The notes below the pieces were generated by a model that saw only the letters and a program-made list of their open reading frames with translations, did not search any database and was not told the DNA's origin. A stretch of 64,000 nucleotides of DNA, taken from contig CAKTMO010000007.1 in the NCBI GenBank assembly GCA_934573935.1, forward strand, positions 1-64,000. Direction: 5' to 3'. A program made the position numbers and the translations under genes. Source of the stretch: an uncultured Oscillospiraceae bacterium (GTDB lineage: Bacteria; Bacillota; Clostridia; Oscillospirales; Oscillospiraceae). Position 1 is the first letter of the stretch. Every line of letters begins with the position of its first letter. Shown one piece after another: positions 1 to 64,000 of the stretch.

Positions 1-179
1 CCGGCAAAGCAGGCGTTTACCACGAAATCGCCGCAGCGGAAGCGGTAAGGATTTTTGATCTGGCGGATAAAGGCGGCGATGCGTTCTTCCTTGGGAAGAT
101 TTTTGTCAACAGATACTTCCCGGATGTCCACCAGTTCATCCGTGTGGATTTGGGTTTCGTTTGGCGTCGGCTGCATCAT
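1..179 (-). CDS. Small mobile-element protein, DUF6870-like (3' end outside window)
   Basis: The gene runs off the left edge; 59 codons are visible. The protein begins MMQPTPNETQIHTDELVDI and contains NPYRFRCGDFVVNACFA. I recall this as the kind of short protein found in integrative elements of Clostridia (DUF6870-like), of unknown function. An AGGAGA ribosome-binding site lies just upstream of the ATG at 179. It points away from the integrase remnant at 254-796, so both probably belong to the same degraded element. The family name is from memory and should be treated as tentative. Confidence 0.6.
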   Translation of the reverse strand, partial: MMQPTPNETQIHTDELVDIREVSVDKNLPKEERIAAFIRQIKNPYRFRCGDFVVNACFA

Positions 180-225
180 GGCGATCTCCTTTCTCGGTTT
201 GGTGGGTTTCCTCAAGGTCACATGA

Positions 226-255
226 ATGCGCTGACGGGCTTTCCCGTCAGCGCAT
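226..255. repeat. Perfect 13-bp inverted repeat at the truncation point of the integrase
   Basis: Arms at 226-238 and 243-255 (ATGCGCTGACGGG and its complement) enclose a 4-nt loop, CTTT. No T-run follows on either strand, so it is not a typical terminator. Recognisable integrase homology starts immediately after it. Confidence 0.8.
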
Positions 256-796
256 GGTACTGAAAGCGCCGAAAACGGAAAGCAGTATACGAAAGGTGTT
301 TCTGCCGAAAACCGTAGCACTGGCACTAGTGGAGGCAAAAAGGCGGCAGCAGGAGATAAAGGGAGTGTTGGATAGAGGCTATCAGGACTTCGATCTTGTC
401 ATTGCCCATGAGGACGGACGTCCCTACGAGGAAAGGCAGATCGCCTTTCTGCTCCGCAAGCTGACCGATGCCACAGGGTTGCCGCCGGTAGTCTTTCACA
501 GTCTGCGGCATTGCAGCGCTTCACTGAAGCTGCAGATCGGCGGTGGAAACATCAAGGCGGTGCAGGGCGATACCGGCCATGCCCAGTCCCGTATGGTGAC
601 CGATCTCTATGCCCATACCAACAACGAGGAGCGCCGCCGGTTGGCCGAGAAGGTGGAGATGGATTTCTTCCAGAAACGGGCTGATACGCCGCAGGAAAAG
701 CCACTGGATAATGCAGCGGAACAGGCATACCGTCTGCTGCAGGAAAATCCCGACATCGCCAAATTGATCATTGCGACACTGCAAAAACAGACATAG
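254..796 (+). pseudogene. 5'-truncated tyrosine recombinase (phage/ICE integrase)
   Basis: Only the C-terminal catalytic half remains. It contains the PKTESSIRKVFLP segment, the HSLRH box (H-x-x-R), the TGH motif and the nucleophile region DLYAHT. The N-terminal arm-binding and core-binding domains and the first catalytic arginine are missing. The open frame extends upstream to 161, but the residues before about 254 resemble nothing and lie antisense to the DUF6870-like gene. The ATG at 254 is only the first in-frame start within the homologous part. The remnant ends about 100 bp from the 3' end of tRNA-Thr, the classic position of an integrase beside its tRNA attachment site. It is inferred to be non-functional. 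Confidence 0.85.
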
Positions 797-814
797 CAAT
801 AGCTTGTTGGAAAA

Positions 815-835
815 TTTGTTGGAAAGTCCAACAAA
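815..835. repeat. Inverted repeat downstream of integrase remnant
   Basis: TTTGTTGGA (815-823) and TCCAACAAA (827-835) form a palindrome. It lies in a stretch with a repeated TGTTGGAAA, between the integrase stop and the tRNA terminator. It could be a recombinase arm site or a weak terminator; the sequence does not decide. Confidence 0.5.
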
Positions 836-857
836 ACTAAGAAACGATAAAATAAAG

Positions 858-890
858 CAAACCCTGTAACCGTTGTGGTTACAGGGTTTG
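858..890 (-). terminator. Intrinsic terminator of the tRNA-Asp/tRNA-Thr transcript
   Basis: Perfect 13-bp arms (858-870 and 878-890) around a 7-nt loop lie 3 bp beyond the CCA end of tRNA-Thr. On the minus strand they are followed by a T-rich stretch (841-857). Confidence 0.8.
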
Positions 891-892
891 TG

Positions 893-968
<76 letters not shown>

Positions 969-973
969 ATATA

Positions 974-1050
974 TGGCGACCAAGAAGGGGCTCGAACCCT
1001 CGACCTCCAGCGTGACAGGCTGGCGTTCTAACCAACTGAACTACTTGGCC
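974..1050 (-). tRNA. tRNA-Asp (anticodon GTC)
   Basis: A 77-nt cloverleaf with encoded CCA and discriminator G. The anticodon stem CCAGC/GCTGG closes the loop CTGTCAC, giving anticodon GTC for Asp. It is first in the two-tRNA transcript and lies downstream of a consensus promoter. Confidence 0.97.
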
Positions 1051-1088
1051 ATGTTGCGCTTTCGTTGTCGTCGAACTCAAGCTTGTAC

Positions 1089-1117
1089 ATTATAGCAAGC
1101 ATAAGAAGAAATGTCAA
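1089..1117 (-). promoter_or_regulatory. Consensus sigma-A promoter of the tRNA operon
   Basis: The -35 TTGACA (1112-1117) and -10 TATAAT (1089-1094) on the minus strand are separated by exactly 17 bp and lie about 39 bp upstream of tRNA-Asp. Confidence 0.93.
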
Positions 1118-1134
1118 CACCCAATTTCAAAAAT

Positions 1135-1209
1135 TTTTGACATTTTTTTGAAGTCCTAAATTACGCGATTTGACATGGATTTTACACGACCGCGCTTTTC
1201 CATTTTACA
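1135..1209 (+). promoter_or_regulatory. Phased Pho-box-like direct repeats upstream of pstS
   Basis: Four T-rich octamers of the form (A/T)TTT(G/T)ACA begin at 1135, 1168, 1179 and 1202. Their offsets are 33, 11 and 23 bp, close to multiples of a helical turn. PhoP/PhoB proteins bind direct repeats of such elements at 11-bp spacing, and the regulator is encoded in the same operon. A ten-base match, ATTTTACACG, occurs twice (1179 and 1202). No convincing -35 box is seen, as is usual for activator-dependent pst promoters. Confidence 0.65.
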
Positions 1210-1286
1210 CGCCCGCCGTAAGCTGATAGCTGTAAGGATGAGACATCCAAAACCATCAGATACCAAATGAAAAGGAGATATACATT

Positions 1287-2138
1287 ATGAAAAAGTTCAT
1301 TGCCCTTGCGCTGGCGCTGGTGATGGCCCTGAGCCTGGTGGCCTGCGGCGGCAGCAACAACGACAACACCACCCCCGACGACAACAGCGGCGACGCCGCC
1401 GTCACCGGCACCGTGTCCACCGACGGCTCCACCTCTATGGAGAAGGTCATCGGCGCGCTGGGCGAGTCCTTCATGGCCGCCAATGCCGGTACTACCGTGG
1501 GCTATAATCCCACCGGCTCCGGCGCAGGCATCACCGCCGTCAGTGAAGGCCGCTGCGACATCGGTTTGTCCAGCCGTGCCCTGAAGGACGACGAAAAGTC
1601 CTCCGGCCTGAAGGAGACCGTGCTGGCCTATGACGGCATCGCCATCATCGTCCACCCCGACAACCCTGTGTCCGACCTGACCGTGGAGCAGATTGCCGAC
1701 ATCTACACCGGCAAGATCACCAACTGGAAGGATGTGGGCGGCAATGATGCGGAGATCGTCCTCATCGGCCGCGAAGCCGGCAGCGGCACCCGCGATGGCT
1801 TTGAGTCCATCACCGGCACGCAGGAGGCCTGCCAGTACCGTCAGGAGCTGACCTCCACCGGCGACGTGATCACCGCCGTCAGCCAGAACCCCGACGCCAT
1901 CGGCTATGCCTCTCTGGCCGCTGTCAAGGACAGCGTCAAGGCCCTGAGCGTGGGCGGCGTAGCCCCCAGTGAGGCCACCGTCAAGGACGGCAGCTACACG
2001 GTGCAGCGTCCCTTCGTGCTGGTGACCAAGGAAGGCGTGACCCTCTCTCCCGTGGCGCAGGCGTTCTTCGACTACGCGACCTCCGCTGACGCGGCGTCCA
2101 TCATCTCCGCCGCCGGCGCAGTGTCTGCCAACGGCTAA
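1287..2138 (+). CDS. pstS: Phosphate ABC transporter, substrate-binding lipoprotein
   Basis: A 283-residue lipoprotein that captures inorganic phosphate outside the membrane for PstCAB. The signal peptide ends in the lipobox LVAC with Cys20 as lipidation site, followed by a short Asn/Asp-rich linker. The phosphate-binding motifs are DGSTSMEKV near residue 46, the TGSGAG segment and GREAGSGTRDGFE. ATG 1287 has an AAGGAG site. It is the first gene of pstSCAB-phoU-phoPR and lies behind Pho-box-like repeats, so induction by phosphate starvation is expected. Confidence 0.95.
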   Translation: MKKFIALALALVMALSLVACGGSNNDNTTPDDNSGDAAVTGTVSTDGSTSMEKVIGALGESFMAANAGTTVGYNPTGSGAGITAVSEGRCDIGLSSRALKDDEKSSGLKETVLAYDGIAIIVHPDNPVSDLTVEQIADIYTGKITNWKDVGGNDAEIVLIGREAGSGTRDGFESITGTQEACQYRQELTSTGDVITAVSQNPDAIGYASLAAVKDSVKALSVGGVAPSEATVKDGSYTVQRPFVLVTKEGVTLSPVAQAFFDYATSADAASIISAAGAVSANG

Positions 2139-2203
2139 CAACATACGGCGAAGGGCGGCATCCTGCAGGGGTGCCGCCCCACAGCCGCAGAAAGGAGTGG
2201 CGT

Positions 2204-3076
2204 ATGAGACATGACAAACGGCTGCTGGAGACTGTCATCCACGGCATTTTCCTCGTTCTGGGACTGGTCACCGTGGGCTGTGTGCTGCTGATCACCATCT
2301 ATCTGGTGATCTCCGGTATTCCGGCTATCCGGCAGATCGGTCTTGTGGACTTTCTGTTCGGGCCGGCGTGGGATTCCACGGCATCGGAGCCGAAATACGG
2401 CATCCTGCCCTTTATCCTCACCAGCGTTTACGGCACGGCGGGCGCGATCCTGCTGGGCGTGCCGGTGGGCTTTTTCACAGCGGTGTATCTGGCCAAGGCC
2501 GCGCCAAAACGCATGAAGGAGGTCGTCTCCTCGGCAGTGAGCCTGCTGGCGGGCATCCCCTCGGTGGTATACGGCCTGGTGGGTATGCTGGTGCTGGTGC
2601 CGGGCATCCGGAAGCTTTTTCATATTCCCGACGGCTCCGGTCTGCTGGCGGCCATCATCGTGCTGGCGGTCATGATCCTGCCCTCCATCATCAAGGTGTC
2701 CATGACGGCGCTGGAGGCGGTACCCCGTGAGTACGAGGATGCCTCGCTGGCGCTGGGCGCCACGCCGGTGGAGACCTGGTTCCGCGTCTCCGTTCCCGCC
2801 GCCAAGAGCGGGATCGCTGCGGCGGTGGTGCTGGGCGTAGGCCGCGCCATCGGCGAGGCCATGGCGGTCATCATGGTGTCCGGCAACGTCCCCAACATGC
2901 CCAGCCTGTTCCAGAGCGTCCGTTTCCTGACCACCGCCGTGGCCAGCGAGATGGCCTATGCCGGACAGGGCCTGCAGCGGCAGGCACTGTTCTCTATCGC
3001 GCTGGTGCTGTTTTTATTCATCATGCTCATCAACGCCGCGCTGAACTTCTTCCTCAAGCGCAGTAAGGAGGGATAA
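2204..3076 (+). CDS. pstC: Phosphate ABC transporter permease PstC
   Basis: A 290-residue polytopic inner-membrane permease with about six membrane segments and the binding-protein-dependent transport signature (EAVPREYEDASLALGA followed by the GRAIGEAMAV segment). I chose ATG 2204 over an upstream in-frame start at 2171 because an AGGAG site sits 6 bp before it. PstC pairs with PstA to form the phosphate channel. It lies 65 bp after pstS and 3 bp before pstA. Confidence 0.94.
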   Translation: MRHDKRLLETVIHGIFLVLGLVTVGCVLLITIYLVISGIPAIRQIGLVDFLFGPAWDSTASEPKYGILPFILTSVYGTAGAILLGVPVGFFTAVYLAKAAPKRMKEVVSSAVSLLAGIPSVVYGLVGMLVLVPGIRKLFHIPDGSGLLAAIIVLAVMILPSIIKVSMTALEAVPREYEDASLALGATPVETWFRVSVPAAKSGIAAAVVLGVGRAIGEAMAVIMVSGNVPNMPSLFQSVRFLTTAVASEMAYAGQGLQRQALFSIALVLFLFIMLINAALNFFLKRSKEG

Positions 3077-3079
3077 GCC

Positions 3080-3940
3080 ATGGAAAACAATATCTCCCGC
3101 CGCCGGAAGGCTTATGGCGGCGTTATGCGGGCGCTGATGAGCGTCAGCGTCGGGCTTACCTGCGCGCTGGTGCTGTTTATGATCGGCTACGTGCTCTATA
3201 AGGGCGTACCCCACCTGAACTGGCAGCTGCTCAGCACCAAGCCCAGCTATCTGAGCGGCACCATCGGTATCCTGCCGGATATCCTCAACACGGTGTATAT
3301 CGTGCTGGCGGCGCTGGTGATCGTGCTGCCGCTGGGCGTGGGGGCGGCGGTATATCTGACGGAGTATGCCGCCAACAAAAAGCTGGTGGCGGCCATCGAA
3401 TACGCCGCCGAGACCCTGTCCGGCATTCCCTCCATCATCTATGGTCTGGTGGGCATGATGTTCTTCTGCCAGTTTCTGGGGATGCAGACGTCCCTGCTGG
3501 CGGGCGCACTGACGCTGGTGATCATGAACCTGCCCACCATCTTGCGTACCACCCAGGAGAGCCTGAAGACCGTGCCCCAGAGCTACCGCGAGGGCGCGTT
3601 CGGTCTGGGGGCAGGGAAGTGGCGTGTCATCCGCACCGTGGTGCTGCCCGGCTGCGTGGACGGCGTTATCACCGGCTGCATTCTGGCGGTGGGCCGAATT
3701 CTGGGCGAGACGGCGGCGCTGCTGTATACGGCGGGCTTCGCCCACAATCTCTACAACCTGAAGGATGGCCTGGAAAACGCAGGCGCTACCCTTTCCGTGG
3801 CCCTATACGTCTACGCCAAGGAGCAGGGCGAATTTGACGTGGCCTTCGCCATCGCCGCCATTCTGATGGTGCTGGCGCTGGTCATCGACCTGTCCGCCGC
3901 GCTGGTGGGCAAATACTTCCAAAGGAGGAGAAGCATATGA
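3080..3940 (+). CDS. pstA: Phosphate ABC transporter permease PstA
   Basis: A 286-residue permease with six predicted membrane helices. It has the ABC-permease coupling loop ([21 protein letters not shown], then [15 protein letters not shown]). It forms the second half of the phosphate channel. It starts 3 bp after pstC and overlaps the start of pstB by 4 bp, which points to translational coupling. Confidence 0.94.
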
Positions 3941-4692
3941 GCGACATTATGACCGTTGACGATCTGTGTCTCTGGTACGGCCAGACCCAGGCGCTGAAAA
4001 ACGTGAATATCACCATTCCGGAGAACAGCATCACCGCTCTTATCGGCCCGTCCGGCTGCGGAAAATCCACCTTTCTTAAGACGCTGAACCGGATGAACGA
4101 TCTGGTCCCCAACGTGCGCGTCACCGGAAAGGTCTGCTATCAGGGACAGGATATTTTCGCTTCTGCGGTGGATGTGAACCATCTGCGCAAGGAGATCGGC
4201 ATGGTGTTTCAAAAGCCCAATCCGTTCCCCATGAGTATCTATGACAACGTGGCCTACGGCCCACGCACCCATGGCATCACGGCCCGTCCGAAGCTGGACG
4301 ATATCGTGGAGCGCGCCCTGCGGGGCGCGGCCATCTGGGACGAGGTGAAGGACCGGCTGAAAAAGTCGGCCCTGGGTCTGTCCGGCGGCCAGCAGCAGCG
4401 CCTGTGCATCGCCCGTGCCCTGGCGGTGGAGCCGAAGGTGCTGCTGATGGACGAGCCTACCAGCGCCCTGGATCCAATTTCCACTTCCCGCATAGAAGAG
4501 CTTGCCACAGAGTTGAAAGACAGGTATACTATAGTTATCGTGACCCACAACATGCAGCAGGCTGCCCGTATCTCTGACCGTACCGCCTTCTTCCTGCTGG
4601 GCGAGCTGGTGGAGTGCGGCGATACGGGGCAGATGTTCGCCCAGCCGACGGACCGGCGAACGGAGGACTACATCACGGGGAGGTTTGGATAA
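3937..4692 (+). CDS. pstB: Phosphate ABC transporter ATPase PstB
   Basis: A 251-residue ATPase that powers phosphate import. Walker A is GPSGCGKS (residues 37-44), the signature is LSGGQQQR, Walker B runs into DEPTSALDP, and the switch histidine lies in VTHNMQQA. The [16 protein letters not shown] segment is typical of PstB. The length matches the family. It overlaps pstA by 4 bp, and its stop overlaps the phoU start (TAATG). Confidence 0.96.
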
Positions 4693-5366
4693 TGAGAAGT
4701 CATTTTGATGAGCAGCTGGCGCTGCTGAATCGGGAGCTGATCGAAATGGGCGCCCTGTGCGAAGAGGTTATCGCTGCCGCGGCCAAGGCGCTGATGGAGG
4801 GTGACACGGCACTGGCGGCTCAGGTGAAGCCCCGTGCCGCCGGTATCGACCAGAAGGAGCGGGACATCGAATCCTTGTGCCTGAAGCTTTTGCTGCAGCA
4901 GCAGCCGGTGGCCCGCGATCTGCGGCAGATCTCCGCCGCGCTGAAGATGGTCACCGACATGGAGCGCATCGGCGACCAGGCCGAGGACATCGCCGAGATC
5001 ATCGGCTTTCTCAACGGCCGCTCCGGCGAGGAGTGCGCCTTTGTGGGCCACATGGCCCGCGCCGCCATCTCCATGGTCACCGGCAGCGTGGACGCCTATG
5101 TGCGGCGTGATGTGACGCTGGCCCGCCAGGTGATCCAGCGGGATGATATCGTGGACGAGGACTTCCGCAAGGTCAAGGCCACCCTGATCGACTGGATCGC
5201 CCGCCGTCCGGATGACGGCGAGTACGCCCTGGACCTGCTGATGATCGCCAAGTATTTCGAGCGCATCGGTGACCATGCCACCAACATTGCCGGTTGGGTG
5301 GTGTTTGCCGTCACCGGCACCCATGACGGAGAGGAGAACGGACATGATCTGGTGTGTGGAGGATGA
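4692..5366 (+). CDS. phoU: Phosphate-specific transport accessory protein PhoU
   Basis: A 224-residue all-helical protein with two PhoU repeats, each carrying the acidic metal-binding signature (DMERIGDQAEDIAE and YFERIGDHATNIAG). PhoU links Pst transport activity to the PhoR kinase and represses the regulon when phosphate is ample. The start at 4692 overlaps the pstB stop; a longer in-frame reading from 4614 lies inside pstB and is rejected. The 3' end overlaps the start of the response regulator by 23 bp. Confidence 0.94.
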   Translation: MRSHFDEQLALLNRELIEMGALCEEVIAAAAKALMEGDTALAAQVKPRAAGIDQKERDIESLCLKLLLQQQPVARDLRQISAALKMVTDMERIGDQAEDIAEIIGFLNGRSGEECAFVGHMARAAISMVTGSVDAYVRRDVTLARQVIQRDDIVDEDFRKVKATLIDWIARRPDDGEYALDLLMIAKYFERIGDHATNIAGWVVFAVTGTHDGEENGHDLVCGG

Positions 5367-6018
5367 CAGCGGCATCCGCGAGATCGAGGTATACACCCTG
5401 AATTCCACTGGCTTTCAGGCCCGCGGCTTTGCCGACGGCGCTTCCTTTCGCGAGGCGCTGGAGACCGAGACGCCGGAGCTGGTGCTGTTGGATGTGATGC
5501 TGCCCGGCGAGGACGGCGTGTCGCTGCTGCGCTATCTGCGCCAGACGCCCCAGACCCGCGATGTGCCGGTGATCATGGCAACGGCCAAGGGCATGGAATA
5601 TGACAAGATCCAAAGCCTGGACATGGGGGCCGACGACTATCTGGTGAAGCCCTTCGGAATGATGGAGATGGTCTCACGGGTCAAGGCGGTGCTGCGGCGC
5701 TGCGCGCCCGCCCGCCAGAGCCGCCTGCTGTCCGGCGGCGGCGTCACGCTGGATCCGGAGGGCCATACCGTTACGGCGGAGGGCCAGCGGGTGACGCTGA
5801 CCTATAAAGAGTTTGAGCTGCTGCGGCTGTTCCTGGCCCACCCAGGCATGGCCTTTACACGGGATCAGCTGTTCAACGACGTGTGGGGCGCGGATTATGT
5901 GGGCGAGAGCCGCACGGTGGATATGCACATCCGCACTCTGCGCCAAAAACTGGGTCCCTGCGGCGACCGTATTGAGACCGTGCGGGGCGTGGGCTATCGA
6001 TGGGAGGCGCGGCCATGA
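5344..6018 (+). CDS. phoP: OmpR-family response regulator of the phosphate regulon
   Basis: A 224-residue two-domain regulator. The receiver domain has acidic residues Asp7/Asp8, phospho-acceptor Asp50 in LLDVMLPGEDG and the VKPF lysine. The C-terminal winged helix has the OmpR-type ending RTVDMHIRTLRQKLG...VRGVGYRWE. ATG 5344 is preceded by GGAGAACGG. It overlaps phoU by 23 bp and phoR by 4 bp. The role (PhoP/PhoB) is inferred from its place inside the pst operon, and the likely targets are the repeats at 1135-1209. Confidence 0.88.
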   Translation: MIWCVEDDSGIREIEVYTLNSTGFQARGFADGASFREALETETPELVLLDVMLPGEDGVSLLRYLRQTPQTRDVPVIMATAKGMEYDKIQSLDMGADDYLVKPFGMMEMVSRVKAVLRRCAPARQSRLLSGGGVTLDPEGHTVTAEGQRVTLTYKEFELLRLFLAHPGMAFTRDQLFNDVWGADYVGESRTVDMHIRTLRQKLGPCGDRIETVRGVGYRWEARP

Positions 6019-7685
6019 CAAAACGAATTTTCCGCTCGATGATCCTGACCGCCGGCGCGGTGCTGCTGGCGGGCATTGTGATCATCATGGGATTTTTGTA
6101 TGAATACTTCTGCGGTGTGCAGGAGCAGCAGCTGAAGGACGAGCTGAGCCTTGCCGCCGCCGCCATGGAGCAGGGGGAGGGGGAGGCCTATCTCCGCTCC
6201 CTGACCTCTGACCGCTACCGCCTGACCTGGGTGGCGGCGGACGGCACCGTGCGCTACGACACCTGCACCGATGCCGAGACCATGGAGAACCACGCCCAGC
6301 GTCAGGAGATCCAGCAGGCGCTGCTGGCAGGACAGGGGGAGAGCAGCCGCTACTCCGCCACGCTGCTGGAAAAGACGCTCTATCAGGCGCGGCGGCTCAG
6401 CGACGGTACGGTGCTGCGTATCTCCATCAGCCGCGCCACGGCGGGCGTACTGGTGTTGGGCATGCTGCAGCCCTTTTTGATCGTGCTGGCGCTGGCGCTG
6501 GCATTGTCGGCGCTGCTGGCGCGGCGGCTGGCCCGCCACATCGTGGCCCCGCTGAATCAATTGGATCTGGAGCATCCGCTGGATAACGATACCTATGAAG
6601 AACTTTCGCCCCTGCTGGGCCGCATCAACCAGCAGCGCCGTCAGATCGACCGGCAGGTGCAGGAGCTGCAGCGCAAGCGGGATGAGTTTGCCCAGGTCAC
6701 CGGCAGCATGCAGGAGGGCCTGGTGCTGCTGAACGAGAAAAGCGAGATCCTCAGCATCAATCCGGCGGCATGCACCCTGTTTCAGACGGACGCCGCCTGC
6801 GTGGGGCAGGATTTCCTGACCATCGAGCGGGACGGACAGGTGAGCCGCGCCTTGCATCAGGCCATGGCGGAGGGCCACAGTGAGATCCACACCTGCCGCG
6901 AGGGGCGGGAGTATCAGATGGATATCAGCCGTATCCAGTCCAACGGCTCCGTCACCGGCGCGGTGGTGGTGGCCTTTGACGTGACGGAGCAGGCTCTGGC
7001 CCAGCGCAACCGCCGCGAGTTCACCGCCAACGTGTCCCATGAGCTGAAGACCCCGCTGCAATCCATCATGGGCAGCGCGGAGCTGCTGCAGAACGGCCTG
7101 GTGAAGCCGGAGGATCAGGCGGCCTTTGTGGCCCGCATCCACGACGAGGCGGCCCGCCTGGTGACGCTGATCGAGGATATCATCCGCCTGTCCCAGCTGG
7201 ACGAGGGTGTGTCTCTGCCGGCCGAAAGCGTGGCGCTGCTGCCGCTGGCCCAGGAGACTGTCCGTGGCCTCCACGATGCGGCGGAGGCCAAAAACGTGAC
7301 CATGACCGTCACCGGCGAGGACATCACCGTGCAGGCGGCCCGCCGCCTGCTGTCGGAGGTGCTGTACAACCTTTGCGACAACGCCATCAAATACAATGTC
7401 ACCGGCGGCAGCGTTACGGTGGAGGTAAGCCGCTGCGGCGACAGCGCCATGCTGACCGTGGCCGATACCGGCATCGGCATTCCGCCGGAGCACCAGAGCC
7501 GCGTGTTCGAGCGGTTCTACCGTGTGGACAAGAGCCACTCCCGGCAGAGCGGCGGCACCGGACTGGGCCTGTCCATCGTCAAGCACGCCGTCAGCGATCT
7601 GGGCGGCGGGATCCATCTGGAGAGTACGCCGGGGCAGGGGACGGCGATCCGCGTGACCGTGCCTCTTGCGCCGCCTGCCAGATAA
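6015..7685 (+). CDS. phoR: Phosphate-sensing histidine kinase
   Basis: A 556-residue membrane kinase. It has an N-terminal helix (about residues 8-30), an extracytoplasmic sensor of roughly 120 residues and a second helix near 140-165. A PAS-like segment follows, then the dimerisation domain with phospho-acceptor His342 in VSHELKTP and an HATPase domain (NLCDNAIKYN, DTGIGIPPEH, GGTGLGLSIVKH). ATG 6015 overlaps the regulator stop as ATGA. Being the last gene of pstSCAB-phoU-phoPR suggests it signals phosphate status to the upstream regulator. A strong terminator follows 3 bp after the stop. Confidence 0.88.
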   Translation: MTKRIFRSMILTAGAVLLAGIVIIMGFLYEYFCGVQEQQLKDELSLAAAAMEQGEGEAYLRSLTSDRYRLTWVAADGTVRYDTCTDAETMENHAQRQEIQQALLAGQGESSRYSATLLEKTLYQARRLSDGTVLRISISRATAGVLVLGMLQPFLIVLALALALSALLARRLARHIVAPLNQLDLEHPLDNDTYEELSPLLGRINQQRRQIDRQVQELQRKRDEFAQVTGSMQEGLVLLNEKSEILSINPAACTLFQTDAACVGQDFLTIERDGQVSRALHQAMAEGHSEIHTCREGREYQMDISRIQSNGSVTGAVVVAFDVTEQALAQRNRREFTANVSHELKTPLQSIMGSAELLQNGLVKPEDQAAFVARIHDEAARLVTLIEDIIRLSQLDEGVSLPAESVALLPLAQETVRGLHDAAEAKNVTMTVTGEDITVQAARRLLSEVLYNLCDNAIKYNVTGGSVTVEVSRCGDSAMLTVADTGIGIPPEHQSRVFERFYRVDKSHSRQSGGTGLGLSIVKHAVSDLGGGIHLESTPGQGTAIRVTVPLAPPAR

Positions 7686-7688
7686 AAA

Positions 7689-7730
7689 CGCAAAAAAATG
7701 ACTTCCCCAAAGGGAAGTCATTTTTTTGCG
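7689..7730. terminator. Bidirectional intrinsic terminator, phoR / rpsU
   Basis: Perfect 19-bp arms (7689-7707 and 7712-7730) with a 4-nt loop. The stem contains A-run and T-run flanks, so it can stop both the phoR transcript and the convergent rpsU transcript. Confidence 0.93.
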
Positions 7731-7734
7731 TTCA

Positions 7735-7920
7735 TTAATAGTAGCGCTTGTTGCGGTTCTTGCGGGCAGCCTCGGACTTCTTGCGGCGCTTGACGCTGGG
7801 GCTTTCATAGCACTCTCTGCGACGCACCTCGGCAACGATACCGGCCTTAGCGCAGCTTCTCTTGAAGCGCTTCAGGGCGCTATCCAGAGATTCGCCTTCC
7901 TTGACATGAATTTCGGACAT
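7735..7920 (-). CDS. rpsU: 30S ribosomal protein S21
   Basis: A 61-residue, very basic protein beginning [20 protein letters not shown] and ending in an Arg/Lys-rich tail with NRNKRYY, as in bacterial S21. It sits on the small ribosomal subunit near the 16S rRNA 3' end and aids initiation. It has its own promoter about 80 bp upstream and shares its terminator with phoR. Confidence 0.96.
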
Positions 7921-8001
7921 CTATTTTTCCCTCCCTCCGATGCACCCGGCTCGATCCAGGGCGCTCTTTAAGAGTCATTCAGACATGACTTAACGAATGA
8001 T

Positions 8002-8030
8002 ATTATACTGACTCAGGGGTATCTTGTCAA
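8002..8030 (-). promoter_or_regulatory. Sigma-A promoter of rpsU
   Basis: TTGACA (8025-8030) and TATAAT (8002-8007) on the minus strand are separated by 17 bp, a perfect consensus, giving a 5' leader of about 75 nt. Confidence 0.92.
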
Positions 8031-8040
8031 GATATTTTTC

Positions 8041-8352
8041 ACAAATTCCCATAAAAGGTCGAAAAGGAGAGAACGCAGAACCGAAACGCAGACCCGCCGT
8101 AAGACCTTGCGGCGGGAAAATGTGTCGCAGTGAGGGACGGTGAATAATTGTCAATATTTCGTTGTAAAAAATGAATAAATATTCCTAATACGCAATTTCA
8201 TTCAAATATATGTGAATGGAAATTTAGCCTAAAAAAATTTTGAAAATGCAAAATATTGTTAGATATACTTACAAATTCATAGTCAAACTCGCCTAAAAAC
8301 GTTAATAAATTTTAGTAATTTGGAGAAAAATATAAAATATTACATAATTTGA
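8041..8352. other. AT-rich intergenic stretch, no gene seen
   Basis: The region starts with an imperfect hairpin at about 8092-8117 (CCCGCCGTAAG/CTTGCGGCGGG). It then turns strikingly A/T-rich from about 8150 to 8400, with many AAATATT-like words and GCCTAAAAA present twice (8228 and 8291). No open frame with a ribosome-binding site is visible. It probably carries upstream control sites for the ABC island and marks its left boundary. Confidence 0.6.
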
Positions 8353-8381
8353 TTGACAGATAACTTTTTGTAGTGTATTTT
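8353..8381 (+). promoter_or_regulatory. Promoter of the peptide-transport island
   Basis: TTGACA (8353-8358) and TATTTT (8376-8381) at 17-bp spacing. The leader of about 90 nt contains a small AAAATGC/GCATTTT hairpin before the first permease gene. Confidence 0.7.
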
Positions 8382-8478
8382 TATTTATAACAGATTTAAA
8401 AATGCACAGGGCATTTTAGACAGTACAGAAAAACAGCGATAGCAGCATACGAAAAGATTTGCCAGGGAGGATACGGAA

Positions 8479-9489
8479 ATGCTCAAATACATAGTGAAGC
8501 GTTTACTGCTGGGGTGTTTGGTGTTATTTGGTGTAATTACCATCACTTTCATCTTATGCCGCGTTGTTCCTTCCGACCCGGTTTCCAAGGTGGTCGGAAC
8601 ACGCGCCACACCGGAACAGCGAGAGCAAGCTCGCATTGAAATGGGACTGGATAAGCCGCTGACGACGCAGTATGTTCTATATTTGAGTGACCTGCTGCAC
8701 GGTAACCTGGGTACGTCGCTGCGTACAAAACAGCCTGTTACCAATGAGTTGAGAGAGTATATTCCCTCTACGGTTGAACTTGTGCTGATGGCCATGATCA
8801 TTGCTGTTGCGATTGGTATTCCGCTGGGCATCAATTCTGCCAAGAAAAAGGATCAGCTGCTGGATCATTTTTGCCGGTTCTTTTCCGTGGGCGCTGTTTC
8901 GCTGCCGACCTTTTGGACGGCGCTGTTTCTGCAGTTGATATTTTACCGACTGCTGAATTGGCTTCCGCTGGGCGGACAGATCGACGTCATGCTGATGCTG
9001 ACACAGGATGTGCCGCGGAGGACAGGCTTTATGCTGCTGGATTGTATTCTTGCCGGTAACGGCGTCATGCTGTGGGATGTTTTTAAGCATATGATCCTTC
9101 CCGCCGTAACCATCTCGCTGTACCCCATGGGGCTTGTGTCCAAGATGACAAGAGCCTCGCTGGTGGAAATTTTGGGAGAAGAGTATATCAAATCAGCGCG
9201 CTCCTATGGATTGAAAGAAAGTCTGGTTCTTTGGAAATATGCATTAAAGAATACGTTAGGAACTACCGTGACGGTTGTTGCGACCTGTATCGGCTACACG
9301 CTGATAAACACCTTCTTGGTGGAAGCTATTTTTAGTTGGCCGGGCTTGGGAACTTATGTCTCCAATTCTGTTATGAATATGGATACACCGGCCATTATGG
9401 GCGCCACTTTGTTTTCCGCCGTGGTATACGTGATCTTGAACCTGATTGCGGATCTGATTATTGCCACGGATCCGCGGGTTCGGGCTTGA
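8479..9489 (+). CDS. Oligopeptide/dipeptide-type ABC transporter permease (OppB/DppB family)
   Basis: A 336-residue permease with the OppB N-terminal helix (MLKYIVKRLLLGCLVLFGV), the early motif DPVSKVVGTRATPEQ and six membrane segments. The coupling loop EEYIKSARSYGLKE precedes a C-terminal segment ending in ATDPRVRA. It would form one half of the substrate channel with the next gene. It is the first gene of the island and uses more A/T-ending codons than the pst genes upstream. The exact substrate (peptide, nickel, other) cannot be read from the sequence. Confidence 0.9.
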   Translation: MLKYIVKRLLLGCLVLFGVITITFILCRVVPSDPVSKVVGTRATPEQREQARIEMGLDKPLTTQYVLYLSDLLHGNLGTSLRTKQPVTNELREYIPSTVELVLMAMIIAVAIGIPLGINSAKKKDQLLDHFCRFFSVGAVSLPTFWTALFLQLIFYRLLNWLPLGGQIDVMLMLTQDVPRRTGFMLLDCILAGNGVMLWDVFKHMILPAVTISLYPMGLVSKMTRASLVEILGEEYIKSARSYGLKESLVLWKYALKNTLGTTVTVVATCIGYTLINTFLVEAIFSWPGLGTYVSNSVMNMDTPAIMGATLFSAVVYVILNLIADLIIATDPRVRA

Positions 9490-9537
9490 TCGGCCTCCCG
9501 GATGCATGAATGAATCACTCAACAGCAGGAGGACTTT

Positions 9538-10428
9538 ATGAGAAACAGCAGATTATGGAAAACAATGAAACCAAAATTGAAAGAAGCCTGGAACTCTTAC
9601 CGGCTTCTTAAGCGTAACACCTTGACACGGATCGCGCTGTACCTTGTTTTTGCGCTTGTCCTGATTGCCATTTTCGCACCGGTCGTCCTGCCGTCTGTGC
9701 AGGAGATCAATGAGCAGGCCGATGCCGCATTTACGCTGCAGGCACCGAGCTCACAGCATTTGTTTGGCACAGATGAATTGGGCAGGGATATCTTCCTTCG
9801 TACCCTGATCGGCACCCGGGTCTCATTGGGAACAGCCGTGATCTGTGTTGCCATTTCTGTAGTGGTCGGGGTGATATTAGGTGCAACAGCCGGCTATTTT
9901 GGCGGAGTGGTAGATGACATTATCATGCGCATCACAGATATGTTCCTCAGTTTCCCGTCACTGCTGCTGGCCATGGCTGTAGCGGCCATTCTTGGGCCCA
10001 GTCTGCAAAATGCCATTATTGCGATCGTGATTTCCTGGTGGCCATCTTATACACGAATTGTACGGGGACAGGCAGTTTCTGTAAAAGAGCGGCAATTCGT
10101 AAAGGCCGCCAAGGCGATCGGAACACCCAACTTCAAAATTATCACAAGCCATGTGATCCCAAACTGTCTGGCACCTGTTATTGTTCAAGTTTCCATGGAT
10201 TTGGGAAACGTCATTATGACGCTGGCCTCGTTGAGCTTTTTGGGCCTTGGGGCTCAGGCGCCGACACCGGAATGGGGACTCATGGTCAGTACAAGCCGCA
10301 ATTACTTTTTGAACGCATGGTGGTACAGCATTTTTCCCGGCCTGGCTATCTTTGTCACCGTCCTGGCATTTAATCTGGTAGGAGATGGTCTGCGTGAGAT
10401 CCTTGACCCAAAGACCAAGAAGAAGTAA
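9538..10428 (+). CDS. Oligopeptide/dipeptide-type ABC transporter permease (OppC/DppC family)
   Basis: A 296-residue permease. An N-terminal helix leads into the OppC signature HLFGTDELGRDIFLRTLIG, then five more membrane segments and the coupling loop ERQFVKAAKAIGTPNFKII. The C-terminus is DGLREILDPKTKKK. The start at 9538 has AGGAGG 6 bp upstream. It follows the OppB-like gene by 48 bp and is 12 bp from the ATPase gene, so it is the partner half-channel of the same operon. Confidence 0.91.
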   Translation: MRNSRLWKTMKPKLKEAWNSYRLLKRNTLTRIALYLVFALVLIAIFAPVVLPSVQEINEQADAAFTLQAPSSQHLFGTDELGRDIFLRTLIGTRVSLGTAVICVAISVVVGVILGATAGYFGGVVDDIIMRITDMFLSFPSLLLAMAVAAILGPSLQNAIIAIVISWWPSYTRIVRGQAVSVKERQFVKAAKAIGTPNFKIITSHVIPNCLAPVIVQVSMDLGNVIMTLASLSFLGLGAQAPTPEWGLMVSTSRNYFLNAWWYSIFPGLAIFVTVLAFNLVGDGLREILDPKTKKK

Positions 10429-10440
10429 GGAGGAGCCGCA

Positions 10441-11406
10441 ATGGGAACGCCATATTTGCAAATCGAGAATTTGACGATCAACTACAATACGTCGGGGCAA
10501 AAAAAGCATGTTCTGTCGATTGAGAATTTGTGCATTGAAAAAGGACAAGCACTTGGCCTCATTGGTGAAAGCGGCACAGGAAAAACGGTTCTGGCGCAAG
10601 CGATTCTCCAGCTTTTGGAAGTTCCGCCCGGAGAATATGCCAGCGGAAGAATCCTCCTTGATGGCGAGGATGTTCTGCAGAAGACCGACAAGGAGATGGC
10701 AACGGAAATCCGTGGAAAAAAGGTCGCCATGATCTTTCAGGATCCCATGTCAACGCTGAATCCGGTCTATTCCATAGGACAGCAGATGATCAACGTCATC
10801 ATGCAGAATCAGGGACTTAGTAAGCACGAGGCAAGGAATAAGGCGCTGGAAATGTTAGACTTGGTTAAGCTGCCTGATGTGCAAAGCGTGATGGATAAGT
10901 ACCCGCACGAGCTTAGCGGCGGACAGCGGCAGCGTGTCATTATCGCTCTGGCATTAAGCTGCGGTTCCGAGTTTATCATTGCCGATGAGCCGACCCGCAA
11001 TCTGGACGTTACCATTCAGGCGGGTATTTTGAAACTGCTGAAAGAACTGCAGGCAAGACTGAACGTCACGCTGCTGTTCATTGCGAATAACCCGGGCTTG
11101 ATTTACGCCACCTGCGACCATGTGGCGATTTTACAAAACGGCTATGTTGTCGAGCAGGGTACGACACACGAGGTGCTGAAGGAAGGCAAACATCCCTATA
11201 CGGACGTTTTGCTCAATGCGATCCCCAAAGATAAGTCCTTTCGCCCGCGAACGATTGATATTTTGGAGGGAGAAAATCCTTCGCCCTGTCATTACTATCC
11301 GTGGTGCGCTCTGCGCTGCGAGGCCTGTATGCAGGAGCCGCGTATGATCCATGTGGGCGGAGAGCATTATGTGCGCTGTAATCTGGCAAAGGAGGCTGGA
11401 CGCTGA
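10441..11406 (+). CDS. ABC transporter ATPase, OppD-like, with atypical switch residue
   Basis: A 321-residue ATPase. Walker A is GESGTGKT (42-49), the signature is LSGGQ (158-162), and Walker B with catalytic Glu is IIADEPT. The C-terminal Cys-containing oligopeptide extension includes CHYYPWCALRCEAC. Two positions deviate: the D-loop region reads RNLDVT, and the usual switch histidine (ITHDLG in relatives) is replaced by Asn216 in FIANNPG. It overlaps the next ATPase by 1 bp. With OppF-like it forms a two-ATPase engine in which this subunit supplies the intact signature motif. Confidence 0.88.
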   Translation: MGTPYLQIENLTINYNTSGQKKHVLSIENLCIEKGQALGLIGESGTGKTVLAQAILQLLEVPPGEYASGRILLDGEDVLQKTDKEMATEIRGKKVAMIFQDPMSTLNPVYSIGQQMINVIMQNQGLSKHEARNKALEMLDLVKLPDVQSVMDKYPHELSGGQRQRVIIALALSCGSEFIIADEPTRNLDVTIQAGILKLLKELQARLNVTLLFIANNPGLIYATCDHVAILQNGYVVEQGTTHEVLKEGKHPYTDVLLNAIPKDKSFRPRTIDILEGENPSPCHYYPWCALRCEACMQEPRMIHVGGEHYVRCNLAKEAGR

Positions 11407-12395
11407 TGGACGGAAATATTCTTGAGCTCAAGCACTTAAAGAAGTACTTTCCCGTAAAGAGAAAGGGCTTTTGGGGTGAGCAGCGCTTTGTCAAAGCGGT
11501 GGACGATGTGTCGTTCAATATTCGCCGCGGCGAGGTGGTTGGCATCGTAGGGGAATCCGGCTGCGGAAAGTCTACGCTGGTCAATACGGTCTTGAAGCTG
11601 ACAAATCCCACAGATGGACAGGTTCTCTTTGATGGAAAGGATCTGTACGCACTGAACAAAAGGGAACTGCAGGCGGAGCGCAAGAACATTCAGATCGTGT
11701 TTCAGGATCCTTACTGGTCGTTGAACCCACGTATGCTGGTAAAGGACATTGTGGGAGAGCCTCTGGCGGTGCAGACCAAAATGAACACGCAAGAGATTTT
11801 GGCGCAGGTGCAGAAAACGCTGCAAATGGTGGGCCTGCCGCCGGAGGGCGCCTTCTTGTATCCCCATGAATTCAGTAATGGCGAGCGCCAACGCATTGCC
11901 ATCGCCAGAGCGTTGGTTCTGCAGCCGAAGCTGGTCGTTCTGGATGAACCCACTTCCTCCATCGACGTGGTTTCGCAGGTACAGATCTTAGATCTGTTAG
12001 GCAGCTTGAAGGAGCAGCTGCAGTTGACTTATATCCTGATCTCCCATGATTTGAGTGTTGTTCACTACATGGCAGATAAGATCGCGGTTATGTATTTGGG
12101 TCGGCTGGTGGAATACGGCGATTCCGATGAGGTATTCCATCACCCGCAGCATCCGTACACCAGGGCACTGTTTGCGGCGATCCCCAGCATGGATACGGAT
12201 AATTTGGATGATATCAGTACACTGGATGATAATTTGCCCAGCGCCATCAACGTGCCGGATGGCTGCTGCTTCCATACCAGATGTCCCTATGCCACCGAAC
12301 AGTGTGCACAGCAGCTTCCCAAGCTGCGAAGATGCGCAAACGGCGTGATCGCTGCCTGCCACTTGCTGGCAGCGCATGATTCTCAGGAGGTATGA
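11406..12395 (+). CDS. ABC transporter ATPase, OppF-like, with degenerate signature
   Basis: A 329-residue ATPase. Walker A is GESGCGKS, Walker B is VVLDEPTSSIDV, the switch histidine is His214 in LISHDLS, and there is a C-terminal Cys-rich oligopeptide domain (FHTRCPYATEQC). The signature motif is FSNGERQR (156 onward) instead of LSGGQRQR. It is therefore complementary to the OppD-like partner, which keeps LSGGQ but has lost the switch histidine. The stop codon overlaps the ribosome-binding site of the next gene. Confidence 0.88.
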   Translation: MDGNILELKHLKKYFPVKRKGFWGEQRFVKAVDDVSFNIRRGEVVGIVGESGCGKSTLVNTVLKLTNPTDGQVLFDGKDLYALNKRELQAERKNIQIVFQDPYWSLNPRMLVKDIVGEPLAVQTKMNTQEILAQVQKTLQMVGLPPEGAFLYPHEFSNGERQRIAIARALVLQPKLVVLDEPTSSIDVVSQVQILDLLGSLKEQLQLTYILISHDLSVVHYMADKIAVMYLGRLVEYGDSDEVFHHPQHPYTRALFAAIPSMDTDNLDDISTLDDNLPSAINVPDGCCFHTRCPYATEQCAQQLPKLRRCANGVIAACHLLAAHDSQEV

Positions 12396-12399
12396 TACC

Positions 12400-13476
12400 A
12401 TGACACATGAAGAAAGACTGACCTATTTTGCTGACGCGATGGTCAATAGAACCTTTCAGCTGAAACCGGGCGAAACGTTGGTTATTACATCGGACTACGG
12501 TTCCCGCCACGATTTGAACGAGGCTATTTCCAAGGCTGCCTATCAGGCGGGTGCCAAATGTATGATCGTTATTACCGCCCCTGCCCCCAGCCATGGGAAA
12601 ATCGCAGATACCGTTATTGCCTATGAGCCTTTTACAGCGCTGATGAAGGAGGCGGACTGCTGGTTGGATACCGGCACGATGGGGTGGCTGTATTCCGATG
12701 CTTTTGAGACTGTGCTGGCAACAAATCCGGATATCCGCTATCTGCTGATCTCCAATCTCGATCTTGACCTGCTGTACAAGACCTTTGTGTATAACTATTG
12801 TGATGCACTGGTGGAGCTGTGCGCACAGATCAAGCGGATGGTAGACGGCGCTTCCCGTATTCGCGTGGGCTGTGCACTTGGTACGGATCTGGAGTTTGAG
12901 ATCGAGCACCGGCATGTGATCACTGTGGATATCGGAAACGCCTCTGTTCCCGGATTTTTCACGTTGCCGGCCCTGTTTAACATTGTTCCGCGGTTTGGTT
13001 CCTGTAACGGGAAATTAGTAATGAGCGCGGTATACTGTGACCCGTGGGGGCTGCTGGACAAGCCACTGACAATTTTGATCAAGGACGGAAAGATCATAGG
13101 AACAGAATGTGAGAACCAGGCTGACGCCGACTCTGTGATGACATGGTTGGCACAGTGGAACGAGGAGAATATTTACAAGGTTGCGCATACCAATCTGGGG
13201 CTGCTGGCCGGTGTGAAGGGACTGTGTGGTGAGGGGATCCTGGACGAACGTTCCTGGGGCACGCTGAACTGGGGATTCGGCCACGTAACACCCTCGGAAG
13301 CGCCGCCCAACGGCAATATTTCGAAATCCCACTTCGACGGCATGGTATTGAATGGTTCCATTTGGATCGATGAGGTTCCCATTATGGAGAATGGCCGCTT
13401 CGTTCATAGCGCATTGGCTCCGCTGGCAGATGCGGTGATTCGCCATTATGAGGATTCTTATAAAACGCAACAATGA
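12400..13476 (+). CDS. M29/NicX-like metalloprotein, copy 1
   Basis: A 358-residue cytosolic protein related to M29 aminopeptidases and to the NicX group of iron-dependent ring-opening dioxygenases. Candidate metal ligands are His263 (KVAHTNLG), His311 and Asp313 (SHFDGMV). From memory, NicX uses a His, His-x-Asp triad with similar spacing. The classical M29 second-metal ligands are not evident. ATG 12400 has CAGGAGGT 8 bp upstream. It starts 4 bp after the ATPase stop and is followed by a paralog. A dioxygenase role would be odd in an anaerobe, so hydrolase or lyase action on the imported substrate is equally possible. Confidence 0.75.
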   Translation: MTHEERLTYFADAMVNRTFQLKPGETLVITSDYGSRHDLNEAISKAAYQAGAKCMIVITAPAPSHGKIADTVIAYEPFTALMKEADCWLDTGTMGWLYSDAFETVLATNPDIRYLLISNLDLDLLYKTFVYNYCDALVELCAQIKRMVDGASRIRVGCALGTDLEFEIEHRHVITVDIGNASVPGFFTLPALFNIVPRFGSCNGKLVMSAVYCDPWGLLDKPLTILIKDGKIIGTECENQADADSVMTWLAQWNEENIYKVAHTNLGLLAGVKGLCGEGILDERSWGTLNWGFGHVTPSEAPPNGNISKSHFDGMVLNGSIWIDEVPIMENGRFVHSALAPLADAVIRHYEDSYKTQQ

Positions 13477-13495
13477 AAAGACAGGAGGTACGATC

Positions 13496-14551
13496 ATGAC
13501 CAGAGAGCAGAAAATTGAACAAATCGCAAAATTTATCGTGCACACAACCTTCAAGCTGAAGGAAGGTGATACGCTGGTTATCACCTCGGATTACGGTTCC
13601 CATCACGACATTAACGAAGCGGTTTCCCGCGAGACCTACGCAGCAGGTGCAAAGTGCCTGATCATTAAAACCGCCCCCGCCCCCAGCCACGGGAAGATCG
13701 CCGACACCGTAGTTGCCTATAAGCCCTTTACGGCCATGATGAAGGAAGCCAACTATTGGCTGGACACCGGCACCATGGGTTGGCTGTATTCTGACGCATT
13801 TGAAGATTCCTTTGTCAATAACCCCAATCTGCATTATATGCTCATCTCCATTATGGACGTGGACGAGCTGATGGATATGCTGCTGGGCTGTTATTCTCCC
13901 GAAATGCAGGCTATGACCGACTATATGGCGGAAATGATCCTCAAGGCAAAGGGATTGCGTGTGACCAATCATGACGGCACGGATTTCACCTTTGAGATCG
14001 ACACCAATAACCGCAACAACGCCCAGATCGGTCTGGCGGATAAGCCCGGCTTCTATACGCCGCCCGCGATGTACAATATGATCCCCAAATATGGCACGCT
14101 GCAGGGAAAGGCGGTCGTGCGCTGCATTTATGCCGATCCCTGGGGAATGGCTGCGCCCACTACCGTCAATTTCAAGGACGGCAAGATCGACACCATTACC
14201 AGTGAAGATCCCACGGTAGCGAAGAAGTTCACAGCGTGGCTGGAAAGCAAAAACGAAGAGAACATCTACAAGATTTCCCACATTAACTTTGGCCTGCTGC
14301 CGAAGCTGCATGAGTTCTCCGATCATGGCATCAAAAATGAACGTATGTGGGGCGGTATTAACCTGGGCTTCGGTCATACCAGTCCTGTGGACATGCGTCC
14401 CAATGGTCAGACCTCCTGCGATCATCTGGATATCATTGCAGACAAGTGCGATGTCTGGGTGGATGACACAAAGGTGATGGAGAACGGGGAATTCGTTGGC
14501 CCCTTCAAGAGCTATGCCGATGCCGTCCTGAAGGTAAATGGTATGCTGTAA
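13496..14551 (+). CDS. M29/NicX-like metalloprotein, copy 2
   Basis: A 351-residue paralog of the preceding gene. The two are closely similar along their length (shared DTLVITSDYGS, TAPAPSHGKIADTV and DTGTMGWLYSDAFE). Ligand candidates are conserved at His262 (KISHINFG), His310 and Asp312 (DHLDII). ATG 13496 has an AGGAGG site; a longer reading from 13448 overlaps the previous gene and lacks one. The tandem pair suggests a heteromeric enzyme or two steps on related substrates. Function is not known. Confidence 0.75.
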   Translation: MTREQKIEQIAKFIVHTTFKLKEGDTLVITSDYGSHHDINEAVSRETYAAGAKCLIIKTAPAPSHGKIADTVVAYKPFTAMMKEANYWLDTGTMGWLYSDAFEDSFVNNPNLHYMLISIMDVDELMDMLLGCYSPEMQAMTDYMAEMILKAKGLRVTNHDGTDFTFEIDTNNRNNAQIGLADKPGFYTPPAMYNMIPKYGTLQGKAVVRCIYADPWGMAAPTTVNFKDGKIDTITSEDPTVAKKFTAWLESKNEENIYKISHINFGLLPKLHEFSDHGIKNERMWGGINLGFGHTSPVDMRPNGQTSCDHLDIIADKCDVWVDDTKVMENGEFVGPFKSYADAVLKVNGML

Positions 14552-14610
14552 CGCAGGCAAACTTTCCGATTATCCTGCAACAAATAATGAACAAATGAGA
14601 GGATTTTGTT

Positions 14611-16185
14611 ATGAAAAAGAGAGTTGTTTCTTTGCTCCTGGCCGTGGTCATGATGTTTGCTCTGGCCGGCTGCGGCAACACCGGCAACACCCCCAGTAAC
14701 AACAGCGCCTCGGATACACACACATTCTACTATGCAACATATGTTGATCCCATTCTCCAGTGGGATCCCAGCGGCTCTGTGTCGAATGAAGTTATGGTCT
14801 TTAATGAGGTTTACGAGACCCTTCTTCGTATCGACCCTGCCACTGATGAATTTACCCCTTGTCTGGCTACTTCCTATGAAGCGAACGAAGACGGCACGGT
14901 CTGGACGTTTAAGCTGCGCGAGGGCGTTACGTTTACGGATGGCAGCGCTTTTAACGCCGATGTTGTAAAATTCTGCCTGGAACGGACGATCTCCCTTAAC
15001 GGCGCCAACGCTTATCTTTGGAACAGCCTGGACTATGTTGAGGTGATCGACGACTACACGGTTGCGCTGCACTTGAAGTATGCCGCTCCCGCCGACATCA
15101 TCTGCGCCGGCTCCTATGGCTCGTTCATGTATTCCAAAGAAGCCGTAGAGAATGATCCTGATTTCTTCAATAAGGGTCAGGTTTGCGGCAGTGGCCCCTA
15201 TACGTTGGCACAATACCAGGCGGGTGACTATGTGGTTCTGTCCCGTAACGAAAACTATTGGGGCGGCTGGAGTGACAATCAGTATGACTCTGTGATCTTC
15301 AAGTATGCGGCGGAATCCTCCTCCCGTCGGCAGATGATTGAGTCCAACGAGGTCAGTGCCGTGAATATGCTGCCTGCGGAGGATGTGGCCGCGCTGTCCA
15401 ACTCCGCCAATTGCAAGGTGGTGGAGGCCCCGACGCTGAAAAATATGATCGCAAACTATAACACGGCCTCCGGTCCCTGCAGTGATGTCCGTGTACGTCA
15501 GGCACTTGCCTACGCGCTGCCCTACGAGCAGGTTGCAAACGTGGCCTGCGGCGGGCATGCCACGATTGGCTGCGGCTATATTCCTACAGGCCTGTTTGGA
15601 CATACGGATGATCTGAATACCAATGTGTACGATCTGGAAAAGGCACGCGAGCTGCTGACGGAGGCGGGTTATGCCGACGGTATGAATCTGGTGCTGACCT
15701 ATATGAGTGGAGATGAAATGCAGCGCAAGACTGCTGAGCTTTGGGCGACCGAGTTGGCCAAGCTGAATGTAACGCTGTCCATCAATGCCATGACATGGGA
15801 TGGTATGTGGGATAAAGCGCGCAGCACGACGCTGGAGGATCGTCAGGATATCCTGGTTGAGTACTGGATGATCGACATTGCATCTCCCTCCGGTTGGATG
15901 GCTGCTTATACCACGGAAGCCGAACCCATCATGAACCTGAGTTATTACAGTGATCCTGAGGTGGACGCCCTCATCGCGGAAGCGGCCTCCCTGTGCGCAA
16001 CTGACCGCGATGCGGCGACTGAGGTGTACTACACCATTCAGGAGAAGCTGGCGGCAGCCTGCCCCGCAACCTCTGTTGTGGATGTCAAGGATGTTTGGGT
16101 TTTGTCTGGTACAGTTGACTCCATTGATCTGAACGCCGCTTATACCATGGTGGCGCGTGTTTACGATGCCAGATGGGCGCAGTGA
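14611..16185 (+). CDS. Family 5 extracellular solute-binding lipoprotein (OppA/DppA-like)
   Basis: A 524-residue lipoprotein with lipobox LAGC (Cys21) and a Thr/Asn/Ser linker. The two-lobe family 5 fold is indicated by NEVYETLLRIDPATDEFTPC, the KLREGVTFTDGS motif and SGPYTLAQY. It would bind the substrate outside the membrane and hand it to the OppB/OppC-like permeases. It lies downstream of the two M29-like genes rather than first in the operon, followed by a hairpin at 16225-16265 that may set its mRNA level apart from later genes. Confidence 0.92.
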   Translation: MKKRVVSLLLAVVMMFALAGCGNTGNTPSNNSASDTHTFYYATYVDPILQWDPSGSVSNEVMVFNEVYETLLRIDPATDEFTPCLATSYEANEDGTVWTFKLREGVTFTDGSAFNADVVKFCLERTISLNGANAYLWNSLDYVEVIDDYTVALHLKYAAPADIICAGSYGSFMYSKEAVENDPDFFNKGQVCGSGPYTLAQYQAGDYVVLSRNENYWGGWSDNQYDSVIFKYAAESSSRRQMIESNEVSAVNMLPAEDVAALSNSANCKVVEAPTLKNMIANYNTASGPCSDVRVRQALAYALPYEQVANVACGGHATIGCGYIPTGLFGHTDDLNTNVYDLEKARELLTEAGYADGMNLVLTYMSGDEMQRKTAELWATELAKLNVTLSINAMTWDGMWDKARSTTLEDRQDILVEYWMIDIASPSGWMAAYTTEAEPIMNLSYYSDPEVDALIAEAASLCATDRDAATEVYYTIQEKLAAACPATSVVDVKDVWVLSGTVDSIDLNAAYTMVARVYDARWAQ

Positions 16186-16224
16186 CCATAAGCAAGCGGT
16201 AAACGTTATAGACTCACAATACGT

Positions 16225-16265
16225 GGGTATCCCCGCATCACCTGCCGGGTGCTGCGGGGATACCC
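16225..16265 (+). terminator. Long hairpin after the binding-protein gene, no T-run
   Basis: Perfect 13-bp arms (16225-16237 and 16253-16265) with an inner CACC/GGGTG stem. No U-tract follows, so it may be a leaky terminator or an mRNA-stabilising hairpin. It lies between the binding protein and the enzyme genes. Confidence 0.6.
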
Positions 16266-16292
16266 GGCAATCCACCAAAAGGAAGTGATTCC

Positions 16293-16655
16293 GTGCATCT
16301 TAACGACGCAAAATATCACACGCATGCCTTGCGGATCAGTGCAAAGAAGACCGCCCAGGATAATCCGTATTATTATTCGAATGAGCGCCTTGCCAATTGC
16401 CTGCATGTGATGGAACGACTTCGCACAGACAGCTGGTTAAAGCCCAAAGCGCTGGAGCTGCGATTGACGTCCGTTTTAGGGTTGGAGGGTGGTTATCGCG
16501 CTGCCTGTGGGGAAGATGCCTGCCGGATTGACATAAGCGTGTATGTATCGCCCCCCGCCTCCGGCGCTGAGCTGGAGCAGAAGCTTTGCCCGTTGGGTAA
16601 GGCGCATGGTGTATGCATCAATGTTCTTGACAGGGGGAGCTCACATGTGGACTGA
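16293..16655 (+). CDS. 120-residue protein resembling an isolated M20 peptidase lid domain
   Basis: GTG 16293 has AAAAGGAAG at good spacing. The protein has the pattern of the dimerisation (lid) domain of M20 peptidases: HALRISAKKTAQDNPY, then YYSNERLANCLHVMERL, LTSVLGLEGGYRAACGE, and RIDISVYVSPPASGAELEQKL. The catalytic domain is absent, so it has no metal ligands. It overlaps the following complete M20 gene by 11 bp. It may be a relic of a second M20 gene or a small partner subunit. The assignment is by eye and tentative. Confidence 0.5.
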   Translation: MHLNDAKYHTHALRISAKKTAQDNPYYYSNERLANCLHVMERLRTDSWLKPKALELRLTSVLGLEGGYRAACGEDACRIDISVYVSPPASGAELEQKLCPLGKAHGVCINVLDRGSSHVD

Positions 16656-17904
16656 ACGAATTCAGCAGGAATATCTGGAGATCTTCCGTAGCCTTTTGCG
16701 GTTTGATACCACAAATCCTCCCGGGTATGAAAAGGATATTGCCCAATACATCCACCGTAAACTGACGGACGCGGGGATCGAAAGTCACATTGTTGGAAAG
16801 ACGCCAAACCGCGCCAATGTGTTGGCGAGGATCTCCGGAAGTGATCCCTCTGCCAAGCCGCTTATGCTGATTTCGCATATTGATGTTGTAGAAGCGGATG
16901 ACTGGAGTGTTCCCGCGTTTTCGGCCTATGAAAAGGACGGCATCCTCTATGGCCGGGGTACAATTGATACCAAACAGTTGACTGCCGGACAGCTGATGGC
17001 CATGCTGCTGATGGCGCGGTCAGGCCGTCGGCCGCACAGGGATGTCATATTGATCGCGGCAGCCGATGAGGAAAACGGCAGCAATTATGGAATGGCCTAT
17101 CTCACCGAAAATTATCCCGAATGGTTTCCAGAGGCTTATGTATGGAGTGAGGGCGGCGGCTTTATCGTACATAATGGAGAGAAGCAGTACCGTTTATGTG
17201 CGGGAAGTGAAAAATCAACGCTTTGTGTTCGCATCTGCATTGACCCAGGCGCCGAAGGAGCGGGATTGGAAGGGCAAACGCTGTATTATGTGGCCCGCGT
17301 ATTGGAAAAGCTGACCTCTTATACGCCGAGCACTACTTTGACCAGTGCCACAGAACGCTTTTGCAAGATACTGCCGCCGGAAGAGATCAGGGATCCGACG
17401 ATTCGCAATTTATGGGAATACAGCACAAAATGCTCCATGCAGCTGAATGAATTTCACCTCTGTGCGGAAACCATCGGCTGTGGAAAGCCTGTGGAACTGT
17501 TCGTCAGCTTCAAGCTGCTGCCGACTACCCCACGGCGCGAGATCGAAGACCTGTTTGCCGCGCTGCTATGCGGCGAACCGGCGACATGGGAAGTTACCGA
17601 CTTTCAAGAGGGGTATGAGAGCAGTTTTGACAATGAATTTATTGATGTTCTCGATTCCGTATCAAAACGGCTGGATCCGGAAACACAGCTGCTGCCTATG
17701 ATGATCCTGGGTAGTACGGATGGCCGGTTTATCGGCGGAAATGTCTATGGCTATACGCCGCTGCTTCGAGATATGCCGTTTTCGACTGTGCTTCAACTGG
17801 TGCACGGGAAAGACGAACACATAACGTTGGATTCCGCCGTTTACAACGGGCGCGTTATTTGTGAAGCGGCGGCAGAATTTGCGTATAACAAAACAGGAGG
17901 GTAG
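16645..17904 (+). CDS. M20-family metallopeptidase/amidohydrolase
   Basis: A 419-residue zinc peptidase of the ArgE/DapE/dipeptidase family. The first metal site is SHIDVVEADDW, followed by the GRGTIDTKQ aspartate, the general-base pair is in ADEENGSN, and a lid domain spans about residues 190-300. ATG 16645 lies inside the end of the lid-like gene and has GGGGGAG upstream. It ends 3 bp before the PLP-enzyme gene, whose ribosome-binding site overlaps this stop. It probably cleaves a dipeptide or N-acyl amino acid brought in by the island transporter. Confidence 0.86.
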   Translation: MWTERIQQEYLEIFRSLLRFDTTNPPGYEKDIAQYIHRKLTDAGIESHIVGKTPNRANVLARISGSDPSAKPLMLISHIDVVEADDWSVPAFSAYEKDGILYGRGTIDTKQLTAGQLMAMLLMARSGRRPHRDVILIAAADEENGSNYGMAYLTENYPEWFPEAYVWSEGGGFIVHNGEKQYRLCAGSEKSTLCVRICIDPGAEGAGLEGQTLYYVARVLEKLTSYTPSTTLTSATERFCKILPPEEIRDPTIRNLWEYSTKCSMQLNEFHLCAETIGCGKPVELFVSFKLLPTTPRREIEDLFAALLCGEPATWEVTDFQEGYESSFDNEFIDVLDSVSKRLDPETQLLPMMILGSTDGRFIGGNVYGYTPLLRDMPFSTVLQLVHGKDEHITLDSAVYNGRVICEAAAEFAYNKTGG

Positions 17905-17907
17905 AGT

Positions 17908-19089
17908 ATGGGATATTTTGATAACGCTGCCATCAATTTTGATGTGCTGAAAAAACGCGCGTTTAACTATCGGTGGGCCGAAGTTCCTGACGGCGTCATT
18001 CCCTTGACCGCCGCTGATCCGGATTTTCCCGCACATCCCGCCGTTCGTGAAGCGATTATCAACTACGCCAAGGAGGGCTATTTTTCCTATACGCCGCACC
18101 GCGGTATGCCCGACTTCATGGCAAGTATTTCCAAGGCGCTGAAGCTTCGGAAAAATGAGGATGTTCCGCCGGAACTGATCCTGCCGATCGACAGCGCCGC
18201 GCGAGGGATGTATGTGATCGCACAGACCGTTTTGCAGCCCGACGACGAAATGATCGTTTTCGATCCGGTGGACTTTTTGTTTCGCCAGTCGTGCTTGTCG
18301 GCCGGTGCTACACCCGTGCTGTTCCCAGCGCGCCTGGACGGGGATCACATTGATCTGAGTGAATTGGAGCGCTATATTACACCGAAGACCAAGATGATTG
18401 GCCTTTGTAATCCGCATAATCCGCTGGGCGCCCTGTATACCCGTGAGGATCTGGAACACATCCTTTCATTGGCCGAAAAATATGATCTGTATATCATGAA
18501 CGATGAGATTTGGTCGGATATTGTGTATCCGCCGAAGAAGTTCATCAGTATTCTGGAACTGGGCACCCAGCGCAACCGTAAAACACTGTCTGTTTTCGGC
18601 TGGTCGAAGAGCTTCTGCGTGGCGGGTCTGCGTATCGGCTGCGTATATGGGCAAGACAAAGAACTGTTTGATAAGGTAATCGACAAATCAGCCGTTATGA
18701 CTACGGCCGGCGGCATTTCATCCCTATCTCAAATTGCCGGAAAAACCTGTGTTGATCAGTGCTATGGCTGGCTTGATGAGTTCCTTCTGCATCTGAAAGG
18801 CAATCGGGATTATGCGGTGGAGCGGATCAACGCCATGCCGGGTCTGCGGGCGCGGAAGGCAGACGCGACCTATTTGCTGTTTTTTGATATCACACAGACG
18901 GGAAAAGACAGCCAGACATTTGTTGACGAGCTGCTTCAGCAGCAGAAGCTGGCTTTGACACCTGGCAGCGCCAAGTTCTTTGGGCCGGGTGCGGAAGGAC
19001 GGGTTCGTTTGTGTTATGCCACCAGCCGCGAGGTATTAAAAGAAGGGCTGGATCGTCTGGAGGCATATACAAGATCCATCAGCAAATAA
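17908..19089 (+). CDS. PLP-dependent aminotransferase-fold enzyme, MalY/PatB (C-S lyase) type
   Basis: A 393-residue fold-type I PLP enzyme. The internal aldimine lysine is Lys234 in FGWSKSFCVAGLRIG. NPHNPLG and NDEIWSDI hold the cofactor-binding Asn and Asp. MalY/PatB relatives are mostly cystathionine or cysteine-conjugate beta-lyases and less often aminotransferases. The VPDGVIPLTAADPDFP start is MalY-like. It lies between an M20 peptidase and RidA. A beta-lyase releases 2-aminoacrylate, the substrate of RidA, which favours lyase activity. Confidence 0.82.
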   Translation: MGYFDNAAINFDVLKKRAFNYRWAEVPDGVIPLTAADPDFPAHPAVREAIINYAKEGYFSYTPHRGMPDFMASISKALKLRKNEDVPPELILPIDSAARGMYVIAQTVLQPDDEMIVFDPVDFLFRQSCLSAGATPVLFPARLDGDHIDLSELERYITPKTKMIGLCNPHNPLGALYTREDLEHILSLAEKYDLYIMNDEIWSDIVYPPKKFISILELGTQRNRKTLSVFGWSKSFCVAGLRIGCVYGQDKELFDKVIDKSAVMTTAGGISSLSQIAGKTCVDQCYGWLDEFLLHLKGNRDYAVERINAMPGLRARKADATYLLFFDITQTGKDSQTFVDELLQQQKLALTPGSAKFFGPGAEGRVRLCYATSREVLKEGLDRLEAYTRSISK

Positions 19090-19134
19090 TCTGCTACACT
19101 CTACCATAAAAGATTAGAACAGGAGTTGCGTATA

Positions 19135-19515
19135 ATGAAAAAACTGATTTCAACAACACAGGCTCCCGCCGCGATCGGCCCCTACTCCCAGGGGGTAGAG
19201 ACCCAGGGAACGATGATATTTGTTTCCGGACAGCTTCCGATTGATCCCAATACAGGCGCTTTCGCAGGGGATGATATTGTCACCCAGTGCCACCAGTCCA
19301 TTCGCAATGTCAAAGCCATTCTCGAAACGGCCGGCACCGATCTGGAACACGTTGCCAAGACCACGGTGTTTATCAAAAACATGAACGACTTTTCCGCCTT
19401 GAATGAGGTATACGCGCAGTATTTTTCCAATGGTCTTCCTGCACGCTCCGCTGTTGAAGTCGCCTGCCTTCCCAAGGGTGCGCTGGTGGAGATCGAGGCT
19501 ATCGCTATCAAGTAA
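19135..19515 (+). CDS. ridA: RidA (YjgF/YER057c) enamine/imine deaminase
   Basis: A 126-residue protein. IGPYSQGVETQGTMIFVSGQ and LPARSAVEVACLPKGALVEIEA are classic RidA motifs, and Arg104 corresponds to the catalytic arginine. RidA hydrolyses 2-aminoacrylate and similar enamines made by PLP enzymes. ATG 19135 with AGGAG is preferred over a TTG at 19126 that overlaps the site. It is the last enzyme of the island, 45 bp after the PLP gene. Confidence 0.94.
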   Translation: MKKLISTTQAPAAIGPYSQGVETQGTMIFVSGQLPIDPNTGAFAGDDIVTQCHQSIRNVKAILETAGTDLEHVAKTTVFIKNMNDFSALNEVYAQYFSNGLPARSAVEVACLPKGALVEIEAIAIK

Positions 19516-19589
19516 GTACCTGTGATTTGCTGAAAGACGCTACTTCACACGTAATCAGGATAATTTGCAGCACAGGGGTAGAACTCTTC

Positions 19590-19618
19590 TTGCTTTTATA
19601 ATACTTTCGTTATATAAT
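19590..19618 (+). promoter_or_regulatory. Promoter of the PAS-HTH regulator
   Basis: TTGCTT (19590-19595), a 17-bp gap and a perfect TATAAT (19613-19618), with a leader of about 65 nt. A second A/T-rich TTATAATA word upstream could be an operator. Confidence 0.65.
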
Positions 19619-19688
19619 AACCATTTAGAGAGCTTTACGACAAAGCAATATGATGGTTTCATTTCAATATAAAGCGGAGGAATAAAGA

Positions 19689-20384
19689 ATGGCGATGGCA
19701 GAATGGACGACGAAATTAACCGATGTTGACCGGGTGATTTTATCATCCTATAAAAGCTTTTCCGAAGGTCTTTCCGACTATCTGGGCGAAGGATACGAGA
19801 TCGCGCTGCATAGTCTGGAAAATTTGGATCGCTCTGTGATAAAAATTATTAATGGTTATCATACCGGACGAAGTGAAGGTGCGCCCATTACGGATTTGGC
19901 TTTGACAATGCTGAGCCGAATCAAAAGCAATCAAATCGAGCCCTATATTTCTTACAACACGACCAATAGCAAGGGAGAGCCCATGCGCTCCACCACGATC
20001 GCCGTTATGGGAGAACATGGCCGGATTATTGGCCTGCTCTGTATCAATTTCTATCTGAACACACCGCTGACCAGCGTCATCAAGAATTTGACTACGCCGG
20101 ACAGCAGCGAAACGGAGTCTTTGTCAGAGCGCTTTGCGGATAATATCGGCGACATGCTGCATAATACGGTGCAGGATGTGCATACACTGGTTATGTCTGA
20201 TCCGTCGATCCCCTGTGGCCGGAAAAAACGTGCCATTGTGAAGGAACTCCACAGCCGCGGTGTTTTTAATCTGAAGGATTCGGTCGTCCGCACCGCAGAA
20301 CTGCTGCAGGTCTCACGGAACACGATATACATGTATATCCGCGAAATTGACGAGAAGAATGCGGAGTCCAAGGAACGTGGTTAA
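19689..20384 (+). CDS. YheO/DauR-like PAS-HTH transcriptional regulator
   Basis: A 231-residue protein with an N-terminal PAS-like domain (residues ~15-130: FSEGLSDYLGEGYEIALHSLENL, GRIIGLLCINF). The C-terminal helix-turn-helix is IVKELHSRGVFNLKDSVVR followed by LQVSRNTIYMYIREI. Known relatives such as DauR control D-amino acid breakdown. ATG 19689 has CGGAGG at 8 bp. It has its own promoter and terminator and closes the island, so it is the likely regulator of the transporter and enzyme genes; ligand unknown. Confidence 0.85.
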   Translation: MAMAEWTTKLTDVDRVILSSYKSFSEGLSDYLGEGYEIALHSLENLDRSVIKIINGYHTGRSEGAPITDLALTMLSRIKSNQIEPYISYNTTNSKGEPMRSTTIAVMGEHGRIIGLLCINFYLNTPLTSVIKNLTTPDSSETESLSERFADNIGDMLHNTVQDVHTLVMSDPSIPCGRKKRAIVKELHSRGVFNLKDSVVRTAELLQVSRNTIYMYIREIDEKNAESKERG

Positions 20385-20462
20385 TGCTCTTGTCAGGTTT
20401 CAAGAATACAAGATTTCTCTGCGCTATTTGTTCTGTATTCTTGATCGCACAATACCCTACTG

Positions 20463-20509
20463 CACAGGGAACCGGAACGCCTTTTGAAAAGGTGTTCCGG
20501 TTCCCTGTG
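20463..20509 (+). terminator. Intrinsic terminator of the regulator gene
   Basis: A stem of more than 20 bp (20463-20485 with 20487-20509, one G-U pair, T/A bases forming the loop) is followed by TTTTCTTC. Confidence 0.88.
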
Positions 20510-20535
20510 TTTTCTTCAGTTATGAATCTACCGGA

Positions 20536-21021
20536 TCAATCAAAGCCGAACAGGCCCATGATGCGGTGATAGAGGTCCTTGTGCTCCTCGTACCAGTCCT
20601 TGCGCTCCTGCAGCAGACGCTCCGCGTCGGCGTATTCCTCCAGCGCCTGGCTGGCCTCCAGATAGCCGCGGGTCAGAACGCGCATGCGCTTGCTCATGTA
20701 CTGCATGATGGACATGATCTTGGCGGGACGCTCCTGAAAATAGTGGCCGAAGTTTTCGTGGGTGATGACGATGCAGGCCGTTTTCTCCAGCGCCACGGCG
20801 GTGGCGTTCTGGGGGCGGCTCTCCAAAAAGCCCACGATGCCGAAAAAGCCGTCGGCCTCCACCTCGTTCAGCAGCCGCTGGGTGGGCTTGCGGTAGTCCA
20901 CATACAGGGCCACCTGGCCCCACAGCACATCAAAGATGGCGGATACATAGTCGCCTTGCTGATAGATGATCTCGCCTTTTTTGAAAATTCTTTCTCCTGA
21001 TTCCGGATGGCTCGTTGTCAT
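20536..21021 (-). CDS. Cyclic-nucleotide-binding-domain protein without HTH
   Basis: A 161-residue protein whose first ~115 residues form a CRP-type sensor beta-roll (GERIFKKGEIIYQQGDYVSAIFDV, FGIVGFLESRPQNATAVAL). The C-terminus is a charged helix (YLEASQALEEYADAERLLQE) rather than a DNA-binding helix-turn-helix. It may therefore act by protein contact. The upstream ribosome-binding site is weak (AAAGGCGG). It is co-directional with the small membrane protein upstream, 45 bp away. Confidence 0.75.
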   Translation of the reverse strand: MTTSHPESGERIFKKGEIIYQQGDYVSAIFDVLWGQVALYVDYRKPTQRLLNEVEADGFFGIVGFLESRPQNATAVALEKTACIVITHENFGHYFQERPAKIMSIMQYMSKRMRVLTRGYLEASQALEEYADAERLLQERKDWYEEHKDLYHRIMGLFGFD

Positions 21022-21066
21022 GTTCTTCGCCGCCTTTCTATCATAGAATATAAAATGAGAAACGTT

Positions 21067-21486
21067 TTAGAACATCTTGTCCACGTAGGCATTCAGCTTT
21101 TTCGCGTCATAGCTGTCCTTATAGGTGGTTTTGAAGCGCTGCACCGTCAGAGAGTTGAACTGAGTCACCTTGCGATACTTCATGATGCCGGCCACCAGAC
21201 CAAACAGGGCGCAGATGGGGGCGTAGGGCATCATTCTCACGCAGGTATACACCAGCGCGGCCACCACCACGATCGAAATGACCACACCGGCGATCTGCTT
21301 CTTCGGCTGGATGAGCTTTACCTCCTCGGCGCTGATGATACCCTCGTCGATCATGGTCTGGGCAAAGCGCTTCTGCACGCCGAACTGGGATACCGCCGAC
21401 AGCACGATGGGCGCCACCGCGAAAAACGAAAACAGCGTAATGACAGCGTTCCACAGGAACACGCCAAATCCTTCCATATTACCCAT
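21067..21486 (-). CDS. Small membrane protein of unknown function
   Basis: A 139-residue protein with three likely membrane segments (residues ~8-33, 68-85 and 90-103) and a basic tail (TVQRFKTTYKDSYDAKKLNAYVDKMF). AAGGAG lies 8 bp before ATG 21486. I do not recognise the family. It sits between the racemase-like gene (29 bp) and the cNMP-domain gene, all on the minus strand, so a three-gene transcript is plausible. Confidence 0.7.
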   Translation of the reverse strand: MGNMEGFGVFLWNAVITLFSFFAVAPIVLSAVSQFGVQKRFAQTMIDEGIISAEEVKLIQPKKQIAGVVISIVVVAALVYTCVRMMPYAPICALFGLVAGIMKYRKVTQFNSLTVQRFKTTYKDSYDAKKLNAYVDKMF

Positions 21487-21515
21487 AATAACTACTCCTT
21501 TTCAGAATGACATAA

Positions 21516-22613
21516 TTATGCTTCGCAGAATTCTACGTGTATATCGTTTCTGCCGGACAGATACAGCAGATGACTGTAGCACAGCTTGAAGGAAACCGTG
21601 TCGCCCACCTGCAGAGGGCGAGGATGATCGGTCACGTCTAAAATACAGTGATCCGAGCTGCCGCCCACCACGGTGATGCCCGCGTCAAGGGGGATCAGGC
21701 TCTCCAGTTCGCCTACGTCGGCCCGCCCCAGCGCCAGCAGGGCGCGGCGGCGGATGCCGTGATCCTCATACACCGGCTTGCGGCCAAAGGCGTCGATGCA
21801 GAACTGGCCCTGGGGATAGGTGGGCTTGTCCCGTACCTCAATGACCTCCGCCGTCAGGGTGAAGGTATCGGTGCGCAGATAGTCCATATCGGAGATGTGC
21901 CACAGGTTCTGCAGGTCGTTGCTCAGCAGGATGTTTTCCCCGATGCGCAGGTGGTTGATGCCCTTCGGCATGGTGTGCCAGTGTACCAGCGTGTAGGAGC
22001 TGGTGGCGCCGCCGGAGATGATCTCCAGCTTGCGGCCGATGGCATCCTCCACCCGATGGGCCAGCGCCAGCAGCTGCTCCATCTTCTCCGGCGTGGGCTG
22101 AATGGAGCCGTAGCAGCTCAGGTTCACGCCGACGCCGGAAAGGTGCACATGGGGCAGGTCGCGCTCCACATGGATGCAGGCGGACACAAATTCCTCCTTA
22201 TCCCAGAAGCCCTCCCGCAGATCGCCCAGATCCGCCATCACGATCACGCTGTGGGTCCTGTCCTGCCGCTGGCATTCCTTTTCCAGCGCGTCCAGCGTGG
22301 CGCGCTCGCTTTGCAGGGACATGTCGCACAGCGCCACGGTATCCGCCAGCTCCGTCAGCCCGGGGATGCGGATCAGGAGAAAGGGGCCCTCTACACCGTC
22401 GGCACGGCAGCGAGCCACCTGCTCCAGACGGCTGGTGCCGATCTGGGCCGCGCCGCAGCCGCGCATGACGCGGGCCACCGGAGGCATGCCCTCGCAGCCC
22501 TTGATGACGCCGCAGACCTGGATATCCTGTGCGCGGCAGCGGTCGATCACCTGCTGGGCGTTATGCCGAAGCCTGTCCAGATGGACGTTGAGACATGGAA
22601 ATTGCCGGTTCAT
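21516..22613 (-). CDS. PLP-dependent alanine/ornithine-racemase-family enzyme
   Basis: A 365-residue enzyme with the N-terminal TIM-barrel fold of alanine racemase. The PLP lysine is in VCGVIKGCEG (about residue 39). GVGVNLSCYG, ISGGATSSYT and INHLRIGENILLS line the cofactor site. Length and the C-terminal HCILDVTDHPRPLQVGDTVSF segment fit ornithine-racemase-like proteins better than housekeeping Alr. GAGGTG lies before ATG 22613, and a TG-extended TATACT box lies upstream. It may racemise ornithine or another basic amino acid; substrate not determined. Confidence 0.8.
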   Translation of the reverse strand: MNRQFPCLNVHLDRLRHNAQQVIDRCRAQDIQVCGVIKGCEGMPPVARVMRGCGAAQIGTSRLEQVARCRADGVEGPFLLIRIPGLTELADTVALCDMSLQSERATLDALEKECQRQDRTHSVIVMADLGDLREGFWDKEEFVSACIHVERDLPHVHLSGVGVNLSCYGSIQPTPEKMEQLLALAHRVEDAIGRKLEIISGGATSSYTLVHWHTMPKGINHLRIGENILLSNDLQNLWHISDMDYLRTDTFTLTAEVIEVRDKPTYPQGQFCIDAFGRKPVYEDHGIRRRALLALGRADVGELESLIPLDAGITVVGGSSDHCILDVTDHPRPLQVGDTVSFKLCYSHLLYLSGRNDIHVEFCEA

Positions 22614-22699
22614 GGTTTCACCTCGTTTTGTCAGTAAAAATCAGTATAACACATATTCCCGCATAACGCCACCCTATTTTTTCTTTCTTGGGAAAACTC

Positions 22700-22728
22700 T
22701 TGCCAAATACTGTCCTGCTGACTATAAT
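22700..22728 (+). promoter_or_regulatory. Promoter of the DHHW lipoprotein gene
   Basis: TTGCCA (22700-22705), 17 bp, TATAAT (22723-22728), about 45 bp before the start codon. Confidence 0.8.
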
Positions 22729-22774
22729 CATGGTATAGTAATAGAGATGACCCCTGCAAGAAAGGAAGTTTCCC

Positions 22775-24112
22775 ATGAAAAAATGCATTGTATTAGCCTC
22801 TATGCTGCTGGCTATGGCGCTATCGCTGAGCGGCTGCCACAGGCATGTATCCACCGCCCCCGCCACCTGCACGGAACCGGAGGTGTGCGCCGAATGCGGC
22901 AAGGTGATGACGGCGGCGCTGGGCCATGAGCCTGGGCCGGAGGCCACCTGCGCCGCGCCCCAGACCTGCCTGCGCTGCGGCATTGAACTGTCGCCCCAGC
23001 TGAGCCATACCTCCGCCGGTCCTGCCACCTGCACGGAAGCCGAGGTCTGCGCCGTGTGCGGCGTGGTCATCCGCCCCGCACCGGGCCACACGGTGGGTGA
23101 GGACGGCGTGTGTACCGCCTGCGGACAGCAGGTCGTTCCCGCAGGACAGAAGTACATCCCCCCCGGCAAGGGCAGCGCCGTCTCCTCCGACGATGCCGCC
23201 TCCGTGGTGCCGGAAACCGACAGCGGCCACTATCACAACGACATCGCCGCCTATTACGCCAACGCGGTGCTGGTGTGCGGCGACTACGGCGTGGAATACT
23301 TTGCCCCCGATCCCGCCGGCTCCAGCGGCTATGCCGACATCGTGAACCAGTTCGCCGCCAAATACCCCAACATCCATGTCAGCTGCCTGATCACGCCCAA
23401 AAGCTGCGCCTATCATTCGCCGGAGGGCTATGACGATCCCCACGACCGCATCGCCGACTTCATCCGCGCCACCTACGACATGATGGACAGCTCTGTCACC
23501 ACCGTGGACTGCATGGGGCTGATGGATCAGCACGCGGACGAGTACCTGTTCTACCGTACCGACCACCACTGGACCAGCCTGGGGGCCTACTACGCCTCAG
23601 CGGCCTACTGTCAGGCCAACGGCATCACGCCCTACGGGCTGGACAGCTATGATACGGTGATCCGCACCGGTTACACCGGCTCACTGTATATGTACGGCGA
23701 CCATCCCGCTGAGCTGAAGGCCGCTCCGGACTACTCCGCGGCGCGGTTCCCCCATGTGGGCTATTCCTTGGTGTACTACCGCGACGGCGTGTCGTATAAC
23801 GGGCAGGCCGTCAACGGCGGCACCAACGAATACGCCGCCATGTTCCTGTGCGGCGACCAGCCCCTGACCGTGATCACCACCGACAACAAGAACGGCAAGA
23901 CCCTGCTGGTGTTCAAGGAATCCTACGGCAACGCCTTTGTCCCCTATATGATCGACTACTATGAGCGCATCGTGGTGGTGGACATCCGCGAGGAGGTGGG
24001 CAGCGTGGCGGACATCATCGCCCAATACGGCGTCACCGACGCGCTGATTTTGAACAACTATCAGGCGGTGGGCAGTCTGCAAAGCGGACTGGCGCGCCGC
24101 GCCCTCTCCTGA
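22775..24112 (+). CDS. DHHW-family lipoprotein with N-terminal Cys/His repeats
   Basis: A 445-residue lipoprotein (lipobox LSGC, Cys21). Residues ~30-125 hold three repeats of the type ATCTEPEVCAECG...LGH, each with a CxxC pair, plus a fourth CTACG, suggestive of small metal knuckles. The C-terminal ~300 residues are an SGNH-hydrolase-like domain with the diagnostic YRTDHHWTSLGAYY. DHHW/AlgX-like proteins modify exported polysaccharides or glycans. Here no polysaccharide genes are adjacent. It is monocistronic, with a promoter and a terminator of its own. Confidence 0.82.
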   Translation: MKKCIVLASMLLAMALSLSGCHRHVSTAPATCTEPEVCAECGKVMTAALGHEPGPEATCAAPQTCLRCGIELSPQLSHTSAGPATCTEAEVCAVCGVVIRPAPGHTVGEDGVCTACGQQVVPAGQKYIPPGKGSAVSSDDAASVVPETDSGHYHNDIAAYYANAVLVCGDYGVEYFAPDPAGSSGYADIVNQFAAKYPNIHVSCLITPKSCAYHSPEGYDDPHDRIADFIRATYDMMDSSVTTVDCMGLMDQHADEYLFYRTDHHWTSLGAYYASAAYCQANGITPYGLDSYDTVIRTGYTGSLYMYGDHPAELKAAPDYSAARFPHVGYSLVYYRDGVSYNGQAVNGGTNEYAAMFLCGDQPLTVITTDNKNGKTLLVFKESYGNAFVPYMIDYYERIVVVDIREEVGSVADIIAQYGVTDALILNNYQAVGSLQSGLARRALS

Positions 24113-24121
24113 CCGAACCAC

Positions 24122-24156
24122 AAAAAATGACCTTCCCGATGGGAAGGTCATTTTTT
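24122..24156. terminator. Bidirectional intrinsic terminator
   Basis: Perfect 16-bp arms (24122-24137 and 24141-24156) around GAT with A- and T-runs. It separates the DHHW gene from the convergent aminopeptidase gene. Confidence 0.92.
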
Positions 24157-24166
24157 TGGAGCTTTC

Positions 24167-25390
24167 TCAAAACGCCCAGTTGCCGTCGCGGAAGATGGGA
24201 ACAGTCTTGCCGTCGGCGCAGACGGCGTCGATGTTCATGTCCTGGGAACCGATCATGAAATCCTCGTGGATCATGGAGTCGTTGACGCCCAGCGCGCGGC
24301 ACTCCGCCAAAGTCTTCTCGTGGAAGTTCTCGATGGTGTCGGCAAAGCCCATGCCCAGCGCCAGGTGGCAGGCGGCGTTCTCGTCAAACAGCGTGTTATA
24401 GAAGAGGATGCCGGACTTGCGGATGGGGGAATCATAGGGCACCAGAGCGCACTCGCCCAGATAGGCGCTGCCCTCATCCATAGTGATGAGCTTGGTCAGC
24501 AGCTCGTTGTTCACCTCGGCGTGCCACTCCACAGCCTTGCCCTCGTGGAACCTGATCCAGAACTTGTCGATGAGCTGGCCCTGATAGCTGAGGGGCTTGG
24601 TGGCGTAGACGATGCCCTCCGCCTGGCCCCGCTTGGGGGAGATAAAGCACTCCTCGCTGGGGATGTTGGGGTTGAAGACGATGCCCTGCAGGCTCTTCTC
24701 GCTGCCGCCGCAGAAGCGGCCTTCGGGGATCATGCCCACGGTGAAGTCAGTGCCGGTGGCGCTGGTGTAGTGGAGCTTTTCGATATGCAGGCTGTTGAGG
24801 TAGGCACAGCGGTCGTGAAGATCCTTGTTGTGAGCCTCCCACGCGGCCACAGGGTCGTCATCCACACGGGAGGTGGTCAGAATATGCTGCCACAGCTGCT
24901 CCATAGCGGCGGCGGGCCGCAGTTCCGGAAACAGCTTCTTGGCCCACGCCTTGCCGGGGACGGCGGCGATACACCACTGATACTTGTTCTCGATGGCGTC
25001 GCGGTAGGGCTTGGCGATGGGGTAGCGCTTCTGCTGGGCCTTGGCCATCTTCGTCTGGTCGATGCCCTTCAGGCCGTCGGGATCCTCGCTGATGAGATAG
25101 ATGCGGCAGGGGATGGTATCCACATAGTGCTGCCAGCGGGCCTCCTCGTAGTTCTCCACTTTGCCCAGGGTGGTCAGGGTGCGGTAGCGGTAATGGATCT
25201 TCTGCAGGGGCTGGTAGTCCCAGTCCACCACCACCTTTTTGGCCTTGCATTTATAGCACTCCTCCACCAGCATCTTGACGAATTCCGGCTGGTCCAGGTC
25301 GGCCTCGATAAAGACCTCCTGACCAGGCTGGATGTTGACGCCGCAGCGGGCGATCAGGCGGGCATAGCTGCGCAATACGGTTTTTTTCAT
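24167..25390 (-). CDS. M29-family aminopeptidase (AmpS/PepS type)
   Basis: A 407-residue cytosolic aminopeptidase of full family length. Co-catalytic metal-site segments are NIPSEECFISP, GECALVPYDSPI, FYNTLFDENAACHLALG and HEDFMIGSQDM. It trims N-terminal residues from peptides. Unlike the two M29-like genes at 12.4-14.5 kb, this copy keeps the whole set of ligands. ATG 25390 has AAAGGAG. It forms a single-gene unit between a shared terminator and the spore-type genes. Confidence 0.92.
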   Translation of the reverse strand: MKKTVLRSYARLIARCGVNIQPGQEVFIEADLDQPEFVKMLVEECYKCKAKKVVVDWDYQPLQKIHYRYRTLTTLGKVENYEEARWQHYVDTIPCRIYLISEDPDGLKGIDQTKMAKAQQKRYPIAKPYRDAIENKYQWCIAAVPGKAWAKKLFPELRPAAAMEQLWQHILTTSRVDDDPVAAWEAHNKDLHDRCAYLNSLHIEKLHYTSATGTDFTVGMIPEGRFCGGSEKSLQGIVFNPNIPSEECFISPKRGQAEGIVYATKPLSYQGQLIDKFWIRFHEGKAVEWHAEVNNELLTKLITMDEGSAYLGECALVPYDSPIRKSGILFYNTLFDENAACHLALGMGFADTIENFHEKTLAECRALGVNDSMIHEDFMIGSQDMNIDAVCADGKTVPIFRDGNWAF

Positions 25391-25475
25391 CGGTAGTCGC
25401 TCCTTTTTGAGAATATTCTATCATGGATAGTATAACACCGCGGCAGCCGTTTGAAAAGCGGCGGCGGAAATTTTT

Positions 25476-26819
25476 TCATAGACCGGACGCCAGCTCCGCG
25501 ATCCGCGTCCACAGCACGGGGCCTACCGCGCCGCTCTGGTCGATGCCCTGCTGCCGCTGAAGGGCCAGCACCGCACGCTGGGTGGCGGGGCCGAAGATGC
25601 CGTCCACCTCCACCGTGGGAATGGCGGGATCCCGTGCGGCGATGGTGCGGATATTCCGCTGCAGCTGCCGGACGGAGCGCCCCTCGTCCCCCAGAGCCAG
25701 AAAGCGGCCTGGGTACACCTGCTCGATAAAATTCTGATAGTCCTGGGGCAGATCCCGCAGGATCTGGTCGTACACGTTCAGCATGCGGTTCCAGGTGTCG
25801 CGGCCCACGATGCCGTCCACCGTCAGGCCATAGGCATTCTGGAAGGCATACACCGCGTCGCGGGTGGCGTCGTCAAAGGTGCCGGTGATGGCGATCTGGG
25901 GCAGCTCCGGCAGGAAAAAGCCCAGAAAGGCCAGATAATACTGCACCGTGCTGACCGCCACGCCGGTGTCGCCGTAGCGCAGCACCTCCAGAAAGGCGGG
26001 CTGTATCTCCGTCAGGGTCAGCCCCTCGCTGGCCAGCTCCGAGAGCTGCTTGACCCCTGTCCAGACCTCCTTGATCTTATACCAGGTGGCCTTGCCCACA
26101 ATGCCGTCGGTGTCCAGATTGAACACCCGCTGGAATTCCCGCACCGCGTCCTCCGTGCTGCGGTCATAGTCGTTGGACACCGGCGAGATAGCGGGTATCC
26201 CGGGATAGTTCTCACGGATGCGGTTGAGCTGCTGCTGAATGGTGCGGACGCTCTGACCATAGGAGCCCCGTTCCAGTGGGCGGCCCGGGTAAGAGGGGAT
26301 ATTGTCCCCCACCGGCGCGTCAAAGACGATGTTGATATCGTCGCCATAGTAGTATTGCAGGATCTCGTAGGGAATATAGCCCGCCTCCGCCAGATCCACG
26401 CTGCCCCATTGGCTCAGGCCGTTGCAGCGGGTGCGGTTGCCGTCGCAGAAGGCGGCGAACAGCGGCTCCACGTTGCCCTGGCGCACGATGTAGTTGTTGA
26501 AGATGTCGTCTACGATGCGGCTGATGTTTTCAAACACGTTGCCGCCGGAGACATAGGCCTGATCCCGCTGGGTGGTGCTGGTGATATCAAAGTCGTAGCC
26601 GCGGCTGCGGTAATACTCCGTATAGATCCGGTTCAGCGCAAAGGAGATCTGGGCCAGAATGTTGGCCCGCAGGGCCGCCTCCGGCCAGGTGGGGTACAGC
26701 TCGTGGGAGGCCACGTTCTTGATGTAGCTGGTGAAGGGGACCGTCACGTTGGGGGCGGGGCTGTCGGGCAGGCCCAGATGGACGGTGATATTGGTGGGGA
26801 CCACCGGATAGGTCGGCAT
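25476..26819 (-). CDS. SpoIID-domain protein with three peptidoglycan-binding repeats
   Basis: A 447-residue protein. Residues ~25-160 resemble a SpoIID-type domain (YIKNVASHELYPTWPEAALRA, then DGNRTRCNGLSQWGSVDLA). Three PG_binding_1 modules follow at roughly 190-250, 275-350 and 370-445 (DGIVGKATWYKI, DGIVGRDTWNRM, DGIFGPATQRAV). No signal peptide is visible, as often seen for spore-coat or cortex proteins made inside the mother cell. It is 16 bp downstream of a small companion gene. A role in spore envelope or cortex remodelling is inferred. Confidence 0.85.
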   Translation of the reverse strand: MPTYPVVPTNITVHLGLPDSPAPNVTVPFTSYIKNVASHELYPTWPEAALRANILAQISFALNRIYTEYYRSRGYDFDITSTTQRDQAYVSGGNVFENISRIVDDIFNNYIVRQGNVEPLFAAFCDGNRTRCNGLSQWGSVDLAEAGYIPYEILQYYYGDDINIVFDAPVGDNIPSYPGRPLERGSYGQSVRTIQQQLNRIRENYPGIPAISPVSNDYDRSTEDAVREFQRVFNLDTDGIVGKATWYKIKEVWTGVKQLSELASEGLTLTEIQPAFLEVLRYGDTGVAVSTVQYYLAFLGFFLPELPQIAITGTFDDATRDAVYAFQNAYGLTVDGIVGRDTWNRMLNVYDQILRDLPQDYQNFIEQVYPGRFLALGDEGRSVRQLQRNIRTIAARDPAIPTVEVDGIFGPATQRAVLALQRQQGIDQSGAVGPVLWTRIAELASGL

Positions 26820-26835
26820 AGGCTCCCCTCCTTCC

Positions 26836-27222
26836 CTATCGGGTCGCCGGCGTCAGCAGCACCGGCAGGATGGTTTTGGTGCCGATGAAAACGTCCACCG
26901 GCAGGTCGGTGACCGTTTCATAGCTGGGATGGCTCACCGACACCACGTAGTTGGTCACGCTCTCGGCGGCGGTGCTGGGGCTCTGGGATTCATAAAAGGG
27001 CTTTGCCGGCAGGATGAAGCCGTCGGCGATGCCGCTGCTGTCGGTGCGGCGGCGGTACAGCGGCACGCGGCCGCCGCCCAGCATTACCGCCACCTCCACC
27101 AGCGCCCGATTCACCGGAAAGGCGCCCAGCGCCGTGGAGACCTGCACCCGCAGGGTGCCACGCTCCGGATTGCCGTCCAGAAAGGGCTGCAGCTGCTGTA
27201 GGGAAAAATCCTGATTTGCCAT
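26836..27222 (-). CDS. Small beta-sandwich protein paired with the SpoIID-domain gene
   Basis: A 128-residue protein with a pattern like carboxypeptidase-regulatory/transthyretin domains: GTLRVQVSTALGAFPVNRALVEVAV, SSGIADGFILPAKP, YVVSVSHPSYETVTDLPVDV. There is no signal peptide. AGGAGG lies before ATG 27222. It is the first gene of a two-gene unit with the SpoIID/peptidoglycan-binding protein. A structural spore-envelope role is possible but not shown. Confidence 0.65.
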   Translation of the reverse strand: MANQDFSLQQLQPFLDGNPERGTLRVQVSTALGAFPVNRALVEVAVMLGGGRVPLYRRRTDSSGIADGFILPAKPFYESQSPSTAAESVTNYVVSVSHPSYETVTDLPVDVFIGTKTILPVLLTPATR

Positions 27223-27314
27223 GGATATGTCCTCCTATAAACGGCGGCGGAGGGCCGCCGTGGATCATGGTTCCTTCCATTGTATGAAAATGGGCGCTTT
27301 GGGGTGAAAATCCC

Positions 27315-27343
27315 TTGACAAACCGCGGCAAAGTGGGTACAAT
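27315..27343 (+). promoter_or_regulatory. Promoter of leuS
   Basis: TTGACA (27315-27320), 17 bp, TACAAT (27338-27343), just upstream of the T-box leader. Confidence 0.9.
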
Positions 27344-27349
27344 GTGAGC

Positions 27350-27621
27350 AATGTTTTTGTCATAGAAACAGGCAATGATGGGAAAAAAGCGCAGTAATGC
27401 CTGACGGAAGAGAGCCGGCGGTCTGGTGTGAGCCGGTGCGGGTACTGCGTGATACTGGCCCCTGAGCCTTCCGTCTGAACAGGGCGGAACGGCCGCGCCC
27501 CGTTACAGGCGCTTCCCCTTGCACGCAAGGGGGACTGAGCGCCGCGCGGGTGACCGGCGGCGGAATCAGGGTGGTAACACGTTTTCACGTCCCTGACTTC
27601 TTCGGAAGTCGGGGACTTTTT
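27350..27621 (+). promoter_or_regulatory. T-box leader controlling leuS
   Basis: The Stem I region starts with AGAGAGCC (27410 onward) and its base pairs GACGGAAG with CTTCCGTC. A likely specifier CTG (Leu) lies at 27455-27457; another CTG lies at 27462. The antiterminator T-box sequence AGGGTGGTAACACG is at 27568-27581. An intrinsic terminator follows with arms 27589-27600 and 27605-27616, a UUCG loop and five Ts. Uncharged tRNA-Leu should favour read-through into leuS. Confidence 0.92.
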
Positions 27622-27659
27622 ATTGTACCAAAACAAATTCAGATAGAAGGAGAAACAGC

Positions 27660-30170
27660 ATGAATTACGATTTTGCGGCCATTGAAAAGAAATGGCAGGA
27701 AAACTGGGAGAAGACCAAGCCCTACCGCGCCGTTACCGGCGACACGACACGGAAAAAGTTCTACGGTCTGATCGAGTTCCCCTACCCCTCTGCCCAGGGT
27801 CTGCATGTGGGCCATCCCCGCCCCTTTACGGCCATTGATATCGTGACCCGCAAAAAGCGGATGGAGGGCTATAACGTCCTGTTCCCCATCGGCTACGACG
27901 CATTCGGCCTGCCTACGGAGAACTTCGCCATCAAGAATCATATCCATCCCGCCATCGTCACCCACGACAACATCGCCAACTTTACCCGCCAGCTGAAGAT
28001 GCTGGGCTACGGCTTTGACTGGGACCGCTGCGTCAACACCTCCGATCCGGAGTATTACAAGTGGACCCAGTGGATCTTCCTGCAGCTGTTCAAGCACGAC
28101 ATGGCCTATAAGGCCACCATGGCCGTCAACTGGTGCACCAGCTGCAAGGTGGTGCTGGCCAACGAAGAGGTCGTCAACGGCGTGTGCGAGCGCTGCGGCG
28201 GCGAGGTGGTGCAGAAGGAAAAGAGCCAGTGGATGCTGCGCATCACCAAATATGCCCAGCGGCTGATCGACGATCTTGACGATCTGGACTATATCGAGCG
28301 CGTCAAGACCCAGCAGAAGAACTGGATCGGCCGCTCTACCGGTGCGGAGATCACCTTTAAGACCAACATGGGCGAGGATGTGACCGTGTATACCACCCGC
28401 GCCGATACGCTGTTCGGCACCACCTATATGGTCATCTCCCCTGAGCATCCCCTGCTGAAGAAATGGCTGCCTCAGATCGCCAACCGCGCCCAGGTGGAGG
28501 CCTATCAGGCCGAGGCCGCCCGCAAATCCGACTTTGAGCGCGGCGAGCTGAACAAGGACAAGACCGGCGTTCGGCTGGAGGGCGTGGAGGTCATCAATCC
28601 CGTCACCCACAAGCCCCTGCCCATGTTCGTGTCCGACTACGTGCTGATGGGCTACGGCACCGGCATCGTCATGGGCGTGCCCGGCCACGACCAGCGCGAC
28701 TGGGAATTCGCCACCAAGTTCGGTCTGCCCATCATCGAAGTGGTGGCCGGCGGCGACGTGACCAAGGAGGCCTTTGTGGCCAAGGACGACAGCGCCGTGA
28801 TGGTGAACTCAGGCTTCCTGAACGGCATGACTGTCCGCGAGGCCATCCCCGCCATGAAGAAATACGTGGTGGAACAGGGCTTCGGCCATGAAAAGGTCAA
28901 CTACAAGCTCCGCGACTGGGTGTTCTCCCGCCAGCGTTACTGGGGCGAGCCCATCCCCCTGGTGAACTGCGAAAAGTGCGGCTGGGTGCCGCTGCCGGAG
29001 GATCAACTGCCGCTGGTGCTGCCGGAGGTGGAGGCCTATGAGCCCACCGATGACGGCGAAAGCCCCCTGGCCCGCATGACCGACTGGGTCAACACCACCT
29101 GCCCCTGCTGCGGCGGCCCCGCCAAGCGCGAGACCGACACCATGCCCAACTGGGCCGGTTCCAGCTGGTACTTCCTGCGGTATATGGATCCCCACAACAA
29201 GAACGAGCTGGTGTCCAAGGAGGCCGAGGAATACTGGGGCCCCGTGGACTGGTACAACGGCGGCATGGAGCACACCACGCTGCACCTGCTGTACTCCCGC
29301 TTCTGGCATAAGTTCCTGTACGACATCGGCGTGGTCCACACCAAGGAGCCCTATGCCAAGCGCACCAGCCACGGCATGATCCTGGGCGAGAACCCCTACT
29401 ACGTGGGCAACGCCAAGACCGAGGCCGAAAAGGAGGAGCTGATCCGCCTGCACGGCAATCTGGCCCTGCGGCCCTCTGTGAAGATGTCCAAGTCTCTGGG
29501 CAACGTGGTGAACCCCGACGATGTAGTGAAGGAGTTCGGCGCCGACACCCTGCGCCTGTATATCATGTTCATCGGCGACTTTGAGAAGACCGCCACCTGG
29601 TCCACCAACGCCGTCCGCGGCTGCAAGAAGTTCCTGGACCGCTGCTGGAATCTGATGGACATGGCCGAGGATAACGACCAGATCTCCGCCAAGAACGAGT
29701 CCATCATCCACAAGACCATCAAAAAGGTCACCAGCGATATCGACGAACTGAAGATGAATACCGCCATCGCCGCCCTGATGGCGCTGGTGAACGCCTTCTA
29801 CAGCAACGGTCTGACCAAGGGCGACCTGTCCATGCTGATGCTGATGCTGTCCCCCTTCGCCCCCCACATGGTGGAGGAGATGTGGGAGCTGACCGGCTTT
29901 GCCGCCAAGAGCGGCAAGATGGCCATGCAGATGGATTGGCCCGCCTACGACGAGGCCAAGACCATCGACGCCAACGTGGAGATGGCCGTACAGGTCAACG
30001 GCAAGCTGAAGGGCACCGTCAACGTTCCCGTGGACAGCGATGAGGCCGCCGTCATGGAGGCCGTCAAGGCCGTGGAAAAGGTGCAGAAGGCCACCGAGGG
30101 CATGAGCATCGTCAAGACCATTCTGGTAAAGAACAAGCTCATCAACCTGATCGTAAAGCCCGCCAAGTAA
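27660..30170 (+). CDS. leuS: Leucyl-tRNA synthetase
   Basis: An 836-residue class Ia synthetase. The ATP-site HIGH box reads HVGH in YPSAQGLHVGHPRPFT, zinc-type cysteines lie near CTSCKVVLANEEV...CERCG, the CP1 editing domain includes the TRADTLFGTTYMV motif, and KMSKS lies in VKMSKSLGNVVNP. ATG 27660 has AAGGAG. The length fits bacterial LeuRS. It is controlled by the upstream T-box. Confidence 0.98.
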   Translation: MNYDFAAIEKKWQENWEKTKPYRAVTGDTTRKKFYGLIEFPYPSAQGLHVGHPRPFTAIDIVTRKKRMEGYNVLFPIGYDAFGLPTENFAIKNHIHPAIVTHDNIANFTRQLKMLGYGFDWDRCVNTSDPEYYKWTQWIFLQLFKHDMAYKATMAVNWCTSCKVVLANEEVVNGVCERCGGEVVQKEKSQWMLRITKYAQRLIDDLDDLDYIERVKTQQKNWIGRSTGAEITFKTNMGEDVTVYTTRADTLFGTTYMVISPEHPLLKKWLPQIANRAQVEAYQAEAARKSDFERGELNKDKTGVRLEGVEVINPVTHKPLPMFVSDYVLMGYGTGIVMGVPGHDQRDWEFATKFGLPIIEVVAGGDVTKEAFVAKDDSAVMVNSGFLNGMTVREAIPAMKKYVVEQGFGHEKVNYKLRDWVFSRQRYWGEPIPLVNCEKCGWVPLPEDQLPLVLPEVEAYEPTDDGESPLARMTDWVNTTCPCCGGPAKRETDTMPNWAGSSWYFLRYMDPHNKNELVSKEAEEYWGPVDWYNGGMEHTTLHLLYSRFWHKFLYDIGVVHTKEPYAKRTSHGMILGENPYYVGNAKTEAEKEELIRLHGNLALRPSVKMSKSLGNVVNPDDVVKEFGADTLRLYIMFIGDFEKTATWSTNAVRGCKKFLDRCWNLMDMAEDNDQISAKNESIIHKTIKKVTSDIDELKMNTAIAALMALVNAFYSNGLTKGDLSMLMLMLSPFAPHMVEEMWELTGFAAKSGKMAMQMDWPAYDEAKTIDANVEMAVQVNGKLKGTVNVPVDSDEAAVMEAVKAVEKVQKATEGMSIVKTILVKNKLINLIVKPAK

Positions 30171-30188
30171 GAAACCAGACAAAAGAGA

Positions 30189-30213
30189 GGCGCCGCGGAA
30201 TTTCCGCGGCGCC
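30189..30213 (+). terminator. Intrinsic terminator of leuS
   Basis: GC-only stem GGCGCCGCGG/CCGCGGCGCC with AATTT loop followed by TTTTCTG. Confidence 0.88.
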
Positions 30214-30261
30214 TTTTCTGAAAAGCAGGAAAATTTTCAAATGGAGGATACGGGAATATAA

Positions 30262-30299
30262 AAAGCTCCCCTATGCAGGAAACTGCATAGGGGAGCTTT
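30262..30299 (-). terminator. Intrinsic terminator of the ssnA-ygfK transcript
   Basis: Perfect 17-bp arms (30262-30278 and 30283-30299), 4-nt loop, and T-run on the minus strand. It lies 65 bp after the ygfK stop. Confidence 0.88.
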
Positions 30300-30363
30300 G
30301 CTTAGTGCCGGCTTTTATGAGCGCGGCTTACTTTACCGATAGTCTGGTGTAATCGTTGCCAGC

Positions 30364-33315
30364 TCAGGCAAACAGATAGCCGTATTTGTCACGAATGGTG
30401 ACGATCAGCGTCTCCAGATCGGCGGGCAGGTCATTTTTGCCGCTCAAATCATAGTCCTTCGGCTCACCGAAGGTGCGCACGCGCACCTTGTTGCCGCCCA
30501 GGAACAGGACACCTGCGTTGTGGGAATCCACCATGTCCTCCGCGGTCTGGAACAGGGTGAACTTGTCGTGGCAGGGCTCGGAGGCGTAGGGGCAGAACTG
30601 GGTGCAGTTGCCGCACTCGTTGCACATCTTGTCCACGTGGACGATCTGATGCTTGCCGTCGGCCATGGCGATGGCCACGTTGGCGCGGTTGGGGCAGGAG
30701 TCCACGCAGTTCTCGCACACCGTCTGGCACTGCAGGCAGCGCTTGCCCTCCTGGCAGGGATACTCCGCCATCTTCAGGGTGCCCTTCTTGGCGGCGGCGT
30801 CCGCGATGGTGACGTAGGCCTGGGCGGGGATCTCGTAGGTGTGGGGCGCGCCGATGACTTCCGCGGCGAAAGCGGCGGCGTCCGCGATGCCCTCGACGAC
30901 GGTGGCGGGGCCGCGGGTGGCGTCACCGGCGGCGTACACGCCCTCGATGTTGGTCTTGAAGGCGGGACGGCCCTTCTTGTCCAGCTGGATGCCGTTGGCG
31001 GCCATGAGGGCGTCGTCCACCTGCTCGCCCACGGCGGAGATCACCAGATCGCAGGGGATGTCGAAGAACTCACCGCTGCCCACGGGGCTGCGGCGGCCGG
31101 AGGCATCCGCCTCGCCCAGCACCATCTTTTCACACGTCAGCACGCCGTCGGCCTGCTTCACGGGAGCGGCCAGCTCGGCGAAGGTCACGCCGTCAGCCAG
31201 GGCCAGGGCCAGCTCATGCTCGTCGGCGGGCATGTACTTGCGGGTACGGCGATAGACTAGGGTCACGTTCTTGGCGCCGCTGCGCTTGGCAAGACGGGCC
31301 GCGTCCATGGCGGTGTTGCCGCCGCCGATGACGGCGATATTGCCTGCCACGGCGATGTTGCCTGCCTTCATGCCCTTCATCCACTGGATGGCACCGGCCA
31401 CGTCACCGGCGATGTCCAGCTTGCCGGGCTTCCATGCGCCCACGGCGAACAGAATGTGGGTGTAACCCTGCTTTTTCAGCTCCTCCACAGAGGGAGCGGG
31501 GGCGCCGCACTTGACCTCGACGCCGTACTTCTCCATCATGGCGATGTCTTTGGCGATGGTCTCGTTGGCAATGCGGAAGCTGGGGATCACGTGACGAGGC
31601 ACGCCGCCCAGTTCCTTTTCACGCTCGAAGATGGTCACGGCGATACCGGCGCGGGCCAGGAAGTTGGCGGCGGCGATACCGGTGGGGCCGCCGCCGATGA
31701 TGGCGGCCTTCTTGCCCGCCACCTTCTCAGTGGGACGGATGTTGGCCATGACGGCGCTGTAGCCGTTCTTGGCGGCCACCAGCTTGGCGTCGCGGATGTG
31801 GACGGACTCCTCGTAGAAGTTGCGGGAGCACTTGGTCTGGCAGCGGTGTGCGCAGATGGTGCCGGTCAGGAAGGGCAGGGGGTTCTTCTCACAGATCAGC
31901 TTCAGAGCCGGGCCGTACAAGCCCTTGTTCACCAGCTCCAGATACTCAGGAATGTCCTGAGCAATGGGGCAGCCGCCCTTGCAGGGTGCGCTGAAGCAGT
32001 CGATCCAGGGCACGTTCTTGTCGCTCTTGCGGCTGGGCAGGGGCTTGATGGGCTTCACGTGATGCACGTCAGTGTGGCTGGCGGTGGACATCTCGCAGAT
32101 GGCCTGGGTATCAGTGCCGCAGAAGGGCTTGTAGGTCATGGGCTCCACCTTTTCCACCATCTGCAGCAGACGGTTGTAGCCGCCGGGCTTCAAAATGGTG
32201 GTGGCCACGGTGATGGGCCAGATGCCTGCGGCAAACAGCTTGTCGCAGTTGAAGTACTCCGCGCCGCCGGCGAAGGAGATACGCATCTTGCCCTTAAACT
32301 GGCGGGAGATACGGTGGCACATCTCAATGGTCAGGGGGAACAGGCTGCGGCCGGACATGTACATTTCGTCATTGGGCAGCTCGCCGCGGGTGGTGTCCAC
32401 AGGGAAGGTGTTGCTGAGCTTCAGGCCGAACTCCAGCCCCTTGCTGTCGGCCAGGGCCTGTAGGCGCTCGAACATAGGCACGGCGTCGGCCCACTGGAGA
32501 TCCTCGTTGAAATGGTGCTCGTCAAACACGATGTAGTCGTAGCCCATGCTGTCCAGGGTGCGGCGCGCGGTCTCGTAGCCCAGAATGGTGGGGTTGCACT
32601 TGACGAAGGTGTGCAGGTGCTTCTCGGAGATCAGATAGCTGGCGATGCGCTCAATCTCATCGGGGGGGCAGCCGTGGAGGGTGGACACGGTGACGCTGCG
32701 GCTGACGCGGGGGTCAATGGCGTCGATATAGTCGCTCTCCTCGGGGAACAGCTCCTTCAGAACGGCCTTGCACTCGCCGAAGATGGCGGTCTTGGTAGCG
32801 TCCTTCATGCCCTCGATATAGGTGTTGACCTTCTCGCCCTTGATGCCCTCCAAATCGTAGCCTACGGACATATTGAACACGAAGCCGTTGGGATCGCCCA
32901 GACCGTAGACCTTGCTGAGCACCTTCAGGGCGCACCAGGCCTTGATATATTCGTCCATGGCCTGGGGCACGGTCAGCTCGGTGGACCATTCCTGATTATA
33001 GCCCTCGTCATTGGCCAGGATGCAGGGGCGGGGCACACAGGCGGCCAGATCGGCGCCGTCCATCTTCTGGACGGTCTTTACCTCGAAGAAGCGGGCGCCG
33101 GCCATGTAGGCGGCGATGATGTTCTGGGCCAGCTGGCTGTTGGGACCGGCGGCGGGGCCGAAGGGCGTTTCGATACGCTCGCCAAAAATGGGCAGCGACT
33201 TGCCGGTGGCATGATATGCCTTGCGGACACCGAAGATCTCGCCGCAGTTGGCGTATTCGGTGACCACCCAGTTCATCAGAGACTTAAAAGGGATGGGATA
33301 CATTTTTTCAGACAT
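30364..33315 (-). CDS. ygfK: YgfK-like iron-sulfur flavoprotein (so-called putative selenate reductase subunit)
   Basis: A 983-residue multidomain redox protein. The N-terminal ~400 residues are dihydroorotate-dehydrogenase/TIM-like (ETPFGPAAGPNSQLAQN). A Cys-rich GltD-type segment follows (CKGGCPIAQDIPEYLELV). FAD- and NAD(P)-binding motifs are IIGGGPTGIAAANFLARAG and IAVIGGGNTAMDAARLAKR. Two Cys clusters end the protein (CLQCQTVCENCVDSCP; CNECGNCTQFCPYASEPC). YgfK is encoded with SsnA and molybdenum hydroxylases in E. coli and belongs to gene sets tied to anaerobic purine degradation in gut bacteria. The exact electron-transfer step is not settled. Confidence 0.92.
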   Translation of the reverse strand: MSEKMYPIPFKSLMNWVVTEYANCGEIFGVRKAYHATGKSLPIFGERIETPFGPAAGPNSQLAQNIIAAYMAGARFFEVKTVQKMDGADLAACVPRPCILANDEGYNQEWSTELTVPQAMDEYIKAWCALKVLSKVYGLGDPNGFVFNMSVGYDLEGIKGEKVNTYIEGMKDATKTAIFGECKAVLKELFPEESDYIDAIDPRVSRSVTVSTLHGCPPDEIERIASYLISEKHLHTFVKCNPTILGYETARRTLDSMGYDYIVFDEHHFNEDLQWADAVPMFERLQALADSKGLEFGLKLSNTFPVDTTRGELPNDEMYMSGRSLFPLTIEMCHRISRQFKGKMRISFAGGAEYFNCDKLFAAGIWPITVATTILKPGGYNRLLQMVEKVEPMTYKPFCGTDTQAICEMSTASHTDVHHVKPIKPLPSRKSDKNVPWIDCFSAPCKGGCPIAQDIPEYLELVNKGLYGPALKLICEKNPLPFLTGTICAHRCQTKCSRNFYEESVHIRDAKLVAAKNGYSAVMANIRPTEKVAGKKAAIIGGGPTGIAAANFLARAGIAVTIFEREKELGGVPRHVIPSFRIANETIAKDIAMMEKYGVEVKCGAPAPSVEELKKQGYTHILFAVGAWKPGKLDIAGDVAGAIQWMKGMKAGNIAVAGNIAVIGGGNTAMDAARLAKRSGAKNVTLVYRRTRKYMPADEHELALALADGVTFAELAAPVKQADGVLTCEKMVLGEADASGRRSPVGSGEFFDIPCDLVISAVGEQVDDALMAANGIQLDKKGRPAFKTNIEGVYAAGDATRGPATVVEGIADAAAFAAEVIGAPHTYEIPAQAYVTIADAAAKKGTLKMAEYPCQEGKRCLQCQTVCENCVDSCPNRANVAIAMADGKHQIVHVDKMCNECGNCTQFCPYASEPCHDKFTLFQTAEDMVDSHNAGVLFLGGNKVRVRTFGEPKDYDLSGKNDLPADLETLIVTIRDKYGYLFA

Positions 33316-33514
33316 GGGATGTCCTCCTTGTCATAGTTCAGAATAATACTCGTCCTCCGCCCAGTGGGCGGGATTATTGTCGATGTATTGCCAGATGCGG
33401 AGATAATCTGCCTCGTTGCGGATGACGTGGTCGTAAAAGGATGTTTGCCATATGGACCAAATTCGCGTGTAACCATTACCTTGATGGATCGAACGATATC
33501 CGAAAGTGTCGTAG

Positions 33515-33536
33515 GGCGGGGTGCCCTCACCCCGCC
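33515..33536. repeat. REP-like palindrome inside the RAYT gene (copy 1)
   Basis: Arms GGCGGGGTG (33515-33523) and CACCCCGCC (33528-33536) with a CCCT loop, preceded by CGTAG. The stem and its flanks match the copy at 53744-53765. Confidence 0.88.
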
Positions 33537-33681
33537 GTCTGCGGCAGGTTCAATGGCAACGATCAAATGTACATGGTTGGGCATGATAACAAATGTATTT
33601 ATTGAAACATTTGGGTATATATCATTCGTCCGAAAAATGTGCTTTTCAATCGTGCGCCCGATATCGGATAATTCTACGCAC

Positions 33682-33703
33682 GGCGGGGTGAGGGCACCCC
33701 GCC
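33682..33703. repeat. REP-like palindrome inside the RAYT gene (copy 2, opposite orientation)
   Basis: The same arms (33682-33690 and 33695-33703) with an AGGG loop, followed by CTACG. It is the inverted partner of the copy at 33515; together they bracket the HUH-motif segment. Confidence 0.88.
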
Positions 33704-33827
33704 CTACGGATATGCGGCTTAATATTCTTTTGCGCTTATCGGTGCATATGGTCACAAAATACCAACCGTGGCTGTAATCGAAGCCTTTTAACCGCGGATG
33801 GCTCCGCTGCGGCAATATATCCACGTA

Positions 33828-35171
33828 TTAATAGGTTCTGTGATTCAAATCGCCCCATAGCTTCTTGGCGGCTTCCAGGATATGGGCGTTTTCGGCCTCT
33901 TCGTCGATGCCCACCAGCACGCGGTCCTGCATCAGCAGCTTGCCGGCGGCGATGGTGGTCTGGCACTGGCGGCCGGTCATGCCGAAGAGCATGTGACCGT
34001 CGATATTCTCGTCGGAGAAGGGGGTGAAGGGCTTGTAATCCATCACGATGATGTCCGCCGCCGCACCGGCCTTCAGCACGCCCAGCTGCTGGGGGAAGTA
34101 CTTGGCGCCGATCTTGGCATTGTTCTTGAACAGCATGTCCGTGACCTCACACCAGCCCACGTTGGGCAGGCAGTTCTGGCTGCGCTGGGAGCACAGGGCC
34201 ACCTTGATGGACTCCAGCATGTCGTTGGTATAGGCGTCGGTGCCCATGCCCAGCAGGATGCCCCGCTTGTACAGCTGGATCACAGGGCAGATGCCGATGG
34301 CGTTGCCCATGTTGGATTCGGGGTTATTCACCACCATGGTGTTGGTCTCCTTGATGATCTCCATCTCGGCGGTGTTCACGTGGATGCAGTGGCCCAGGAT
34401 GGTCTTTTCGCCCAGAATGCCGTGGTCCTGCAGGCGCTGCACCGGACGGCGGCCGTAGTTCTGCAGGCTGTCGTACACGTCGTTCATACCCTCGGAAACG
34501 TGGATATGATAGCCGGTGCGGCCGTTGTTGGCCTCCACCATCCGGTCAAAGGTCTTGTCGGAGATGGTGAACAGGGCATGGCCGCCGAACATGGCTGCCA
34601 GCATGGGATCGTTCTCCTTCTGGCAATAGGTGATGAAGTCGGCGTTCTCCTTGATGGCCTGCAGGCACTTCTCCTCGCCGTCGCGGTCGGACACCTCATA
34701 GCACAGGCAGGAGCGCAGGCCCAGACGGCGGCTCTCCTCGCTGATGGTGAACAGCGTGCCGGGGATCTCGCCATAGCTGGCGTGGTGGTCGAAGATGGTG
34801 GTGACGCCCTGCTTGATGCTGTCCATGTACAGGGCGGTGGCGCTGGCGCGGGTGCCGTCCATCATCAGGTGCCGGTCGATGGCCCACCAGGTGCCGTCCA
34901 GCACCTCATAGAAGTTGGTGGGGTTGTTGCCCACGATGCTCAGGCCCCGGGCCAGCGCGGAGTAGATGTGGGTGTGGGCGTTGATGAGCGCGGGCATGAT
35001 CACGCCGCCCTTGGCGTCGATGATCTCCGCCTGGGGGTACTTGGCCCGCAGCGCGGCCTCTTCGCCCACTTCCACGATGTTGGCCCCCTCATAAGCCACC
35101 GCACCGTGCTCGTAATAGCCCTTCCCCTCGCTGTCGCGGGTGATGAGTCTGCCATTGGTCACTAAAGTCAT
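33828..35171 (-). CDS. ssnA: SsnA-type aminohydrolase
   Basis: A 447-residue amidohydrolase-superfamily enzyme. Metal-site motifs are NAHTHIYSALARG, the HVSEG histidine, GHCIHV and the GTDAYT aspartate. The YEVLDGTWWAIDRHL segment is typical of SsnA. ATG 35171 is chosen because AGGAGGG sits 8 bp upstream; the longer frame from 35201 lacks such a site. It would deaminate or ring-open a purine-like substrate. It shares a transcript with ygfK behind a structured leader with a terminator. Confidence 0.92.
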   Translation of the reverse strand: MTLVTNGRLITRDSEGKGYYEHGAVAYEGANIVEVGEEAALRAKYPQAEIIDAKGGVIMPALINAHTHIYSALARGLSIVGNNPTNFYEVLDGTWWAIDRHLMMDGTRASATALYMDSIKQGVTTIFDHHASYGEIPGTLFTISEESRRLGLRSCLCYEVSDRDGEEKCLQAIKENADFITYCQKENDPMLAAMFGGHALFTISDKTFDRMVEANNGRTGYHIHVSEGMNDVYDSLQNYGRRPVQRLQDHGILGEKTILGHCIHVNTAEMEIIKETNTMVVNNPESNMGNAIGICPVIQLYKRGILLGMGTDAYTNDMLESIKVALCSQRSQNCLPNVGWCEVTDMLFKNNAKIGAKYFPQQLGVLKAGAAADIIVMDYKPFTPFSDENIDGHMLFGMTGRQCQTTIAAGKLLMQDRVLVGIDEEAENAHILEAAKKLWGDLNHRTY

Positions 35172-35224
35172 ATGGTTTTCCCTCCTGTAAAAAAGTTCCA
35201 ATCACCATCACTGCCGCCAAATGC

Positions 35225-35259
35225 AAAAAATGTTCCAAACTTCCAACGAAGTCTGAAAC
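35225..35259 (-). terminator. Intrinsic terminator inside the ssnA leader (attenuator)
   Basis: On the minus strand a 12-bp stem (35248-35259 pairing with 35232-35243, two G-U pairs) with loop GTTG is followed by A then six Ts (35225-35230). It lies 54 bp before the ssnA start, so it can switch off expression from the upstream promoter. Confidence 0.78.
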
Positions 35260-35336
35260 ACTCAAGCCATGGCGCCGAGTGATAGTTGCAGCCCGTGCGC
35301 GAAGCACTTCCTTACAGCTACCAATCTTGGATTGTT
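35259..35336 (-). promoter_or_regulatory. Structured 5' leader of ssnA, candidate riboswitch
   Basis: Between the promoter and the terminator the RNA can form at least three stems. They are GGTAG/CTATC (35318-35322 with 35281-35285), GTGC/GCAC capped by TTCGC (35295-35307), and CACTC/GAGTG (35277-35281 with 35259-35263). The last overlaps the 5' arm of the terminator by one base. It does not match purine, TPP, cobalamin or Moco consensus patterns as I know them. The regulatory role is inferred from position. Confidence 0.55.
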
Positions 35337-35342
35337 ACCTCT

Positions 35343-35371
35343 ATTTTACTCGAAATCGCCGCCGTATGCAA
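35343..35371 (-). promoter_or_regulatory. Promoter of ssnA
   Basis: TTGCAT (35366-35371), 17 bp, TAAAAT (35343-35348) on the minus strand, which would give a leader of about 165 nt. Confidence 0.72.
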
Positions 35372-35438
35372 GTCCCAATTGTGACCTTTGCATGAAAATT
35401 CAACAGTTTTTTTCGGCATCCTGTTGGCAAATTGTGTA

Positions 35439-35467
35439 TTGACGCAGAATACCTTGTGTGATATATT
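35439..35467 (+). promoter_or_regulatory. Promoter of the SGNH hydrolase gene
   Basis: TTGACG (35439-35444), 17 bp, TATATT (35462-35467), divergent from the ssnA promoter. Confidence 0.78.
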
Positions 35468-35495
35468 AGGTAAAAACAGCAAGGAGGTACGCATC

Positions 35496-36176
35496 ATGCG
35501 CAAGGTATATATTTACGGCGATTCACTGCTGAAGGCCACTGTGCCGGATCAGGAGATGAAGTATCATTTTCATCTGCCGGAGATCATGGAGCGCTACCCC
35601 ACCGATCGCGTGCAGGTGACCAACCGCGCCAAAATGGGCGCCACCGTGTCAAAGGGCCTGTCTCTGGTGGAGCATGACGCCCAGCGGGGGCTGGACGCCG
35701 ACTACGCCTTGATCTGCTATGGCGGCAACGACAGCGACTATGACTGGAGCGCCATCGCCGCCGATCCCGCTGCCGACCACCAGCCCCATACCCAGCGCCA
35801 GACCTTCCGCCAGACGCTGGAGAAGATCCTGACCCTGCTGCGCCAGCAGGGAGTGCAGCCGGTGCTGATGAGCCTGCCGCCCATCGATCCCCGCCGGTAT
35901 TTGAGCTTTATCTGCCGCGGTGGTCTGGACCGCGGCGCCATTATGCGCTGGCTGGGGGACGAGGATATGATCTACCGCCATCAGGAGCTGTACAGCGACA
36001 CCGTGACGGAGCTGGCCTACGCCAGCAATGTGCCACTGATCCATGTGCGCCAGGCGTTTCTGGCCGACCATCATATGAACGACCTCCTCTCCGCCGACGG
36101 CATCCATATGACCATGCAGGGCTACGGAAAGCTCTTCGACACGCTGGCCGACTGGTTGCGGCCCCAATTGGATTAA
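35496..36176 (+). CDS. SGNH/GDSL-family hydrolase
   Basis: A 226-residue esterase-like protein. Block I is YIYGDSLLKATV (Ser nucleophile), the oxyanion Asn lies in CYGGNDSDYDW, and the C-terminal catalytic Asp-x-x-His is in SADGIHMTMQGY. There is no signal peptide, so it acts inside the cell. AAGGAGGT lies before ATG 35496; the open frame extends upstream to 35388, through the promoter. It is monocistronic between a promoter and a strong terminator. The substrate is unknown. Confidence 0.88.
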   Translation: MRKVYIYGDSLLKATVPDQEMKYHFHLPEIMERYPTDRVQVTNRAKMGATVSKGLSLVEHDAQRGLDADYALICYGGNDSDYDWSAIAADPAADHQPHTQRQTFRQTLEKILTLLRQQGVQPVLMSLPPIDPRRYLSFICRGGLDRGAIMRWLGDEDMIYRHQELYSDTVTELAYASNVPLIHVRQAFLADHHMNDLLSADGIHMTMQGYGKLFDTLADWLRPQLD

Positions 36177-36182
36177 AAGACG

Positions 36183-36208
36183 TTCGCCGCCCGTTTTCGG
36201 GCGGCGAA
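36183..36208 (+). terminator. Terminator of the SGNH gene
   Basis: 11-bp GC-rich arms TTCGCCGCCCG/CGGGCGGCGAA around TTTT, 6 bp after the stop, followed by TGTTTTGG. Confidence 0.78.
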
Positions 36209-36226
36209 TGTTTTGGAAAAACCAGA

Positions 36227-36252
36227 ACCCCCGCCGTGGATATGGCGGGGGT
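36227..36252 (-). terminator. Possible terminator of thiT
   Basis: 9-bp arms ACCCCCGCC/GGCGGGGGT with an 8-nt loop; on the minus strand it is followed by TCTGGTTTTTCC. It lies about 80 bp after thiT. Confidence 0.55.
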
Positions 36253-36330
36253 CCTGGCCGGTCCGCGGCAGGGGAGAAGTCGCCGCAGACCCCAGAGAGT
36301 ATACGAAAGGGGGAGAGAAGAAAAGCAGAT

Positions 36331-36945
36331 TCAGCGCTCAGGATCCCACTTGGAAGAGGAAGACTCCTTATCCGTTTTGTCCGCCGCGGAGGCGCGGGGC
36401 AGATCCTCGCCGGTAAGATACTTCTTCAGCGGCTTATAGGCCACGGCGAAGACCACCAGCGTGATGGCGATGTTGGGCAGCATGTAGGCAAGGTTGTACA
36501 GCAGGGAGTAGAACCAGGGGGATTTCATGGTCATGCCGAAGAACACATCGGGCATGTAGGCGGCCCAGATGGTGGCGCCCACCACATAGTGGACCAGGAA
36601 ACGGGCGAAACCGGCGATCAGCGTACCGGTGAAGATGCCGCCCTTCTTGTGGGCCATCAGACCGGCAAAGCCCAGCACCGTAAAGGCCAGCAGATAGTCG
36701 CCGATGATGGACTGCCAGCCGATGGCGAAGCCGCCGTCAAACACGAACTGCAGCACGCCGAAAACAAAGCCGCTCAGCAGGCCGGGCCCAAGGCCCCACC
36801 GCACGGCATACAGCACCAGCGGCACCATGGACAGCACGATGCTGCCGCCCCAGGGCATCTCCCACAGCTTGATAAAGCTGAGGATCTGGGCCACCGCCAC
36901 CAGAACAGCGCCTTCACACAGGGCGCGAAGCTTCAGATGATTCAT
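36331..36945 (-). CDS. thiT: ECF transporter substrate-binding component for thiamine
   Basis: A 204-residue membrane protein with six helices. It has the ThiT thiamine-site pattern: KLWEMPWGGSIVLSMVPLVL early, WQSIIGDYLLAFTVLGFAG in the middle, and FLVHYVVGATIWAAYMP. The tail is hydrophilic. It captures thiamine and docks onto the shared ECF energising module encoded elsewhere. It is controlled by a TPP riboswitch with a terminator directly upstream, which confirms the assignment. Confidence 0.95.
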   Translation of the reverse strand: MNHLKLRALCEGAVLVAVAQILSFIKLWEMPWGGSIVLSMVPLVLYAVRWGLGPGLLSGFVFGVLQFVFDGGFAIGWQSIIGDYLLAFTVLGFAGLMAHKKGGIFTGTLIAGFARFLVHYVVGATIWAAYMPDVFFGMTMKSPWFYSLLYNLAYMLPNIAITLVVFAVAYKPLKKYLTGEDLPRASAADKTDKESSSSKWDPER

Positions 36946-36992
36946 TTGATATACCTCCTAAGAAAACATATCCCGACCGCCGCGGCCCTTCT

Positions 36993-37030
36993 CAAAAAGA
37001 AACACCGCATTGCGGCGATGCAATGCGGTG
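36993..37030 (-). terminator. Terminator (expression platform) of the TPP riboswitch
   Basis: 10-bp arms CACCGCATTG/CAATGCGGTG (37003-37012 and 37021-37030), followed on the minus strand by TTTCTTTTTG. It lies between the aptamer and thiT. Confidence 0.85.
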
Positions 37031-37050
37031 AAAAACACTTCACTATGACC

Positions 37051-37140
37051 ACATTCCTACGCCGGCATTATCCGGATCAGGTTCGAGGGATCACAGCGGC
37101 GATACGCTGTATCTCAGCCGGCTTGCACCAGCACCCCTTG
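37051..37140 (-). promoter_or_regulatory. TPP riboswitch (THI element)
   Basis: The minus strand reads GGGGTGCTGGTGCAAGCC, then CTGAGATACAGCG and ACCTGATCCGGATAATGCC, ending GTAGGAA. This is the full conserved TPP aptamer core. When TPP binds, the downstream terminator should form and thiT should be shut off. Confidence 0.97.
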
Positions 37141-37152
37141 GATTGTAGGGTC

Positions 37153-37181
37153 ATCATACCACACAGGTAGGTGTTTGTCAA
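37153..37181 (-). promoter_or_regulatory. Promoter of the TPP riboswitch/thiT transcript
   Basis: TTGACA (37176-37181), 17 bp, TATGAT (37153-37158) on the minus strand. Confidence 0.9.
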
Positions 37182-37200
37182 GATGCCGTTACGACAATTT

Positions 37201-37797
37201 TTACGCCTGATCCAGCGCACCGGAGGCCTCCAGCATGGCGAAGCGGTCCAGGGCGATGTAGCCGGCGGCAAAGATCACGTACAGCCCTGCCAGCGCCAGC
37301 AGCGGCTTCAGGGCATTGGCCCAAACCGGCTCGCTGTAGATCACCTGGCCGCCGTCCGTGACCACCTGCGCCGCCAGCATTTCGCGGTGCAGCGTATACA
37401 CGGTGCCGTCCGCGGCGGTAAAGCTGCGGCGCTGGGTTTTCAGCTCCTTGTACACCGCGCCGTCCGCATCCTCCTGCTGGTCGATGGGACTGCCCTGCAG
37501 GTCCAGAGTGATAACGGTCTTGCCGGTGGACAGCACCAGCTGTCCGTCCCGCACGGTGAAGACGAAGCTTTTGTTCGCCCGAGGCTTGATGGTGTCCACC
37601 TTCTGCCCCGCCTCGTATACCTCGATGCTGTTGCCGCGGCCCAGATACAGCCGTCCTGTGTCGTCCGCCGCCACACCGCTGTAGGACAGCGCCATGGCGC
37701 CTGTCATCATGGCAATGATGGACACGACGCAGATCAGTGCCGCGGGGATCGCCAGCGCCCGCATCAGGCGGCGGTATTTCGGTTCCAATAGTTTCAT
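37201..37797 (-). CDS. Two-pass membrane protein of unknown function
   Basis: A 198-residue protein with one membrane helix near residues 15-38 and a second near 167-188. Between them is an extracytoplasmic domain with repeated strand motifs (GRLYLGRGNSIEVYEAGQKV, DGQLVLSTGKTVITLDLQG). I chose ATG 37797 because GAGGAAG precedes it; the frame extends to 37830. It begins 23 bp after the cardiolipin-synthase gene on the same strand and is probably co-transcribed. The beta-rich middle resembles a small beta-propeller-like sensor. I do not recognise the family. Confidence 0.72.
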   Translation of the reverse strand: MKLLEPKYRRLMRALAIPAALICVVSIIAMMTGAMALSYSGVAADDTGRLYLGRGNSIEVYEAGQKVDTIKPRANKSFVFTVRDGQLVLSTGKTVITLDLQGSPIDQQEDADGAVYKELKTQRRSFTAADGTVYTLHREMLAAQVVTDGGQVIYSEPVWANALKPLLALAGLYVIFAAGYIALDRFAMLEASGALDQA

Positions 37798-37820
37798 ACG
37801 ATCTTCCTCATTTTCCGCAG

Positions 37821-39374
37821 TTACATCCACATGGCAAACAGCCGCAGCAGCGTGCCCAGCGCTTTGTGGTACCAGGGCCGCGCTTTCCAGCGCTTCATGG
37901 TCACCCGCTCACCGGCGGCGACGATCCGCTCCAGATCCTCCGCCAGCGGTTGGGACACCGCCGTGCCGTACAGCAGCGTGCCGCACTCAAAATGCAGCTG
38001 AAAGCTGCGGTAATCCATATTCACAGACCCCACAAAGGCCATCTGCCCATCTGCCAGCACTGTCTTGCCGTGCAGCAGGCCGGGCGTGAAGGTGTATATC
38101 TCCACGTTATGGCGCATCAGCTCGCCCCAATAGCTTTCCGCCACCAGATAGGCGAATTTGTGGTCGGGGATGCCGGGCATCAGCAGCCGCGTTTTCACGC
38201 CGCTGTCCGCCGCCAGACACAGCGAGCGCATCATGGGCTCGTCAATAGCCAGATACGGCGTGGTAACGGTCAGTGTCTGCCGTGCGCCGGAGATCAGCTG
38301 CAAAAAGGCGTCCTCGGCAGTGTTGATGGGGTTGTTATCGGGTCCGTCCACAAAGGGCTGGACAAAGCCCTGCCCCTGTGCGGCCCTGCGGGGACGGTAC
38401 AGGTCATAGCCGTTGTCCATGGTGCCGCCCATCCGCTCCCACAGATGGATGAACTCCCTTGTCAGGCTCCAGGCGCCCCGTCCCGTCAGCCGCACGCCGC
38501 AGTCCTTCCAATAGCCGAACCGCTCGATCAGGTTGGCATATTCGTCCGCCAGATTGGCGCCGCCGGTATAGGCAATCTCGCCGTCGATACAGGCGATCTT
38601 CCGGTGGTCGCGGTAGTTGAAATACAGCCGGTTCACATACTGATGCACCGGATTGAACACCATGACCTCCACGCCCAGCTCCCGCAGGGCGTCGATCTCC
38701 TCGCCGCCGAAGCGCATCATGCTGCCGAAGTCGTCGAACAGGAACTTGATCTCCACGCCCTCCGCCCGCTTGCGGCGGAAAATGTCCAGCATCCGGTCAA
38801 AGATGTCGCCCCGTGCCACGATATAGTACTCCAAGAAGATGAACCGCTTCGCCTGCTCCATGTGGGCCAGCAGATCGCTCAGATATGCCTCACCCGTGTC
38901 CAGATACACCGCCTCGGTGCCGTCGTACAAAGGGAAGCCGTGGCGCTGCATATAGCAGGCCAGACGGCCCCACTCCGGCATCTGCTCCTCCAGCGCCGTC
39001 ATGGCGGCGGCGCACTGCTCCGCCTGGGCGGGGCTCTCCGCCGGAAGGGGGAGCTTTTTCAGGGTCAGCCGCTTGGCGCTGCTCTCGCCGTTCCACAGCC
39101 AGTACAGGATCAGACCGGCCACCGGCACCGCCAGGATCAGCAGGATCCAGCCGATCTTATAGCTGGTGCTGCCGGGGCGTGTGTAGATGCGCGTGGCGCA
39201 GATCAGCGCCAGCACCTGCAGCAGCATATAGGCCAGCGCCATCTTCTGCTGCAGCAGGATCGACAGCCCCACCACCAGCGCGATCTGCACCGCCAGCAAC
39301 AGCGCCACCAGCACCAGCCGCAGTCCTGCGCCGATCCGCCGTTCTGTCTTCTGTTGTACCTGGTACTTCTTCAT
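37821..39374 (-). CDS. cls: Cardiolipin synthase (phospholipase D type)
   Basis: A 517-residue enzyme. Two N-terminal membrane helices with a PLDc_N segment (LILAVPVAGLILYWLW) precede two HKD motifs, HRKIACIDGEIAYTGGANL and HGKTVLADGQMAFVGSVNMD. It joins two phosphatidylglycerol molecules into cardiolipin at the membrane. ATG 39374 has GAAAGGAG; an upstream frame to 39443 runs into the inverted-repeat element and is rejected. Confidence 0.95.
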   Translation of the reverse strand: MKKYQVQQKTERRIGAGLRLVLVALLLAVQIALVVGLSILLQQKMALAYMLLQVLALICATRIYTRPGSTSYKIGWILLILAVPVAGLILYWLWNGESSAKRLTLKKLPLPAESPAQAEQCAAAMTALEEQMPEWGRLACYMQRHGFPLYDGTEAVYLDTGEAYLSDLLAHMEQAKRFIFLEYYIVARGDIFDRMLDIFRRKRAEGVEIKFLFDDFGSMMRFGGEEIDALRELGVEVMVFNPVHQYVNRLYFNYRDHRKIACIDGEIAYTGGANLADEYANLIERFGYWKDCGVRLTGRGAWSLTREFIHLWERMGGTMDNGYDLYRPRRAAQGQGFVQPFVDGPDNNPINTAEDAFLQLISGARQTLTVTTPYLAIDEPMMRSLCLAADSGVKTRLLMPGIPDHKFAYLVAESYWGELMRHNVEIYTFTPGLLHGKTVLADGQMAFVGSVNMDYRSFQLHFECGTLLYGTAVSQPLAEDLERIVAAGERVTMKRWKARPWYHKALGTLLRLFAMWM

Positions 39375-39409
39375 GGGTCTCCTTTCAGGGATGGTGGAGA
39401 TAACGGGGG

Positions 39410-39538
39410 TCTGATGCCTCCTCTGTGTAAGGGGAGGTGTCAAAAATCTTCGATTTTTGACGGAGGGGTTGTCAGATAACCGACAATCCCCCAGTCACCT
39501 TCGGTGACAGCCCCCTTTACACAAGGGGGCCTTTCAGA
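39410..39538. repeat. MITE-like inverted-repeat element (about 129 bp)
   Basis: The two ends are imperfect inverted repeats: TCTGATGCCTCCTCTGTGT at the left against TCTGAAAGGCCCCCTTGTGT read from the right, each then continuing into AAGGGG(A/G)GG. Internal hairpins with TTCG loops lie at about 39438-39461 and 39493-39508. No reading frame is present. Similar sequences are, to my recollection, scattered through genomes of this family. Confidence 0.7.
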
Positions 39539-39565
39539 TGAGACTTACGAAGCCGCCTTCCGCCC

Positions 39566-41017
39566 TCAGTTCCGGTTCTTCCGCAGCAGCTCCTGCTGGA
39601 TGTCCCACAGCTTCTGGCTCAGGTCCACGTAATAGGTCTGGGGGTTGTCGAAACGCTTGATCTCGTCCCACAGGGTGTCCACCTGCTGCTTGCAGTAGGT
39701 CTGGATGTCCTTCAGGGCGGGGGACTCATACACCCGCTTGCCGTTCAGGAACACCGGTACCAGCAGCTCCCGCGCCTCAAAGTTGCACACGTTCTTCGTC
39801 TTCCACGTGGCGTAGGGATCGAACAGCATCAGCGGCTCGTTCTCATCCACAACCTCATCATACACGGTCATATAGTCGGCGATGGCCTTGCCGTTGTCCT
39901 TATTATACAGGCGGTAAACCTTCTTGAAGTGGGGGATGGTGATCTTCTCCACGTTTTCACTGCACTTGATCTTGGGGATGATCTCGCCCTTTTCGTTCTC
40001 AGCGGCGGTCAGCTTGTACACGCCGCCGAACACCGGCTCGCTCTTGGCGGTGATCATCCGTTCGCCCACGCCGAACATGTCGATCTGGGCCCCCTGCAGA
40101 AACAGGTTCTGGATCAGCCGCTCGTCCAGGGAGTTGGACACGCTGATCTGGCACTCCGGCCATCCGGCCTCGTCCAGCATCTTGCGGGCCTTCTGGCTCA
40201 GATAGGCCATGTCGCCGCTGTCCAGCCGGATGCCGCACTTGCTGATGCCCATGGGCCGCAGCACCTCGTTAAAGGCGCGGATGGCGTTGGGCACGCCGGA
40301 TTTCAGGGTGTTATAGGTGTCCACCAGCAGCGTGGCATTGGTGGGATACGTCTCGCAGTAGGTCTTGAAGGCCTCGTACTCCGTGTCAAACATCTGCACC
40401 CAGGCGTGGGCCATGGTGCCGCCGGTGGGCACGCCGTACAGCTGGTCGGAGATGGTGCAGGCCGTACCGGCGCAGCCGCCGATGTACGCTGCCCGCGCAC
40501 CGATGATGGCCGCGTCCGCGCCCTGGGCACGGCGGGAGCCGAACTCCAGCACCGTCCGCCCGTTGGCGGCGCGGCAGATGCGGTTGGCCTTGGTGGCAAT
40601 CAGGCTCTGGTGGTTGATGGTCAGCAGCGTGAAGGTCTCGATCAGCTGGGCCTCGATCGACGGCGCCCGCACCACCACCAGGGGCTCGCGGGGGAACACA
40701 GGGGTGCCCTCGGGGATGGCGTAGATATCGCCGGTAAAGCGGAAGTCCCGCAGATAGTCCAAAAACTCCTCGCAGAACAGGTTCCGGCCCCGCAGATAGG
40801 CGATGTCCTCCTCGCTGAAGTGGAGATTTTCAATGTAGTCGATCAGCTGCTCCAGACCCGCGGCGATGGCGAAGCCGCCCTGGTCGGGTACCTTGCGGAA
40901 GAACACATCAAAATATGTGATGCGGTCCTTATAGCCGTTGCGGAAGTATCCGTTGCCCATGGTCAACTCATAAAAGTCGCACAGCATGGTCATGTTCAGC
41001 TTTTCAGCAGTATTCAT
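39566..41017 (-). CDS. pncB: Nicotinate phosphoribosyltransferase
   Basis: A 483-residue enzyme of the NAPRTase family that makes nicotinate mononucleotide from nicotinate and PRPP in NAD salvage. Diagnostic segments are LCDFYELTMGNGYF at the N-terminus, EFGSRRAQGADAAI with the conserved GSRR, and IRLDSGDMAYLSQKAR. It has its own promoter. NadD, encoded at 60.0 kb, acts on the product. Confidence 0.96.
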   Translation of the reverse strand: MNTAEKLNMTMLCDFYELTMGNGYFRNGYKDRITYFDVFFRKVPDQGGFAIAAGLEQLIDYIENLHFSEEDIAYLRGRNLFCEEFLDYLRDFRFTGDIYAIPEGTPVFPREPLVVVRAPSIEAQLIETFTLLTINHQSLIATKANRICRAANGRTVLEFGSRRAQGADAAIIGARAAYIGGCAGTACTISDQLYGVPTGGTMAHAWVQMFDTEYEAFKTYCETYPTNATLLVDTYNTLKSGVPNAIRAFNEVLRPMGISKCGIRLDSGDMAYLSQKARKMLDEAGWPECQISVSNSLDERLIQNLFLQGAQIDMFGVGERMITAKSEPVFGGVYKLTAAENEKGEIIPKIKCSENVEKITIPHFKKVYRLYNKDNGKAIADYMTVYDEVVDENEPLMLFDPYATWKTKNVCNFEARELLVPVFLNGKRVYESPALKDIQTYCKQQVDTLWDEIKRFDNPQTYYVDLSQKLWDIQQELLRKNRN

Positions 41018-41078
41018 GTCCTGTCAAACCTCAAATTCTCAATAATACCCCATATCGCGGGGCGCAGAGTATCTATTC

Positions 41079-41106
41079 ATTATAGCACATTTTTAACATT
41101 TCGCAA
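41079..41106 (-). promoter_or_regulatory. Promoter of pncB
   Basis: TTGCGA (41101-41106), 16 bp, TATAAT (41079-41084) on the minus strand. Confidence 0.72.
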
Positions 41107-41157
41107 CCGTTTCTCCCACATAATTCGGTATTCTGCGGCGGCTAAACCGCTGGTCGG

Positions 41158-41185
41158 TTGCATTTTCCGCCCCGTTTGGTACAAT
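41158..41185 (+). promoter_or_regulatory. Promoter of the HTH-membrane protein gene
   Basis: TTGCAT (41158-41163), 16 bp, TACAAT (41180-41185). Transcription would begin near 41192, after the ATG at 41184, which supports the downstream TTG start. Confidence 0.62.
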
Positions 41186-41204
41186 GAATGGCGAGGTGAT
41201 CACT

Positions 41205-42179
41205 TTGGACAAACAACAGCTCGGCGCTTTCATCGCCGAAAAGCGAAAGCGGCAGGGCCTGACCCAGCAGCAGCTGGCCCAGACGCTGCACGTTACCGAC
41301 AAAGCCGTCAGCAAATGGGAGCGCGGGCTCAGCTACCCCGACGTGACCCTGCTGCAGCCGCTGGCGGCGGCCTTCGGTCTGCGTGTGGACGATTTGCTGA
41401 CCTGCCGCGCCGCCGAAAAGGAGGAGCATTTGAAACCTGACATCACCCCCGTTCCGGAACTCGCCGTTCCTGAGCCGCCCGTGCCGGAAACGGCGTCCCC
41501 CGCCGTGCAGGCGGTGCTGGATATTTCCCAGGAAAATCTCGACCGGCGCCGAAAAAAACTGATCCGCCGTATATTGGCCGGCGTTCTCGCCTTTGCCGTG
41601 CTGGCTCTTGTTGGTATCTTTACCTTTCTGGTGCTGAACCAGCGAAGCGGCGAGACCTACAACATCTTTAAGCGCCAGCATTCTCCCGTCGATTATACCA
41701 TCAGCATCGAGGCCTATCCCGCCAGCCTGTTCAACGATGATCAGGTGCTGGTGCGTGCCTGGAAGGGCCGGTACTATCTGGCGGACGACGAGAGCCAAAA
41801 GACCCACGTCAGCGTCGCCTCGGAAAAGGGCGACACCTTCCGCTGCTTCTACTGGTCAACAGACGGCGTATACGCCGTGGCCGTTACCGACTCGGCGGAG
41901 CCCTCCCGCAGCAGTGAGTTCTCCCTCTGGAACTTTACGGATTTCAAGGAGACCCGCCTCACCGCCGTTCGTACCGCGATGGGCGTCTCTATCCGCCAGC
42001 GGCTGACGCAGGAGAATCTGGCGCCACCGGACTGCGATACCGTCAACGGCACCCTTCGTGTCAACGGCTTCTTTAACGATACCCACATTCTGCTGCTGAT
42101 CTATACCGCGCCCGACGGCGCTGTTTACCGCCTGGCCTACGACTGCGACGCCGACGCCCTGACCTTACGCGATACATAA
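41205..42179 (+). CDS. Membrane-anchored XRE-family HTH protein
   Basis: A protein of about 324 residues. The N-terminal Cro/CI-type HTH spans residues ~5-60 (FIAEKRKRQGLTQQQLAQTL, DKAVSKWERGLSYPD). A Pro/Glu linker, one membrane helix (~residues 125-150) and an extracytoplasmic beta-rich domain follow. Start TTG 41205 is chosen for the GAGGTGAT site and because the -10 box overlaps the ATG at 41184. The layout suggests a one-component sensor that reads an outside cue. The target and ligand are unknown. Confidence 0.78.
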   Translation: MDKQQLGAFIAEKRKRQGLTQQQLAQTLHVTDKAVSKWERGLSYPDVTLLQPLAAAFGLRVDDLLTCRAAEKEEHLKPDITPVPELAVPEPPVPETASPAVQAVLDISQENLDRRRKKLIRRILAGVLAFAVLALVGIFTFLVLNQRSGETYNIFKRQHSPVDYTISIEAYPASLFNDDQVLVRAWKGRYYLADDESQKTHVSVASEKGDTFRCFYWSTDGVYAVAVTDSAEPSRSSEFSLWNFTDFKETRLTAVRTAMGVSIRQRLTQENLAPPDCDTVNGTLRVNGFFNDTHILLLIYTAPDGAVYRLAYDCDADALTLRDT

Positions 42180-42180
42180 G

Positions 42181-42206
42181 AAGAGAGAGCCGAAAGGCTC
42201 TCTCTT
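42181..42206 (+). terminator. Terminator of the HTH-membrane protein gene
   Basis: 11-bp arms AAGAGAGAGCC/GGCTCTCTCTT around GAAA directly after the stop; the T-tract is short. Confidence 0.75.
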
Positions 42207-42256
42207 TCCTCATCATGCCGCCAGCGGCGGCGTAGCGCAACGCTTCACTCTTCACT

Positions 42257-42286
42257 AAAAAAATAGAGAGCCTTTCGGCTCTCTAT
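42257..42286 (-). terminator. Terminator of the zinc-ribbon protein gene
   Basis: 10-bp arms ATAGAGAGCC/GGCTCTCTAT (42263-42272 and 42277-42286) with a GAAA loop and seven Ts on the minus strand. It is near-identical in its stem to the neighbour at 42181, suggesting duplication. Confidence 0.85.
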
Positions 42287-42293
42287 CTTTTCA

Positions 42294-42725
42294 TTATTCG
42301 TCGTCTTCCTCGCCGTCATTCAGGGCGTTGGCCAGGTCGCTGAGATCGAACTCCAGCTTGGTGCCGCAGTTGGGGCACACCACCTCGCCGTCCTCCAGAA
42401 TGGACTCGTCGAAATAGACCTCTTCCTCGCACTCGGGACAGGTGGTCATGAAGCACTCTTCGTCATCATCCTCATCGTCCCACTCGTCCTCATCTTCGTC
42501 CTCCAACTCGTAGAGGGATTCCTCCACTTCGCTCAGGTCGTCGCTGACGGCGTCCAGACCGTCCTCCAGGTCCACCATCTCGTCCTGCATGTCGGCGATC
42601 TCGTCGGCCATGTGATCCAGCACGTCGATGATGGCGGTGAACAGCTTGCCCTCATTGCTCTCGGCGTCCAGCTTCAGACCCTCGGCCAGACCCTTCAGAT
42701 ATGCTACCTTCTCAGAAATACCCAT
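42294..42725 (-). CDS. Acidic CD1247-type zinc-ribbon protein
   Basis: A 143-residue protein. The N-terminal helical part (MGISEKVAYLKGLAEGLKLD) is the CD1247-type domain. A very acidic coiled segment (residues ~45-90) and a C-terminal zinc ribbon follow, CPECEEEVYF and CPNCGTKLEF. The family is widespread in Clostridia and of unknown role. It lies 47 bp downstream of efp on the same strand and may be co-transcribed with it. Confidence 0.85.
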   Translation of the reverse strand: MGISEKVAYLKGLAEGLKLDAESNEGKLFTAIIDVLDHMADEIADMQDEMVDLEDGLDAVSDDLSEVEESLYELEDEDEDEWDDEDDDEECFMTTCPECEEEVYFDESILEDGEVVCPNCGTKLEFDLSDLANALNDGEEDDE

Positions 42726-42772
42726 ATTCGGCTCCTTTCTTTACGGTCGGTTGGTTACTGCTTGCTTTTTCC

Positions 42773-43339
42773 TTACTTGGCGCGGCCCAGATACTCGCCG
42801 GTGCGGGTGTCGATGGTGATCTTGTCGCCGATGTTGATGAACAGGGGCACCTTCACCTCGGCGCCGGTCTCCACGGTGGCGGGCTTCAGGGTGTTGGTGG
42901 CGGTGTTGCCGGCCAGGCCGGGCTCGGTCTCGGTGACTTCCAGATCCATGAAGTTGGGGCACTCCAGGCCGAACACGTTGCCCTTATAGCTCAGCACCTT
43001 GCACACGGTGTTCTCGGTGATGAAGCGGAAAGCGTCGCCCAGCAGATCCTTGCCCAGAGGCACCATGTCGAAGGTCTCCTGATCCATGAAATAGTACAGG
43101 TCGCCGTCGTTGTAGCTGTAGGCCATGTCCTTGCGCTCGATGAAAGCCTCTTCGAACTTGGCGGTGGGGTTGAAGGACGTTTCGGTGACGCCGCCGGTCA
43201 CGATGTTCTTCATCTTGGTGCGCACGAAAGCGGCGCCCTTGCCGGGCTTCACGTGCTGGAACTCGATGACCTGCATGATCTTGCCATCATACTCGAAAGT
43301 CTTACCGTTTCTGAAATCGCCGGCAGTGATAGTTGCCAT
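42773..43339 (-). CDS. efp: Elongation factor P
   Basis: A 188-residue protein with three beta-barrel domains. It relieves ribosome stalling at proline runs. The tip lysine is Lys34 in [10 protein letters not shown]. The C-terminal signature is [15 protein letters not shown]. It has a promoter of its own and is followed by the zinc-ribbon gene. Confidence 0.97.
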
Positions 43340-43418
43340 ATTGATATTCCTCCCATGTGATGAGGGAATATCACGATTCCCTCGAATAAAATAATTCTGG
43401 CCGCAAAAGACCTCATCT

Positions 43419-43447
43419 ATTTTACATGATGCTTACTTGTTTGGCAA
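43419..43447 (-). promoter_or_regulatory. Promoter of efp
   Basis: TTGCCA (43442-43447), 17 bp, TAAAAT (43419-43424) on the minus strand, downstream of the peptidase stop. Confidence 0.72.
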
Positions 43448-43490
43448 GAGCTTTGCCGTAATTTTTGCCAAAAAAAGCAAAATTATTTCT

Positions 43491-44552
43491 TCACAGCACC
43501 AGCAGGGCCTTGGGAGCCCTGATGATGACCTCCGCGCCCTGGGGCCGCAGCACCATCACATCCTCGATGCGCACGCCGAATTTCCCGGGCAGATAGATAC
43601 CGGGCTCGGCGCTGACCACCGCGTTTTCCGGCATGGGCTTGTCGTTGGCGGGGGAGGCGTTGGGGGCTTCGTGGATGTCGATGCCCAGACTGTGGCCGAA
43701 GCTGTGGCCGAAGTACGCGCCGTACCCCGCGTCGGTGATGACCTGCCGCGCCGCGCCGTCAATGGCCGCGCCGGTCACGCCGGCCTTTGCGGCGGCGATG
43801 CCCGCCAGCTGGGCCTGCAGCACGATGTCATAGACCCGCCGCATCTCGTCGGAGGGCTGGCCCAGCGCCACGGTGCGGGTCATGTCGCTGCAATAGCCGT
43901 GGTATACGCAGCCAAAGTCCATGGTGATAAAATCGCCATGCTGCACCTGCCGCATCCCAGGCACGGCATGGGGCATGGAGCCGTTGGGGCCGGAGGCCAC
44001 AATGGTGTCAAAGGAGGTCTTTTCCGCTCCGGCGGACACCATCAGATAATCCAGCCGCGCCGCGATGGCCCGTTCCGTCATGCCGGGCCGGATCTCCGTC
44101 AGGATCTGCGCCAGCGCCCCCTCGGCGATCCGCTGAGCGGCGATCATGTATGCCAGCTCGTCCTCGTCCTTGCTGCCCCGCAGCTCCGTCATCAAAGCGG
44201 AGGCAGGCGTCAGCGCGGCGCTGAGTTTTTTTGTATACGCGGTGTGCTCCGCCACCGTCATGCGCTCCTCCTCAAAGCCCACCGTCTTTGCGCCGGAAGC
44301 CTCCAGCGCCCCGTTGATCAGGGCGGAGAAGGGCTTTTCGCGGCTGATCTCGCCGATGGCGGCCGCGCCGCCGATGGCCTTTTCCGCCGCCTCGGTATAG
44401 CGGCTGTCGGTGAAATACCAGCTGCCTTTGCGGGTGACCAGCGCCGCGCCCTCGCCCAGAAAGCCGGTGGCGTAATAGCAGTTGGACTCACTGGTCAGCA
44501 GCACAGCGTCCAGCTCACCCAGATGGGCGGCAATCCGCTCCAGATGGTTCAT
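43491..44552 (-). CDS. Xaa-Pro aminopeptidase / proline dipeptidase (M24B)
   Basis: A 353-residue di-metal peptidase. It has an N-terminal creatinase-like domain (LTSESNCYYATGFLGEGAAL) and a pita-bread catalytic domain. Metal ligands lie in DFGCVYHGYCSDMTRT, HSFGHSLGIDIHEAP, SAEPGIYLPGKFGVRIED. It is adjacent to efp, an arrangement common in Firmicutes. It removes N-terminal residues preceding proline. Confidence 0.94.
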   Translation of the reverse strand: MNHLERIAAHLGELDAVLLTSESNCYYATGFLGEGAALVTRKGSWYFTDSRYTEAAEKAIGGAAAIGEISREKPFSALINGALEASGAKTVGFEEERMTVAEHTAYTKKLSAALTPASALMTELRGSKDEDELAYMIAAQRIAEGALAQILTEIRPGMTERAIAARLDYLMVSAGAEKTSFDTIVASGPNGSMPHAVPGMRQVQHGDFITMDFGCVYHGYCSDMTRTVALGQPSDEMRRVYDIVLQAQLAGIAAAKAGVTGAAIDGAARQVITDAGYGAYFGHSFGHSLGIDIHEAPNASPANDKPMPENAVVSAEPGIYLPGKFGVRIEDVMVLRPQGAEVIIRAPKALLVL

Positions 44553-44565
44553 ATCGTTTCCTCCT

Positions 44566-45063
44566 TTACCGTTCCCGTGCCATAGCCTTGAAAGGGGCCT
44601 GCATGGCGTGCAGTACCTTCTGCCACGCCGTCACCGCTCCGCCCGCCGGTTCCACCATCAGCGCCGTCACGCCGGACAGGTTGGCTGCCAGCACGTCCGT
44701 CAGCAGTTTGTCCCCCAGCATGGCCGTCTCCCCCTCCGTCGCGCCTGCTTTTTCCATGGCGCGGCGCAGCCCTTTAGGAGAGGGCTTCTGGGCGTGGCCC
44801 ACATAATCGATGCCCAGCTGACGGCAGAAATCGTCCACCCGCCGGCTGCTGCGGTTGTTGGACAGGATCATCACCGTGATCCCCGCCGCCTTCAGATGGT
44901 CGATCCACGCCCTCACGTCCTCCGGCGGGGTTTTCACCGACTTGGGGGCCAGCGTATAGTCCAGGTCGCACAGCAAAAGCTGTATGCCCTTTTCACGCAG
45001 CAGCGCCGGCGTCACGCCGCGATAGTCGGCCAGCAGCCGGTCAGGCCGCAGGGAAACACGCAT
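44566..45063 (-). CDS. yqeG: YqeG-family HAD phosphatase
   Basis: A 165-residue HAD IIIA-type phosphatase. Motif I is LLCDLDYTLAP, motif II is ILSNN, the lysine is in KPSPKGLRRAM, and motif IV is MLGDKLLTDVLAAN. Relatives act on phosphatidylglycerophosphate or are of unassigned role. ATG 45063 has AAAAGGAG 8 bp upstream; the earlier ATG at 45081 precedes that site. It lies 13 bp before the M24 peptidase gene in one transcript. Confidence 0.88.
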   Translation of the reverse strand: MRVSLRPDRLLADYRGVTPALLREKGIQLLLCDLDYTLAPKSVKTPPEDVRAWIDHLKAAGITVMILSNNRSSRRVDDFCRQLGIDYVGHAQKPSPKGLRRAMEKAGATEGETAMLGDKLLTDVLAANLSGVTALMVEPAGGAVTAWQKVLHAMQAPFKAMARER

Positions 45064-45096
45064 ATCTATGCTCCTTTTCACATAAAGTCATGTTGT

Positions 45097-45125
45097 AGTA
45101 TAGCAGTTTTTACCGGAAAATACAA
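45097..45125 (-). promoter_or_regulatory. Promoter of yqeG and the M24 peptidase
   Basis: TTGTAT (45120-45125), 17 bp, TGC-extended TATACT (45097-45102) on the minus strand. Confidence 0.7.
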
Positions 45126-45137
45126 GGGGGCGGGGTC

Positions 45138-45875
45138 ATGCAGTTCTATCTGGCGGCGGGTGCGGGAGACGCGCTGCCCCGGGGGCGGTTCTGTCCGGTG
45201 CGAGCCGCCTACCGGCTGGGGGCAAGGCTGCTGTCGGCGGTGGGAAACACCGCGGTGCAGGGTGGGCTGATGCTGGTGGGGGACAGCCGCGAGTGCGGCC
45301 CCGACGACGTGCTGGCGCGGGATATCCTGCGGGAGTGCCTGCGGCGAAACTACGACGGTGTGGTGCTGGACTGGTACCATAATGGGCCCGATAGAGGTAC
45401 ATTAACGGCCTTAATGGGGCAGTTATGCCTCCAATATGACCGGCGTTTATTCGTGCCGGAGCGCTACGCCGCCCACGCGCCCCGCGCCACGGTGCTGCTG
45501 AACACCGCTGTGTCCGGCGGCACGCTGCACAGCTGCCTGAGCGAAGGCGTCCGCCAGTTCGGCGCGGAGCGGCTGGCGCTGGATCTGGAGCGGCTGCGGC
45601 TGGATTTCATCCTGCCCATGTCCACCAACGTCCGCCGCCCCCTGACGGCGACGGAGCTGCGGCAGCTGCGGGAGGGGAAAAGCGTGTATTTTTCCGAGGA
45701 GCTGTGCGCCCGTTTCTTTACCTATCGTACCGGCAGCGAGAGCCACTATGTGCTGTTTGACGACGCCCAGACGCTGCGGAAAAAGGCGGCCCTGGCGGAG
45801 AACATGGGCATCCGCGAGGGCTTTTTCATGCTGCCGGAGGTGTCGGATATCGCGGGAGAGCTGCTGGGAACATGA
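45138..45875 (+). CDS. Uncharacterised protein, possibly a GH18-like TIM barrel
   Basis: A 245-residue protein without signal peptide or membrane helix. DGVVLDWYHNGPDRGTL near residue 75 and the end (HYVLFDDAQTLRKKAALAEN, then MGIREGFFMLPEV) recall strand ends of GH18-like barrels. The usual DxxDxE catalytic motif is not present, so enzymatic activity is doubtful. It is divergent from yqeG and alone on its strand. The family is not identified. Confidence 0.6.
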   Translation: MQFYLAAGAGDALPRGRFCPVRAAYRLGARLLSAVGNTAVQGGLMLVGDSRECGPDDVLARDILRECLRRNYDGVVLDWYHNGPDRGTLTALMGQLCLQYDRRLFVPERYAAHAPRATVLLNTAVSGGTLHSCLSEGVRQFGAERLALDLERLRLDFILPMSTNVRRPLTATELRQLREGKSVYFSEELCARFFTYRTGSESHYVLFDDAQTLRKKAALAENMGIREGFFMLPEVSDIAGELLGT

Positions 45876-45883
45876 GAATGAGA

Positions 45884-45925
45884 AAACGGGGAGGGGCGGC
45901 CCTAAAGGGCCGCCCCTCCCCGTTT
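45884..45925. repeat. Perfect 19-bp palindrome, REP-like
   Basis: Arms 45884-45902 and 45907-45925 (AAACGGGGAGGGGCGGCCC and its complement) with loop TAAA. No T-run follows on the plus strand, while on the minus strand TTTCTCATT follows weakly. GC-rich content resembles the REP copies at 53.7 kb. Confidence 0.75.
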
Positions 45926-45962
45926 CGGTGCATATGGTACATGCTGCCATGAGAAAAGCTGC

Positions 45963-47933
45963 TTACTCTTTGACCTCGATGGCCTCGGTACGGAAGATGA
46001 ATTTCACGCCGTCGCCGCTCTGGCTGGTAAAGCCGCGGTAATTGCGGGATACGTCGCAGGTGGCCCGCAGGCGGTCGCCCAGCAGCTCCAGGTCCCCGTC
46101 AAGGGCGTCCACCAGCTTTTGAATGCCCTCGTCGTTCAGCTCCTTCAGGCCGTTGGACAGTTCACCTGCGCCGTCACGCAGCTTTTTCACGCCGTCGATC
46201 AGGTCGGGCATATTGCTGTCCAGCTTCGCCGCGCCCACCCTGGCCTGGGCAACACCGGCGGTGTAGGTCTTCAGGCCCGTGTAGAACACGCTGTAGCTGT
46301 CCAGCTGCTGCAGCACGGCCGACAGCTGGGCGACGCCCGCCTTGGCCTCGCCCACGGCATTGGAGATCTGCTGCTGTACCTCCTCAGAGTTCATGTTCTG
46401 CTCAATCAGCGCATCGATCTGCGCCTCTGTCAGCTGTGCGATCTGGGCGGTGATCTCGGCAGAAGCCATCTTGTCGTCCACAGTCTTGACCACGGTATCG
46501 GAGATCTGCTGCTGCACCTCCTCGTGCTGCATCTCCTTTGGCAGCTGATCAGCCAGAGCGGCGTCAAGCGGCGCCTTTTCCTCATCGGACAGGGCGTTAT
46601 AGGTGTCCTGGTCGATCCCAGCGTTTGTCAGGATCTGCTGCCATACCTGAGCGCGGACCTGTTCCGTTACCATGGCGGTAACGGTATCCTCCACCTGGGA
46701 GGAGACCTCCGCCCTTACTTTCTCGGTCACGCCGGTGCGGATGGTCTCCTCGTTGGCGCGGACAGCGGCGGTGACCTGCCCAAGCGCGATCGCTTTCGCC
46801 GTTTCGGTGACGCCGCTGGGATCAAGGGCGGCGATAACGCCGTTGAGCACTTCGGAATAGTTGCTGATGGTCAGGGTGGGGACGTTGATACCGGCGGTTG
46901 CCAGCGCTTCGTTGGCCGCCAGCTGGGAATTGACGGTGCTCAGCAGGGAGTTGAACACGGTCTCAGCGCCGGCGTTCAGCCGGGTGCTGTTGGCGTCCAG
47001 TTCCGTCAGACCGTCGGTCAGCTGATCCACGCCGTCCGCCAGCTTCTGAGAGCTGCGCAGCAGGGTGTCCAGACCGTCGTACAGCTCACCGGAGCCATCC
47101 ATCAGCTGGCTCATGGCGTCGGTCAGCTTGTCCATGTCGGCGGACAGGTCGTCTAAGGCGCTGTCATCCAGCTTGCCGTCGTCCAGGTCACTGAACAGGG
47201 AGTTGGATACCACGGTCAGCGTGGTGTCCAGCGCGAAATCCGTCACATCGGCCTCGATCTCCACATAGGAGGGGATGGTCAGCTTGTCGGTATTCAGGGC
47301 CAGATCCTCCTGCAGTCCCGGGAAGGCCATGCCCACCACCACGGTATGGTCGCCGTCATCCACCAGTCTGCCGTTGGTGACGGACACATTGGTGAAGCGG
47401 TCGCTGTCCAGCAGCGTGCCGGTCAGCACGGCGAAGGGCACATAGATCGTTTCCTTCTTGCCGCCGATGGCCTTGGTCTCATACTGGGTGTTGGTATAGT
47501 CGAACCGCATGGTCACGTGGCCGCTTTTGCCCGCCAGCACATCGGCGGAGACGGGCTTGCCGTCCAGCGTATAGGAAACGGCCATGGTGACGGGCAGCGC
47601 CTTATCGGTGGTGCCCTGCCAGCAGTTGTCGCCCTTGACGTTCTGCGGATCGGTCAGGGAGGCCTTTGCCTTTTCGGCGGCCTGGGCATCGCCGCTGTCA
47701 TACTGCTGGCTGACGATGACCTTTTTGGCGCTGCCGTCGGCGTTGGCGATCACGTATACCGTTTCGCTGCCGCCGACGACGGGAGCGGAGATCTCGGCGT
47801 CGGCCTTATCCGCGGCGGTGACCGCTGCGGTCTTGCCGGTCTTCTGGCTTCCCGCGGCAAAGGCGGTGATACCGGCCAGAGAGCCCATCAGGGCCACGGC
47901 CAACACGATGGCCACGATCTGTTTGCGTTTCAT
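45963..47933 (-). CDS. Exported helical protein paired with an MMPL transporter
   Basis: A 656-residue protein with a signal peptide (cleavage after about AGITAFA) and a beta-rich N-terminal half (~45-240). A long Leu/Asp/Gln-rich helical half contains MDKLTDAMSQLMDGSGELYDGL-type heptads. It resembles the extracellular helical domains of YhgE/Pip-type proteins but lacks their membrane segments. Its ATG overlaps the MMPL stop by 4 bp, so the two are translationally coupled and likely form one complex. The cargo is unknown. Confidence 0.78.
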   Translation of the reverse strand: MKRKQIVAIVLAVALMGSLAGITAFAAGSQKTGKTAAVTAADKADAEISAPVVGGSETVYVIANADGSAKKVIVSQQYDSGDAQAAEKAKASLTDPQNVKGDNCWQGTTDKALPVTMAVSYTLDGKPVSADVLAGKSGHVTMRFDYTNTQYETKAIGGKKETIYVPFAVLTGTLLDSDRFTNVSVTNGRLVDDGDHTVVVGMAFPGLQEDLALNTDKLTIPSYVEIEADVTDFALDTTLTVVSNSLFSDLDDGKLDDSALDDLSADMDKLTDAMSQLMDGSGELYDGLDTLLRSSQKLADGVDQLTDGLTELDANSTRLNAGAETVFNSLLSTVNSQLAANEALATAGINVPTLTISNYSEVLNGVIAALDPSGVTETAKAIALGQVTAAVRANEETIRTGVTEKVRAEVSSQVEDTVTAMVTEQVRAQVWQQILTNAGIDQDTYNALSDEEKAPLDAALADQLPKEMQHEEVQQQISDTVVKTVDDKMASAEITAQIAQLTEAQIDALIEQNMNSEEVQQQISNAVGEAKAGVAQLSAVLQQLDSYSVFYTGLKTYTAGVAQARVGAAKLDSNMPDLIDGVKKLRDGAGELSNGLKELNDEGIQKLVDALDGDLELLGDRLRATCDVSRNYRGFTSQSGDGVKFIFRTEAIEVKE

Positions 47934-50026
47934 AAGCTTACCTCCTGTTGTGTTGTTCGGGAAAGATGGGTCATGCCGCGTGTGGTCCTGCAGATCATGC
48001 CGTCACACAGGATCAGCAGGGCGGGCAGCACCGTCAGCACCAGCACCACGCTGATGATGGCGCCGCGGGCCATCAGCATGCACATGGAGCCCACGATGTC
48101 GATGTTGGAATACACCGCCACGCCGAAGGTGGCGGCAAACAGCCCCAGACCGCTGACGATGACGGAGGCGGCGGAGGTGCGCAGGGCGGTGTACACGGCG
48201 GCCTTCCGGTCGCTGCCGCCCAGACGCTCGGCTTTATAGCGGGTGGTCATCAAAATGGCGTAGTCCACCGTGGCGCCCAGCTGGATGGTGCTGATGCAGA
48301 TGGGGGCGATAAAGGGCAGTGACTGGCCCAGATAATGGGGCAGGCCCAGATTGATGAACACGGCCAGCTCAATGACGGCGATCAGCACAAAGGGCAGGGA
48401 CAGGCTCTTCTCCACCAGTGCGATGATGATGAAGATAGCCACGATGGACACGGCGTTGACCACCTGGAAGTCGTGGCCGGTGGTGTCGATCATATCCTTC
48501 ATGCAGGGTGCCTCGCCGATGAGCATGCCGGTGTCGTCATATTTCTTCAAAATGGCGTTCAGGCTGTCCAGCTGATCGCTGACCGCGTCGCTGGCTACCT
48601 TGTATTCCGAGTTGATCAGCAGCAGCTCCCACTGGTCGTTTTCCAGTATGGAACGCACAGAGTCCGGTAAAATCTCCTCCGGCACCAGCGGGCCTACTAC
48701 ACTTTCCAGGCCCAGCACGTATTTCACGCCGTCCACCTGCTCCATCTCGTCGATCATGTCCCGCACGTCGCGGGTGGGCAGGTGGGCGTCGATCAGCAGC
48801 ATGTGGGTGGAGGCGATGTCAAAATCCTCCGCCAGCTTGGAGTTGGCGATGACGTAGTCGATGTCCTCCGGCAGACACTGGCCCATGTCGTAATAGACCT
48901 CGTCGTTGGTCTTGTCATAGCCGTAGTAGGCGGGGGCGATCAGCAGGGCGAAGATCACCAGAAACACGGGAAAGTGCCTGCACACACCTTTGGCAAAGCC
49001 GCTCATGTCGGGGATCAGGGATCTGTGGCGGGTCTTCTGCAGGGGCTTATCCAGCAGCAGGATCATGCTGGGCAGGATGGTCACGCAGCCGATCACGCCC
49101 AGCAGCACGCCCTTTGCCATCACAATACCCAGGTCGCGGCCCAGGGTGAAGCTCATGAAGCACAGTGCGATGAAGCCCGCCACGGTGGTGATGGAGCTGC
49201 CGATGACCGAGGCGAAGGTCTCGTGAATGGCCGCGGCCATGGCCGCGTTGTGGTCGGTGGTGCGGCCCAGCTGCTCGTTGTAGCTGTGCCACAGGAAGAT
49301 GGAGTAGTCCATGGTGACAGCCAGCTGCAGCACGGCGGACAGGGCCTTGGTGATGTAGGAGATCTCGCCGAAGAAGTAGTTGCTGCCCAGATTGAACAGG
49401 ATGCACATGCCGATGCTGGCAAGAAACACAAAGGGAACCAACCAGCCATCCAGCAGCAGCATCATGGCGGCACAGGCGCAGGCCACGGCCAGCGCCACGT
49501 AGATGGGCTCCTCCTGCTCACACAGATCCTTCAGGTCGGTGACCAGTGCCGACATGCCGGAGACAAAGCACTGCTTTCCAGCGATGGCGCGGATCTCACG
49601 GATGGCGTCCATGGTCACGTCCTCTGATGTAGCAGAGTCGAAAAACACCGCCATCATGGTGGCGTTTCCCTGGTTGAAGGCGTCGTACAGCTTGTCCGGC
49701 AGCAGCTCCATGGGCACGGACAGGTCGGCCAGAGAGTCGTACCACAGCACGGTGTCCACATGCGCCACGCCTTCGATTTCGGTTTTCAGGGCGGCCACGT
49801 CCTTTTCCGGCATGTCCTCCACGATGATGAAGGAGAAGGCGCCCTTGCCGAAATCCTCCTTCAGCGTATCCTGGCCGATGACGGTGTCCATGTCGTCGGG
49901 CAGGTAGTTGAGCATATCATAGTTGATGCGGGTGCCCAGCATGCCGAGTACCGAGGGGATCATCAGCGCCAGCGCGATGATCAGGATCAGCATGCGGCTT
50001 TTCACGATCGCATTTGCCATTCGCAT
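47930..50026 (-). CDS. MMPL-family RND transporter
   Basis: A 698-residue membrane protein with two repeats, each one helix, a large outside loop and five further helices (12 in all). Repeat signs are MDYSIFLWHSYNEQ in the first half and VDYAILMTTRYKAERLGG in the second. Each carries the acidic residue typical of proton-coupled RND pumps. It lies in a TetR-DUF308-MMPL-helical-protein cluster, a layout of lipid or toxic-compound exporters. The substrate cannot be told. Confidence 0.92.
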   Translation of the reverse strand: MRMANAIVKSRMLILIIALALMIPSVLGMLGTRINYDMLNYLPDDMDTVIGQDTLKEDFGKGAFSFIIVEDMPEKDVAALKTEIEGVAHVDTVLWYDSLADLSVPMELLPDKLYDAFNQGNATMMAVFFDSATSEDVTMDAIREIRAIAGKQCFVSGMSALVTDLKDLCEQEEPIYVALAVACACAAMMLLLDGWLVPFVFLASIGMCILFNLGSNYFFGEISYITKALSAVLQLAVTMDYSIFLWHSYNEQLGRTTDHNAAMAAAIHETFASVIGSSITTVAGFIALCFMSFTLGRDLGIVMAKGVLLGVIGCVTILPSMILLLDKPLQKTRHRSLIPDMSGFAKGVCRHFPVFLVIFALLIAPAYYGYDKTNDEVYYDMGQCLPEDIDYVIANSKLAEDFDIASTHMLLIDAHLPTRDVRDMIDEMEQVDGVKYVLGLESVVGPLVPEEILPDSVRSILENDQWELLLINSEYKVASDAVSDQLDSLNAILKKYDDTGMLIGEAPCMKDMIDTTGHDFQVVNAVSIVAIFIIIALVEKSLSLPFVLIAVIELAVFINLGLPHYLGQSLPFIAPICISTIQLGATVDYAILMTTRYKAERLGGSDRKAAVYTALRTSAASVIVSGLGLFAATFGVAVYSNIDIVGSMCMLMARGAIISVVLVLTVLPALLILCDGMICRTTRGMTHLSRTTQQEVSL

Positions 50027-50031
50027 GAGCT

Positions 50032-50631
50032 TTACTCGTCCTTTCCTATTTCATAGTCGTCCGTTTCGATCACGTCGGGCTGCTGGTGATCCACGATCTT
50101 CACGGTGCACAGCGCCACGCTGAGGTTCAGCGCGCCGTCCGTCAGCAGTGACAGGCCCATCAGGGCCGTCAGCACCCGCACACCGGCGTCGGGGCGGAAT
50201 ACCAGCACGATACCGGCGATGCCGGTCAGTACCGCAAGGGTCAGCACCAGCCACCAGCTTCGGATGCCGAAGCGGCGGGCGTCAGCGGCGATCTGGAGCT
50301 TGAACAGACCGTCGGCCAGCACGGGGATGCCGAACATGACGCACAAAAAGCTCATAGCGTCGCTGGGATGGCCCAGCGTCACAGCGCCCAGCACCATCAG
50401 CAAAATGCCGAAGGCCAGATCGTATTGAAAGGCCAGACGGAACAGATCGCGGGAGAAATAGCCCATCAGCTTTACCGCGCCGAACACGATCATGCCGACG
50501 CCCAGCAGCCGCCCGATCCACAGAACGGAGACGTCCGGCAGAAGCAGCAGCGCCGCGCCCAGAAGGCAGAACAGGACGGACATGACGATATAGCCGGTCT
50601 TTGCCATTTTCATGGGGGTGACAGAACGCAT
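50032..50631 (-). CDS. DUF308 (HdeD-like) membrane protein
   Basis: A 199-residue protein with six predicted helices in three pairs (VLFCLLGAALLLLPDV, LLMVLGAVTLG, LAVLTGIAGIVLVFRPD), the HdeD/DUF308 pattern, and a hydrophilic acidic tail. GGAG lies 9 bp before ATG 50631. It is 5 bp upstream of the MMPL gene and first in its operon. In E. coli HdeD is linked to acid resistance; a function here is only by association with the exporter. Confidence 0.85.
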   Translation of the reverse strand: MRSVTPMKMAKTGYIVMSVLFCLLGAALLLLPDVSVLWIGRLLGVGMIVFGAVKLMGYFSRDLFRLAFQYDLAFGILLMVLGAVTLGHPSDAMSFLCVMFGIPVLADGLFKLQIAADARRFGIRSWWLVLTLAVLTGIAGIVLVFRPDAGVRVLTALMGLSLLTDGALNLSVALCTVKIVDHQQPDVIETDDYEIGKDE

Positions 50632-50705
50632 ATCCTAAGGCTCCTTTCCCAATGTTTTTTTCACAATGGGGAGTATAGCATGCCGCCGGAGGGGGCGGAA
50701 TGGAC

Positions 50706-50740
50706 AAAAAGAACCCGCTGTCCAAGATTTGGACAGCGGG
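50706..50740 (-). terminator. Terminator of tetR, or operator
   Basis: 12-bp arms CCCGCTGTCCAA/TTGGACAGCGGG around GAT, followed on the minus strand by TTCTTTTTG. The inner TGTCCAA-TTGGACA dyad, with a further GGACA nearby, could also be bound by the TetR protein. Confidence 0.7.
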
Positions 50741-50786
50741 CGGGAATTGCCTGCTTTTTGGGCAAAGCGGGGTAGTTTGTCTGAAT

Positions 50787-51347
50787 TCACTGGCTCTCCT
50801 GGCTGCGGCGGATGATCAGCTCCGGAACGTCGCGACTCAGCTCCAGCATGCGGTGCAGGTCGTCGTAGGCGGCGTCGGTCATGCTGCGGTCGATCCAGTC
50901 GAAGCACATGCCCAGCAGCTGACACTTCATGAAGCGGATCACCACGCGGCGGTCATCATCACGGATGAGGTCGTCGGGAAAGGCGGTGGTGATATAGGAG
51001 GTCACCACATATTCGCATAGCCGCAGCATGTGCTGGGTGAACAGGTCGCGGTTCACCGAATGGTAGATATGCATCACGGCCCGTTTGTTCTCCAGCGCGA
51101 ACTGAAACGCCACGTGAAAGCACTGATCCAGCGAGGAGATGGAGGGATAGGCCTGGATCAGCTGCTCCGTCTGCTCGGTGACGATCTCACCCAGCAGGGA
51201 GGGGATATCGTGGAAATGGTAATAGAAAGAATTGCGGTTGATGCCGCAGTCCTCCACAATGTCCCGCACCGTGATCTTATTCAGGGGCTGTTGATTCAAC
51301 AGCTTCATAAAAGAGGCCTTGATCGCCTGTTTCGTAAAGTTTGCCAT
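50787..51347 (-). CDS. TetR-family regulator
   Basis: A 186-residue protein. The N-terminal HTH is AIKASFMKLLNQQPLNKITV, then DIVEDCGINRNSFYYHF; the all-helical ligand domain has a TetR_C_7-like pattern. ATG 51347 has GGAGG; the frame extends to 51446 but through a promoter. It is upstream of and co-directional with DUF308/MMPL, so it probably represses that export cluster. Confidence 0.88.
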   Translation of the reverse strand: MANFTKQAIKASFMKLLNQQPLNKITVRDIVEDCGINRNSFYYHFHDIPSLLGEIVTEQTEQLIQAYPSISSLDQCFHVAFQFALENKRAVMHIYHSVNRDLFTQHMLRLCEYVVTSYITTAFPDDLIRDDDRRVVIRFMKCQLLGMCFDWIDRSMTDAAYDDLHRMLELSRDVPELIIRRSQESQ

Positions 51348-51374
51348 GGCGTCCTCCGTTTCGGTGATACCGGA

Positions 51375-51403
51375 AGTATAGCACAAAAGACGCGGCGGCG
51401 CAA
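51375..51403 (-). promoter_or_regulatory. Promoter of tetR
   Basis: TTGCGC (51398-51403), 17 bp, TGC-extended TATACT (51375-51380) on the minus strand, 27 bp from the start codon. Confidence 0.75.
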
Positions 51404-51417
51404 GCGGCGGAGGTCCC

Positions 51418-51449
51418 AAAAAATGGCAGGTCAAGGGACCTGCCATTTT
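51418..51449 (-). terminator. Terminator of the solute-binding protein gene
   Basis: Perfect 13-bp arms (51420-51432 and 51437-51449) with a 4-nt loop and six Ts on the minus strand. Confidence 0.9.
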
Positions 51450-51459
51450 GGAAGAGAGA

Positions 51460-52800
51460 TCATTCTTTTGCCGCAGCGTTGGCGTTGGCGGCGCAGGTGT
51501 CAGTCTCGATGACCACGTCGCCGCCGTTGCCGATGCGCTGGAGCATGTTCCACCACTCGGTGCGGGCGGTGGCCCAGCCGGGGGTCAGGGCGTCATAGCC
51601 GGACAGGAAGGCCGTCAGCTTGGCGTACTCCCCAGCCACCTGCTCGTCGCGCCAGAGATTGCTGAGGCTGACGCCGTCGGCGGTGGAGCGGACGGGGAAG
51701 CAGCCGGCGGCTTTCACCGCGTCGCCGGTGGCCTGTCCGTCGGCAAAGAAGCGCACCAGCAGCTTGGCGGCCTCCAGCTTCTCCTCGTCGGCGTTGTCAA
51801 ACACACCGAAGCACCAGATGTCGCCCTGCAGGCGGCTCTCGCCGGTCTCCGAGGGGAAGGCCATGAACTCGATGGTCTGGCCGTTGACGGTCTTGCCCGC
51901 CTCGTGTACCACGCTTTCACCGCCCTCCTCGGCGGGCTCGTCCACTACCGGCGTGGTCTGGCGGGCCAGATCCCAGCAGAAGGACATTTTCAGGGCCTCG
52001 TGATAGAACAGCGTGGCCTCCTCGTCGCCGTTGATGGCGTCGTCAAATTCGATGCCCTTGGTGTCCCGCAGCAGGGTCAGCGCCTGCTGGTTGGCCTCGG
52101 AGTTCATGACGTAGCCGGTGTGGGCGTCATTGGCGAAGGCGCCGCCGTAGAGATTGGTCACCAGTGCGCGGGTGCCCTGGTCGCCGTTCTGACCGGAGCA
52201 GTATACGGCGGCCACAGTCTCGCCGTATTTGTTCTGCAGGGCCTTGACCGCCTGGGTGAACTGCTCGGTGGTCCAGGTGCGGGTCTCCAGATCGATGTAC
52301 TGGTCGGCCTCCGCCGTGACAAAGGCGTCGTAGTTGATGGCCATGCATTGGACGTTCATGGCGAAGGGATAGGCGTAGCACTTACCGTCAGCGGTGAAGC
52401 AGGCATTCTGACAGGCGGCGTTGACCTCGGCCCTGTCGATGTCGTCCCACAGGTCAGACAGGTCCGCCAGCATACCGGCGGCGCCCCAGGTCTTGACCAG
52501 GCGGTCCGGCTGGGCCAGCAGAACGTCGGGGGCCACGCCGCCGTCCACAGCGGTGCTGAGCTTGTCGTCGCCGCTGGCCTCGTCCAGACACTGGACGGTC
52601 ACGTGGATGTCGGGATAGACGCTGGTAAACTGCTCCGCCAGCTTTTCCACAGCGGCGCTGTCGCCCCAGCTTCCGGCGGGGAAGGTCCACAGCGTCAGCT
52701 CGATGGCGGCCTGCTCGGGGTCGTCCTGCGCACCGCCGCCGCAGCCTGCCAAAGACAGCATTAGCAGCAGCGACAGCAATAGCGCCAACATTTTTTTCAT
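51460..52800 (-). CDS. Family 1 extracellular solute-binding lipoprotein (orphan)
   Basis: A 446-residue lipoprotein with lipobox LAGC (Cys20). IELTLWTFPAGSWGD and KLSTAVDGGVAPDVLLAQPD are hallmarks of the sugar-type SBP_bac_1 family. ATG 52800 has AAGGAGG at 9 bp. It has its own promoter and terminator and no permease or ATPase genes nearby, so its transporter must lie elsewhere. Substrate (sugar, polyol or glycerol phosphate) unknown. Confidence 0.9.
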   Translation of the reverse strand: MKKMLALLLSLLLMLSLAGCGGGAQDDPEQAAIELTLWTFPAGSWGDSAAVEKLAEQFTSVYPDIHVTVQCLDEASGDDKLSTAVDGGVAPDVLLAQPDRLVKTWGAAGMLADLSDLWDDIDRAEVNAACQNACFTADGKCYAYPFAMNVQCMAINYDAFVTAEADQYIDLETRTWTTEQFTQAVKALQNKYGETVAAVYCSGQNGDQGTRALVTNLYGGAFANDAHTGYVMNSEANQQALTLLRDTKGIEFDDAINGDEEATLFYHEALKMSFCWDLARQTTPVVDEPAEEGGESVVHEAGKTVNGQTIEFMAFPSETGESRLQGDIWCFGVFDNADEEKLEAAKLLVRFFADGQATGDAVKAAGCFPVRSTADGVSLSNLWRDEQVAGEYAKLTAFLSGYDALTPGWATARTEWWNMLQRIGNGGDVVIETDTCAANANAAAKE

Positions 52801-52871
52801 GTATTTGTTCCTCCTTATTTTGACGGTCACGGGAATTTTTCCCTCTCATGACCACGGGAATAACTCTGCAT

Positions 52872-52900
52872 ATTGTATAGAAATAGCGGCCAATTGTCAA
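52872..52900 (-). promoter_or_regulatory. Promoter of the orphan binding-protein gene
   Basis: TTGACA (52895-52900), 17 bp, TACAAT (52872-52877) on the minus strand. Confidence 0.88.
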
Positions 52901-52977
52901 GTCGCGGCAAAAATGGACGGCTGTATAGTTTGCCTCCCTTTGGCGAACACTATGGCAAAAAGGAGGGAGCGCACCGC

Positions 52978-53682
52978 ATGAATGAGTACGCCAACAACTG
53001 CCAGAGCGGCGAAAACGACAGCAAGGACAGTCCCCAGCAGCAGATCATCGAAATGGGCTCCACGGTGGTAAAAAATAAGCGCGCCACCATCCACTGCCTG
53101 ACCATCATCGGACAGGTGGAGGGCCACACCACCCTGCCGCCCAACGTGAAGACCACCAAGTATGAGCATGTGCTGCCGTTGCTGACCTCGGTGGAGGAAA
53201 AGGACGATATCGACGGCCTGTTGCTGCTGCTGAACACCGTGGGCGGCGATATCGAGGCGGGCCTGGGCATCGCCGAGCTGGTGGCGGGCATGACCAAGCC
53301 CACCGCCACGCTGGTGCTGGGCGGCGGCCATTCCATCGGCGTGCCTCTGGCGGTGTGCGGCAAGGCCACGTTTATCGTGCCCAGCGCCTCCATGACCATC
53401 CATCCCGTCCGCATGTCGGGGCAGGTCATCGCCGCCCCCGCCACCTACCGGTATTTTGAGCGGATCCAGGAGCGAATCATTGATTTCGTGGCCCGCAATT
53501 CCCGCATCAGCGCCGAAAAATTTCGGGAGCTGATGCTGTCGGTGGGCGATATGGCCAACGACGTGGGCAGCGTCATCTACGGCAAGGAGGCGGTGGCCCT
53601 GGGCATCATCGACCGCATCGGCTCCCTGGGCGACGCGCTGGAGGCGCTGTACAAAATGGTGGAAAAGGGGAGAGAGGGGTAA
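52978..53682 (+). CDS. tepA: ClpP-like protease TepA
   Basis: A 234-residue protein of the ClpP/crotonase fold. VGGDIEAGLGIAELV, the Ser in GGGHSIGVPLAVCG and the His in MTIHPVRMSG make up the usual catalytic pair; a third residue follows downstream. B. subtilis TepA assists protein export or degrades signal-peptide debris. AAGGAGGG lies before ATG 52978. A REP array separates it from smc. Confidence 0.9.
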   Translation: MNEYANNCQSGENDSKDSPQQQIIEMGSTVVKNKRATIHCLTIIGQVEGHTTLPPNVKTTKYEHVLPLLTSVEEKDDIDGLLLLLNTVGGDIEAGLGIAELVAGMTKPTATLVLGGGHSIGVPLAVCGKATFIVPSASMTIHPVRMSGQVIAAPATYRYFERIQERIIDFVARNSRISAEKFRELMLSVGDMANDVGSVIYGKEAVALGIIDRIGSLGDALEALYKMVEKGREG

Positions 53683-53690
53683 AGATGCGC

Positions 53691-53873
53691 GGCGGCCTGA
53701 GGGCAGGCCGCCCTACGCATAAGAAGCGGTGACCGTTTCGTAGGGCGGGGTGCCCTCACCCCGCCGCCCCACGCACCGGTTACCATATCATTTCGTAGGG
53801 GAGGGGCTCTGCCCCTCCCGTTCGGTTTACGATGGTACTGCCGTTGAACGGTGGGCGGGGTAGAACCCCGCCC
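53691..53873. repeat. Array of four REP-like palindromes between tepA and smc
   Basis: Four perfect hairpins: GGCGGCCTG/CAGGCCGCC (53691-53712), GGCGGGGTG/CACCCCGCC (53744-53765), GGGAGGGGC/GCCCCTCCC (53799-53819) and GGGCGGGGT/ACCCCGCCC (53853-53873). CGTAG or CTACG motifs flank the first three. The second is the same element as the two copies inside the RAYT gene at 33.5-33.7 kb. No gene is present in this 270-bp gap. Confidence 0.88.
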
Positions 53874-53893
53874 CATCTCTCATCAACTTTATC

Positions 53894-53922
53894 TTGAAAA
53901 TCCACCGCTTTTCTGATATACT
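53894..53922 (+). promoter_or_regulatory. Promoter of smc
   Basis: TTGAAA (53894-53899), 17 bp, TATACT (53917-53922), directly after the REP array. Confidence 0.82.
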
Positions 53923-53963
53923 AAATTAGTTGAAGTATGCCAATGTAAAATGAGGTGGACTAT

Positions 53964-56900
53964 TTGTACCTGAAAGCGCTTGAGATCCAGGGCTTCAAAT
54001 CATTTCCCGATAAGACCGTCCTGAATTTCGGAGAGGATATCACCGCCATCGTGGGCCCCAACGGCTCCGGCAAGTCCAACATCTCCGACGCCATCCGCTG
54101 GGTCATGGGTGAGCAGAACTCCCGCCAGCTGCGGGGCGCCAAGATGGAGGACGTGATCTTCGGCGGCACGGAGAAGCGCAGCCAGATGGGCTTTGCCCAG
54201 GTGACGCTGGTGATCGACAACACCGAACATATCTTTCCCCGCGATGAGGCGGAGGTGGCCGTTACCCGCCGGTATTACCGCAGCGGCGAGTCGGAGTACT
54301 ATATCAACAAGCAGTCGGTGCGGCTGAAGGACGTGAACGAGCTGTTCATGGATACCGGCATGGGCCGCGAGGGCTATTCCATCATCGGCCAGGGCAAGAT
54401 CGACGAGATCCTGTCCGTGAAATCCGGCGAACGCCGCGAGGTGTTCGAGGAGGCGGCTGGCATCAGCAAGTATCGCCACCGCAAGGAGGAGGCCGAGCGG
54501 AAGCTGGAGCGCACCCAGGAGAATCTGGTGCGCATCAACGACAAGATCGCCGAACTGGAATTGCAGGTGGAGCCCCTGCGCAAGCAGGCGGAGGTGGCCA
54601 AAAAGTACCTGGTGCTGCGGGACGAGCTGCGGGTGCTGGAGATCAGCGTGTGGCTGGAGCAGTTACAGGACTTAAAGACTGCCAAATTCAAATTGCAGAC
54701 CGATGTGGAAAGCGCCCGCGCCGACAAAGAGCGGGCGGAGGCGGCGCTGGAGGCCGCCTATGCCGCCGCCGAGGAGCTGGGCGAGCAGGCCCGCCGCAAC
54801 GATCTGGAGGCGGAGGAGCTGCGGGGGCAGATGAGCCGTCTGGAATCCGCCGGCGGTGAGCATGACAGCGCCATCGCCGTGCTGCGCACCTCGGTGGAGC
54901 ACAATAACGAGAGCATCCAGCGCATCCGGCGGGAGATGGAAGACACCGAGAGCCGCGCGGGCAATCTGCAGTCCCAGGTGGACGAGCAGCTGGCGCGCAT
55001 CGACCGGATCGACGCCGAAAGCGCCGCGCTGGAGCAGGAGCTGGAGGCCCTGCTGGCAAAGGCCCGCCAGCTGAGCGAGACCGCCGCGGGCGCACAGCGC
55101 ACGGCGGAATCCCTGCGGGCGGAGGAGGCGCTGCTGCTGTCCGCCGCCGCGGACGGAAAAGCGGCGCTGTCGGCTCTGCGCTCCGGCCTTGACCAGATGG
55201 AGGAGCGCCGGAATCATACAGAGACGGAGCTGTCCGCCCTGCAGGAAAAGCAGGAGCAGAGCCGGAAGGAGGCCAAGGCCAACCGGCGGCTTTTGGAGAA
55301 TGCACAAGAGGAAGCCCAGGCAGTGGGCAATATCATCCAGGGCCACGGCCTGAAAATGGAGGGCCGCAAAAAACGCGCCGCCGACGCCGAGGCGGAGAAG
55401 CTGCAATTGACCATGGACGCGGCGGCGCTGGAAAACCGCATCCGTCTGCTGACGGAGATGGAGAAGGAGTACGAGGGCTTCTCCAAGGCGGTGAAGCTGG
55501 TGATGCAGGCGGCGGAGAAAAAAGCCTTGCGGGGCATCCACGGCCCCGTGGCCAGCCTGATGAAGACACAGGAGAAATACACCGTGGCGCTGGAGATCGC
55601 CCTGGGCGCCGGTATGCAGAACATCGTGGTGGAGCGGGAAGAGGACGGCAAGGCCGCCATCGGCTATCTGAAGCAGCGCGACGGCGGGCGGGCCACGTTC
55701 CTGCCCATGAGCGCCGTCCGCGGCGAAACGCTGCGGGAGGATGTCAGCGGGGAATACGGCTTTGTGGGACTGGCGGTGGACCTGATCGACTATGACAGGC
55801 GCTATGACGGCATATTCCGGAATCTGCTGGGCCGTACGGTGGTGGTGGAGGATCTGGACTGCGGCATCGCCATGGCGCGGAAGTACCGCAACGGCTTCCG
55901 CATCGTCACGTTGGACGGACAGGTGATGAATCGGGGCGGCTCCATGACCGGCGGCAGCGTCAGCCGCAGCGCCGGTGTGCTGAGCCGCGCCAACGAATTG
56001 GAAAAGCTCAACGGCCGTCTGGGCGGCATGCGGGACAAGCTGTCCGCCGCCAAACAGAAGGCAGAGGATACCCAGCGGGAGCTGCAAAAGGCCCAGTATG
56101 AGCTGGAGGTGGCCTCCGCCCAGCAGCGCAAGGCGGAGGACCTGGTGCTGCAGTATCAGGGAAAGCAGGAGCACTACGACATCCTGCTGCGGACGCTGCA
56201 GCAGAGCTGTGAGGATCTGAACGCCGAGGGGGAGAGCCTGTCCCAGCGGATGGAGGCCGATCAGCAGCGCTGCGCCGGTCTGGAGGCGGAAGTGGCGGAG
56301 AAGGAAGCCGCCGCCGCGGCCCTGCGCCGTCAGGCGGAGGAGAGCCAGAGCGGACAGAGCGACCTGCTGGAGCAGACCAACGCCCTGACGACCCAGATCA
56401 GCGAGAAGAAGGCGGCACGGGCCGCGCTGAGCGCCGAGCGGGACGCGGGCGAGCGCAGCATCGCCGATCTGAAGCGGCTGCGGCTGGATATGGTGACGGA
56501 TCGCGACCAGCGCCAGGCGCTGATGGATCAATTCGCCGCCGCCAATGCCCAGGCGGAACATGAGATCGCCGACCATCAGGCGCAGTTGGACAGCCTGCGG
56601 CAGCAGGGCGGCAGCCTGCGGGACAAGCTGTCGGAGCTGTCGGAGCGGAAGCTGCAGCTGGAAGGCCAGCGGGACGCCAAGAATCGGGAGAGCCGCAGCT
56701 GCAACGACGCGGTGATCGCCACCACACAGGAACTGTCCCGTATGGAGCAGAAGCTGCAAAGCAACGCCATGGAGGAATCCACACTGCTGGACAAGCTGTG
56801 GGAGCGCTATGAGCTGAGTCACAGCGCCGCGCTGGAGCAGCGCGTGACACTGGAGAGCGTACCCAAGGCCACCCGCCGCATCGCGGAGCTGAATCGGGAG

Positions 56901-57530
56901 ATCAAGGGTCTCGGCACCCCCAACATCGGCGCCATCGACGAATATGAGCGGGTCAACACCCGCTATACCTACCTGTCCGAACAGCGCACCGACGTGGAAA
57001 AGGCCCGCGAGGAGCTGTTGGGCGTCATCGAGGAGCTGACAAAGCAGATGACGGTCATCTTTGCCCAGCAGTTCAAGCTGCTGAACGAGAGCTTCCAGGA
57101 GACGTTTCTGGAGCTGTTCGGCGGCGGCAAGGCCCAGCTGGAGTTGGAGGACGAGAAGGATATCCTCAACTGCGGCATCGAGATACGGGTGCAGCCCCCA
57201 GGAAAGCAGCTGAAGACCATCACCCTGCTGTCCGGCGGCGAAAAGGCCTTTGTGGCCATCGCCCTGTATTTCGCGATCTTGAAGGTACATCCCACGCCGT
57301 TCTGCGTGATGGATGAGATCGAGGCGGCGCTGGACGAATCCAACGTGGTGCGTTATGCCCGCTATATGCGGCGCATCGCGGGCAAGACCCAGTTCATCGT
57401 CATTACCCACCGCCGCGGTACCATGGAGGAGGCCGACGTGCTGTACGGCGTCACCATGCAGGAACGGGGCGTCAGCCGCATCCTGACCATCAACATGAAC
57501 GACATGGCAAAGGAATTGCATATCAAATAA
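53964..57530 (+). CDS. smc: Chromosome partition protein SMC
   Basis: An 1188-residue condensin ATPase. Walker A is GPNGSGKSNISDAI near residue 32, two coiled-coil arms flank a hinge (~500-680, with the GGSMTGGSVSR segment), and the C-terminal head has the signature LLSGGEKAFVAIAL and Walker B FCVMDEIEAALD. TTG 53964 is chosen because it gives the family start MYLKALEIQGFKSFPD and has GAGGTGG upstream; GTG 53955 is inside that site. It compacts and separates the chromosome with ScpAB. It lies 10 bp before ftsY. Confidence 0.95.
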   Translation: MYLKALEIQGFKSFPDKTVLNFGEDITAIVGPNGSGKSNISDAIRWVMGEQNSRQLRGAKMEDVIFGGTEKRSQMGFAQVTLVIDNTEHIFPRDEAEVAVTRRYYRSGESEYYINKQSVRLKDVNELFMDTGMGREGYSIIGQGKIDEILSVKSGERREVFEEAAGISKYRHRKEEAERKLERTQENLVRINDKIAELELQVEPLRKQAEVAKKYLVLRDELRVLEISVWLEQLQDLKTAKFKLQTDVESARADKERAEAALEAAYAAAEELGEQARRNDLEAEELRGQMSRLESAGGEHDSAIAVLRTSVEHNNESIQRIRREMEDTESRAGNLQSQVDEQLARIDRIDAESAALEQELEALLAKARQLSETAAGAQRTAESLRAEEALLLSAAADGKAALSALRSGLDQMEERRNHTETELSALQEKQEQSRKEAKANRRLLENAQEEAQAVGNIIQGHGLKMEGRKKRAADAEAEKLQLTMDAAALENRIRLLTEMEKEYEGFSKAVKLVMQAAEKKALRGIHGPVASLMKTQEKYTVALEIALGAGMQNIVVEREEDGKAAIGYLKQRDGGRATFLPMSAVRGETLREDVSGEYGFVGLAVDLIDYDRRYDGIFRNLLGRTVVVEDLDCGIAMARKYRNGFRIVTLDGQVMNRGGSMTGGSVSRSAGVLSRANELEKLNGRLGGMRDKLSAAKQKAEDTQRELQKAQYELEVASAQQRKAEDLVLQYQGKQEHYDILLRTLQQSCEDLNAEGESLSQRMEADQQRCAGLEAEVAEKEAAAAALRRQAEESQSGQSDLLEQTNALTTQISEKKAARAALSAERDAGERSIADLKRLRLDMVTDRDQRQALMDQFAAANAQAEHEIADHQAQLDSLRQQGGSLRDKLSELSERKLQLEGQRDAKNRESRSCNDAVIATTQELSRMEQKLQSNAMEESTLLDKLWERYELSHSAALEQRVTLESVPKATRRIAELNREIKGLGTPNIGAIDEYERVNTRYTYLSEQRTDVEKAREELLGVIEELTKQMTVIFAQQFKLLNESFQETFLELFGGGKAQLELEDEKDILNCGIEIRVQPPGKQLKTITLLSGGEKAFVAIALYFAILKVHPTPFCVMDEIEAALDESNVVRYARYMRRIAGKTQFIVITHRRGTMEEADVLYGVTMQERGVSRILTINMNDMAKELHIK

Positions 57531-57540
57531 GGAGGACGCG

Positions 57541-58410
57541 ATGGGATTTTTCAAACAGCTGAAGGAGGCATGGCTGGCCTCCGTGACATTCGACAAGCTG
57601 GATGACGAGTTTTATGACCAGCTGGAGGAGGCGCTGATCCTGGCCGATATGGGCGTGGAGTCCGCCACCGACGCGGTGGCCAAGCTGCGCAAAAAGGTGA
57701 AGGAGCGGCTGCTGACCCGCGCCGACGAGGTGAAGGACGCCCTGCGGGCCATTCTGGCGGAAAAGCTGGAGGTGGGCGACGCGGCGCTGGATCTGTCCAC
57801 CACCCCCAGCATCGTGCTGTTCATCGGCGTCAACGGCGTGGGTAAGACCACGTCCATCGGTAAGCTGGCCGCCCAGTTGAAGGCGGAGGACAAAAAGGTG
57901 CTGCTGTGCGCCGGAGATACCTTCCGCGCCGCCGCCGCCGACCAGCTGGAGATCTGGGCGAACCGCGCCGGTGTGGATATCATCCGCCAGCACGAGGGGG
58001 CCGATCCAGGCTCCGTACTGTTCGACGCGCTGCAGGCCGCCAAGGCCCGGGGCGTGGACGTGGTGCTGTGCGACACGGCGGGCCGCCTGCATAACAAGCA
58101 GAACCTGATGAACGAGCTGGCCAAGCTGCGCAAGATCATCGCCCGTGAGTGTCCCGACTCCGCCTGCGAGACGCTGTTGGTGCTGGACGCCACCACCGGA
58201 CAGAACGGTCTTGTCCAGGCGCGGCAGTTTAAGGAGACCGCCGGTCTGACCGGCATCATCCTGACCAAGCTGGACGGCACCGCCAAGGGCGGCATCGTGG
58301 TGGCCATCGCCCAGGAGCTGCAGGTGCCCGTAAAATTCGTGGGTGTGGGCGAGGGCATCGATGACCTGAAGCCCTTTGATGCCCGTGAGTTTACAGCCGA
58401 CCTGTTCTGA
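57541..58410 (+). CDS. ftsY: Signal recognition particle receptor FtsY
   Basis: A 289-residue SRP-type GTPase: a short NG-domain form without the long acidic N-terminus. G1 is GVNGVGKTTSIGKLA, then DTFRAAAADQL, DTAGRLHNKQNLMNEL, TKLDGTAKGG and the closing GVGEGIDDLKPF. It docks ribosome-SRP complexes at the membrane. AAGGAGG lies before ATG 57541. The smc-ftsY order is widespread in Firmicutes. Confidence 0.96.
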   Translation: MGFFKQLKEAWLASVTFDKLDDEFYDQLEEALILADMGVESATDAVAKLRKKVKERLLTRADEVKDALRAILAEKLEVGDAALDLSTTPSIVLFIGVNGVGKTTSIGKLAAQLKAEDKKVLLCAGDTFRAAAADQLEIWANRAGVDIIRQHEGADPGSVLFDALQAAKARGVDVVLCDTAGRLHNKQNLMNELAKLRKIIARECPDSACETLLVLDATTGQNGLVQARQFKETAGLTGIILTKLDGTAKGGIVVAIAQELQVPVKFVGVGEGIDDLKPFDAREFTADLF

Positions 58411-58442
58411 GTGGAGATTTGACAGAAAGGGAAGTGATATCC

Positions 58443-59168
58443 GTGACCAGAGCCGACGGAAGAAAGTTCAACGAACTGCGTGATGTGACCATCACGCCGG
58501 ATTTCAACAAATTTGCCGAGGGCAGCGTTTTGATCCGCAGCGGCGACACGGTGGTGCTGTGTACCGCGTCGGTGGAGGAGAAGGTGCCGCCCCATGTGAA
58601 GCCCGGCTGCGGCTGGGTCACGGCGGAGTATTCCATGCTGCCCCGCGCCAACCGCCAGCGCAGCCGGCGGGATGTGGACAAGCTGAAGCTGGCCGGACGC
58701 AGCGCCGAGATCCAGCGGCTCATCGGCCGCAGCCTGCGGGCGGCGGTGGATATGCAGCTGCTGGGCGAGCGCACCATCACCATCGACTGCGACGTGCTGC
58801 AGGGCGACGGCGGCACCCGTACCGCCAGCGTCACCGGCGGCTTCGTGGCATTGGCTCTGGCCTGCCGGTGGCTGGTGCAGGAGGGATATATCGGCCGTAT
58901 GCCCATTCAGCATTATGTGGCGGGCGTCAGCGCCGGCATCGTGGACGATACGGCGGTGCTGGATCTGCCCTACAGCGAGGACAGCCGCGCCCAGGTGGAC
59001 CTGAACTGCATCATGAACGAGCTGGGCGAGATCATCGAGCTTCAGGGCACCGGCGAGGGCAGGGCCTTCACCGTGGCGGAGCAGCAGGAGCTGGTGGCCC
59101 TGTGCGCCATTGGCAACCGCCAGCTGATCCGCAAGCAAAAAGAGATACTGGGGGACATTCTGAGATGA
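58443..59168 (+). CDS. rph: Ribonuclease PH
   Basis: A 241-residue phosphorolytic 3'-5' exoribonuclease that trims tRNA 3' ends. Diagnostic segments are TRADGRKFNELRDVTI, the RSRRDVDKLKLAGRSAEIQR basic stretch, CDVLQGDGGTRTASVTG and DLPYSEDSRAQVDLN. GTG 58443 with AAAGGGAAG is chosen over a TTG at 58419 that precedes the site. Its TGA overlaps the rdgB start as ATGA. Confidence 0.95.
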   Translation: MTRADGRKFNELRDVTITPDFNKFAEGSVLIRSGDTVVLCTASVEEKVPPHVKPGCGWVTAEYSMLPRANRQRSRRDVDKLKLAGRSAEIQRLIGRSLRAAVDMQLLGERTITIDCDVLQGDGGTRTASVTGGFVALALACRWLVQEGYIGRMPIQHYVAGVSAGIVDDTAVLDLPYSEDSRAQVDLNCIMNELGEIIELQGTGEGRAFTVAEQQELVALCAIGNRQLIRKQKEILGDILR

Positions 59169-59755
59169 AATTCGTATTGGCGTCCCACAACCGTGGAAAA
59201 TTGAAGGAGATGCAGGAGATCCTGTCCCAGCTGGGCGTGGAGGTGGTGCTGGAATCCGACTTGGGCCTCGCGCTGGAGGTGGAGGAGACCGGCACGACCT
59301 TTGCCGAGAACGCCGCGCTGAAGGCGAAAGCCGTTATGGCGGCCAGCGGCCTGCCCGCCATCGGGGACGACTCCGGATTGTGCGTGGACTGGCTCCAGGG
59401 TGCACCGGGGATCTACTCCGCCCGATACGGCGATCTGGACAGCGATCCCGCCCGCTGCGCCCTGCTGCTGCAGAATATGCGGGGAGCGACGAACCGCGCG
59501 GCGCATTTTCACACGTCCATCTGCTGCGCCTTCCCCAACGGCGATGTGCTGACCGCCGACGGCGACTGCCACGGTACCATCGCCTTCGCCCCCATGGGGG
59601 AGCGGGGGTTCGGCTATGATCCGGTGTTTTTCGTGCCGGAGAAGCGCCGTACCTTCGCCCAGCTGACGGCGGAGGAGAAAAACGAGATATCCCACCGCGG
59701 CAACGCCCTGCGCGTCTTCGCCGCGGAATTGAAAGAATATTTGGAGAAGCACTGA
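59165..59755 (+). CDS. rdgB: XTP/dITP diphosphatase (RdgB/Ham1)
   Basis: A 196-residue house-cleaning nucleotide pyrophosphatase. Motifs are LASHNRGKLKEMQEIL, GTTFAENAALKAKAV, GDDSGLCVDWLQGAPGIYSARY, and the C-terminal FGYDPVFFVPEKRRTFAQL then SHRGNAL. The frame stays open upstream into rph, but ATG 59165 at the overlap is the family start. It is next to rph in many Firmicutes. Confidence 0.95.
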   Translation: MKFVLASHNRGKLKEMQEILSQLGVEVVLESDLGLALEVEETGTTFAENAALKAKAVMAASGLPAIGDDSGLCVDWLQGAPGIYSARYGDLDSDPARCALLLQNMRGATNRAAHFHTSICCAFPNGDVLTADGDCHGTIAFAPMGERGFGYDPVFFVPEKRRTFAQLTAEEKNEISHRGNALRVFAAELKEYLEKH

Positions 59756-59756
59756 T

Positions 59757-60065
59757 ATGGAATTGACAAGCAAGCAGCGTGCCCAGCTGCGGGGCATGGC
59801 CTCCACCATGGACACCATCCTCCATGTGGGCAAGGACGGCATCGGCGACAATCTGGTGAAGCAGGCCAACGATGCCCTGGAGGCACGGGAGCTCATCAAG
59901 GGCCGCGTGCTGGAAAACAGCATGTACACCGCCCGCGAGGCGGCGGAGGAGCTGTCCGCGGCCACCCGCAGCGAGGTGGTGCAGGTCATCGGCAGCAAAT
60001 TCGTCCTGTACCGCTATCAGCACAACAAGGAAAAGCGGAAGATCCAGCTGGTGAAGGCAAAATGA
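59757..60065 (+). CDS. yhbY: YhbY-type CRM-domain RNA-binding protein
   Basis: A 102-residue protein with the single CRM domain: LTSKQRAQLRGMA at the start, HVGKDGIGDNLVKQANDAL, and the conserved GSKFVLYR near the end. It binds pre-50S ribosomal RNA. It starts 1 bp after the rdgB stop and overlaps nadD by 4 bp. Confidence 0.92.
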   Translation: MELTSKQRAQLRGMASTMDTILHVGKDGIGDNLVKQANDALEARELIKGRVLENSMYTAREAAEELSAATRSEVVQVIGSKFVLYRYQHNKEKRKIQLVKAK

Positions 60066-61264
60066 AGATCGGAGTGTTCGGCGGTACTTTCAACCCGCCC
60101 CACAACGGCCATGTGACCATGGCCCGGGCCGCCGCGGAGCAGCTGGGGCTGGACAGACTGCTGATCATCCCCGCCTGCGTGCCGCCCCACAAGCCGCTGC
60201 CCGACCGCGTCACGGCCCAGCAGCGCTATGATATGGCGGCGCTGATGGCCGGTGCGGTGGGCCGCTGCGCCGAGGCCAGCGATATCGAGCTGCACCGCGC
60301 CGGAAAGAGCTATACCAGCGACACCCTGCGGGCACTGCATGAGCAGTATCCCGACGCGGAGCTGTGGCTGCTGATGGGGTCGGATATGTTTCTGTCCCTG
60401 CATACCTGGCACGAGCCGGAGGTCATCTGCGCACTGGCCCGTATCGGGGCCTTCCGCCGTGTGGAGGAGGATATCCGCGCCGCCATGGCGCGGCAAAAGC
60501 AGCTGCTGGAGGGGCAGTATCAGGCCCGCGTGACGCTGCTGGAAAATCCGGAGCTGATTGAACTGTCCTCCACCGATGTCCGCGCCGCCCTGGCGGCGGG
60601 ACAGGGGAGCAATCTGGTGCCTGAAGCCGTGTGGGGCTATATCCGGCGGGAGCACCTGTACGGCACCCATGCCGACCTGAAGCACCTGACGGTGGCGGAG
60701 CTGCGGCCCATCGCCATGAGCTATCTCAAGCCCAAGCGGATGCCCCATGTGCTGGGGACGGAGGCCACGGCGGCGGAGCTGGCCCGACGGTTCGGCGAGG
60801 ATGAGACGAAAGCCCGCGTGGCGGCGCTGCTGCACGACTGCACCAAAAAGCTGGACATGGCGCAGCAGCTGGCCCTGTGCCAGCAGTATGACATCCCGCT
60901 GGACCCGCTGGAGCAGAAGGCCCTGAAGCTGCTGCACGCCAAGACCGGCGCCGCCATCGCCCGCCATGTGTACGGCGCCGACGACGCGGTCTACGAGGCC
61001 ATCCTCTACCACACCACCGGACGGGCCAACATGAGCCGGCTGGAAAAGATCATCTATCTGGCCGATTATATCGAGCCCAGCCGCGAGTTTGCCAACGATC
61101 CCGATGTGGTGCGCCTGCGCCGGACGGTCTATGAGGATCTGGATCGGGGGCTGCTGCTGGGCCTGAACATGACCATTGACGAGATGCGTGAGATGGGCAA
61201 CCCCGTCCACCATGATACATTGGATGCAAGAGACGATCTCATTGAAAAAGGAGTGACCCTATGA
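60062..61264 (+). CDS. nadD: Fused NadD nicotinate-nucleotide adenylyltransferase and YqeK HD hydrolase
   Basis: A 400-residue fusion. Residues 1-~200 are NadD (GVFGGTFNPPHNGHV with the nucleotidyltransferase HxGH, PPHKPL, and the ELSSTDVRAAL end). Residues ~210-395 are YqeK, with HVLGTEATAAELARRFG, the HD pair in LLHDCTKKL, and the YHTTGRANMSRLEKIIYLADYIEPSR stretch. NadD makes NaAD from NaMN; YqeK proteins hydrolyse Ap4A. Both are usually separate neighbouring genes in Firmicutes, so this is a gene fusion. It overlaps yhbY and rsfS by 4 bp each. Confidence 0.93.
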   Translation: MKIGVFGGTFNPPHNGHVTMARAAAEQLGLDRLLIIPACVPPHKPLPDRVTAQQRYDMAALMAGAVGRCAEASDIELHRAGKSYTSDTLRALHEQYPDAELWLLMGSDMFLSLHTWHEPEVICALARIGAFRRVEEDIRAAMARQKQLLEGQYQARVTLLENPELIELSSTDVRAALAAGQGSNLVPEAVWGYIRREHLYGTHADLKHLTVAELRPIAMSYLKPKRMPHVLGTEATAAELARRFGEDETKARVAALLHDCTKKLDMAQQLALCQQYDIPLDPLEQKALKLLHAKTGAAIARHVYGADDAVYEAILYHTTGRANMSRLEKIIYLADYIEPSREFANDPDVVRLRRTVYEDLDRGLLLGLNMTIDEMREMGNPVHHDTLDARDDLIEKGVTL

Positions 61265-61629
61265 AAACACCGAAGGAAATGGCATTGCTGGCGGCCCGCG
61301 CCCTGTCCGACAAGAAGGGAAAGGAGATCCAGGTGCTGGAGATCGGCGAGCTGACCACCCTGGCGGATTATTTCGTCATCGCCACCGGCTCCAGCAACAC
61401 CCAGATCAACGCGCTGGTGGACAACGTGGAAAAGGTGATGATGGAGGAGGCCGACGAGCAGCCTCTGCACCGCGAGGGCTATCGCGGCGGCACCTGGGTG
61501 CTGCTGGACTACGGCTGCATCGCCGTCCACGTCTTCAACGCCGAGGCTCGGGAGTTCTACGGCCTGGAGCGCCTGTGGCGTGACGGCAAGCCCCTGGACA
61601 TCTCCGGCGTGATAACGCCCAACGAATAA
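61261..61629 (+). CDS. rsfS: Ribosome silencing factor RsfS
   Basis: A 122-residue RsfS/Iojap protein. DYFVIATGSSNTQINALVDNV, the EGYRGGTWVLLDYGCIAVHVF segment and ARE(F/Y)YGLERLW are family hallmarks. It binds ribosomal protein uL14 and blocks subunit joining in starvation. It follows nadD-yqeK with a 4-bp overlap, the usual order in Firmicutes. A terminator follows immediately. Confidence 0.95.
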   Translation: MKTPKEMALLAARALSDKKGKEIQVLEIGELTTLADYFVIATGSSNTQINALVDNVEKVMMEEADEQPLHREGYRGGTWVLLDYGCIAVHVFNAEAREFYGLERLWRDGKPLDISGVITPNE

Positions 61630-61662
61630 AAAAATCTCCGGTCATTGACCGGAGATTTTTTT
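61628..61662. terminator. Bidirectional terminator, rsfS / hydantoinase gene
   Basis: 15-bp arms AAAAAAATCTCCGGT (61628-61642) and ACCGGAGATTTTTTT (61648-61662) around CATTG, with A- and T-runs serving both strands. Confidence 0.92.
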
Positions 61663-61669
61663 GTAAGCC

Positions 61670-63037
61670 TTACAGTGCGCACTTGCCGCGCTTGAGGTAT
61701 ACGCCCTTTACGTCGTTGACGACGCCGTTTTCCACAGCCGGCATGCCCCGCAGGTATACGGCGGCGATACTGCCGGAGGTCCGGAAGCCCTCGAAGGGGG
61801 TATAGTCGCAGCGGGACACCATGTCGGCGGCACGGAGGGTGTGATCCACCGCGGGGTCATATACCACGATGTCGGCGTCCGCACCGGCGGCGATGCAGCC
61901 CTTGCGGGGATAGAGACCGTACAGCCTGGCGGGATTCTCGCTGAGGGCGCGGCACAGGGTGGGCAGATCGATGCGGCCCGCCGCCACGCCGGTGGTGTAC
62001 ACCACCTCGCCGCGGGTCTCCACCCCAGGCAGGCCGCCGGGGATGGTGGTAAAGTCACCCTGTCCCGCCAGCTTCTGCTGCGTGGTAAAGGAGCAGTGGT
62101 CGGTGGATACGGTGTTGACCCGTCCCTCCTTCAGTCCCGCCCACAGGGCGTCCTGATCCGCCTGTTTGCGGATGGGAGGGGAGCACACGAACTTGGCGGA
62201 GGACAGCCAGTCCTCCTGATAATACACGCTGTCGTCCAGCGCCAGATACTGGGGGCACGTCTCAGAGTAGACGGTCTGGCCCCGCTGACGGGCCTGATCG
62301 ATCTCCGCCAGTGCCGCGGCGTTGGTGGTGTGAACGATCACCACCGGCGCGTCCGCCGCCTGGGCGATCCGCAGGATGCGGCCCACGGCCTCCGCCTCCA
62401 GATAGTCGGGGCGGGTCTGGGGATGGCAGGCCACGGTGTTTTCGCCCCTGGCCTTCTTCTCCGCCACCAGTGCGTCGATGACGCCGCTGTTTTCACAGTG
62501 TACGCCGCAGATGCCGCCCCGGGCCTTCAACGCCTTCAGCGCGCGGTACAGGTCGCCGTCCGGCAGCATCATGGCGGGATAGGTCATGTACATCTTGAAG
62601 GAGGTGATACCGGCGGCGAACATGTCGTCCAGCTCGCCCTCGATACCGGCGTTCCAGTCGTCGATGGTCATATGGAAGCCGTAGTCACAGTGACAGTGCT
62701 CCGCCTTTTTCCGCCACAGATCCAGTCCGTAGGCCAGCGTCTCCCCCTTGTTGGGACAGGCGAAGTCGATGACGGTGGTGGTGCCGCCGCGAAGGGCTGA
62801 ACGGCTGCCGCTCTCAAAATCATCGGCGGTGGTGGTGTTGCACACGTCCAGATCGAAGTGGGTGTGTGCGTCGATAAAGCCGGGCAGCAGCAGCTTGCCG
62901 GTCACATCCACCACCTGGGCGTCCGGCGCGTCGATGTGGGGCGCGACGGCGGCGATCTTTTCGCCGTCCACCAGCACGTCGGCGGCAATGACGGCGCTGC
63001 CGCTGACCACGCGGCCGCCGGTAAAGAGTCGTTTCAT
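61670..63037 (-). CDS. Dihydropyrimidinase/hydantoinase-type amidohydrolase
   Basis: A 455-residue binuclear metal enzyme of the cyclic amidase family. Ligands lie in FIDAHTHFDLDV, the carboxylated lysine in SFKMYMTYPA, VHCENSG, VHTTNAAAL and STDHCSF. ATG 63037 has AAGGAGG; the preceding TTG is less likely. It hydrolyses rings such as dihydropyrimidines or hydantoins. Such genes (hyuA) recur with ssnA and ygfK in gut purine degraders, and ssnA-ygfK lie 26 kb away in this window. A link is inferred. Confidence 0.9.
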   Translation of the reverse strand: MKRLFTGGRVVSGSAVIAADVLVDGEKIAAVAPHIDAPDAQVVDVTGKLLLPGFIDAHTHFDLDVCNTTTADDFESGSRSALRGGTTTVIDFACPNKGETLAYGLDLWRKKAEHCHCDYGFHMTIDDWNAGIEGELDDMFAAGITSFKMYMTYPAMMLPDGDLYRALKALKARGGICGVHCENSGVIDALVAEKKARGENTVACHPQTRPDYLEAEAVGRILRIAQAADAPVVIVHTTNAAALAEIDQARQRGQTVYSETCPQYLALDDSVYYQEDWLSSAKFVCSPPIRKQADQDALWAGLKEGRVNTVSTDHCSFTTQQKLAGQGDFTTIPGGLPGVETRGEVVYTTGVAAGRIDLPTLCRALSENPARLYGLYPRKGCIAAGADADIVVYDPAVDHTLRAADMVSRCDYTPFEGFRTSGSIAAVYLRGMPAVENGVVNDVKGVYLKRGKCAL

Positions 63038-63074
63038 CAAAGGGCCTCCTTGTCTTTTTTATGATCATACTGCC

Positions 63075-63080
63075 ATTATA
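63075..63080 (-). promoter_or_regulatory. Candidate -10 box of the hydantoinase gene
   Basis: TATAAT on the minus strand 37 bp before the start codon; no good -35 is seen at 17 bp, only TATCCA. Confidence 0.45.
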
Positions 63081-63167
63081 CCACCTGACAGGCGGCGTGG
63101 ATAGAAAATTTTTTAGCTTTTCCAAATTTTTTTCGTTGAAAAAAGAGGGGATGAGAAAAATAATTTG

Positions 63168-63173
63168 TATAAT
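63168..63173 (+). promoter_or_regulatory. Candidate -10 box of dnaG
   Basis: TATAAT 45 bp before the dnaG start; a TTGAAA at 63136 is too far away (26 bp) for a normal spacer, so the -35 is uncertain. Confidence 0.45.
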
Positions 63174-63218
63174 AGAACAGGAAAAATCTCTGATCCGCCG
63201 AAGAAGGGAGGGAGCGCC

Positions 63219-64000
63219 GTGCTTTCACCGGCCTTTATGGACGAGCTGATCGCCCGCAACGATATCGTGGATGTGGTAAGCGGCTACGTATCACTGACGC
63301 AGAAGAGCGGCAGCTATTGGGGCTGCTGTCCCTTCCACAACGAAAAAACGCCCTCCTTCCACGTGCTGCCGGACAAGCAGTTTTATCACTGCTTCGGCTG
63401 CAAAAAGGGCGGCGGCGTCATCAATTTTGTCATGGAGATCGAGAACCTGTCCTATATTGACGCGATACATTTCCTGGCCAGGCGCGTCAATATGGAGGTG
63501 CCCGACGACCGCGAGAACGCGGAGGCGGAGCGCCGCCGCAGGCGGCTGCTGGAGCTGAACCGCGACGCCGCCCGCTGGTACTATCAGGTGCTGCAAAGCG
63601 CGGACGGCGCGGCGGTGCGGGCGTATCTGGACAAGCGCGCCATCTCGCGGAAGATCGCGGTGCGCTTCGGCATGGGCGCGTCGCCTGACAGATGGGACGC
63701 GCTGATGCGGGCCATGACGGCCAAGGGCTATACCAAGCAGGAGCTGCTGACGGCGGGACTGATCGTCGCCAACAAAAACGGCAGCTTTTACGATAAATTC
63801 CGCAACCGCCTCATGCTGCCGGTCATCGACGTGCGGGGCAATGTGGTGGGCTTCGGCAGCCGCGTCATCGACAAGTCCGAGCCGAAGTATATGAACAGCA
63901 CCGAAACGCCGGTCTACAGCAAGCGGCGGGTGCTGTACGGCCTGAATCTGGCAAAGACCACCAAGCGTCCCAACATGATCCTGTGCGAAGGCAACCTGGA
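63219..64000 (+). CDS. dnaG: DNA primase DnaG (3' end outside window)
   Basis: GTG 63219 has AAGGGAGGG at 6-8 bp. The visible ~260 residues hold the CHC2-type zinc finger (CCPFHNEKTPSFHV, then FYHCFGCKKGGG), the linker and most of the N-terminal catalytic core (FRNRLMLPVIDVRGNVVGFG, then EPKYMNSTETPVY). It ends just as the TOPRIM glutamate appears in ILCEGNLD. It synthesises RNA primers for replication. In Firmicutes dnaG is normally followed by the sigma-A gene rpoD/sigA, which would lie beyond the window. Confidence 0.95.
   Translation, partial: MLSPAFMDELIARNDIVDVVSGYVSLTQKSGSYWGCCPFHNEKTPSFHVLPDKQFYHCFGCKKGGGVINFVMEIENLSYIDAIHFLARRVNMEVPDDRENAEAERRRRRLLELNRDAARWYYQVLQSADGAAVRAYLDKRAISRKIAVRFGMGASPDRWDALMRAMTAKGYTKQELLTAGLIVANKNGSFYDKFRNRLMLPVIDVRGNVVGFGSRVIDKSEPKYMNSTETPVYSKRRVLYGLNLAKTTKRPNMILCEGNL

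Follow-up and report, generated by a model that had tools for sequence, protein, structure and literature searches.

A putative acquired operon joining an Opp-type importer to twin NicX-like enzymes in a clostridial genome, with cyclic dipeptides as candidate substrates

Introduction

Hydantoin utilisation operons encode a hydantoinase, a racemase and a carbamoylase, while M29 peptidases possess a two-metal site with five ligands. A diketopiperazine pathway of Leifsonia reportedly includes an ATP-dependent hydrolase as well as an epimerase of the racemase type. The peptidases assayed in a study of 2013 left cyclic dipeptides intact, and at that time the degradation of these compounds was little known (excerpt of PMC3852281). 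Cyclodipeptide oxidase clusters, most of which were surveyed as having no cyclodipeptide synthase (CDPS), hold hydantoin racemases, DUF917 proteins, dipeptide/oligopeptide ABC and OPT transporters, and peptidases, according to excerpts of PMC11055893, in the main text of which NicX, M29 and aminopeptidase are not mentioned.

The locus described here lies in a window of 64,000 nucleotides, by which the whole stretch of DNA analysed is meant. The sequence-only reading that preceded this work named no characterised operon with the same combination of genes, and no title or beginning of an abstract in the open-licence PMC literature was found to describe one either.

Results

Gene content and boundaries of the cluster

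Eleven co-directional genes (ten genes and a regulator) occupy positions 8479-20384 on the plus strand, running from the importer to RidA with the regulator last, as had been read from the sequence. The features are:

8353..8381, plus strand: promoter-like site (TTGACA, 17 nt, TATTTT), consensus match only
8479..9489, plus strand: OppB-type permease (BPD_transp_1, 111.9 bits)
9538..10428, plus strand: OppC-type permease (BPD_transp_1, 116.2 bits, and OppC_N; Opp2C 302.5 against a cutoff of 300)
10441..11406, plus strand: OppD-type ABC ATPase (ABC_tran and oligo_HPY)
11406..12395, plus strand: OppF-type ABC ATPase (ABC_tran and oligo_HPY)
12400..13476, plus strand: NX1, the first twin, a NicX-like enzyme (mechanical ORF from 12376, with the start of most relatives corresponding to 12400)
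13496..14551, plus strand: NX2, enzyme of predicted NicX fold, second twin (mechanical ORF from 13448; start at 13496 according to the identical 351-aa database protein P0001)
14611..16185, plus strand: lipoprotein solute-binding protein (SBP_bac_5, 279.2 bits; lipobox LAGC in the sequence)
16225..16265, plus strand: hairpin between the solute-binding protein (SBP) and M20 genes, 18-nt arms, 94% complementary, absent from the terminator-like listing
16293..16655, plus strand: 120-aa ORF overlapping the M20 start (no family match, no clear homologue)
16645..17904, plus strand: M20-family amidohydrolase or peptidase (Peptidase_M20, 79.8 bits)
17908..19089, plus strand: fold-type I PLP enzyme, aminotransferase/PatB-like (Aminotran_1_2, 149 bits)
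19126..19515, plus strand: RidA, Rid-family deaminase (TIGR00004, 170.9 against a cutoff of 106.25)
19689..20384, plus strand: YheO-type PAS-HTH regulator (PAS_6, 111.6, cutoff 27; HTH_22, 54.9, cutoff 29.6)
20463..20509, plus strand: terminator-like hairpin, 20 pairs followed by a T run, consensus match only

Each family was confirmed by Pfam: two BPD_transp_1 permeases, two ABC ATPases with ABC_tran and oligo_HPY and an SBP_bac_5 protein, which make up the Opp-type importer proposed earlier, as well as M20, the aminotransferase I/II fold, RidA and PAS_6+HTH_22. The tight spacing claimed for the genes is found at most joints, from overlap up to about 60 nt, but not between the SBP and M20 genes (459 nt) or between RidA and the regulator (173 nt). 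The end points given by the sequence-only reading coincide with the promoter-like site and the terminator-like hairpin, both consensus matches only; the region holds 26 promoter-like sites against 14.9 (sd 3.8) in shuffles and 12 terminator-like sites against 13.3.

The stretch 8353-20509 has 51% GC, with 0.48-0.54 for the cluster genes, compared to 0.59-0.66 for the upstream genes, which we take by eye from their sequences to be Pst/Pho genes, and 0.60-0.61 for the downstream stretches. The related locus L001 in a Choladousia MAG has 48% GC. The GC content of the cluster being lower than that of its flanks, transfer from a lower-GC donor is suggested, and the cluster is likely to be one operon gained by horizontal transfer. 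Against genomes in the class of the L001 MAG, the leucyl-tRNA synthetase of the window reaches 74% identity along residues 2-578 and 68% along its full length. A search of 72,556 plasmid records returned only eight distant matches to NX2 (20-26% identity), and for the PLP enzyme a single plasmid record was found at 39% identity.

NX1 and NX2 resemble NicX rather than M29 peptidases

The NicX fold is confidently predicted for NX2 across its whole chain. NicX is a 2,5-dihydroxypyridine 5,6-dioxygenase (PDB 7cn3, 7cup), and of the features given for it in the excerpt of PMC7910607 the predicted fold and the metal triad are common to both, whereas the substrate residues E177 and H189 are not conserved and Ser302 has no clear counterpart (His or Gly in the window). 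The metal ligands His265, His318 and Asp320 are conserved in the alignment as H278 in all 57 rows and as H326 and D328 in all 56 readable rows. The fourth ligand, Ser302, aligns with G309, one place before position 310, which is Ser in 21 of 57 rows and His in the window proteins, the alignment possibly being off by one. Glu177 is matched by Q193 in NX2 and by D in NX1, with E in 8 of 57 rows, and H189 falls into an alignment gap. NX also differs from NicX in occurring in clostridial hosts beside an importer and an M20 enzyme. A single-metal site is likely, and O2-independent hydrolysis is the predicted chemistry.

Against Pfam M29 (PF02073), NX1 and NX2 score 21.0 and 21.7, below the gathering score of 27 and over about 55 N-terminal residues only, while a true M29 peptidase encoded outside the cluster at 24167-25390 of the window scores 534.4 bits. 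The Pfam cutoff, the fold order and the NicX-type metal triad speak against M29 identity, so that of the earlier description as twin M29/NicX-like enzymes the second half stands and the first is unsupported; the neighbours, too, are other than those of the M29 aminopeptidases PepS, AmpS and AmpT. PF26233, present in the precomputed annotation of homologues, is absent among the Pfam results for the window proteins.

The M20 enzyme, the PLP enzyme and a small ORF

The M20 enzyme falls under the cutoffs of all 25 NCBIfam models listed and scores 49.8 and 40.6 against the dipeptidase models TIGR01887 (cutoff 207.95) and PRK07318 (cutoff 435). The 120-aa ORF may be a fragment of the M20 gene, but the match covers just 31 residues at E 0.033. 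The PLP enzyme scores 197.1 against the PatB/MalY C-S lyase model TIGR04350, the curated cutoff of which is 340, and the two solved chains that it matches at 1e-40 are aspartate aminotransferases. A C-S lyase identity, as called earlier, is therefore unsupported, and no evidence was found for the cysteine conjugates that had been named as plausible substrates.

NX loci compared with control loci

The neighbourhoods of 37 NX loci from 31 genomes were compared with those of 24 control loci, each built around a weak match of M29 type from the class search; all ten control proteins put to Pfam are true M29 (179.8-242.4 bits). The NX loci are not independent, since several genomes are closely related (e.g. 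L033-L036). An Opp-type permease pair is present at 18 of the 37 loci, an NCS1 transporter at 11, an OPT transporter at 7 and any of the three at 33; none was found at L037, L041, L044 and L045, and in L041 and L045 a glutamate symporter and a component of a tricarboxylate transporter lie next to NX or close to it instead. The other partners are M20 (21 loci), a PucR regulator (17), S-Me-THD (8), CN-hydrolase (7) and a racemase (6), and at least two NX genes occur at 15 loci. Neither these transporters and partners nor a second NX gene was found at any of the 24 control loci. The same-strand neighbour is a listed partner or another NX for 47 of 55 NX genes at 36 loci, L100, whose NX gene was missed in ORF calling although the locus counts among the 37, being absent from this gene-level count, compared to a partner next to 0 of 24 annotated control genes.

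The partner references other than those for Opp, SBP, PLP, RidA and YheO came wholly or, for M20, partly from the NX loci, which favours finding them there; partner Pfam names were assigned on representatives, and single generic ABC-ATPase matches (50-111 bits), found in both groups, were not scored as an importer. The border between the groups is partly a choice, as control loci L048-L051 score about 51-54 bits, near L047. L046, L047 and L052 (58.5, 53.8 and 44.1 bits) are in neither group; L047 and L052 carry partners, and moving all three into the control would make 2 of 27 with partners. At 3 of the 20 other control loci (L105, L117, L123) the expected gene carries no NX-like label, and the 37 loci leave out G695, G526, G446:C15 and G691:C5:144683, all above about 80 bits.

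Four of six partner M20 enzymes tested exceed a dipeptidase cutoff (L074, L075 and L076 that of TIGR01887, L088 that of TIGR01893); that of L077 is just under the dipeptidase cutoff and that of L082 is a general M20 hydrolase. The linkage of importer, NX and M20 thus recurs in other genomes, which agrees with the claim that they belong together, and the neighbour genes at these loci fit the cyclic amide or peptide proposed as the imported substrate.

The RidA-PLP-YheO tail occurs in another Opp operon

RidA, a PLP enzyme of the window type and the YheO regulator are absent from all 37 NX loci; at L037, L042 and L087 a more distant aminotransferase-fold gene lies some kilobases off, not adjoining NX. 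None of 17 NX genomes, a set having no positive control, gave a match to the PLP enzyme at E 1e-60. Among 200 genomes from the family of G001, two have this enzyme at 60-64% identity; one of these, G435, is also the only one with it among 189 genomes of the phylum. The locus in G435 (L124) has the order M20, M24, M20, creatinase-N fragment, OppB, OppC, M24, OppD, OppF, RidA, PLP enzyme, YheO, while in the other genome (L125) RidA does not accompany the PLP enzyme. One more genome of the L124 genus contains the PLP enzyme as well, and close copies with 86-99% identity lie on metagenome contigs.

At one locus read, therefore, RidA, the PLP enzyme and a YheO regulator close an independent Opp operon that also encodes peptidases. 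This operon has the importer, M20 and the whole tail in common with the window cluster but carries M24 peptidases where the window has NX. As importer-NX-M20 and importer-peptidase-RidA-PLP-YheO each occur elsewhere with Opp importers, the window combines two modules. The conservation expected for the gene set holds for the importer-NX-M20 part, whereas among the genomes reached the exact eleven-gene set was seen in the window only.

Proposed function and alternative explanations

The candidate substrate is a small cyclic amide and most likely a 2,5-diketopiperazine, a cyclic dipeptide. The Opp-type ABC importer would bring it in, and its ring would be opened by NX1 and NX2 acting as O2-independent hydrolases with the predicted NicX fold and a likely single-metal site. 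The M20 enzyme would then split the linear product, the PLP enzyme would likely deaminate the released amino acid or catalyse an elimination, and RidA would likely hydrolyse the resulting enamine or imine, leaving probably ammonia and simple acids, with the YheO-type protein as the likely sensor of the substrate. The outline of import, ring opening, M20 cleavage and deamination, already drawn in the sequence-only reading, is plausible and partly backed by the independent recurrence of its parts; the whole, an acquired operon with a cyclic dipeptide as substrate, is put forward tentatively, somewhat short of an even chance.

The diketopiperazine was chosen as the likeliest substrate due to the peptidase stability of cyclic dipeptides and the partners that NX shares with cyclodipeptide oxidase clusters. 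Like the non-CDPS clusters in the excerpts of PMC11055893, NX loci have Opp or OPT importers, DUF917/S-Me-THD proteins, hydantoin racemases and peptidases, and L033-L036 additionally carry a small nitroreductase and a partner protein of 91-92 aa. The L033 nitroreductase has its best match in 9exv chain A (E 3.1e-23) and is AlbA-like, matching albonoursin synthase 8uc3 at E 1.4e-19; the best match of the L033 small protein is AlbB, weakly (E 0.041), its Pfam family is DUF6092, and a similar 101-aa ORF in L102 gave no match. The window cluster itself, in contrast, has no AlbA-like or other nitroreductase, no AlbB-like small subunit, no DUF917 and no racemase among its genes. A bolder and rather doubtful extension is that NX forms a new anaerobic class of ring-opening hydrolases, a single-metal cyclic dipeptidase on the NicX fold, often in twins of differing ring or stereo preference, which would give Clostridia a dedicated route for diketopiperazines uncut by ordinary peptidases.

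Hydantoins and other ureides are a close rival to the diketopiperazine as substrate. The NX pair would in that case hydrolyse five- or six-membered ureides of the hydantoin/dihydropyrimidine type in place of a classical hydantoinase, and M20 would remove an N-carbamoyl or N-acyl group, which fits NCS1 at 11 of 37 loci, PucR at 17, S-Me-THD at 8, CN-hydrolase at 7 and an Asp/Glu/hydantoin racemase at 6. The racemase, NCS1 permease, M20 or CN-hydrolase and PucR are also those of hydantoin utilisation operons, and NX may hold the place of the ring opener; no gene at the 37 loci was labelled as a relative of the dihydropyrimidinase of the window. No cyclic amidohydrolase, the classical hydantoinase trait, is found among the window cluster genes, and no ATP-dependent hydantoinase among ten neighbour proteins checked. 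However, four of the six tested partner M20 enzymes are of the dipeptidase type and the transporter most often present is a peptide-type ABC importer (18 of 37 loci; OPT at 7), so this account is considered unlikely.

An ordinary peptide-use operon, in which the NX pair would be unusual exopeptidases for linear peptides that are modified or contain D-amino acids, is improbable as well, for NX is under the Pfam M29 cutoff, has a predicted NicX-type fold and a metal triad of that type and also stands beside transporters of the NCS1 family, which is associated with small rings. The common predicted fold and triad would allow true O2-dependent ring-cleaving dioxygenases like NicX, but this is very unlikely given the absence of conserved E177/H189 and the assignment of the NX genomes examined to the class of a Lachnospiraceae MAG, whose members are generally anaerobes; nor was a set of nicotinate-pathway genes noticed next to NX. 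It is least probable, and only barely conceivable, that M20, the PLP enzyme and RidA stand in for YgeY and YgeX and so round off a pathway of reductive uric-acid breakdown: YgfK and SsnA are above cutoff in the window, 10 kb downstream, a dihydropyrimidinase lies at 61670-63040, and in the excerpt of PMC12507026 the pathway includes YgeY, of the M20 family, and has the PLP lyase YgeX as its last enzyme, but YgfK/SsnA are on the opposite strand with GC of 0.61-0.63 against 0.51, YgeX belongs to PF00291 (same excerpt) and the window enzyme to PF00155, and the RidA-PLP-YheO tail accompanies peptidases in L124.

Some observations run against the cyclic-dipeptide reading. The window cluster is without the racemase and CN-hydrolase present in some relatives, the NicX substrate residues E177 and H189 are not conserved, and the window M20 lies outside the dipeptidase model. 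The NCS1 transporters and PucR regulators of many relatives fit hydantoins, ureides and nucleobase-like rings equally, 4 of 37 loci have none of the three transporter kinds, and the AlbB-like match is weak.

The recurrence of related importer-plus-enzyme sets in other Clostridia marks out an enzyme family that is linked to transport, keeps its metal site and repeatedly has extra copies. Such a family would offer a clear set of proteins for testing the use of cyclic amides by Clostridia. If the reading of NX is true, database records now named 'aminopeptidase' would need correction, and the NicX fold would be shown to work outside oxygen chemistry.

Occurrence of NX relatives and twin copies

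Close NX relatives are few: a search of 5.8 billion proteins, with 795 word-limited candidates scored, gave 15. When 84,980 species genomes were scanned with a pattern, a single locus came up, L001, which has the order OppC-OppD-OppF-NX1-NX2-binding protein as in the window, followed by a helix-turn-helix gene and the contig end. Of 391 genomes in the class of the L001 MAG, 82 have broader matches at E 1e-3 or better, many of these matches being weak and M29-type. Matches at 1e-15 were found in 31 of 397 genomes of the L001 genome's family and in all six of the family of G112, and matches at 1e-40 in 4 of 400 genomes of the family of G036, which has one of the closest leucyl-tRNA synthetases.

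A tree of 50 members places the two window enzymes in separate supported clades, NX1 and NX2 each grouping with the corresponding L001 protein, which means that the duplication predates the split of these lineages. Proteins of both clades lie on contigs of equal size (P0002 and P0011, 5317; P0004 and P0010, 12799), which suggests further NX1-NX2 pairs. In other parts of the tree, multiple NX genes are adjacent in L076, L078, L079 and L102 and separated by at least one gene in L077, L082 and L083; the repeated copies may form a heteromer or be enzymes differing in ring or stereo preference.

Related loci

The Opp operon at L124:2-11402, a locus with a relative of the window PLP enzyme, contains genes coding for M24 and M20 peptidases and, at its 3′ end, for RidA, the PLP enzyme and a YheO regulator. 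Its layout is parallel to that of the window operon, but it lacks the NicX-like (NX) genes.

The NX loci L033-L036 from other genomes have in common a nitroreductase, a small protein (DUF6092 in L033), PucR, a binding protein, OppBCDF, one NX and S-Me-THD. Within the Opp-NX-M20-racemase cluster of another NX locus, a 101-aa ORF adjoins a nitroreductase gene (L102:10039-10880, minus strand) in a layout resembling the L033 nitroreductase/small-protein pair, although no structural match was found when one was sought for this ORF.

Other genes of the window

16293-16655 (+): 120-aa ORF overlapping the start of the M20 gene; no family assigned
21516-22613 (-): ornithine racemase Orr-like protein; score 345.6, under the Orr cutoff of 480
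24167-25390 (-): true, full-length M29 aminopeptidase; PF02073, 534 bits
30364-33315 (-): YgfK; TIGR03315, score 1275 vs cutoff 835
33828-35201 (-): SsnA; PRK07203, score 603 vs cutoff 444
61670-63040 (-): dihydropyrimidinase/D-hydantoinase; TIGR02033, score 519.7 vs cutoff 393

Upstream of the 120-aa ORF there is a hairpin with 18-nt arms. The true M29 gene is located near the cluster, yet is not part of it. YgfK and SsnA are reductive uric-acid pathway genes (PMC12507026).
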